Shown here piece by piece: positions 1 to 32,033 of a stretch of 32,033 nucleotides of DNA. The notes under the pieces were generated by a model. It did no database searches and had not been told where the DNA came from. It saw only the letters and a program-made list of their open reading frames with translations. Both the position numbers and the translations under genes were made by a program. Each line of letters begins with the position of its first letter. Position 1 is the first letter of the stretch. Source of the stretch: Phycisphaerae bacterium (lineage in GTDB: Bacteria > Planctomycetota > Phycisphaerae > Sedimentisphaerales > Anaerohalosphaeraceae); the NCBI GenBank assembly GCA_018433925.1, contig JAHDQI010000341.1, positions 1 to 32,033 of the forward strand, given 5' to 3'.

Positions 1-2
1 AA

Positions 3-1346
3 TGCGTGACCAACGCTCACAACCTGGCGATGGTGGCGCTGACGGCGCGGATGCAGCACGAACACAACTACGACGACGAGCGGCTGAAAAAAATCGGGCT
101 GGAACGGCTCGATATTGACCCGGGGAATGTGCAGTGGAAATGGGCCATTGATTTCTGCGCCCAGTCGCTGCGGAACATCACCATCGGCAGAGGCGGAAAG
201 ATGGACGGCTTCGAGATGGAGTCGGGGGCGCAGATTTCGGTCTCGAGCGAGGTGATGGCGATTCTGGCGGTCTCGAAAAACCTGGCGGACATGCGGCAGC
301 GGATGAGCAAGATTGTGCTGGCCTATGACAAAAGCGGGCGGCCGATCACGACGGCCGACCTGGAGGTGGACGGGGCGATGACGGCCTGGATGATCGATGC
401 GCTGAATCCGACGCTTTTGCAGACGATTGAGGGGCAGCCGATTTTTGTACATGCCGGTCCGTTCGCCAACATCGCAATCGGCCAGAGCAGCATCATCGCG
501 GACCTGGTGGCAACCAAGCTGTCTGATTATGTGGTCACGGAAAGCGGGTTCGGGGCGGATATCGGGTATGAAAAATTCTGGAATCTGAAATGCCGGATGT
601 CGGGCCTGAAACCTCACGCGGTGGTGATTGTGGCGACGGTGCGTGCGCTGAAGATGCACGGGGGCGGCCCGGCGGTCAAACCGGGGGCTCCGCTGAGCAT
701 TGAATATACGCGTCAGCATCTGGACCTGCTCGAAAAGGGGTGCGAGAACCTGATGGCGCATATTGATATCGTTCGCAAATCAGGGATTCGCCCGATTGTC
801 TGCGTCAATCAATTCAAGACGGATACGCCGGAAGAGCTGTCGCTGATTCGGCGGCTTGCCGAGGAAGCCGGGGCCGAAGCGGCCGTATCGGACCACTGGG
901 CGCGAGGGGGCGACGGGGCGATTGAACTGGCCGAGAAAGTGGCGGCCGCGGCCCAGGAGGAGCGGGATTTTGAGTATCTGTATTCGCTGGAGATGCCGCT
1001 GAAAGAGCGGATTGCCCTGATCGCGACGGAAATCTACGGCGCCGAGGGTGTGGTGTTTGATGACAAGGCGCTGAAGAAAATCAAGATGATCGATGAGAAC
1101 CCGCAACTGCGGCGTCTCGGGACGTGCATGGTCAAGACGCATTTGAGCGTCTCGCACGATCCGGATCTGAAAGGCCGGCCCCGCGGGTGGACGCTGCCGA
1201 TCCGGGATCTCATGGTGTACGAAGGGGCCGGGTATGTGGTGCCGATTGCCGGGGATATCAAGCTGCTGCCGGGGACGGGGTCGAACCCGGCCTATCGGCG
1301 GATCGACGTGGACCTCAAGAGCGGCAAGGTGCAGGGGCTGTTCTAA
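3..1346 (+). CDS. fhs: Formate--tetrahydrofolate ligase, 3' part (5' end outside window)
   Basis: ATP-dependent ligation of formate to tetrahydrofolate, giving 10-formyl-tetrahydrofolate for cytosolic one-carbon metabolism and, in acetogens, the methyl branch of the Wood-Ljungdahl pathway. About 447 codons are visible. The family is usually about 550-590 residues, so the N-terminal 110-140 residues, including the ATP-binding P-loop, lie upstream. The frame is open to the window edge, so the GTG at position 6 is an internal codon and not a start. The family signature VIVATVRALKMHGGG (nt 621-668) matches the second FTHFS PROSITE pattern. The stretches ITIGRGGKMDGFEMESG and FANIAIGQSSIIAD are also typical of the family. 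The gene ends in TAA and converges on the next gene with 41 bases between. Identity is secure; whether it serves acetogenesis or folate cycling cannot be decided here. Confidence 0.95.
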   Translation, partial: CVTNAHNLAMVALTARMQHEHNYDDERLKKIGLERLDIDPGNVQWKWAIDFCAQSLRNITIGRGGKMDGFEMESGAQISVSSEVMAILAVSKNLADMRQRMSKIVLAYDKSGRPITTADLEVDGAMTAWMIDALNPTLLQTIEGQPIFVHAGPFANIAIGQSSIIADLVATKLSDYVVTESGFGADIGYEKFWNLKCRMSGLKPHAVVIVATVRALKMHGGGPAVKPGAPLSIEYTRQHLDLLEKGCENLMAHIDIVRKSGIRPIVCVNQFKTDTPEELSLIRRLAEEAGAEAAVSDHWARGGDGAIELAEKVAAAAQEERDFEYLYSLEMPLKERIALIATEIYGAEGVVFDDKALKKIKMIDENPQLRRLGTCMVKTHLSVSHDPDLKGRPRGWTLPIRDLMVYEGAGYVVPIAGDIKLLPGTGSNPAYRRIDVDLKSGKVQGLF

Positions 1347-1387
1347 GAGGCAGACGGGCCCGGCCGCGGGCGGCGTCCGGGGGATTG

Positions 1388-2056
1388 TCAGGGGGCGGTC
1401 AGTTTGTTTGCGGTCAGGGGGGAGGCCGGGGAGTTTGGGTCGGCGGCGCCGCGGCAGGCGAGGATGGCGGCTCGCAGCCCGGAGGCGGCGGCGGCGATGG
1501 ATTCGAGTTCCTCTCGCAAAAGAGGCCTTTGGGCCGATCTCCACAGCAGGATAAATCCGACGGCCCGGCCGAGGATTCCCAGCGGTACGGCGGCGACGGA
1601 GATTTGCTTTAAGAGGGCCGGCGAGGCCTGCATTCCGAGAGTCAGCATCCGCTCGGCCGAACAGACCTGCCCGGTCATCGCGATATTCTTGACCGCCTGG
1701 GAGGTAAACCACTGTTGGAAATGTTCGCGGCTGAGATTGGTTTTGTCTTTTTGCGAGGCGACGAGATGGATGTCGAAGCCCTGTTTTTCGAGGATGAAAA
1801 TGGCGGTGTTGGGGTCGCCGGCGCGGGCCTGGATCGCCATCGCGGCGCTGTCGAGCAGGGTCTGGAGATCGCCGCAGCCGAGCAGGGTTTCGTAAAAGCC
1901 GGCGACAAAGGTCAGGCGGGAGAGTTTTTGTGCGAACTGGCCGTGTGCGCCGACCATGTCCTTGCAGAGGATGCCGATCTGCTGATGCTGCCGGGCCTGT
2001 TTTTGTCGAAGGGCCCGGATGGCCGAGAGGGCCCGCTGATTTCGCCGTGCTTCCAC
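1388..2056 (-). CDS. Small cytosolic GAF-domain-like protein with N-terminal coiled coil
   Basis: 222 residues with no signal peptide. The N-terminal ~60 residues are rich in Q, R, K and A and look helical or coiled-coil. Residues ~65-200 have the pattern of a GAF sensor domain: a helix (LQTLLDSAAMAIQARAG), a strand (TAIFILEK), a GQVC turn, and hydrophobic strands (AAVPLGILGRAVGFILLW) followed by a C-terminal helix. GAF domains bind small ligands or mediate dimerisation; no output domain is attached. The start is GTG at 2056 because an AGGAG ribosome-binding site lies six bases upstream on the minus strand. The gene is divergent from ligA and convergent with fhs, so it is probably monocistronic. 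The ligand and partner cannot be told from sequence, and the GAF assignment rests on pattern only. Confidence 0.7.
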   Translation of the reverse strand: MEARRNQRALSAIRALRQKQARQHQQIGILCKDMVGAHGQFAQKLSRLTFVAGFYETLLGCGDLQTLLDSAAMAIQARAGDPNTAIFILEKQGFDIHLVASQKDKTNLSREHFQQWFTSQAVKNIAMTGQVCSAERMLTLGMQASPALLKQISVAAVPLGILGRAVGFILLWRSAQRPLLREELESIAAAASGLRAAILACRGAADPNSPASPLTANKLTAP

Positions 2057-2206
2057 CGTGTTCTCCTCGATCGAGAGATTCCGTGTAAAAAACCTGTTTG
2101 TATGTCGTCATTTGGCGGCGAGGGCTTAAGGGTGAAAACCCGACTTTTTGGGCAGGCCCGATAATCGGCGCATTTTGATTTGCAATTGCTTATTTCCGAT
2201 TTTTGA

Positions 2207-4878
<2,672 letters not shown>

Positions 4879-5258
4879 CTGAATTTCACAAAAAACTGTG
4901 GAAAGTTGCTGTTATCTTACCATGCGGCAAGAAAAATCTTAAAAAAAATGAAAAATTTTTTTAAAAATTTTTTTCGTCTTTCAGGCCTCTGTTTTTGCAT
5001 ACGAAAACCCTGATCTTTGTTTTCATTCGTCAAGCACCATCGTCGTCTCTTTTTTTAAACATTCAAAATTTTACATCGAACGGTATGTTTCAATGCGTTT
5101 TACAAAAACCTGTTTTGTTGTATTCTGTGTTCAAGATGGCCTGCGTTTCATCGCAGCGCCGGTTTGGAAGCCAGCATCGCGGCCGTCCGGCGCCTTTGGG
5201 TAATCCGGTTGAAACAAAAAATTATGGAGACAGAATGAACTTTTTGACGATATTATTG

Positions 5259-5264
5259 TATAAT
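5259..5264 (+). promoter_or_regulatory. Candidate -10 box of the lysine-rich gene (TATAATAAAG)
   Basis: A perfect TATAAT followed by AAAG lies 69 bases before the start codon. TTGACG (5244-5249) is only nine bases upstream, too close for a standard -35. At 17 bases spacing only TGAACT is found. The leader RNA would be about 60 bases and holds the strong ribosome-binding site. Confidence 0.5.
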
Positions 5265-5314
5265 AAAGCAACGTTGTGAACGAGTGTGTTAATTGAAAAG
5301 TTCAGACAAATCCG

Positions 5315-5326
5315 AAAGGAGGTGAT
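5315..5326 (+). promoter_or_regulatory. Very strong Shine-Dalgarno sequence AAAGGAGGTGAT
   Basis: Twelve bases complementary to the conserved 3' end of bacterial 16S rRNA (ATCACCTCCTTT), six bases before the ATG at 5333. Most genes in this window have only four to six complementary bases. This indicates high translation of the small downstream gene and fixes its start. Confidence 0.9.
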
Positions 5327-5332
5327 TACACC

Positions 5333-5443
5333 ATGGCAAAGAAGAAAGCCGCAAATAAGAAAGTCGCGAAGAAGAAAGTAGCCAAGAAGAAAGCCACAAA
5401 GAAAAAAGCCACCAAGAAGAAAGCCACCAAGAAGAAAAAATAA
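5333..5443 (+). CDS. 36-residue lysine-rich histone H1-tail-like protein
   Basis: The predicted protein has 36 residues and consists almost only of K, A, T and V in a five-residue period (VAKKK, ATKKK); about 60 per cent is lysine. At DNA level it is a degenerate 15-base tandem repeat (AAGAAGAAAGCCACC). Such tails resemble the C-terminal domain of eukaryotic histone H1 and bacterial H1-like proteins (chlamydial Hc1/Hc2, HctB-type). They bind nucleic acid by charge and are intrinsically disordered. Here the tail stands alone without a folded domain. The gene has its own -10 box, an exceptional ribosome-binding site and an immediate strong terminator, so it looks like a highly expressed single-gene unit. 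DNA or RNA compaction is an inference. A ribosome-associated role or a decayed repeat are alternatives, although the expression signals argue against decay. Confidence 0.8.
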   Translation: MAKKKAANKKVAKKKVAKKKATKKKATKKKATKKKK

Positions 5444-5470
5444 CATCCACGAAAGTTGTGTGGCACACAA

Positions 5471-5507
5471 AGAAGGTTTTGCACGGACTGCAAAACCTTC
5501 TTTTTTT
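5471..5507 (+). terminator. Intrinsic terminator of the lysine-rich gene
   Basis: A perfect 13-base-pair stem, AGAAGGTTTTGCA (5471-5483) with TGCAAAACCTTCT (5489-5501), a five-base loop, and a T run (5501-5507). It lies 27 bases after the stop codon. Confidence 0.92.
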
Positions 5508-5594
5508 ATGCGCCGCCTTCGGGCGCAAGGCATCTGGTTTTGTCGGGGCGGGAAAAGCGGCGGCAAAAAAGTCTAAGTGCTTGTTTTATAAAGA

Positions 5595-6158
5595 CTAATA
5601 GATCTGGCCGCCCTGCTGTCCGTAGCTGTTTAACACGGCCGCGGCCTGTTTGCGAAGGACGTCAACTGCTACCTGAATGCCCCTTTGGCGCAATCCTTCC
5701 CGCCAGCGGCGGGGCTTATGGCCCTCATCAAAGCCCACCGCCCTTGCATCCTGATCGCGTGCGGCGCAGACAACCGAGGCAACGCCGGACCAGGGAATCG
5801 CTCCCAGACACATGGCGCAGGGCTGACAACTGGAAAACAATTCAAAGGAACAATCCTGCCGATTTGGCAGACGACCGCAGGAAAACGCCTTTTGCGCAAG
5901 AGACAAGGCGACAATCTCCGCATGGGCCGCGCTGAATCCGGAAGAAGTGACGAGATTGACGCCGATGGAGACGAGACGGCCGGAGTTTTGTTCAAACACC
6001 GCGGCGCCAAACGGTCCGCCGGTTTTTTCCTGCACGTTTCGCCGGGAAAGCTCGATGACAAACCGCATTTTTTCTTCCAAATCGGAAAACGGTTCGCCGT
6101 TTTGTCGAATATATTCCTTTGTCCACTGCGGAAGCTCGATTGAAAAAACGCATTCCAT
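5595..6158 (-). CDS. Nucleoside/base deaminase of the CMP/dCMP type (guanine deaminase-like)
   Basis: A zinc-dependent deaminase of 187 residues. The zinc ligands and catalytic glutamate are visible: H79-A-E81 (SAAHAEIVAL) and C114-A-M-C117 (SSCQPCAMCLGAI). The segment GGPFGAAVFE is typical of the guanine deaminase (GuaD) and TadA-like branch. TadA usually shows a longer conserved context, and the G-I-P-W-S-G segment here resembles GuaD, so guanine deaminase (guanine to xanthine) is the better guess. The start is ATG at 6158, preceded by AAGGAG ten bases upstream on the minus strand. It diverges from a nitrilase-family amidohydrolase, which suggests shared control of nitrogen or purine salvage. 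The exact substrate is unproven. Confidence 0.8.
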   Translation of the reverse strand: MECVFSIELPQWTKEYIRQNGEPFSDLEEKMRFVIELSRRNVQEKTGGPFGAAVFEQNSGRLVSIGVNLVTSSGFSAAHAEIVALSLAQKAFSCGRLPNRQDCSFELFSSCQPCAMCLGAIPWSGVASVVCAARDQDARAVGFDEGHKPRRWREGLRQRGIQVAVDVLRKQAAAVLNSYGQQGGQIY

Positions 6159-6316
6159 CCCTGTCTCCTTAGCGAGTCTGCCTGATCGCCGCCGGCGGAA
6201 AATTCCGCTTGATTTGCGGGCGGCTTGTGCTACGTTATTCTTACTAAGTTTTTACTATTTTAGCAGTTATATCAAGGATTTTCCGTTTTTTTCGCGACGG
6301 ATCGGGATTTTCAATC

Positions 6317-7168
6317 ATGAATGCAGAAGTTCTTCGTATCGCAACCTGTCAGTTCGGCGTGACGGCCGATCTTGCCGCCAACGCCGAGCGGATCGCCGCG
6401 CTGATGAAAGCGGCGGCGGAAAAGGGCGCGCATATCGCGCATTTTTCCGAATGCGCGCTGAGCGGGTACGCGGGCGTTGATTTTGATTCATTTGAGGGCT
6501 ATCGGTGGGATCTGCTGAAGGAAAAAACGCTTGACCTGGCGGCATTGGCGGGCCGATTGGGAATCTGGATCGCGCTTGGATCGTCTCATCGTCTTACTGA
6601 ACCCAACCTGCCGCATAACTGTTTGTACCTGATCAGCCCGGAAGGGAAGATCGTCGATCGTTATGATAAGCGTTTTTGTACCGAAGCGGATCTGAAACAT
6701 TACACGCCGGGCAATCATTTTGTCTATTTTGTCATCAATAAGATAAAATGCGCACTTTTGATTTGTTTTGATCTTCGTTTTCCGGAACTTTACCGCGCAC
6801 TTTATAAAGAGGATGTGAAGGTAATATTTCAATCGTTTTATAATGCCCGGCAGCAGGGACCCAGTGTGCACACGGAGATCATGCGGCAGACGATGCAGGC
6901 CAACGCCGCCGACAACGGATTCTGGGCAAGCATGACGAACTCGTGCGGGTGGTTTTGTCCGTATCCTTCGTGTTTTATTCAGCCGGACGGACGGATCATC
7001 AGTCAATGCGCCGAGCACAAAGAAGACCTGATTGTCAATACGGTGGACCTGAGCCGGACCTTTTATGATCCGGCCGCCCCGTTTCGCGATCTGGCGACGG
7101 AAGGCATTTTGACGAACGGCCCGGAATTTCTGGAAGATCGTCGTACCAAAAACCGGACCGTTTTATAA
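6317..7168 (+). CDS. Carbon-nitrogen hydrolase (nitrilase superfamily)
   Basis: 283 residues with the Glu-Lys-Cys triad of the nitrilase/cyanide dihydratase/carbamoylase superfamily: E45 (FSECALSGY), K118 (YDKRFC) and C150 (LLICFDLRFPE). Members hydrolyse amides or nitriles, or use ammonia, and act in the cytosol. Amidases such as omega-amidase, N-carbamoylputrescine amidase and aliphatic amidases share this layout. An alanine follows C-E (FSECAL) where many have P or L, so the subfamily is not assigned. The start is ATG at 6317 and no strong ribosome-binding site is visible. The central part is somewhat A+T-richer than the flanks. The gene diverges from the deaminase across 158 bases that hold nested inverted repeats. 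Confidence 0.85.
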   Translation: MNAEVLRIATCQFGVTADLAANAERIAALMKAAAEKGAHIAHFSECALSGYAGVDFDSFEGYRWDLLKEKTLDLAALAGRLGIWIALGSSHRLTEPNLPHNCLYLISPEGKIVDRYDKRFCTEADLKHYTPGNHFVYFVINKIKCALLICFDLRFPELYRALYKEDVKVIFQSFYNARQQGPSVHTEIMRQTMQANAADNGFWASMTNSCGWFCPYPSCFIQPDGRIISQCAEHKEDLIVNTVDLSRTFYDPAAPFRDLATEGILTNGPEFLEDRRTKNRTVL

Positions 7169-7174
7169 TACCGT

Positions 7175-7194
7175 CCCGCCAACGGACAGGCGGG
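7175..7194. repeat. Palindromic hairpin CCCGCC-N8-GGCGGG (REP-like)
   Basis: Six G+C-only base pairs with loop AACGGACA, seven bases after the stop of the hydrolase. No T run follows, so it is not a classic intrinsic terminator. It could stabilise the 3' end of the mRNA or be one copy of a dispersed palindromic element; no second copy was seen in the window. Confidence 0.5.
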
Positions 7195-7258
7195 GCGCAC
7201 AAGCTATTGAAAAAAAAGCGGAAAGTGAAACCAAATCAGTTTTTTGCAGGATTTATCC

Positions 7259-8461
7259 ATGACCAACAAGACGATAACAGCGCCAAAGGGATTTCGGACG
7301 GCGGGCATTGCCTGCGGGATCAAGGCCAGCGGCAAACCGGACCTGGCCCTTCTGCACTGCCCGACGGGGGCCAAGGCGGCGGCTGTCTTTACGACGAATA
7401 AGATTGTTTCGGCGGCGGTGACGCTCTGCCGCCGGCATGTGCAAACGTCCCGTACGTACGCGGCGGTGCTCAACAGCGGCAACGCCAACGCCTGTACGGG
7501 GGCCAAAGGACTGGCTTCGGCCCTGGTCATGTGCAAAAAAGCGGCCAAGGAGCTGGAGATCGAGACCGATCAGGTCCTGATTGCCTCGACGGGCATCATC
7601 GGCCAGCCGCTGCCGATTACCAAGGTGACCGCGGGAATCGCTGCGGCCGCCTCCCGGCTGACAGAAACGATGGGGGCGGGGCTGAACTTTTCGAGGGCGA
7701 TTTTGACGACGGATACCAAGGTGAAAACCGCCTCGGTCAAGATCGAAATCTATGGAAAGGAAGTGGTCCTGGCCGGTACGGTCAAGGGGGCGGGGATGAT
7801 CGGGCCGAATATGGCTACGACGCTGTGTGTGCTGACCACGGACGCGGCAATCAGTAAACCTTTGCTCGGTAAGGCCTTAAAGAGCGCAATCGGGCAATCC
7901 CTTAACCGGCTGACCGTGGACGGCCACCAAAGCACCAATGATACGGCCATGATTTTGGCCTCGGGACTGGCCGAGAACCGCCCCATCAAAAAGCAGGACT
8001 CCGGCTATCGGCGATTTTCGCGTGCCCTGACGGAATTATGCTGCGATCTGGCCCGGCAGATGGCCCTGGACGCCGAGGGAGCGACCCGCATGTTTACCGT
8101 TTGTGTGACCGGGGCGGCAACCAAGGCCGAGGCCCTTCAGGCGGCCCGGGCCGTGGCCAATTATGACCTGGTCAAATGCGCTGTTCACGGGGCCGATCCG
8201 AACTGGGGCCGGATTCTCTGCGCCGTCGGATCCTGCGGTGTGAAGCTGAATCCGGATAAGCTGGCCTGTAAAATTGGGGAAATTACGGTATTTAGGAATG
8301 GAAGACCCGCTGCATTTGACGTTAAAAAGGTCTCCCGGATTATTGCTGAACAAGAGCATACGATCACGGTGGACCTGGGGGCGGGCCGATACAGCGATTA
8401 CTGCTATGGATGCGATCTAAGCAAAGAGTATGTAACCATAAACGCCGATTACCACACCTGA
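7259..8461 (+). CDS. argJ: Bifunctional glutamate N-acetyltransferase / N-acetylornithine transferase ArgJ
   Basis: Moves the acetyl group from N-acetylornithine to glutamate (and in bifunctional forms from acetyl-CoA), allowing the cyclic arginine pathway. The precursor cuts itself before a threonine that becomes the nucleophile. Here the site is T187 in KGAGMIGPNMATTL, so alpha (1-186) and beta (187-400) chains are expected. Other conserved pieces are AAVLNSGNANACTG and the C-terminal HGADPNWGRILCAVG. 400 residues is normal. ATG 7259 is chosen because AGGA (7248-7251) sits at the right distance; a TTG at 7244 would add five residues and precede that site. Arginine synthesis is thematically near argS, but the two are not an operon. 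Mono- or bifunctionality is not decidable. Confidence 0.95.
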   Translation: MTNKTITAPKGFRTAGIACGIKASGKPDLALLHCPTGAKAAAVFTTNKIVSAAVTLCRRHVQTSRTYAAVLNSGNANACTGAKGLASALVMCKKAAKELEIETDQVLIASTGIIGQPLPITKVTAGIAAAASRLTETMGAGLNFSRAILTTDTKVKTASVKIEIYGKEVVLAGTVKGAGMIGPNMATTLCVLTTDAAISKPLLGKALKSAIGQSLNRLTVDGHQSTNDTAMILASGLAENRPIKKQDSGYRRFSRALTELCCDLARQMALDAEGATRMFTVCVTGAATKAEALQAARAVANYDLVKCAVHGADPNWGRILCAVGSCGVKLNPDKLACKIGEITVFRNGRPAAFDVKKVSRIIAEQEHTITVDLGAGRYSDYCYGCDLSKEYVTINADYHT

Positions 8462-8511
8462 GAAAAGTCCCTGCGGCGGGAAATCAAGACGGGAATTTCG
8501 GCGGAAATAGG

Positions 8512-8539
8512 TTGAAATAGACGGCAAAATCTGTACACT
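8512..8539 (+). promoter_or_regulatory. Candidate sigma-70 promoter of hppA
   Basis: TTGAAA (8512-8517), 16-base spacer, TACACT (8534-8539), 60 bases before the start codon. The spacing is good and the -10 is weak to moderate. Confidence 0.4.
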
Positions 8540-8599
8540 GTTCTGGATTTTATCGAACGAACTCGAAACCGGAAAGCATTAACAGGAAAGGATGATCAC

Positions 8600-11023
8600 G
8601 TGAACGGTCTAAGCAAGGTGTTACTGTGCGGAATGGTACTTCTGGCAGGTTCGGTTCCGGCGCTTGCCGCGGAGTCAACCGCAAGTGCGGGATTCGGCCT
8701 GGAATGGGGCGCTCCGTTCGGAGCAATGGCCTGCTCAATTCTGGCTCTGTTCTTCGCAATCTACTTTTATAAGAAGGTGATGTCGGCCCCGGCCGGGACC
8801 GACAAGATGATCGAGATCGCCACCTATGTTCGGGAAGGGGCTTATGCGTACCTGTTTCGTCAATATAAGGTCGTAGCCCTCGTTTTCGCCATCCTGTTTA
8901 TCATTTTCGCGGTGCTGTCGTATTACGGCGTGCAGAACCCGTTCGTTCCGGCGGCGTTTCTGACGGGCGGCTTTTTCAGCGGCCTGTGCGGCTTCCTGGG
9001 AATGAAGACGGCGACCAACGCCTCCTCTCGAACGGCCCAGGGGGCCAGCGAGAGCTTAAACCGGGGCCTGCAGGTGGCCTTCCGCAGCGGGGCTGTGATG
9101 GGGCTGGTGGTCGTCGGCTTCGGGCTGCTGGATATCACGGCATGGTACCTGATTCTCGATAAGCTGATTTATACGCCGGAGAATATGGCCAACGGGCTGA
9201 AACTGTTCGGCGATTTTTACCTGGTGCATCCGAACATGGACGCCTCGCAGAAACTGATTGAAATTACCACCACGATGATTACGTTCGGCATGGGGGCCTC
9301 GACGCAGGCGCTGTTTGCCCGTGTCGGCGGCGGCATTTATACCAAGGCGGCGGATGTGGGAGCCGACCTGGTGGGCAAGGTGGAGGCGGGGATTCCGGAA
9401 GACGATCCGCGGAACCCGGCGACGATTGCCGATAACGTGGGCGACAACGTCGGCGACGTGGCGGGCATGGGCGCCGATCTGTATGAAAGCTACTGCGGGT
9501 CGATCCTGGCAACGGCCGCACTCGGAGCGGCCCTGCCGGCGGCGTCTCTTCAGGCCCGCGGGGTGGATCCCCTGATGGCGGTGCTGGCCCCGATGATTAT
9601 CGCGGGCATCGGCATTCTGCTGTCGATCGCGGGGATCTTCATGGTTCGCTGCAAAGAAGGCGCCTCGCAGAAAAACCTGCTCAACGCCCTGCTGATCGGG
9701 ACCGGGGGCAGTTCCGTACTGATCCTGATCGCGCTGGTGATCATGGCCGCGGCCGGAATGATTACCTGGGGCCTGTTCGGCTCTGTTGTGGCCGGTCTGG
9801 CGGCCGGTGTGATCATCGGCCAGGTTACCGAGCGCTACACCTCGGACGAATATAAATATACCAAAGGCATCGCCGAACAGGCCCAGATGGGACCGGCGAC
9901 GGCGATTATCGACGGGTTTGCCGTCGGGATGTACTCGACCGGCTGGTGCGTGGTGACGATTGTCATCGGCATTCTGTGCGCGTTCGCGTTTGCCGGCGGT
10001 TTTGGCGACCTGTCGATGGGGCTGTACGGCATCGGCTTTGCGGCGGTCGGGATGCTTTCGACGCTGGGGATTACGCTGGCAACGGACGCGTACGGACCGA
10101 TTGCCGACAATGCCGGCGGCAACGCGGAGATGTGCGGGCTGGGCGAGGAGGTTCGCAAGCGGACCGACGCCCTCGACGCCCTCGGCAATACCACGGCGGC
10201 CACGGGCAAGGGCTTTGCAATCGGCTCGGCGGCCCTGACGGCGATGGCGCTGCTGGCGGCCTATATCGAAGAAGTCCGCATCTGGATCAAGAAGCTGGCG
10301 ATGGGCAGTTCGGACGGCGTCTTCCAGGTCGGCGATCATGTGTTTACGCTGGAATCGGTCAAGACGGCCACGGTGATGGAATTTGTGAATGCCTATAACC
10401 TGACCATTATGAATCCGAAGCTGATCTGCGGGCTGTTCATCGGGGCGATGATGGCGTTTGTGTTCTGCGCAATGACGATGAAGGCGGTCGGGCGTGCGGC
10501 CGGGGCCATGGTCAACGAGGTCCGGCGGCAGTTTAAGGAATCGCCGGGGATTATGCAGGGAACGCAAAAGCCGGATTATGCCCGGTGCGTGTCGATCTCG
10601 ACGGCCGGGGCCCAGCGGGAGATGATTCTGCCGTCGCTGATGGCAATTATCGTGCCGGTCCTGACCGGCGTGCTGCTGGGCGTTTCAGGTGTGATGGGCC
10701 TGCTGGCCGGCGGCCTGACGACCGGTTTTGTGCTGGCCATTACGCTCAATAACGCCGGCGGGGCCTGGGACAACGCCAAGAAGTACATCGAAAAAGGCGC
10801 GCACGGCGGAAAGAAACTGCCGGACGGCAGCAAGAACCCTGTGCACGCTGCGGCGGTCATCGGCGATACGGTGGGCGATCCGTTTAAGGACACCTCCGGG
10901 CCGAGTCTGAATATCCTGATCAAACTGATGACTATGGTCAGCGTGGTCTTCAGCGGCGTGGTAGTGAAATTTTCGCCGATGCTGGCCGACTGGTTCTCGA
11001 GGACGTTCGGGATGGGGAATTAG
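8600..11023 (+). CDS. hppA: K+-dependent membrane-bound pyrophosphatase (H+ or Na+ pumping)
   Basis: Couples pyrophosphate hydrolysis to H+ or Na+ export; integral inner-membrane homodimer with about 16 membrane helices. The 807 residues are long for the family (usually 650-770). The substrate motif [11 protein letters not shown] (252-262) and the acidic loop [20 protein letters not shown] are intact. In [11 protein letters not shown]533 and G536 stand where K+-independent enzymes have lysine and threonine, so this belongs to the K+-dependent group. Pumped ion, H+ or Na+, is not settled. The N-terminus carries an unusual extra segment ([17 protein letters not shown]...ALAAEST) that looks like a cleavable signal peptide before the first normal helix. 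The start is GTG at 8600 after AGGAAAGGATG. It likely lets an energy-limited anaerobe recover pyrophosphate energy. Confidence 0.96.
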
Positions 11024-11066
11024 CCCCGATCGCTGTTGACGAACCGGGTGTTTCGGAGTATTCTTG

Positions 11067-11100
11067 CAGGGGCGGCCTGAGAGTCGCCCCTGTTTTTTTT
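11067..11100 (+). terminator. Intrinsic terminator after hppA
   Basis: CAGGGGCG (11067-11074) pairs with CGCCCCTG (11085-11092) across a ten-base loop, followed by eight T (11093-11100). It separates hppA from rsfS; the rsfS ribosome-binding site begins only 15 bases later, so rsfS needs read-through or its own promoter. Confidence 0.9.
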
Positions 11101-11130
11101 CGGGACTGATTGCAGGAGAGGTCAAAACCC

Positions 11131-11547
11131 TTGGCAGCGAAAAAAAAGACAACCAAAAAAGCGGTCAAAAAGACGGTGCGAAAAGCGGTTCAAAAGACCC
11201 CGGAAACCGACCGGGACTTTGCGCTGGAGGCGATGAAGATTGCCCGCGACCGGCACTGCACCGACATCGTGGCGCTGGACCTGACGGGGATCAGCCCGGC
11301 GACGAATTATTTTGTGATTGCCACAAGCACCAGCGGCCGGCAGGGCAAGACCGTGGCCGATGAGATCTCCCAGGCGGCCGGGAAATATGACCTGGTCCGA
11401 TTCGGCCGGGCCGGGTACGAGCAGGGGCAGTGGATCCTGCTGGATTTTGTCAATGTCGTGGTGCACCTGTTCGATCCCGAACACCGCGACTATTACAACC
11501 TGGAGATGCTGTGGGGCGACGCGAAGAAATTGACCATTGATGAGTAA
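11131..11547 (+). CDS. rsfS: Ribosome silencing factor RsfS with lysine-rich N-terminal tail
   Basis: RsfS binds ribosomal protein uL14 and blocks joining of the subunits, lowering translation in starvation. Residues ~30-135 carry the family core: ALEAMKIARDRHCTDIVALD, YFVIATSTSGRQ, and the ending VVHLFDPEHRDYYNLEMLW. The start is taken as TTG 11131 because AGGAGAGGT (11115-11123) lies before it; an upstream TTG (11110) would place that site inside the gene. The first ~22 residues form a basic tail (AAKKKTTKKAVKKTVRKAVQ) that resembles the 36-residue lysine-rich protein at 5333 and is absent from the typical ~105-120-residue RsfS. It may add affinity for rRNA. It is followed after six bases by argS, so the two are probably co-transcribed. 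Confidence 0.93.
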   Translation: MAAKKKTTKKAVKKTVRKAVQKTPETDRDFALEAMKIARDRHCTDIVALDLTGISPATNYFVIATSTSGRQGKTVADEISQAAGKYDLVRFGRAGYEQGQWILLDFVNVVVHLFDPEHRDYYNLEMLWGDAKKLTIDE

Positions 11548-11553
11548 TTTTAG

Positions 11554-13575
11554 ATGAAAAGTTTGATTGCAATTTTGGAGGAGCGGATTTCCGAGGCGAT
11601 GCGGAAGGCAATCGGCTTGGCCGACTGTCCGGCGATGGTGATGGTCTCGAAGAATCCGGCGTTTGGGGATTACCAGGCCAACGGGGTGATGGCCGCGGCC
11701 AAACAGGCCAAAACCAATCCGCGCAAGCTGGCCGAGCAGGTGGTTGAAACACTGGAGATTGAGGATCTCTGCGAGAAGCCGGAGGTGGCCGGGCCGGGAT
11801 TTATCAACCTGCGGCTGAAACCGGCGTTTCTCGGAAACCGTCTGCTGGGGATGTTTGCCGATGACAGGCGGCTGGGCATCGATCCGGCCCCGCGGCCGCA
11901 AACGGTGGTGGTGGACTACTCCGGGCCGAATATCGCCAAAGAAATGCATGTCGGACACTTAAGAAGTACAATCATCGGAGATACTATCGCTCGATTACTG
12001 GAATTTGAAGGCCATACGGTCATACGGCAGAATCATATTGGAGATTGGGGGACTCAATTTGGCAAAGTGATTCTTGCATTGTGGCATATTTGTATGGCAG
12101 AAAATCTTCATAAAAATGAAAAATCATACTATGACATTGATCTCATAAAAGACTTTCCTGACAACCAAAATTTGACTGCCTACTTTGATCAGATAATAAA
12201 GCGTCATCAAGAAGACTGGCTTGCAGACTCAAAAGATATCAAAGGAGATGGAGAGCTTTATTTTCATCCATTCTTAAAGGAATTTTCTCAAAGAAGTGAA
12301 ACTCTTTGGCCTGCTCTTTTGAAGGCATATCAATATGTTAATCTACTTGACGAATCATTCAAGGGAATGAATCGTACCATAGAAACCCGTGTAAAAGACG
12401 GAAATAATCAATTTATTTATAATACAATCCCTTATGAGTCACTGACACGCCATATCACTGTTATGCTTCAACATGGCGGAAAGGATAACAAACAGGAAAG
12501 AAAAGCATGGGAAGAAGTCAAAAAGCTTACTCTTGATGAATGCAATAAAATTTATAAAAAGCTTAGTATCCAATTAACCGACGAACATGTTCGCGGGGAA
12601 AGTTTTTATGCGGATAAACTGGCCGGTGTCGTGGAGGCATTAAAGGCCAGGGGGCTGGCGGTCGAGTCGGAGGGGGCGATGTGCGTGTTCCCGGAGGGGT
12701 TTGTGAACAAGGAAGGCACCCCGCTGCCGTTTATTATTCAAAAGTCGGACGGGGCGTATTTGTACGCGACGACGGACCTGGCGGCGCTGCGATACCGGAT
12801 TCAGGATTTAAAGGCGGACCGGATTATCTATGTAACCGATGCGCGTCAGTCGCTGCATTTCAAGATGCTGTTTGCCGTAGCCCGTGCGGCCGGGTGGGCC
12901 GACGAGCGGATTGTCCTGGAGCATGTGACCTTCGGGACGATGCTGGGCGAGGACGGCCGTCCGTTCAAGACGCGCGAAGGGGGAACAGTCAAGCTGAAGG
13001 ACCTGCTCGAAGAGGCCGTGGAGAAGGCCCGGACCGTCGTGGAGGAGAAAAATGCGGAGCTTGGGGCCGAGCAAAAAGAGCGGATTGCCGCGGCCGTGGG
13101 GATCGGGGCGGTCAAGTACGCCGACTACTCGAACAACCGGGACAGCGACTATATCTTCAGTTTTGCCAAAATGCTGGCGATGGACGGCAACACGGCCCCG
13201 TATATGCAGTACGCCTGCGCCCGCATCCGGTCCATCGAGCGAAAGGCGGCCGGCAAAGGCGTGGACATCGAGCGGGACCTGGCGGGGATTGAACAGCTTG
13301 CGCTGGGCGATCCGGCGGAAGTTGACCTGGCCAAAAAGCTGATCCAGTACGATCAGGCCATTGAGGCGGCCGCCGAACAGCACCGGCCCAATCACCTGAC
13401 TTCCTATTTATACGACCTGGCCCAGGCGTTCAGCCGGTTTTATAACGCCTGCCCGGTTTTGCAGGCCGAGGCCGACCGGCGTCCGACGCGGCTGCTGCTG
13501 TGCGACCTGACGGCCCGTGTCATCGGCCACGGCCTGGGCGATCTGCTGGGGATTGAATCGCCGCCGCAGATGTAG
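11554..13575 (+). CDS. argS: Arginyl-tRNA synthetase, possible mosaic gene
   Basis: Class I synthetase charging tRNA-Arg. The N-terminal Add-1 domain spans about 1-115. The HIGH motif is H132-V-G-H135 (MHVGHLRST), with IGDWGTQFGK after it. The DGRPFKTREGGTVKL segment replaces KMSKS, as in many ArgS. The C-terminal anticodon domain ends in TARVIGHGLGDLLGI. The 673 residues exceed the common 550-590, and most of the excess lies between IGDWGTQFGK and HVRGESFYAD. Bases about 11,945-12,600 are A+T-rich (33 per cent G+C by hand count over 12,061-12,180, against 63 per cent at 11,821-11,880), with AGA, ATA and AAA codons rare in the flanks. The frame is intact and the switches fall at conserved motifs, so the protein is probably functional. 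A recombined segment from another lineage is the likely cause. Confidence 0.95.
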   Translation: MKSLIAILEERISEAMRKAIGLADCPAMVMVSKNPAFGDYQANGVMAAAKQAKTNPRKLAEQVVETLEIEDLCEKPEVAGPGFINLRLKPAFLGNRLLGMFADDRRLGIDPAPRPQTVVVDYSGPNIAKEMHVGHLRSTIIGDTIARLLEFEGHTVIRQNHIGDWGTQFGKVILALWHICMAENLHKNEKSYYDIDLIKDFPDNQNLTAYFDQIIKRHQEDWLADSKDIKGDGELYFHPFLKEFSQRSETLWPALLKAYQYVNLLDESFKGMNRTIETRVKDGNNQFIYNTIPYESLTRHITVMLQHGGKDNKQERKAWEEVKKLTLDECNKIYKKLSIQLTDEHVRGESFYADKLAGVVEALKARGLAVESEGAMCVFPEGFVNKEGTPLPFIIQKSDGAYLYATTDLAALRYRIQDLKADRIIYVTDARQSLHFKMLFAVARAAGWADERIVLEHVTFGTMLGEDGRPFKTREGGTVKLKDLLEEAVEKARTVVEEKNAELGAEQKERIAAAVGIGAVKYADYSNNRDSDYIFSFAKMLAMDGNTAPYMQYACARIRSIERKAAGKGVDIERDLAGIEQLALGDPAEVDLAKKLIQYDQAIEAAAEQHRPNHLTSYLYDLAQAFSRFYNACPVLQAEADRRPTRLLLCDLTARVIGHGLGDLLGIESPPQM

Positions 13576-13593
13576 GCCGCGAACCTCGCCGCC

Positions 13594-14013
13594 TCAGGTA
13601 AGCTCTTTGCCCGTGGTCATGATGTTGGCGCGGCCCAGCTTGACGCCTTTCAAGCTGGTCATGCGGTCGGCCAGCGCCTGAATTTCCCGAACCTTGCCCT
13701 TGAGGATAATGATCTCCAGGCAGTTGTGGTGATCGAGGTGAACGTGGGTCGAGGTGATGATATGCAGCAGGTGATTGTGCTGGAGGTCGGTCAGCTTGGC
13801 CGAGAGATTGGCCGCGTGGTGGTCATAGACCAGGAAGATGCCGGCGACCGCATCGGTTTCGGGGTCGGCCAACTGCTCCTGATCCAGCCGGGAGCGGATC
13901 AGGTCACGAACGGCCTCCGAACGGTTTGCATAGCCCTGCTTTTCGATCAGCGCATCGAACTGCCCCAGCAGCTCCCGGTCCAGCGAGACCCCGACTCGTT
14001 CAATCTTGCTCAT
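13594..14013 (-). CDS. nikR: Nickel-responsive regulator NikR
   Basis: Ribbon-helix-helix repressor of nickel uptake, 139 residues. The N-terminal RHH domain is KIERVGVSLDRELLGQFDALI with the following helices (1-45). The C-terminal ACT-like domain has the nickel site: H79, H90, H92 and C98 (THVHLDHHNCLE), which line up with H76, H87, H89 and C95 of E. coli NikR. ATG 14013 is chosen because it overlaps the stop of the upstream cupin gene as ATGA, and homologues begin here; an in-frame extension to 14082 would run through the cupin gene. The divergent metal ABC operon is its most likely target. Its stop lies 18 bases from that of argS. Confidence 0.93.
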   Translation of the reverse strand: MSKIERVGVSLDRELLGQFDALIEKQGYANRSEAVRDLIRSRLDQEQLADPETDAVAGIFLVYDHHAANLSAKLTDLQHNHLLHIITSTHVHLDHHNCLEIIILKGKVREIQALADRMTSLKGVKLGRANIMTTGKELT

Positions 14014-14351
14014 GTCTTCGAGCCCTTCCGTATCGGCGTGACACAATAAATATACACCAGCGGCTCGTCGCCTGTATTGCAAATGTCGTGGAGCATCTGC
14101 GGCGGGACATACAGAATTTTGCCGACGCCGACGGGAATCGGGTGTTTGTCCGCCCCGGAATAGGCCGTGCCGCGTCCGGCCAGAAACACCAGTTGTTCTT
14201 CATGGTCGCCGGTGGAATGCTCGCCGCAGCTTTCGCCGGGCTTCAAATACACCCTTCCGGACCGCATCCCGCAGGTCTGGGGCTCGCCTCGCAGCAGCGG
14301 CTGATATTCCGCGGCATCCGTCAGTTCCATCGTCCTCGGTTTGGGATCCAT
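14010..14351 (-). CDS. Small single-domain cupin
   Basis: 113 residues forming one double-stranded beta-barrel. Cupin motif 1 is visible as GEHSTGDHEEQLVFLAGRG (residues ~38-60) with metal-binding H and E residues, and motif 2 as PPQMLHDICNTGDEPL, ending YIYC. It probably binds a divalent metal; no enzyme activity can be named. The start ATG 14351 has AAGGAAG upstream on the minus strand. It is translationally coupled to nikR by an ATGA overlap, so a role in metal sensing, storage or handling is a reasonable inference. A sugar or small-ligand binding role is possible. Confidence 0.82.
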   Translation of the reverse strand: MDPKPRTMELTDAAEYQPLLRGEPQTCGMRSGRVYLKPGESCGEHSTGDHEEQLVFLAGRGTAYSGADKHPIPVGVGKILYVPPQMLHDICNTGDEPLVYIYCVTPIRKGSKT

Positions 14352-14437
14352 TGAATCTTCCTTAACTCGTTTTTCATTAAAAGGTTACGGCCTTTCTGTC
14401 AAGCCGGGATTATTTTCTTATGTTTTCTGATTGACTC

Positions 14438-14502
14438 CGTAGCACAAAATCTGTATTTTTATGCATTCGTAGCACGATTATAATAAAGTTATGCGCTTAT
14501 GC
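14438..14502. promoter_or_regulatory. Divergent control region: -10 box and repeated motifs between cupin-nikR and the metal ABC operon
   Basis: CGTAGCAC occurs twice in the same orientation (14438-14445 and 14468-14475), 30 bases apart. TATAAT followed by AAAG lies at 14479-14484, directly after the second copy. TTATGC occurs three times (14459-14464, 14489-14494, 14497-14502). The arrangement around a -10 box suits a repressor site, and NikR is the obvious candidate, but the half-sites are direct rather than inverted, unlike classic NikR operators. Confidence 0.45.
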
Positions 14503-14536
14503 AAGAAAAAATAACACTTTTTTTGAGGAGATGGTC

Positions 14537-15562
14537 ATGAAGGCGGGAAATTGGGCAATGATTATGGTTCTGGCAACCGGCTTGGCCGCATGGGCTGACG
14601 ATCCAATCCCTTCGGAGGCAAAGATCACGCACCGGCAACTGCAGGCGACCGATCAATTTGGCGAAGGGACTTATGATGCCACAGACAAGGTGATTGTCGA
14701 GGGCATCGTCCTGAATGCCCCGGAGATGATCCTGAACCCGGCGCCGGGGGCCGGGTTTATGGGCGGCCAGTGGCAGATGTATTTTCAGGGCGAGGGGGAG
14801 GACCATGCCGGCACGGCCGTGTGGTTCGGGCAATATTACCATAAAGTGACCACGGGCGATCCGAACGACAGTTATACGGATGAGGAACTGCTCGCTGAGC
14901 TGTGTCGAATCAATGCCGATCCGAACACGGGATACGTATTTCACCCCGGCGACCGGATTCGCGTCACGGGCTGGTATAAGTTTTACGGCGGCAAGACCAA
15001 CATCAACGAAAAGCACCAAAAGGCCCCTTTCTTTGACTTTGACATCGAGCTGGTTAAGCCGGCCGTGGGGCTGCCTCAAGCCGAACCGATCACCCTGGCG
15101 GATTTGAAATACCCTGATAACACGTTTCTCTTTGATCCCAATCGGGACGCCGGTCCGGAATTTTACCAGGGGCGACTGGTGCGGATTGAAAATATCCAGA
15201 TTGAAAACCCGGACAACTGGGGCCCCGGAAAGACCGTCACCGTCGCCGATCCGAACGGCCGTGATTTCCCGGTGCGGCTGGGGCTGGGGGCCGGATTTAC
15301 GCGGTATGCCCCCCCTGCCGGCCCGATTGATGCCGTCGGCATCCTGGATCAGGAAGCCCCGGACTGCGATTTCTGCGATTACGGATATCGTCTATGGGTC
15401 CCCAATTATGACGGCAACGGGCTGGTGCTGACGGATCGGGGACATCGCCGAGGCAACCTGCCGGGCGACGTCAATGGGGATTACTCGGCAGATCTGTTGG
15501 ATCTGGCGGAATTGTCTGAGAACTGGCTGCGCTTTGTGCCGGGATTATTCGGTTGCCCGTAA
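14537..15562 (+). CDS. Secreted protein with C-terminal dockerin-like repeat, first gene of metal ABC operon
   Basis: 341 residues. A signal peptide (MKAGNWAMIMVLATGLAAWA) is followed by D-D-P. The body has beta-rich OB-fold-like stretches (VIVEGIVLNAPEMIL; GDRIRVTGWYKFYGG; VGILD) reminiscent of secreted OB domains that follow 'establishes a new identity' patterns, but no family is recognised with certainty. The C-terminus (GDVNGDYSADLLDLAELSENWL) is a single dockerin-type calcium-binding repeat, common as a sorting or attachment tag in Phycisphaerae. Cysteines are clustered (CDFCDYG). ATG 14537 is chosen over ATG 14531 because GAGGAG (14525-14530) directly abuts the latter. It is separated by 24 bases from a prepilin-like gene and continues into the transporter genes, so an extracytoplasmic role in metal handling is inferred. 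Confidence 0.75.
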   Translation: MKAGNWAMIMVLATGLAAWADDPIPSEAKITHRQLQATDQFGEGTYDATDKVIVEGIVLNAPEMILNPAPGAGFMGGQWQMYFQGEGEDHAGTAVWFGQYYHKVTTGDPNDSYTDEELLAELCRINADPNTGYVFHPGDRIRVTGWYKFYGGKTNINEKHQKAPFFDFDIELVKPAVGLPQAEPITLADLKYPDNTFLFDPNRDAGPEFYQGRLVRIENIQIENPDNWGPGKTVTVADPNGRDFPVRLGLGAGFTRYAPPAGPIDAVGILDQEAPDCDFCDYGYRLWVPNYDGNGLVLTDRGHRRGNLPGDVNGDYSADLLDLAELSENWLRFVPGLFGCP

Positions 15563-15586
15563 CCGGAAAAGGAGTCTTCTGTCGTC

Positions 15587-16258
15587 GTGAAAAAAGCGTT
15601 TACCTTACTGGAACTGCTGGTGGTCATTGCCCTGATCGGGCTTTTGACGGGCCTTGCGCTGTCGTCTCTGCGTCAGGCGCGGCTGCGCGCGAAATTTGTG
15701 GTGGTCAATTCGGACCTGCGGCAGATCGGGCTGGGGCTGGAATGCTATGTAATGGACCATAAAAAGTACCCGCCCACGCGGGAGGACTGCAATACCGGCT
15801 CGCTGGCCGATCATCTGTACCAACTGCCCGATGAGCTGGCCGAGGGCGAGTACCTGCCCGCGGCCTCTGTGGGGCAGGCCATGTCGGTAATGATGGAGGA
15901 TAAGTTTCATCCGGGGCATACCTACAAATACCGGAGTGTGGGCGAATGCATTCGGGACCGCAATAAAATTGACCGGTGGATTAAAGCCAAACTCTGGGTG
16001 CCGAGCGGCTTTCCGGCCGGCAGCAGTCTTGAAAAGTCACAGGGGCAATGGTACACAGAGCCGAAGGAGTCGCCGGTGACCTGGGCGGTCTTCAGCATCG
16101 GTCCGAATTTTGAGGAAGAATGGGTCTGGGATACGCTGGGGGGTCTTTACCCGATTCCGAAGGAAACCTGGTACAATACGCAGCAGAAAAAGGGATTTTT
16201 GGTTCGAGTGCGGATGAAAAACGGCCATGAACACGGCTCGTTTGAGGGCCCTCGATGA
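15587..16258 (+). CDS. Type II prepilin-like (pseudopilin) protein in metal ABC operon
   Basis: 223 residues. The N-terminus KKAFTLLELLVVIALIGLL is a class III prepilin leader and membrane helix: cleavage would fall between A4 and F5, with E at mature position 5. The remainder is a soluble domain (MSVMMEDKFHPGHTYKYRSVGE, WVPSGFPAGSS) exposed outside the inner membrane; no H-X9-DG motif was seen. The start is GTG 15587 with AAAAGGAG upstream. The last bases ATGA are shared with the start of the next gene (lipoprotein), so translation is coupled and the protein belongs functionally to the transporter operon. Such proteins are numerous in planctomycetes with mostly unknown roles. Assembly into a pseudopilus is possible but not shown. 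Confidence 0.85.
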   Translation: MKKAFTLLELLVVIALIGLLTGLALSSLRQARLRAKFVVVNSDLRQIGLGLECYVMDHKKYPPTREDCNTGSLADHLYQLPDELAEGEYLPAASVGQAMSVMMEDKFHPGHTYKYRSVGECIRDRNKIDRWIKAKLWVPSGFPAGSSLEKSQGQWYTEPKESPVTWAVFSIGPNFEEEWVWDTLGGLYPIPKETWYNTQQKKGFLVRVRMKNGHEHGSFEGPR

Positions 16259-17076
16259 AACGGCGGGCGTATAAACGGATCTGGATTTGGGCTGCCGCGG
16301 CGCTGCTTTTTGTTTTCGGCTGCGGACCCAAAGAGGAATCGGCCGGGCCGCCTGAAATTTCCGTTACGAACACCTACCTCGAATCGGCCGTGCTGGATCT
16401 GACCGGAAGACAGATGAGAGTCTTTTGCGTGGCTCCGCCCGGGATGTGTCCGGGGCATTTTGATATGTCGCCGGAGCAGATTCGCCGGCTGCTGAACAGC
16501 CGCATCCTGTTTCGATTTGATTTTCAGGGCGGGCTGGATGAGAAGCTAAGCCGTATGCCGGCGCAGATTGTTCCCATTGAAGGGCGTGCGGGGCTTTGTA
16601 TTCCGCAAACCTACCTGGATACCTGCCGGGATATGCTCTCGCATCTGTCCGCGGCGTTTCCTGAGAGCCGGGCCTCTTTTGCCGAAGCGTTTAAAACGCT
16701 CGAGGCCTCCTTGCGGACCCTTTCAGCAGAGATGCACGCCCGGATGGAGCAAGCGGGCCTGAAGGGGCAGGCCGTCCTGGTCTCCAGGCATCAATCCGAA
16801 TTTGCCCGCTGGCTGGGGCTGGAGGTTGCGGCCGAATTTCAGGGCGCCGACACCATGACCCCCTCGCAGATTGCCCGCTGTCTTGAAGCCGGCCGACAAA
16901 AGCAGGCGGGCCTGGTCATTGCCAACCTGCAGGAAGGCACGGAACTGCCCCGGCGCCTGGCCGACCAGTTAAATGCCCGGCTGGTGATATTCAGCAATTT
17001 TCCCGATCCGAAAACCGAAACGGAAAGCCCGTTTGTCCGGATGCTGCGTGAGAACGCGGCGGGCCTGATTCCATAA
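16255..17076 (+). CDS. TroA/ZnuA-like metal-binding lipoprotein of ABC transporter
   Basis: 273 residues. A signal peptide ends in a lipobox-like LLFVFGC with lipidated C23. The layout is that of a cluster-9-type metal-binding protein: an N-terminal lobe, a long helix (about 120-165) and a C-terminal lobe. The usual first metal-binding histidine context is replaced by C65-P-G-H68-F-D70 (MCPGHFDMSPEQIRRLL). A second conserved histidine is H179 (SRHQSEFARWLGL). There is no histidine-rich loop of the ZnuA kind, and the protein is shorter than usual (about 300). It overlaps both neighbours (ATGA upstream, one base downstream), so the stoichiometry with ATPase and permease is set by coupling. Metal identity is unknown; nickel is inferred from divergent nikR, zinc or manganese being alternatives. 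Confidence 0.82.
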   Translation: MKRRAYKRIWIWAAAALLFVFGCGPKEESAGPPEISVTNTYLESAVLDLTGRQMRVFCVAPPGMCPGHFDMSPEQIRRLLNSRILFRFDFQGGLDEKLSRMPAQIVPIEGRAGLCIPQTYLDTCRDMLSHLSAAFPESRASFAEAFKTLEASLRTLSAEMHARMEQAGLKGQAVLVSRHQSEFARWLGLEVAAEFQGADTMTPSQIARCLEAGRQKQAGLVIANLQEGTELPRRLADQLNARLVIFSNFPDPKTETESPFVRMLRENAAGLIP

Positions 17077-17852
17077 TGAGCGAGCCGATGATAACCCCTT
17101 GCACAAACCTTACGGACATCCTCATTCGGCGCCACCGGCATGTCCTGCTGGAAATTGAGCGGCTGACTTTACCGGCCGGGAGTTTTACCGGGCTGATCGG
17201 CCCCAACGGCGCAGGCAAGACGACCTTTCTCAAATTGTGCTGCGGGCTGATCCAACCCAACCGGGGAACGGTGTACTTTGAAAATCAACGGATTTCAAGC
17301 CGTCCCTTTTGGCGAATCGCTCACTATCGAAGATCGATCGGGTATATCCCCCAGCAGGCCGAATACAACGCCCATCTGCCGTTTACGCTGCGGGAAGTGG
17401 TGGCGATGGGCCGCCGCGGCCGCAAGGGGCTGACGGCTTCGCTCGACCGGAGCGATTATGAAATCACCGATTCCTGGCTTGCGGACATGGGGCTGTATGA
17501 CCGCCGCAACCAGACGTTTCGATCGCTGTCCGGCGGCCAGCAGCAGAAGGCGCTGATTGCCCGGGCCATGGTCGGCCAGCCCCGCTTTCTTCTGCTGGAC
17601 GAGCCCGGCTCCAACCTGGACCCAACCTGGAAAAAACAGCTTCGGGAAATTCTCGACCGGCTTTATGCCGCCTACCCGCTTACAATCCTGCTGATTTCTC
17701 ATGAACTGGATCTGATTCCGGACTCCTGCCGCCGCCTGATTCTTCTGGACCAGGGACGCATCCTGACAGAAGGTTCCCGCCGGCAGGTCCTCCGGTCCGA
17801 CCTTGCCCGCCGACTGTACGGAGACCGGCCGGATACCGGGAGGGAGGCATAG
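17076..17852 (+). CDS. Metal ABC transporter ATP-binding protein
   Basis: 258 residues, ZnuC/MntB family ATPase. Walker A is GPNGAGKT (42-49), the Q-loop is IPQQAEYNA, the signature LSGGQQQKA (151-159), Walker B FLLLDEP (171-177), and the switch histidine H209 (LISHELDL). All motifs are intact. The start ATG shares one base with the stop of the lipoprotein gene (TAATG). It pairs with the permease two bases downstream to form the cytoplasmic and membrane parts of the importer. Confidence 0.95.
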   Translation: MSEPMITPCTNLTDILIRRHRHVLLEIERLTLPAGSFTGLIGPNGAGKTTFLKLCCGLIQPNRGTVYFENQRISSRPFWRIAHYRRSIGYIPQQAEYNAHLPFTLREVVAMGRRGRKGLTASLDRSDYEITDSWLADMGLYDRRNQTFRSLSGGQQQKALIARAMVGQPRFLLLDEPGSNLDPTWKKQLREILDRLYAAYPLTILLISHELDLIPDSCRRLILLDQGRILTEGSRRQVLRSDLARRLYGDRPDTGREA

Positions 17853-17854
17853 CC

Positions 17855-18646
17855 GTGGACGCGTATTTTCTGCCGATTATCATTACTGGGGCCTTTGCCG
17901 GGATCGGAATCGGCCTGCTGGGGGTGTTTATCGTCGGCATGCGGATGCCGTTTATCGGCAGTTGTATCTCTCACGCGGCCATGGTCGGAGCGGTTTATGC
18001 CTCGCTGTGGAACCTGAGCCCCACTGCCGGGGCGCTGCTGCTGTCGATGAGCGCATCGGCCGGCGCGGCGTTCCTGCCGCCCAGCCGCAGAAACCTGGAC
18101 GCCAACACCGGCCAGGCCGTACTACTGGCCTTTATGATGGGGCTTGTCTTTCTGGCCGTCGGGCTGGAACAGAACAGCCGAAGCGAAATGCTTTCTCTGC
18201 TGTGGGGCAATGTCCTCTTTGCCGACTGGGGCACCGCGGGCATAACCGGGGGGCTGACAATCGTGTTGGCCGCCTTCACGGCCCTGTTCAACCAGGAATT
18301 AAAGGCCATCCTGTTCAGCCGTTCGCTGGCCGAGGCGACCGGACCCTATGCCAAAGCGGTGTATTTTTGCTTCCTGTGCCTGTGCGGGCTGATCCTGGCG
18401 GTGACCCTCAAGGCGGTCGGCGGGCTGCTGATTTTCAGTTTGCTGGTCTGCCCGGCGGCGGCCGCCTATCAGATCTGCCGGGGATTTCGGGCCGTGATCC
18501 TGACTTCCATGCTGTTTGGCCTGCTGTCCACCACGGTCGGCTTTGCGCTGTCTTATTCCCTGAATTTGCCTACCGGCGCCTGCACGGTCCTTGTCAGCGC
18601 CGGAATCTTTCTGCTGACCTCACTGTTTCAGCGACTGGCTCAATAA
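17855..18646 (+). CDS. Metal ABC transporter permease (ZnuB/ABC-3 family)
   Basis: 263 residues with about eight hydrophobic helices. Family features include GVFIVGMRMPFIGSCISHAA near the N-terminus, corresponding to the conserved G-x-F-x-V-x-R-x-x-x-x-x-x-D/S-x-x-H block, and the segment LKAVGGLLIFSLLVCPAAAA, which matches the VGxLLVxALLxxPAAxA signature of ABC-3 permeases. The start is GTG 17855, two bases after the ATPase stop, so it is coupled. It is the last gene of the operon. No intrinsic terminator is visible in the 168 bases to the dtxR-type gene. Confidence 0.93.
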   Translation: MDAYFLPIIITGAFAGIGIGLLGVFIVGMRMPFIGSCISHAAMVGAVYASLWNLSPTAGALLLSMSASAGAAFLPPSRRNLDANTGQAVLLAFMMGLVFLAVGLEQNSRSEMLSLLWGNVLFADWGTAGITGGLTIVLAAFTALFNQELKAILFSRSLAEATGPYAKAVYFCFLCLCGLILAVTLKAVGGLLIFSLLVCPAAAAYQICRGFRAVILTSMLFGLLSTTVGFALSYSLNLPTGACTVLVSAGIFLLTSLFQRLAQ

Positions 18647-18756
18647 TTCCGTCCGCTACCCGAAAACAGAACCGGCCGAGTCATCCATAACCTCTTTAAG
18701 GAAAAAAAGATAAACAAAGAACAAAACAAATTTTTGAAATTTTTTTCAATTTTCGC

Positions 18757-18802
18757 TTGACAAAATAAGTCCACCCTTATATTTTCAGTAGTAACTTATT
18801 TT
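18757..18802 (+). promoter_or_regulatory. Promoter and dyad in front of the DtxR-FeoA gene
   Basis: TTGACA (18757-18762) and TATATT (18778-18783) are 15 bases apart. A perfect nine-base inverted repeat, AAAATAAGT (18762-18770) and ACTTATTTT (18794-18802), embraces the -10 box with 23 bases between the arms. The arms begin at the -35 and end 12 bases before the start codon. Autoregulation by the encoded repressor is plausible. Confidence 0.55.
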
Positions 18803-18814
18803 ACAGGAAACTCG

Positions 18815-19453
18815 ATGGTACAATCCGTACAACTCAGTGCCAGTCTGGAAGATTATTTGGAAGCGATCTTCTGCCTCTTTTCGGAAAAAGGCGGCATCCG
18901 AGCCAAAGACATCGCCCGGCGGCTGGGCGTCAAGGCCGGTTCCGTGACCGGGGCGCTGCAGGCGCTTTCGGAAAAGAAGCTGATCCGCTACGCCCCCTAC
19001 GAAGTCATCACCCTGACCTCGGAGGGACTGCAAAAGGCCCGGCAGATTGTACGACGGCATGAGGTTTTAAAGGAGTTCTTTGTGGAGGTGCTGGGGGTCG
19101 ATGAGGCGATTGCCGACGAAGGCGCCTGCACACTCGAACACGGCATCCCCAAGGTGATTTTTGAACGATTAACGGAATTTGTGGAAACGTATAAAAAGGA
19201 TCAAGTCATGACGGATACCAAAAAAGAGGCGTCCCTGGCGGATCTCAAGCCCGGGCAAAAAGGAACCGTCCTGCGGCTCAATCCGCGGGGAAGCATTACC
19301 CGGCGGCTGGCGGATATGGGCATCGGCCGCGGGGCGCTGATTGAAGTCGAGCGGGTGGCCCCGCTGGGAGACCCTATTGATATCAAAGTTCGGGGTTATC
19401 ACCTGTCCCTGCGAAAAAATGAGGCCGCCGAGATCAAGCTGTCTGTCCTGTAA
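18815..19453 (+). CDS. DtxR-family iron-dependent regulator with C-terminal FeoA domain
   Basis: 212 residues. Residues 1-~65 are the winged helix (YLEAIFCLFSEKGGIRAKDIARRLGVKAGSVTGALQAL), and ~70-130 the metal-binding dimerisation domain (RRHEVLKEFFVEVLGVDEAIADEGACTLEHGIP), with the H, E, C and H ligands expected of DtxR/MntR. Residues ~138-212 are a full FeoA/SH3-like domain (SLADLKPGQKGTV, RRLADMGIGRGALIEV, APLGDPI, RGYHLSLRKNEA). No separate feoA gene lies beside feoB, so this fusion may both sense Fe2+ and serve FeoB. The start is ATG 18815 after AGGAAA. It lies 54 bases before feoB, from which a palindromic box separates it. Function as iron repressor is inferred from family and context; manganese sensing is less likely. 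Confidence 0.93.
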   Translation: MVQSVQLSASLEDYLEAIFCLFSEKGGIRAKDIARRLGVKAGSVTGALQALSEKKLIRYAPYEVITLTSEGLQKARQIVRRHEVLKEFFVEVLGVDEAIADEGACTLEHGIPKVIFERLTEFVETYKKDQVMTDTKKEASLADLKPGQKGTVLRLNPRGSITRRLADMGIGRGALIEVERVAPLGDPIDIKVRGYHLSLRKNEAAEIKLSVL

Positions 19454-19472
19454 ATTTTTTTTGGGAGAAATG

Positions 19473-19486
19473 TTAGGTGCACCTAA
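19473..19486. promoter_or_regulatory. Palindromic DtxR/IdeR-like iron box before feoB
   Basis: TTAGGTGCACCTAA is a perfect 14-base palindrome, 21 bases before the feoB start and followed by TTTTATAAGG. The outer halves TTAGG and CCTAA match the ends of the known DtxR/IdeR iron-box consensus (TTAGG...CCTAA). A related sequence occurs at 22004. Confidence 0.8.
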
Positions 19487-19507
19487 TTTTATAAGGCAAG
19501 CAATATT

Positions 19508-21574
19508 ATGAAACAAACACGCATCACCGTCGCCCTTGCGGGCAACCCCAACAGCGGCAAGACCACCCTGTTTAACGCCCTGACCGGCGCCCGCCAGCAC
19601 ATCGGGAATTATCCCGGCGTAACGGTCGAAAAAAAGGAGGGACTGCGTTTTTACAACGGCTTCGAAATCAAGTTCGTGGACCTGCCGGGAACGTACAGTT
19701 TAACCGCTTATTCCATCGAAGAGATCATCGCCCGCGACGTTCTCGTTGCCGAGCCGCCCGACCTGGTGGTGCACGTGGTGGACAGTTCCAATCTTGAACG
19801 AAATCTGTACCTGACTACCCAGTTGATGGAGATGAACACAACGCTGGTGCTGGCGTTTAACATGATCGACGTGGCCCGCCGGCAGGGCCATGATATGGAT
19901 CTGCCCAAGCTGTCCGAGCTGCTGGGCTGCCCGATTGTGCCGACGGTGGCCAGCCGTAAAAAAGGCATCGACCGGCTGCTGGACACAATTATTCAAACCG
20001 CCCGGCACAAAGCGGACCGCCCCGCCAGGCCGCCTCTGCGATACGGCAAGGAAATCGAGCAGCAGCTTGAATCCATCATGCGGCTCATTCCCGACGGCCA
20101 CCCGCTGGCCGAGCCATACGGCCGCCGGTGGCTGGCCCTCAAACTGCTCGAACAGGACCGGGAGATTCTCGACCGCGGCTGGCCGGAGCCGATGATTCAG
20201 GCCGTGGCCCAGAGCGTCGAGCGGATCAAAAAACACGTCGGCGACGAGCCGGAAATCGTGATCGCGGACCGGCGCTACGGAGTGATCTCCGGGGCCTGCC
20301 AGGAAGCGTTTCGGCCGTCGGTTGAATCCCGCCATACGGCCAGTGACGCGGCCGATGCGGTGCTGCTGCATCGGCTGCTCGGACTGCCGATTTTCGCGCT
20401 GCTGATGTATGCGGTCTTTGCATTGACCTTTCGGCTGGGCGATCCCCTGATGGGCTGGATCGAGACGGCGTTTGAGGGGCTGGCGACAGCGACGGCAGGA
20501 CTGTGGCCGCCCGATGCCGAAAGCCCGGTCAAGTCCCTGCTCGTGGACGGGATCCTCGGCGGCGTCGGGGGCGTAGTCGTCTTCCTGCCGAACATTCTGC
20601 TGCTGTTTTTGGCCATCGCGATTATCGAGGACAGCGGCTACATGGCCCGGGCGGCCTTTTTGATGGACCGAGTCATGCACAAAATCGGGCTGCACGGAAA
20701 AAGTTTCATTCCCATGCTGATCGGCTTCGGATGTTCGATCCCGGCGATGATGGGCACCCGGATTCTTGAAGACAGGCGAAACCGGCTGACGACGCTGATG
20801 ATTATCCCGCTGATGAGCTGCGGGGCGCGGCTGCCGATCTATGCGCTGCTGATCCCGGCGTTCTTTGCGCCCTGCTGGCACGGCCTGATGATGTGGCTGA
20901 TTTACATGATCGGCATCGGGCTGGCGATTGTCTGCGCCTGGCTGCTGCGCAAAACCCTGCTGCGGGGACAGACCGTTCCCTTCGTGATGGAACTGCCCCC
21001 CTATCGAGTGCCGACGCTGCGCGGGGTGCTGCTGCACATGTGGCAGCGGGGCGGGTTGTATCTGAAAAAGGCCGGAACGGTCATTTTGGCGATCTCCATC
21101 GTTCTGTGGGCCATGACCAGCTATCCAAAGGTCGGCGACGAGGCGCTGGCAGGGCTCAGCGAGGAGCAGGCCGGGCAGGTTGCATTGCGGCATTCCATCG
21201 CCGGCCGAGTCGGCAGCGCCCTCGGCCCGGTCCTCCGGCCGATGGGATTCGATGAACGCATCGGAACGGCCCTGATCGGGGCCCTGGCGGCCAAGGAAGT
21301 CTTTGTCGCCCAGTTGGGTATTGTCTATTCCATGGGACAGACCGATGAGGAATCGGAAACCCTGCGCGAAAAACTGCGGCAGGATTACACGCCCCTGCAG
21401 GGCTTCTGCATCATGCTCTTTGCGCTGATCAGCGCCCCGTGCATTGCCACCGTGGCCGTCTGCCGGCGGGAGAGCGGCACCTGGACGTGGGCACTGTTCC
21501 AGTTTGCCGGCCTGACGGCCCTGGCCTACGGCATCACTGCGGTTGTCTATCAGGTTGGGCGTCTGCTGCTCTGA
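19508..21574 (+). CDS. feoB: Ferrous iron transport protein FeoB
   Basis: GTP-driven Fe2+ importer of the inner membrane, 688 residues. The N-terminal G domain shows G1 GNPNSGKT (13-20), G3 DLPG (58-61) and G4 NMID (118-121), followed by a helical GDI region (about 170-270). The membrane part starts near residue 295 and has two Gate domains, seen in IEDSGYMARAAFLMDRVMHK and FGCSIPAMMGTRILEDRRNR, with the metal-path cysteine in G-C-S-I-P. A second such signature is ISAPCIATVAVCRRE near the C-terminus. The start ATG follows the iron box and a weak AAGG site. The next gene begins six bases after the stop, so they are co-transcribed. It is expected to be repressed when iron is plentiful. Confidence 0.97.
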   Translation: MKQTRITVALAGNPNSGKTTLFNALTGARQHIGNYPGVTVEKKEGLRFYNGFEIKFVDLPGTYSLTAYSIEEIIARDVLVAEPPDLVVHVVDSSNLERNLYLTTQLMEMNTTLVLAFNMIDVARRQGHDMDLPKLSELLGCPIVPTVASRKKGIDRLLDTIIQTARHKADRPARPPLRYGKEIEQQLESIMRLIPDGHPLAEPYGRRWLALKLLEQDREILDRGWPEPMIQAVAQSVERIKKHVGDEPEIVIADRRYGVISGACQEAFRPSVESRHTASDAADAVLLHRLLGLPIFALLMYAVFALTFRLGDPLMGWIETAFEGLATATAGLWPPDAESPVKSLLVDGILGGVGGVVVFLPNILLLFLAIAIIEDSGYMARAAFLMDRVMHKIGLHGKSFIPMLIGFGCSIPAMMGTRILEDRRNRLTTLMIIPLMSCGARLPIYALLIPAFFAPCWHGLMMWLIYMIGIGLAIVCAWLLRKTLLRGQTVPFVMELPPYRVPTLRGVLLHMWQRGGLYLKKAGTVILAISIVLWAMTSYPKVGDEALAGLSEEQAGQVALRHSIAGRVGSALGPVLRPMGFDERIGTALIGALAAKEVFVAQLGIVYSMGQTDEESETLREKLRQDYTPLQGFCIMLFALISAPCIATVAVCRRESGTWTWALFQFAGLTALAYGITAVVYQVGRLLL

Positions 21575-21580
21575 CAAACA

Positions 21581-22006
21581 ATGAGAACCGCGATTAATTT
21601 CACTGTCGATTGTATTCTTCTGGGACTGCTGGCCGGGGTGGTGTGGACCGGCCTGGTGATGCGGTATGTCCTGCCGCCGGGTTTTCGGGGCTGTTACGGC
21701 TGGACCCTGTGGGGCCTGGGAAGGCATGATTACGGAACGATTCATTACGGCCTGTCGGTTTTGATGGTCCTGTTCAGCGGGATTCATCTGGGACTGCATT
21801 GGAGATGGTTTTGCGCAAAACTCAACGCACGGGTACGAACCCGGGGCCAATCGCTGATCGCCCTACTGCTCGTTCTATTTCTGTTTGGTCTTTGCATAGG
21901 AAGCGTGTTTTTTCTGCACAAACAGGTCTGCAAGCCAAATGCCCGCCCTGCTGCCGCAGCCGCGGAGCCGGGGGAAAAGAGATCCTTTTTTTTAATCCCA
22001 AAATAA
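21581..22006 (+). CDS. DUF4405-like small membrane protein with histidine pairs
   Basis: 141 residues with about four hydrophobic helices. Histidines H49, H55, H69 and H73 (RHDYGTIHYG; SGIHLGLHWRW) sit at helix ends in the arrangement of DUF4405/cytochrome b-like proteins and could bind haem, though this is not proven. The C-terminal ~25 residues are a soluble tail with alanine and proline. It begins six bases after feoB without its own ribosome-binding site, so it is translationally coupled to FeoB. A redox role in keeping iron in the ferrous state is a plausible inference. Confidence 0.7.
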   Translation: MRTAINFTVDCILLGLLAGVVWTGLVMRYVLPPGFRGCYGWTLWGLGRHDYGTIHYGLSVLMVLFSGIHLGLHWRWFCAKLNARVRTRGQSLIALLLVLFLFGLCIGSVFFLHKQVCKPNARPAAAAAEPGEKRSFFLIPK

Positions 22007-22017
22007 GGTGCGGCTAA
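22004..22017. promoter_or_regulatory. Second DtxR-like box before the PEP-CTERM gene
   Basis: TAAGGTGCGGCTAA agrees with the feoB box at 11 of 14 positions and is likewise followed within two bases by TTTATAAGG. It begins on the TAA stop codon of the DUF4405-like gene and lies 117 bases before the next start. Shared downstream bases argue for one duplicated regulatory element rather than chance. Confidence 0.65.
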
Positions 22018-22067
22018 CTTTATAAGGAACTACAAAGTCACCGGAAAAACACAACAGGAAGAAAGAA

Positions 22068-22088
22068 GACACCAAATGGTTTGGTGTC
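22068..22088 (+). promoter_or_regulatory. Perfect nine-base-pair hairpin in the leader of the PEP-CTERM gene
   Basis: GACACCAAA (22068-22076) pairs with TTTGGTGTC (22080-22088) around loop TGG. No T run follows on the + strand, so it is not a standard terminator. It could be an mRNA-stability hairpin or a dyad operator. Confidence 0.55.
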
Positions 22089-22133
22089 ATAAAAAAGTAC
22101 AGTCATCGGTACACAATGAAAGGAAAGGGAAAG

Positions 22134-22793
22134 ATGAAAAACCGAACAAGCAACAACCGGGGGATAAGCTTACTGTGGACGCTTGCAGTCTGTGCCCTCT
22201 CGTCTGCCGGCCAGGCGGGGCCGGCAAACAGCCGGAACTGGGCCGACAGCGTGGTCAGCTACACCTCACAGATTCAAAACTACGAGGGCACGCTGATGGG
22301 TCCATCCACAGAATATTGGCTGCTGGGCCCCTCCGATACGGACCAAAACGGGAACCTGTATGCTTTCGACTGGGGCATTGACCAAATGACAAATGCCGGC
22401 TGGAAGGCAGCGGCCCCGGCCCAGGAGATCGTTGTCCAATTCGATACGGCGCTGACGGACGGCGCCGGAGACGACCTTGTCATTCGACTGTTTTGCGGTC
22501 CCAAAGCCGAAGCTTCGGTCTATGTAAGCGAGGACGGATCCAACTGGATTCAGCTTGATTCGATTGTCGGCGCTGCGCAGCAGGACCTTGGAACGCCCGG
22601 ACAACTGGCGGATGTATCGTACGATTTTGAAGGACTTGGAATCCGCGGGGTCCATTACGTAAAGGTCTATCGGGAAACCACCGGCAACGGAACCGGGATG
22701 TTTTTTGACTCGTTCGGTACCGCGGTGCCCGAACCGGCGACACTCCTGCTGCTGGGAGCAGGAGCCGCCGCGTGCCTGAGAAAACGGAAATAG
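22134..22793 (+). CDS. Secreted PEP-CTERM protein of the iron locus
   Basis: 219 residues. An N-terminal signal peptide (SLLWTLAVCALSSAGQA) leads to a beta-rich body, and the C-terminus is a canonical PEP-CTERM tag: VPEP, hydrophobic helix LLLLGAGAAAC, and R-K-R-K at the end. Exosortase would cut and anchor it at the surface. The body has the signature GAGDDLVIRLFCGP and GMFFDSFGTAV, shared with the dockerin-tagged protein at 23614, so the two are paralogues. ATG 22134 is preferred over 22116 because AAAGGAAAGGGA lies directly before it. An intrinsic terminator follows. The sequence resembles discoidin-like or F5/8-type carbohydrate-binding jelly rolls only in general character. Molecular function is unknown, and iron control is inferred from the box upstream. 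Confidence 0.85.
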   Translation: MKNRTSNNRGISLLWTLAVCALSSAGQAGPANSRNWADSVVSYTSQIQNYEGTLMGPSTEYWLLGPSDTDQNGNLYAFDWGIDQMTNAGWKAAAPAQEIVVQFDTALTDGAGDDLVIRLFCGPKAEASVYVSEDGSNWIQLDSIVGAAQQDLGTPGQLADVSYDFEGLGIRGVHYVKVYRETTGNGTGMFFDSFGTAVPEPATLLLLGAGAAACLRKRK

Positions 22794-22809
22794 AACGACG
22801 GCTCCTTCA

Positions 22810-22843
22810 GGATGCGGGCCCTCGCTCGGCCCGTATCCTTTTT
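22810..22843 (+). terminator. Intrinsic terminator between PEP-CTERM and prepilin-like genes
   Basis: GGATGCGGGCC (22810-22820) pairs with GGCCCGTATCC (22828-22838), eleven pairs including one G-U, loop of seven, then TTTTT. It ends only 13 bases before the next start codon, so downstream genes depend on read-through or another promoter. Confidence 0.85.
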
Positions 22844-22856
22844 CGGGGATTTGTTG

Positions 22857-23594
22857 ATGAAGCACAAAATCGAAAAAGCGTTTACCGTAATCGAACTGCT
22901 GACGGTCATTGGCATAATCGCCCTGCTGATGGGGATTGTGCTGCCTTCCCTGTCTGCCGCCAGGGAGCAGACCCGATCGGTTCTCTGCCGGGCCAATCTC
23001 AAACAGCTCGGCCTGGCCCTGCGGATGTATGGAGACGATTGTAACGGGAATATGCCGTCAGCGGAACCGTATCCCGGCAGTTACGGCAAAAGCGCTCAGC
23101 ATTGGTTCAACAACGCGGCCCTGCTGAACCCGTTGGGACTGGAAGTCAGGATCGATGAAAACGGAGAGCCGGTCGGGCCGGGCAAACAGCGTTCCGTGCT
23201 GACCTGCCCGACTCACAAAAAACCGGACTGGTCCCGGGACAGTCTGCCGGAGGATCCGGCCAGGGAGCGGGCGTTTGCCCTGAGCTATATGGCCAACGGA
23301 ACGCTGGGCGTTTCGGGCAAATGCAATCAGCCCACGGAATACCGGCAGGAGCGCGAATTCAAGAATCCCGCCAGGGCCATGATGTTCTGTGAAGGCAACG
23401 GGACGGAGTCGGTCCCGGGAACCGTGCTTTTCGACGGATGTCCCAAACCCAATCTGTTGTTTCGACATCGCGGCCGGGCCCATGCCCTTTTTCTCGACCA
23501 GCATGTTGAATTGCGGACGGAAGAGGAGGTGCCTTTCTGCAGTCGATTTGATGAAAAACGTTTCGGCGAATTCTGGTACGCCAAAAAACCTTAA
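22857..23594 (+). CDS. Prepilin-like protein with variant H-X9-DG motif
   Basis: 245 residues. The N-terminus KIEKAFTVIELLTVIGIIALL is a prepilin leader: cut A8/F9 and E at mature position 5. Near the C-terminus HRGRAHALFLDQHVE has the layout of the planctomycete H-X9-DG domain, but the D-G pair is D-Q. The middle (CRANLKQLGLALRMYGDDCNG, LTCPTHKKPDW, ALSYMANG) is typical of the DUF1559-type family. ATG 22857 starts the leader; an earlier ATG (22812) would add 15 residues and fall inside the terminator. The ribosome-binding site is poor because the terminator occupies the leader. It is followed after 19 bases by a dockerin-tagged protein. Its role in the iron locus is unknown. Confidence 0.88.
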   Translation: MKHKIEKAFTVIELLTVIGIIALLMGIVLPSLSAAREQTRSVLCRANLKQLGLALRMYGDDCNGNMPSAEPYPGSYGKSAQHWFNNAALLNPLGLEVRIDENGEPVGPGKQRSVLTCPTHKKPDWSRDSLPEDPARERAFALSYMANGTLGVSGKCNQPTEYRQEREFKNPARAMMFCEGNGTESVPGTVLFDGCPKPNLLFRHRGRAHALFLDQHVELRTEEEVPFCSRFDEKRFGEFWYAKKP

Positions 23595-23613
23595 CCCTTA
23601 ACAAGGAGACGGA

Positions 23614-24573
23614 ATGAAACAGGGAATCCTTACGGGATGGATATTGGCACTATGCGGAACGGCGTCGGCCCGCTACATAGAAGGCATTAACTGGGCCGAC
23701 CGGGTCGTGTATCATACAGACAAAATTCAAAGTTTTGTGGACGGGTATTGCGGAGGCCCCGGGGCGCTGATGATGCAGTCCGTAACCCCGGCAACCACCT
23801 GGCTGGTGCTGGGCCCCGGCGATGCCGACGGCAACGGCGACCTGTACGCCTGGGACTTTGACCGGGGGGACCGGGATTATGTGGCCGGGTGGCGATCAGC
23901 TTCCGCTGCACACGCCGACCAGGAAATCATCGTGCAGTTTGACCACGGAATCCGGGATGCGGCCGGCGATGATCTGGTCATTCGCCTGTATGGCGGGCCG
24001 CTGGCGGCCGCCTCTGTCTGGGCCAGTACGGACGGCCGGAGTTTTACGCAAATCGGCGTCATCGAGGGACAACTCAACGGGCTTCCCGGCACACCGGGCC
24101 GGTTCTATGACGCATCTTTTGATTTGGACGGACGATTTGCCGAGCCCGTCCATTTTATCCGGGTTTGCCGAGAGGTGACCCAGCCGCAGTCCGGCATGTT
24201 TTTTGACTCGTTCCGCACCGCCTATGTGGATCTGCCTGAGATCGGCGAACCGGTTGCCCGGTATGGCTGGTCTCTGAAAGCAGATGTCAATCAGGACGGG
24301 TATGTCAATCTGAACGATCTGGCAGGGATCTCCGCTCAATGGAAGCGGTGCAACGATCCGAATCATCCGCTTGCAGATCTGTGGCTTTTTGAGGATCCCA
24401 ATTCCATCCCGTCAAGCTGCCACGGCGTCCATCAGGCGGGAATGGGCATGGACGGCGACCTGAACCGGGACTGCCGGGTGGACCTGGCGGATTTGCAGGT
24501 CTTTACGGAATTCTACCTGCTTTGCAATGACCCGGACGACCCGGCATGCCTTCCAAACTGGCCGGAGATATAA
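23614..24573 (+). CDS. Secreted dockerin-like protein, paralogue of the PEP-CTERM protein
   Basis: 319 residues. After a signal peptide (ILTGWILALCGTASA) comes a ~190-residue domain homologous to the PEP-CTERM protein at 22134: shared features are NWAD-V near the start, LGP-D-NG-LYA-D, AAGDDLVIRLYGGP and SGMFFDSFRTA. Instead of a PEP-CTERM tag it ends in two dockerin-like calcium repeats, DVNQDGYVNLNDLAGISAQW and DLNRDCRVDLADLQVF. The second lacks the usual D/N at one calcium position (C and R instead of D and G). A strong AAGGAG precedes the ATG. It is probably exported and attached by a different route from its paralogue. It may bind a surface ligand or metal-bearing substrate; no enzyme motif is visible. 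Confidence 0.85.
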   Translation: MKQGILTGWILALCGTASARYIEGINWADRVVYHTDKIQSFVDGYCGGPGALMMQSVTPATTWLVLGPGDADGNGDLYAWDFDRGDRDYVAGWRSASAAHADQEIIVQFDHGIRDAAGDDLVIRLYGGPLAAASVWASTDGRSFTQIGVIEGQLNGLPGTPGRFYDASFDLDGRFAEPVHFIRVCREVTQPQSGMFFDSFRTAYVDLPEIGEPVARYGWSLKADVNQDGYVNLNDLAGISAQWKRCNDPNHPLADLWLFEDPNSIPSSCHGVHQAGMGMDGDLNRDCRVDLADLQVFTEFYLLCNDPDDPACLPNWPEI

Positions 24574-24609
24574 ACGAACAGTCATCCCATTAAAAAACAG
24601 GAAAACAGG

Positions 24610-25290
24610 ATGAAACGAAAACACATGACAAAAAAAATGAGTGTGACAGTCGCCCTTGTCCTGGGTATGATTTTTTCCGGGTGCAAACGAACGGATGAAA
24701 CGCAGGCGGCCATCGCCGCACTCAGAGCACAGCTCAGCCCGCTGCAGGTGCGTAACTCGGACGGCTCCGTTAAGACGATTTCCTTTGAACAGGCGCTGCA
24801 CTGGCATGAAACCCGGGAATCGGACCATGCTGAAGCAGAAGACGATCATCATGCCGCCGAATCACACCCGATCTGCCTGGGAGTGCTGGCCGGGTACCAG
24901 GCCATCCGCTATGCCTGCGATCAGCTTTTCCCGGAAGAGAGTGCGGCCGCAGACGACTTTGAGATTGAAGTCAGCGGCCCGATGAACGGGGTACGGGACA
25001 TCCTGGCCCTTTATACCGGCAAAGAAACGGATTTTAAGGGCGCCCCGGGACCGATAAGTCGAAACAGCTTCACCTTTACGGCATGGAAGCTGTCAACCAA
25101 TCAGTCTGTCGTGTTTCGGCTCCGCGAGGGCCTTATCCCCAACCTGTTCTATGAACTGAAAAATGAAGGCGCCGCCTGCGGCCATCCCCAACTGGGCAAA
25201 ATGAAACAGCAAACAATTCTGAATCTCCTCTCTGTGCCGGCCGGGGACTGTTTTGAACGGCTGGAAAATGCCGCTTTTTCAAATCGCTAA
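24610..25290 (+). CDS. FmdE-like lipoprotein with histidine-rich segment
   Basis: 226 residues. A signal peptide with lipobox MIFSGC makes C24 or its neighbour the lipidated cysteine. Residues ~65-85 form a histidine/acid-rich stretch (HWHETRESDHAEAEDDHHAAES) that likely binds metal. The following HPICLGVLAGYQA, MNGVRDILALYTG and FTFTAWKLSTNQSVVFRLREG resemble the N-terminal domain of FmdE-type proteins, with the H-x-C metal motif in altered form (HPIC against HGHxCPG). Two later cysteines (AACGHP, PAGDC) may join in metal binding. Exact activity is unknown; a periplasmic metal-binding or metal-transfer role fits the neighbours feoB and the Cys-rich protein. ATG 24610 is used; ATG 24625 is possible. 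Confidence 0.65.
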   Translation: MKRKHMTKKMSVTVALVLGMIFSGCKRTDETQAAIAALRAQLSPLQVRNSDGSVKTISFEQALHWHETRESDHAEAEDDHHAAESHPICLGVLAGYQAIRYACDQLFPEESAAADDFEIEVSGPMNGVRDILALYTGKETDFKGAPGPISRNSFTFTAWKLSTNQSVVFRLREGLIPNLFYELKNEGAACGHPQLGKMKQQTILNLLSVPAGDCFERLENAAFSNR

Positions 25291-25310
25291 ATAAGAACGG
25301 AGAAGACAGA

Positions 25311-25481
25311 ATGGAAACAATTTCGGTCATTGCAGTGGTGGGCGCGGCGGCCTGGTGGATGATTCGCCAATGGACCGGCCCGAAGAAAAAAGACGGCGCC
25401 TGCGGATGCGGCGGAAGCTGTGCCGATTGCCCGCTCAAAAAAAACGCCTCGGGTTCTGACGGAGTCGATTGGGACGTGTAA
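25311..25481 (+). CDS. FeoB-associated Cys-rich small membrane protein
   Basis: 56 residues, translated by eye: one membrane helix (ISVIAVVGAAAWWMIRQW), then a basic stretch and a cysteine cluster CGCGGSCADC (31-40). This is the pattern of the FeoB-associated Cys-rich family (PF12669-like), usually found immediately beside feoB; here it sits 3.7 kb downstream. The cluster could handle Fe2+ or an iron-sulphur centre near FeoB. GGAG (25299-25302) precedes the ATG by eight bases. Its presence ties the intervening surface-protein genes to iron metabolism. The family function has not been proven. Confidence 0.85.
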   Translation: METISVIAVVGAAAWWMIRQWTGPKKKDGACGCGGSCADCPLKKNASGSDGVDWDV

Positions 25482-25483
25482 GG

Positions 25484-25512
25484 TTGACTGATCTGTAAAC
25501 AATCTTTATGCT
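25484..25512 (+). promoter_or_regulatory. Candidate sigma-70 promoter of the OprB-type porin
   Basis: TTGACT (25484-25489), 17-base spacer, TATGCT (25507-25512). It lies directly after the stop of the Cys-rich gene and 45 bases before the porin start. Confidence 0.6.
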
Positions 25513-25556
25513 GGCACCAATCTGAAATACACAACACACCACGGAAAGGAAATAGT

Positions 25557-26834
25557 ATGAGAAAACCAGTCACTTTCATCAGCGTCCTGATTCTGCTTAC
25601 TGCCGCCGCGCTCTGCCAGGCCGATGCGGCCGAGGAGTTTTGGCAGCGGGACTCGCTGACCGGCGGATTCTGGGGGCTCAACGGCATCCTCGAACCATCC
25701 GGGGTCGATTTTGCATTCAGTATGACCAATATTTACCAGCTTAACACCCGCGGCGGAACCGCCACCCACCGCCGGCAGGGCCGCTGGTCAGGCAGCTTCG
25801 ATCTCGAAATGAACATGGACCTCGAACGACTGGCGGGCATTGAAAACGGCTCGGTGTATATGCTGGCCGAAGGCACCTGGTCGCGCAACGACATTGACGC
25901 AACCTCCGTCGAATCGGCCTTCGGCGTCAACGGCGATTTTGCCCCGCGCGAGGCCTTTACCATCATCGAACTGTGGTACCAGCAGGGCTTCTGGGACAAC
26001 ACGCTCCACCTGCGCATCGGAAAACTGGATATGACCGGCGGTTTCGATCATCGCGGTTGCCCGGTCTCCTTCGACTGCAACCGCTACGCCAACGACGAAA
26101 ACACCCAGTTCCTCAACGCGGCACTGGTCAACAATCCCACAATTCCCTTCCCCGATTACGGAATCGGGGCGATTGTGTTCTGGAGCCCCGTCGCGGACTG
26201 GTACGTCTCCGTCGGGGCCGCCGACACCCAGGCCGACAAGCGGGAAACCGGACTGAATACCGCTTTGGGCGGTGAGGATTATTTTGTGATGATGGCCGAG
26301 ACCGGCATCACTCCCCGGCTCGATTCGATCAACGGACCGCTCCAGGGGGCCTATCGAGTGGGAATGTGGTATGATCCGCAGCCGCGGCCGGTTGAACCGG
26401 AAAATTTCAACAATCCCGACCGGCAATACCGGGACCAGACGGGCCTGTATCTCAGTTTTGACCAGATGCTCAGCAAGGAAAACCGCGACCCGGAAGACAT
26501 CCAGGGACTGGGCGGCTTTTTCCGATACGGCTATGCCCACGGCCGAAGCAGCGAGATCTCCAATTTCGTCAGTTTCGGGCTTCAATACGAAGGGCTTCTG
26601 GACGGCCGCGACAGCGATGTCCTCGCCCTCGGCTATGCCCACGGAACCTTCAGCGGCCGGGCCGACAGCACCTATACCGAAGATTACGAAAGCGTCATCG
26701 AGATGTATTATTCGGCCCAGGTGGCCGGCTGGATGAATATTACACCGTCGATCCAGTATGTCTCCAATTCCGGCGCCGCCGCGGGCGTCAGCGATGCGCT
26801 GGTCTTCGGCGTCCGAACCCTGCTGACATTCTAA
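25557..26834 (+). CDS. Outer-membrane carbohydrate-selective porin, OprB family
   Basis: 425 residues. Signal peptide ends ...ALCQADA. The opening LTGGFWGLNGILEPSGVDFAF is the OprB signature (L-x-G-x-W-G-L/x-R-x-x-L-x-x-x-G-V), and alternating aromatic strands continue to the C-terminal phenylalanine (LVFGVRTLLTF), as in beta-barrels. OprB porins pass sugars; some members sit in metal loci. AAAGGAAA precedes the ATG. Own promoter upstream suggests that it can be expressed apart from the iron genes, so its link to iron is uncertain. It shows that the organism has an outer membrane. Confidence 0.9.
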   Translation: MRKPVTFISVLILLTAAALCQADAAEEFWQRDSLTGGFWGLNGILEPSGVDFAFSMTNIYQLNTRGGTATHRRQGRWSGSFDLEMNMDLERLAGIENGSVYMLAEGTWSRNDIDATSVESAFGVNGDFAPREAFTIIELWYQQGFWDNTLHLRIGKLDMTGGFDHRGCPVSFDCNRYANDENTQFLNAALVNNPTIPFPDYGIGAIVFWSPVADWYVSVGAADTQADKRETGLNTALGGEDYFVMMAETGITPRLDSINGPLQGAYRVGMWYDPQPRPVEPENFNNPDRQYRDQTGLYLSFDQMLSKENRDPEDIQGLGGFFRYGYAHGRSSEISNFVSFGLQYEGLLDGRDSDVLALGYAHGTFSGRADSTYTEDYESVIEMYYSAQVAGWMNITPSIQYVSNSGAAAGVSDALVFGVRTLLTF

Positions 26835-26878
26835 AACCGCAAAAAACGGCTCCCGGCCGAAGATTTGGGCGGAAATGA

Positions 26879-26907
26879 TTGCAAAGGACGCCGGCAAATG
26901 CTATGGT
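26879..26907 (+). promoter_or_regulatory. Candidate promoter of tRNA-Ser
   Basis: TTGCAA (26879-26884), 17-base spacer, TATGGT (26902-26907), 41 bases before the mature tRNA. Confidence 0.5.
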
Positions 26908-26948
26908 ATGCCGGTGGCCGAGGTGCAGGCCTGCCAACAAATCGTACT

Positions 26949-27035
26949 GGAGAGGTGTCGGAGTGGCTGATCGAGCTGGTTTCGAAAACCAGTGTGCCCG
27001 TTAGGGCACCGCGGGTTCGAATCCCGCCCTCTCCG
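26949..27035 (+). tRNA. tRNA-Ser (anticodon CGA)
   Basis: 87 bases with acceptor GGAGAGG/CCTCTCC, D arm TCG/CGA, anticodon stem CTGGT/ACCAG with loop TTCGAAA (anticodon CGA at 26983-26985), long variable arm GTGCCC/GGGCAC, and T arm GCGGG-TTCGAAT-CCCGC. The long variable arm is class II, as expected for serine. The discriminator is G; CCA is not encoded, and seven T follow. It reads UCG codons. Confidence 0.97.
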
Positions 27036-27136
27036 GTTTTTTTGTCTCCCCCAAAACCCATTTTTTCAATTGGACAGCCCACCGCAACCGGCCGGTGCAT
27101 CCGGCCCGGCATTTCTCGCCCGCACGGATATAAGGA

Positions 27137-27165
27137 TTGAGAATTTTATCATAAGCGGATATAAT
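27137..27165 (+). promoter_or_regulatory. Promoter of hisH-hisF
   Basis: TTGAGA (27137-27142), 17-base spacer, TATAAT (27160-27165), with a 60-base leader to the hisH start. This is the best-matching sigma-70 promoter in the window. Confidence 0.7.
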
Positions 27166-27225
27166 TTCCTGTTTTGAGGAAACAACCATATTGGCAAACA
27201 CCTTTAGATAAGGTAGCGAGCGTTT

Positions 27226-27849
27226 ATGCTGGTCATAATTGATTACGGCGTGGGCAATGTGCGGAGCGTGATTAACGCTTTTCGCTATATCGGCTGCGAA
27301 ATCGTGGTAAGCTGCGACCCGGCCGAGATCCGCCGGGCCGACGGGCTGATCCTGCCGGGCGTGGGAGCCAGCGGATACGCCATGCAAAAAGTCGCCCCGA
27401 TTGCGGAGGTGATCAAAGAGCAGGCGGCCGTCGGCACACCCCTGCTCGGCATCTGCGTCGGCTACCAGATCTTATTTGATGAGACCTACGAAATGGGAAC
27501 TTTCAAATGCCTGGGATTAATCCGGGGGAAGGTCATTCCGATTCCGGCCGCCCCCGGCCTGGCGATCCCGCACATGGGCTGGAATTTTGTAAATATTCCG
27601 GAGGGGATGACCCTGCTGGAAGACATGCGGCCGGGCCGGCACTTTGCCTTTGCCCATTCCTTTTATGCCGACATTGACGATCCGCAGGCCGCTGTAGCCA
27701 CCACACAATACGGTCTCGATCTGCCGGCGGCGGTACAAAAGAACAACATCTACGGCTGCCAGTTTCACCCCGAAAAAAGCGCCGCCGACGGCCTGCGCTT
27801 TCTGAAAAACTTCGCAACCCTGTGCAATCAAGGCCGCGGCCCATGCTGA
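27226..27849 (+). CDS. hisH: Imidazole glycerol phosphate synthase, glutaminase subunit HisH
   Basis: Releases ammonia from glutamine for HisF; histidine biosynthesis. 207 residues, normal. Class I amidotransferase triad: C77 in GICVGYQ, H181 and E183 in GCQFHPEKS. The oxyanion and interface motif PHMGWN is present. Instead of the usual PGVGAFGDAM the sequence is [10 protein letters not shown], a mild variation. The stop overlaps the hisF start. Confidence 0.97.
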
Positions 27850-28610
27850 CCAAACGAATCATTCCCTGTCTCGATGTCAAAGACAACCGCGTTGTCAAAG
27901 GCGTTAATTTCGTAAACCTGCGCGACGCCGGCGACCCGGTGGAACTCGGCGCACGCTACAGCGATGAAGGGGCCGATGAGCTGGTCTTTCTTGATATCAC
28001 CGCCACCATCCGGTCGCAGAAAACCATCGTTGAAATGGTGGAAAAAGTCGCTCAAAAGGTCTTTATTCCCTTTACCGTCGGCGGCGGCATCTCCACGGCC
28101 GACCAGATCGGTTTGCTGCTGCGGAGCGGCGCCGACAAATGCTCGATCAATACCGCGGCCGTCTTCCAGCCCGACCTGCTGCGCGAGTCGGCCGAGCGGT
28201 TCGGCAGCCAGTGCGTCGTGCTGGCCATCGATGCGCGCCGCACGCAAAACAAAGACAACCACTGGCACGTCTGCGTCAAGGCCGGATCGGAACCGACCGA
28301 CCTGGACGCCGTCGAATGGGCCGTCCGGGCTCAGCAGCTCGGCGCCGGGGAAATTCTGCTGACCAGCATGGACGCCGACGGCACGCAGGCCGGCTACGAC
28401 ATCGCCCTGACCCGCGCTATCGCCGAGGCCGTGGATATTCCCGTCATCGCCTCCGGCGGAGCCGGCTCGCTCGAAAGCATGTTCGAGGTGCTCGAAGAGG
28501 GAAAAGCCGACGCCGTCCTGGCCGCCTCGATCTTTCATTACGGAACCTATTCGATCCGGCAGACGAAAGAGTTTCTGGCTCAGCAGGGTGTGCTGATCCG
28601 TCCCGTATAA
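27843..28610 (+). CDS. hisF: Imidazole glycerol phosphate synthase, cyclase subunit HisF
   Basis: TIM barrel of 255 residues making imidazole glycerol phosphate and AICAR from PRFAR and ammonia. The catalytic D11 ([15 protein letters not shown]) and D130 ([10 protein letters not shown]) are at the standard positions; the phosphate loops VGGGIS and IASGGAG are present. ATG 27843 overlaps the hisH stop by seven bases (ATGCTGA), so they are coupled; an earlier ATG (27822) would add seven unaligned residues. Other his genes are not in the window. Confidence 0.97.
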
Positions 28611-28641
28611 AAGAAACCGTTTTGCGGTAAGGAGATCAAAT

Positions 28642-29619
28642 ATGGAATCCGCTACTCCGTCGATCAGCGTACTCGAACCGGTCAGTCCGGCCATCGAGAA
28701 AACCAAATCGATTCTCTTTCAACCGTTTGATCTGAAAAAATGGGGCGTCTTCGGCTTTTGCGCCTGGCTGGCAATGCTGGGCGAAAGAGGCGGCGGGGGC
28801 GGAGGCGGACGATTTCAGATGCCGCGCGGCGGAAGCGCCGGGGCGGAAGCCGCCCAGGCCAGGGCCTGGCTGGCCGCCAACCTCTATTGGCTGGCGCCGA
28901 CGGTTTTACTCCTCGTCCTGTTTATTGTCGCGATCTGCCTCGTGCTTCTGTGGCTGCGAAGCCGCGGCAAATTCATGTTTCTTCACTGCGTGGCCACCAA
29001 CCGCGCCGAGGTCGCCGTGCCCTGGCAGACCTTCGCGGCGCAGGCCAACAGTCTGTTTCTGTTTAAACTGGCGCTGGGGGCCGTTTCCATGCTGTGTATC
29101 CTCCCGCTGATCGGCCTGCTGGCGTTTTCGATCTGGCTAGTCGCCGGGGCGGAGATCGTCATCGGGGGCGTCATCCTCATTGCCCTGGCAGTACTGCTGA
29201 TGATCTTTGCCTGCGTTGTCTTCGGCGTCATTACCAAATTCACCCATGACTTCGTGGTCCCGATCATGGCCCTTCGCCGCTGCCGAACCATGGTCGCCTG
29301 GAGGGAGTTTGCCGAGATACTGAAAGCCGACAAGGGCCGCTTCGTTCTCTACCTGCTTTTCCAGCTCCTGATTGCGCTGGTCATCGGCTCGATCACGTCC
29401 ATCCTCACGATCATGACCTGCTGCTTCTGCTTTACGCTGTGCATTCCGTTCGTGGGAACCTATATCGCGGCGGTGATCTTTCTTCCCCTGAGCACCTTTG
29501 CCCGGGCCTATTCCCTGCTCTACCTGGCCCAGTACGGCCCGGCTTATGATGTCTTTGGGGCCGCCGCGCCCGTCCTCGCGCAGGAAGCCGGGGGATTTGT
29601 TGAAGGAAACGGAATCTAA
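28642..29619 (+). CDS. Polytopic inner-membrane protein with glycine-rich loop
   Basis: 325 residues. A soluble N-terminus (SPAIEKTKSILFQPFDLKKW) is followed by a helix, a glycine-rich loop (RGGGGGGGRFQMPRGG) and about five more helices in pairs. The layout (FQPFDLKKWG...GFCAWLA...; KFTHDFVVPIMALRR) is that of an uncharacterised family (DUF7544/DUF4013-like) common in planctomycetes; the name is uncertain. AAGGAGAT precedes the ATG. It lies 31 bases after hisF and 27 before the VanZ-like gene, so it may be part of the same transcript. No function can be inferred. Confidence 0.75.
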   Translation: MESATPSISVLEPVSPAIEKTKSILFQPFDLKKWGVFGFCAWLAMLGERGGGGGGGRFQMPRGGSAGAEAAQARAWLAANLYWLAPTVLLLVLFIVAICLVLLWLRSRGKFMFLHCVATNRAEVAVPWQTFAAQANSLFLFKLALGAVSMLCILPLIGLLAFSIWLVAGAEIVIGGVILIALAVLLMIFACVVFGVITKFTHDFVVPIMALRRCRTMVAWREFAEILKADKGRFVLYLLFQLLIALVIGSITSILTIMTCCFCFTLCIPFVGTYIAAVIFLPLSTFARAYSLLYLAQYGPAYDVFGAAAPVLAQEAGGFVEGNGI

Positions 29620-29646
29620 GCGGCCCGGGAGACGATCCGACACACT

Positions 29647-30384
29647 ATGCCGATTCATCGACGACATCGATACATCCTGACGGCCGTAGGCATTTACTGG
29701 CCGGTGATTTTCTGGCTGACGCATATCCCCGTACCGGACCTGGCCCGGCGCAGCGGCATGTCCGACAAAACCATGCACGTGCTGGCCTATCTGGCCCTGA
29801 CCTTTCTGGTCTGGCTGGCTGTCAGTCCCTATCAAAAGGTCCGCTGGAACCGCCCCGCCGTCTGGGTGGTCCTGGCGCTGATCGCCGGTTACGGCGCGCT
29901 GGACGAGTGGATGCAGGGACTGCCGTCGATCAACCGGGGAGCCGATGTGGCCGATTTCCTGGCCAACCTGCTGGGCATCCTGCTGGCCCTCGGCATCCTG
30001 TCGTTTCTCCGCTTCTGGCCGGCCCTGCTGACCGTCTCGGCAATTTTTATTTTTGCCGTCAATAACCTCTCCGGCATTCTCCTGCTGCTGGGGCAGTATC
30101 ATTTGAATACGATTTTCCACTTCACGGCCTATGCGGCGATAACGCTGATCTGGATCCAGTACGACAGCCGCCGCCCGCATTCGCCCGGCGGCCTGCTCAG
30201 TCGCCTGCGAAGGGGGATTGCCCTGCCGGCGGCTTTCCTGATCTTCATCAAAATAACCGGGCTTCTCTTCGGCAAGAAGTTCTGGTGGATCGACGCGGCC
30301 GTGGGGGTCTTCGCCGTCTGCGCCGCGGCCCTCGGTTCGGCGCTGGTGATGCGCCGCCGCGGCCGCCCGTCAACGAAACACTAA
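29647..30384 (+). CDS. VanZ-like membrane protein
   Basis: 245 residues with about seven hydrophobic helices. The VanZ-family core lies in the first half: DKTMHVLAYLALTFLVW and, after a loop, GYGALDEWMQGLPSINRGADVADFLANLLG, with the conserved H, E-Q and R-x-x-D-x-x-D residues. The second half adds helices of no recognised family (LNTIFHFTAYAAITLIW). VanZ gives low-level teicoplanin resistance in enterococci, but the broad family mostly has unknown envelope roles. The ATG has no strong ribosome-binding site. It converges on the glycosidase. Confidence 0.85.
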   Translation: MPIHRRHRYILTAVGIYWPVIFWLTHIPVPDLARRSGMSDKTMHVLAYLALTFLVWLAVSPYQKVRWNRPAVWVVLALIAGYGALDEWMQGLPSINRGADVADFLANLLGILLALGILSFLRFWPALLTVSAIFIFAVNNLSGILLLLGQYHLNTIFHFTAYAAITLIWIQYDSRRPHSPGGLLSRLRRGIALPAAFLIFIKITGLLFGKKFWWIDAAVGVFAVCAAALGSALVMRRRGRPSTKH

Positions 30385-30410
30385 AGTCCTCTTGTCTCCC
30401 CGCGGGCCTC

Positions 30411-31568
30411 TCAATCAAAAACACCCAGGTCCCATTGGTCACGCCAGCGGATCCGAATCGGCTCGTAGCCGTCCGCGGCGGGAATGAACTCAATCGGCAG
30501 CCAGATATATCGCCCGTCGATGGCGTTTTCCGGGTTCCAGCGGTCGGCCATAAAAAGAAAGGCCCCCTTTCGGCCCTGCACAGGCAGCACGTAGGTACTC
30601 TGGGCCCGAAACGTCAGCTCCGCGTCGGGCCCCTCGCACGGATTGCCCAACTCCATCCACGGCCCCCAGATCGATTCGGCCACGGCGCTGCGGGCGGCGT
30701 TCGGCGCCCAGCCGGTACAGCCCGAGCCGATAAAATAATAGAAACCCTTGTGCTTAAACAGCGTCGGCGCCTCCATCCACCGGGCCGCAAAAACCCGCAC
30801 GAACCGGCCGCTGTGATCGGTATAATCCTCTGTCAGTTCCGCGATATGCAGCGTGCTGTTGTCTTCCGAGGCGTAGATGTGATAGGCCGTGCCGTCGTCA
30901 TCGACAAACAGCGTCATATCCCGCGCCATCTGACCGGTGACATACCCCTTGCCGAGCAGATTCAGCACATCCGGATGCCGGGGCAGTGAGCCGCCGGAAT
31001 AATGCGTTTCCATGACCTTCCGGTCCACCGGCTTCTGGTGCGACTCCTGCACATTCATCGGCCAGACGCCCTGGTTCGGCCGCACACTGCGGACGTATTG
31101 ATAGGGGCCTCTCGGCCGTGTGCCGACGGCCAGACCGCTCATCGCCGCCGTATAGCCCCGGCCCTTCAGCTCATGATGAAACCACATCACGAACTGCCGG
31201 GTCTTCGGATTGTAAATCACCTTCGGACGTTCAATAATGCACCCGGCGGTCAGGGGATGGTTGGGATCGTCCGTGACCACCGAAAGCGCAATGCCCTCAT
31301 CGGTCCAGTTATATAAATCCTTTGAGCGATAGCAGTGAACGCCGACATGAGCGAGATTGCCCGCCCGGCCGGCGATCTTGTGTTCGCCGAACCAGTAATA
31401 CACCCCCTCGTGAAAGAGAATCCCGCCGCCGTGGGCGTTGATGTGCACGCCGTTGTTGTCTTTCCAGATCTGCCCCGGCTCAAACGAAGAATACCTCCCC
31501 GCGGCCGAACCTGCCGCCAGGGCCCAACACAGCATCCAGCCGACAGACCGCCTCGATATTCGCTTCAT
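30411..31568 (-). CDS. Secreted glycoside hydrolase family 43 protein (exo-galactanase-like)
   Basis: 385 residues. Signal peptide KRISRRSVGWMLCWALAAGSAAG. The body is a five-bladed beta-propeller of GH43 type: VHINAHGGGILFHEGVYYWFGEHK, DLYNWTDEGIAL, IERPKVIYNPKTRQFVMWFH, MARDMTLFVDDDGTAYHIYAS, EAPTLFKHKGFYYFIGSGCTGW. The opening AHGGGIL...YYW-GE resembles exo-beta-1,3-galactanases and related subfamilies, which differ from most GH43 in the catalytic base region. Substrate is probably a galactan or other plant or algal polysaccharide; this is inference. ATG 31568 is used because of the signal peptide; ATG 31598 would overlap the upstream gene's stop as ATGA and is a possible coupled start. 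Confidence 0.88.
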   Translation of the reverse strand: MKRISRRSVGWMLCWALAAGSAAGRYSSFEPGQIWKDNNGVHINAHGGGILFHEGVYYWFGEHKIAGRAGNLAHVGVHCYRSKDLYNWTDEGIALSVVTDDPNHPLTAGCIIERPKVIYNPKTRQFVMWFHHELKGRGYTAAMSGLAVGTRPRGPYQYVRSVRPNQGVWPMNVQESHQKPVDRKVMETHYSGGSLPRHPDVLNLLGKGYVTGQMARDMTLFVDDDGTAYHIYASEDNSTLHIAELTEDYTDHSGRFVRVFAARWMEAPTLFKHKGFYYFIGSGCTGWAPNAARSAVAESIWGPWMELGNPCEGPDAELTFRAQSTYVLPVQGRKGAFLFMADRWNPENAIDGRYIWLPIEFIPAADGYEPIRIRWRDQWDLGVFD

Positions 31569-31594
31569 GTGACCATCCCCGGTTCCTTCCATTC

Positions 31595-32033
31595 TCATTT
31601 TCTCAAACCGCCCGGCAACTTCCCAGGCCGCCGGATCCGATGCCCGCAGGCAGGACACCGCAGGTCCGCCGCCGGCGCATCGGCCGCCGCATAAACCACC
31701 CGGCCGCACGGACACAACACCGCCGTATCGGCCCGGTTTTCGGCCTCCGGCGCGGTCGGCGCCGACCGGGCGGACGCAGTTTCCTGCACACGAACGGCCG
31801 GCTTTGGCTCTTCCGGCTCTTCCTGCCGAGCCCGCTTTTGGCGAACGCTCCAGGATTCCTCCCAGAATCGTTCCTCCGGCTGCCGGTCGCGAAGCGCCTG
31901 CCACAGCGTCCGCTCATCCGGGTGCGGCCGGATACGGCCGACCTTCAGCAGCAAGCTCGCGTAAGCCAGCCCCGTCGAAAAGGCCAGCGGATGCACCAGG
32001 CAAGCCAAATACCAGCCCAGAAATAAACAAAAC
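31595..32033 (-). CDS. Membrane-anchored zinc-ribbon protein, C-terminal part (5' end outside window)
   Basis: At least 145 codons are open to the window edge, so the start lies beyond 32,033. The visible N-terminal part is hydrophobic (FCLFLGWYLACLVHPLAFSTGLAYASLLL), followed by a charged, proline-rich linker and a C-terminal zinc ribbon, CPCG...CPACGH (residues near the end), with basic tail. Similar layouts occur in planctomycete proteins of unknown function. It lies 26 bases upstream of the glycosidase and is likely in its operon. Confidence 0.7.
   Translation of the reverse strand, partial: FCLFLGWYLACLVHPLAFSTGLAYASLLLKVGRIRPHPDERTLWQALRDRQPEERFWEESWSVRQKRARQEEPEEPKPAVRVQETASARSAPTAPEAENRADTAVLCPCGRVVYAAADAPAADLRCPACGHRIRRPGKLPGGLRK

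Follow-up and report, generated by a model that had tools for sequence, protein, structure and literature searches.

In Bacteroides, iron is freed from haem in the periplasm and taken up through FeoAB (PMC6460266), the haem dechelatase being HmuS (PMC12583661). The small HemP/HmuP proteins regulate haem uptake positively, their usual target being the gene for the haem receptor (PMC9131926), and in the hemP-hmuRSTUV and chuPRSTUV operons of Proteobacteria hemP is followed by the gene for a TonB-dependent receptor. Two further families bear on the comparison made here, namely the cyanobacterial SLH/OprB porins, of which Slr1908 is important to Synechocystis when it takes up iron (PMC8707739), and the FmdE proteins, whose gene neighbours are mostly metal-ion transporters (PMC2954224). 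A literature search found no paper on haem or iron uptake at the planctomycete surface and none in which PEP-CTERM or prepilin genes are connected with the uptake of metals.

The window analysed here, by which we mean the whole stretch of 32,033 nucleotides from a Phycisphaerae contig, contains a cassette of four genes that encode a PEP-CTERM protein, a prepilin, a dockerin-tagged paralogue of the first protein and a His-rich, FmdE-like lipoprotein. We read these genes as the part of an iron-acquisition locus that works at the cell surface and in the periplasm, with haem or another iron tetrapyrrole as the favoured ligand, and place the probability of this reading at roughly 60%. Cassette loci share with the Bacteroidota hmu/FeoAB pathway (HmuS or BtuS dechelatase) a periplasm-side chelatase-type protein, FeoB and iron regulation, as well as a proposed logic of anaerobic iron extraction from haem (PMC6460266; PMC12583661); nevertheless, they have neither a TonB receptor nor a CobN-type HmuS and carry instead an exported CbiX-type protein or the FmdE-like lipoprotein, PEP-CTERM/dockerin-tailed surface proteins and a prepilin. 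As in the Proteobacterial operons, hemP can lie just upstream of a surface-component gene, and one relative (L126) likewise encodes HemS and a haem-type ABC transporter, but in the Planctomycetota loci hemP is followed by a PEP-CTERM discoidin-like protein and then a prepilin rather than by a receptor. The likeness to Slr1908 and its kin lies in an OprB-family porin beside ferrous-iron genes, although Pfam detects no SLH domain in the window porin and the transport role of such porins in planctomycetes is putative.

Layout of the iron block

The block runs along the forward strand and opens with a gene (18815..19453) for a DtxR/MntR-type metal repressor that carries FeoA as a C-terminal fusion domain (Pfam Fe_dep_repress, Fe_dep_repr_C and FeoA); genes of this type also stand upstream of feoB in L065, L067, L080, L081, L083 and L152. 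A DtxR operator was sought upstream of dtxR, where only dyads of differing sequence were seen. The ferrous iron permease gene feoB follows (19508..21574; TIGR00437, 609 bits), and the window thus holds FeoB, a FeoA domain and a regulator together in one block. Next come a small DUF4405 membrane protein with a His-x13-His pair (21581..22006; PF14358, 3e-13) and a leader hairpin or dyad, GACACCAAATGGTTTGGTGTC, with a 9-pair stem and the loop TGG (22068..22088). The cassette itself comprises the PEP-CTERM exported protein (22116..22793, with 22134 a likelier start than 22116; core domain 22227-22742), a dedicated prepilin with a type IV pilin-like N terminus related to DUF1559 (22857..23594), the paralogue with its dockerin-like, Cys-containing C terminus (23614..24573; core domain 23674-24240) and the lipoprotein (24610..25290). 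A FeoB-associated Cys-rich membrane protein (25311..25481; PF12669, 6e-8) and an OprB-family porin (25557..26834; PF04966, 2e-51), the last gene of the block, complete the series.

The preliminary description had placed the cassette between feoB and the Cys-rich gene, and the genes that it named are present in the order given, on one strand, with gaps of 6-127 nt; its account of gene content, order and direction stands, except that the DUF4405 gene was left out. Its two Feo flanks are likewise there, although the block extends beyond them to the DtxR-FeoA fusion upstream and the porin downstream. OprB-type porins also adjoin feoB or hemP in relatives that have no cassette, as assigned by Pfam in L111 and as recognised from sequence starts, at the level of OprB-like proteins, in L113, L118, L119, L122, L123 and L128. 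In the window, a set with a NikR-type regulator and a ZnuA-type ABC transporter may follow the same plan for another metal, joining an exported protein and a prepilin to a periplasmic lipoprotein for the metal, its transporter and a metalloregulator.

Recurrence beside iron and haem genes

The preliminary description had staked its iron reading on other genomes keeping these genes near feoB, and loci from several planctomycete families and orders do keep them there, with losses and permutations. Carriers include G014 (two copies), G018, G022 and G009, of which G009 and G014 are single-contig genomes; G561 and G584, which belong to a different family of the class, show the order dtxR-feoB-PEP-CTERM-prepilin-lipoprotein. 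The shared core domain was followed across 29 non-redundant loci: feoB lies within 10 kb of that domain in 10, at least one of feoB, dtxR and hemP is near it in 14, and the count rises to 18 when DUF4405 is included; the other 11, several of them on short contigs, have none of the four iron markers. Linkage to feoB is more than chance, with a binomial P of 1e-15 to 7e-9 for an assumed per-locus probability of 0.006 to 0.03, a calculation that counts each locus as an independent case although the genomes are related. Genes related to DUF4405 adjoin the cassette in L052, L053, L062, L063, L064, L066, L067, L071 and L079. On this comparative sequence evidence, the cassette is linked to iron.

A link to haem emerges from the relatives. 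In 10 loci the PEP-CTERM gene is immediately preceded by hemP (Pfam hemP, 1.6e-16), which occurs at 13 of 29 related loci. Where hemP loci have no cassette, they contain other exported-protein-plus-prepilin modules: one type has ChaN (PF04187, 6e-55) together with a radical SAM protein that resembles HutW (TIGR04107, 293 bits against a cut-off of 400), while others pair a CbiX chelatase with a flavodoxin or combine HemS with a haem-type ABC transporter. The window contains no chelatase, ChaN or HutW gene, and neither the window nor its genome (G000) has a hemP match at the family's threshold; haem is consequently an uncertain ligand for the window host. No TonB-dependent receptor is encoded in the block. 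Of ten cassette genomes searched with PF00593, three (G022, G561 and G584) gave no match; the remaining seven have matches, but always on a different contig or no less than 170 kb away from the cassette.

The cassette and the haem modules are further joined by the 21-nt leader hairpin (AAATGGTTT core), which precedes the cassette in four genomes and the hemP-linked ChaN/HutW-like haem module in two. Each of the six hairpins in the loci examined closely precedes the leading exported-protein gene of its cassette or hemP-linked module. In more distant cassettes (L080, L081, L079 and others) the hairpin was not found, the next model match having an E of 0.38, and an Rfam search over the block placed tRNA alone above cut-off.

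The exported proteins

The paralogy proposed earlier for the two putative surface proteins is borne out (44% identity over 211 columns, E 9e-48). The PEP-CTERM tail, with its PEP motif, transmembrane stretch and basic tail, matches PF07589 (5e-7) and exceeds the TIGR02595 cut-off, and the window genome has two exosortase genes (PF09721). The dockerin tag ascribed to the paralogue holds only in part: one of the two expected repeats is present, but PF00404 scores 16.4 bits against a cut-off of 22.9. Type I dockerins are recognised by two Ca-binding repeats over the Pfam cut-off, and the paralogue falls short of this, its tail having one half-repeat matched and a CHG..Q..G insert between repeats. 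The shared core domain is confidently predicted to be a discoidin/CBM-like beta-sandwich, with a model pLDDT of 92.5 and fold matches of Z up to 11.4, many discoidin/CBM domains scoring 9-11. It resembles discoidin/F5-8 type C and CBM6/29/32 domains in its beta-sandwich (VIA-align Z about 9-11 over 120-141 residues), yet it shares about 10% identity with them, belongs to no Pfam family and has conserved motifs of its own, NWAD and GMFFDSF. Matches to the core domain at E<=1e-12 occur in 16 of 347 class genomes, in 1-4 copies each; with the full paralogue profile, 80 of 148 genomes of the order give a match, in most cases confined to the tail. A discoidin/CBM-like fold fits sugar or protein binding equally well, a point counted against the iron-acquisition reading.

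The prepilin begins with an N-terminal methylation motif and hydrophobic helix (KAFTVIELLTVIGII), scoring 18.0 bits with PF07963 (cut-off 21.2), 3.8e-8 with TIGR01710 and above the cut-off of DUF1559, and its orthologues in cassette loci are 41-64% identical. Pairs of prepilin and exported-protein genes are frequent beside unrelated genes in Planctomycetota, as seen in several flanks, and the prepilin may therefore be a generic export aid.

The lipoprotein has an SGC lipobox, a His-rich loop and a divergent FmdE domain. Its FmdE-like identity, put forward in the preliminary description, finds backing in relatives, in a fusion and in a tentative fold match, although the window protein itself scores 12.9 bits, below the PF02663 cut-off of 22.9; L080 reaches 22.9, equal to the cut-off, and the L078 fusion 30.9. 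In the latter, from another class, the FmdE-like domain is fused to an exported CbiX-type chelatase that adjoins feoB, and in two more genomes (L152 and L153) an FmdE-like domain, a CbiX-type chelatase and a flavodoxin share one locus. For the alpha+beta core fold of FmdE, the predicted model (pLDDT 73.8, built from 3 sequences) offers a tentative likeness, with the FmdE protein 2glz as its top PDB match (E 0.09, probability 0.96), and a PDB search with the sequence returned no match. Compared with FmdE proteins (PF02663; 2glz, 2gvi and 3d00), the lipoprotein differs in being exported, in its long His-rich loop and in its metal site: FmdE ligands form a His-x-His-x-Cys pattern, with a further Cys some 36-41 residues later (PMC2954224), and this set is not retained in the lipoprotein, where Cys67 is invariant, the ligand His positions vary and the fourth ligand (the Cys55 equivalent) is absent by our reading of the alignment; His44 and Cys168 are other conserved residues.

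Candidate iron source and alternative readings

A mechanism can be proposed in which the two paralogous proteins would be exported and kept at the cell surface, one by its PEP-CTERM tail (through exosortase) and the other by its dockerin-like Ca-binding tail, with the dedicated prepilin aiding their export, display or coupling. These proteins would capture the iron source, the lipoprotein would handle the iron-bearing ligand in the periplasm, partnered by an exported CbiX-type chelatase where one is present, and Fe(II) would then pass to FeoB. Electrons might come from DUF4405 and outer-membrane passage from the OprB porin, and the DtxR-FeoA protein would regulate the locus. Of the two roles offered in the preliminary description, iron capture remains the best reading, tied as it is to hemP, the ChaN/HutW-like genes, the exported chelatases and the shared hairpin, whereas surface reduction is weaker. 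Multihaem cytochromes were rejected as a surface Fe(III) reduction route, since none of the 25 loci examined has a gene with two or more CxxCH motifs. This leaves DUF4405, a possible b-type haem redox protein, and the flavodoxins as the sole redox candidates.

The ligand could instead be inorganic iron (Fe2+/Fe3+), in which case the surface proteins would gather or concentrate ferric iron or particles that contain iron, reduction would fall to DUF4405 and flavodoxin, and FeoB would import Fe(II). The window's own content suits this possibility, with FeoB, the FeoA domain, DUF4405 (a weak Ferric_reduct match, E 0.07), the FeoB-associated protein, an OprB porin (compare the SLH/OprB porin Slr1908, PMC8707739) and no haem gene; we nevertheless consider it doubtful, as related loci point to haem through their hemP, ChaN, HutW-like and chelatase genes, as does the hairpin shared with the ChaN/HutW-like module, and the multihaem cytochromes are missing.

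Discoidin/CBM-like domains are common in surface adhesins, and the cassette might simply hold cells on polysaccharide or mineral, co-regulated with iron genes but handling no iron. The fold of the core domain and the naming of OprB as a carbohydrate porin are in keeping with an adhesin, which is made unlikely by the metal-site-fold lipoprotein that belongs to the block at six order-level loci from five genomes and also in L080 and L081, by hemP directly before the PEP-CTERM gene in ten loci and by the chelatase beside feoB to which the lipoprotein domain is fused. That PEP-CTERM and prepilin genes are so common that one adjoins feoB by accident is strongly disfavoured and very improbable, since, for all the prepilins and dockerin-like tails of the order, iron genes recur beside a rare core domain across families and orders, with gene order, direction and hairpin shared.

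The cassette is probably an iron-capture route, perhaps from haem, as yet undescribed. A bolder proposal, advanced tentatively, is that haem or iron enters Planctomycetota by a surface route without a TonB receptor, in which discoidin-like proteins anchored by exosortase and by dockerin-like tails, with a dedicated prepilin, would occupy the operon place of the TonB haem receptor after hemP and would pass the ligand to the FmdE-like lipoprotein and exported chelatase, Fe(II) being released for FeoB, with the same design serving another metal in the window. Conserved, rare and regulator-linked, the cassette is a concrete candidate for planctomycete surface haem or iron uptake. It offers a possible role in nutrient uptake for exported PEP-CTERM/dockerin-tailed proteins of unknown function and for prepilins, and it makes the FmdE-like lipoprotein or the CbiX-type chelatase a candidate exported partner in anaerobic haem-iron release outside Bacteroidota.

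Iron-gene block and recurrence of the cassette

A single co-directional gene block, with intergenic gaps of 6-127 nt, occupies positions 18815-26834 of the window and comprises, in order, a DtxR-FeoA fusion, feoB, DUF4405, a PEP-CTERM protein, a prepilin, a dockerin-tagged paralogue of the PEP-CTERM protein (44% identity over 211 columns), a lipoprotein, a FeoB-associated Cys-rich protein, and an OprB porin. The gene labels of the preliminary description hold in general, with weak support for "dockerin" and, in the window copy alone, for "FmdE". When a two-row profile of both paralogues was run against 148 genomes of the order, full-length relatives were recovered from 10, five of which were also found with the lipoprotein alone, adjoining the paralogues every time. 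Fetched neighbourhoods preserve the order PEP-CTERM, prepilin, paralogue, lipoprotein in genomes G014 (two copies), G018, and G022; G009 keeps this order but has no PEP-CTERM gene, and others among them are shorter, with no lipoprotein gene. The proximity to feo genes from which surface iron capture or reduction had been proposed recurs elsewhere: dtxR and feoB precede the cassette in G018, matching the window arrangement, and feoAB lies 3' of the lipoprotein gene in G022.

At class level, 16 of 347 genomes matched a 29-row profile (alignment A4) of the core domain common to both paralogues at E<=1e-12, and at phylum level 3 of 392, a rare and patchy distribution. The additional class loci again exhibit dtxR-feoA, feoB, hemP, PEP-CTERM, and prepilin genes, and the lipoprotein is also present at those of G561 and G584. 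A scan of named genomes yielded 18 loci, mainly in MAGs of Sedimentisphaerales, Phycisphaerae, Pirellulales, and other Planctomycetota; its hits outside the phylum were one Chromatiaceae-labelled MAG and Rhodovulum steppense DSM 21153, an isolate. The former gene (locus L069, 3079-3582) derives from sample set PL23, common to a cassette-bearing planctomycete MAG, and its placement may be a binning error; the latter (L072, 9923-10351) carries an exosortase-signal-like C terminus and lies among transporter and cobalamin-type genes identified by eye. Adjoining the cassettes at L050 (89-436, 4648-4995), L051 (5460-5807), and L045 (4698-4994) are genes for small membrane proteins that combine a CPxC motif with a His-rich stretch and may be metal-binding partners.

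Among 29 non-redundant core-domain loci, feoB (10), dtxR (11), hemP (13), and DUF4405 (10) were counted within 10 kb; feoB, dtxR, or hemP marks 14 loci, 18 when DUF4405 is added, and a cassette-type prepilin is present at 18. For several of the 11 marker-free loci the contig is 4.5-12 kb long. Within the sample of the order, 5/10 cassette genomes possess hemP versus 17/138 others (Fisher P 0.007, uncorrected for genome relatedness). Judged from gene content and order, the cassette is almost certainly real, conserved, and iron-linked.

Leader dyad and predicted structures

In the window, L045, L047, and L048, a 21-nt dyad with invariant AAATGGTTT lies 5' of the gene encoding the first exported protein; it also lies 5' of the ChaN/HutW-like modules in L045 and L124, and is absent from the two copies without iron neighbours (L046 and L049). 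Both sides of the stem vary at 4/9 paired positions, counts that lean towards a stem because the sites were chosen by pairing; a covariance model scanned over 0.94 Mb returned only these six dyads below E 0.3. An ATG in the loop starts a frame of 4-10 codons in 5/6 cases, a possible leader peptide. These short frames (L045, L047, L048, L124) read MVSDQDEEKN, MVSEQK, MVSKEG, MVSERR, and MVSE; the window frame (22075-22140) stays open much longer and does not start MVS.

The core-domain model built from A4 (pLDDT 92.5) is a beta-sandwich matching, at Z 9-11, discoidin, carbohydrate-binding modules, PAPP-A domains, and a Bacteroides B12-binding lipoprotein domain (7biz). The lipoprotein model (pLDDT 73.8, from just three sequences) has FmdE-like 2glz as its top PDB match (E 0.09); the His-His-Cys-Cys metal ligands of FmdE (PMC2954224) are only partly retained.

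Haem-linked and related metal modules

HemP/HmuP are small regulators that target the haem receptor gene and are needed for the use of haem (PMC9131926), and the PEP-CTERM gene lies directly 3' of hemP in ten loci. Cassette-free hemP loci carry alternative modules of the same design, some members of which were identified by eye from sequence alone: a CbiX-type exported chelatase, flavodoxin, prepilin, and large secreted protein (L114, L115, L117, and L120, complete or partial); PEP-CTERM, secreted protein, prepilin, ChaN, and a HutW-like radical SAM protein (L124, and L045 at 11370-17715, directly 3' of the cassette); and HemS with a haem-type ABC transporter, secreted proteins, and prepilin (L126). 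Pfam/NCBIfam models confirmed ChaN, DUF2023, flavodoxin, CbiX, and HemS; HutW matched below its cut-off. The C-terminal part of the HutW-like protein (L045, L124) matches an ECF-transporter S component (Trep_Strep). A DUF2023-like gene adjoins flavodoxin in hemP/dtxR loci (L114, L115, L121, L124, and L045 6928-7455, Pfam-confirmed only in the last), an association that may tie DUF2023 to iron or haem use. In G284, from another Planctomycetota class, one protein directly after feoB (L078, 1337-2791) unites an exported CbiX-type chelatase with an FmdE-like domain; G639 brings an FmdE-like domain, feoB, hemP, chelatase, and flavodoxin together at a single locus, and G655 carries the FmdE-like domain, chelatase, and flavodoxin on the same contig.

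A second module, upstream of the block (window 14531-18646; 13594-18646 with its divergent NikR-type regulator), encodes an exported dockerin-tagged protein and prepilin, followed by a ZnuA-type ABC transporter (SBP + ABC-3). Its exported protein occurs in 74/148 order genomes, almost always in single copy, and most of the neighbourhoods fetched keep the prepilin and ABC genes beside it in conserved order; at L142 and L146 the transporter is replaced by an FmdE-family protein. Exported protein, prepilin, and metal protein may thus constitute a general design.

Proposed role in iron acquisition

TonB-dependent receptor barrels were absent from three of the ten cassette genomes tested, and in the remaining seven none lies near the cassette. 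The OprB porin, last in the window block, adjoins feoB/hemP in several relatives, and a Synechocystis SLH/OprB porin matters for iron uptake (PMC8707739). A TonB-receptor-free uptake route is a tentative proposal, less likely than not, and haem is perhaps the ligand, at slightly under even odds. Bacteroides, which takes iron from haem in the periplasm and imports it through FeoAB, offers a precedent for periplasmic haem-iron release feeding FeoAB (PMC6460266; PMC12583661). In our judgement, a role of the cassette in iron acquisition is likely; the best explanation, to which we assign a probability of roughly 0.6, is that it would form a surface and periplasmic module passing iron, plausibly from haem, to FeoB.
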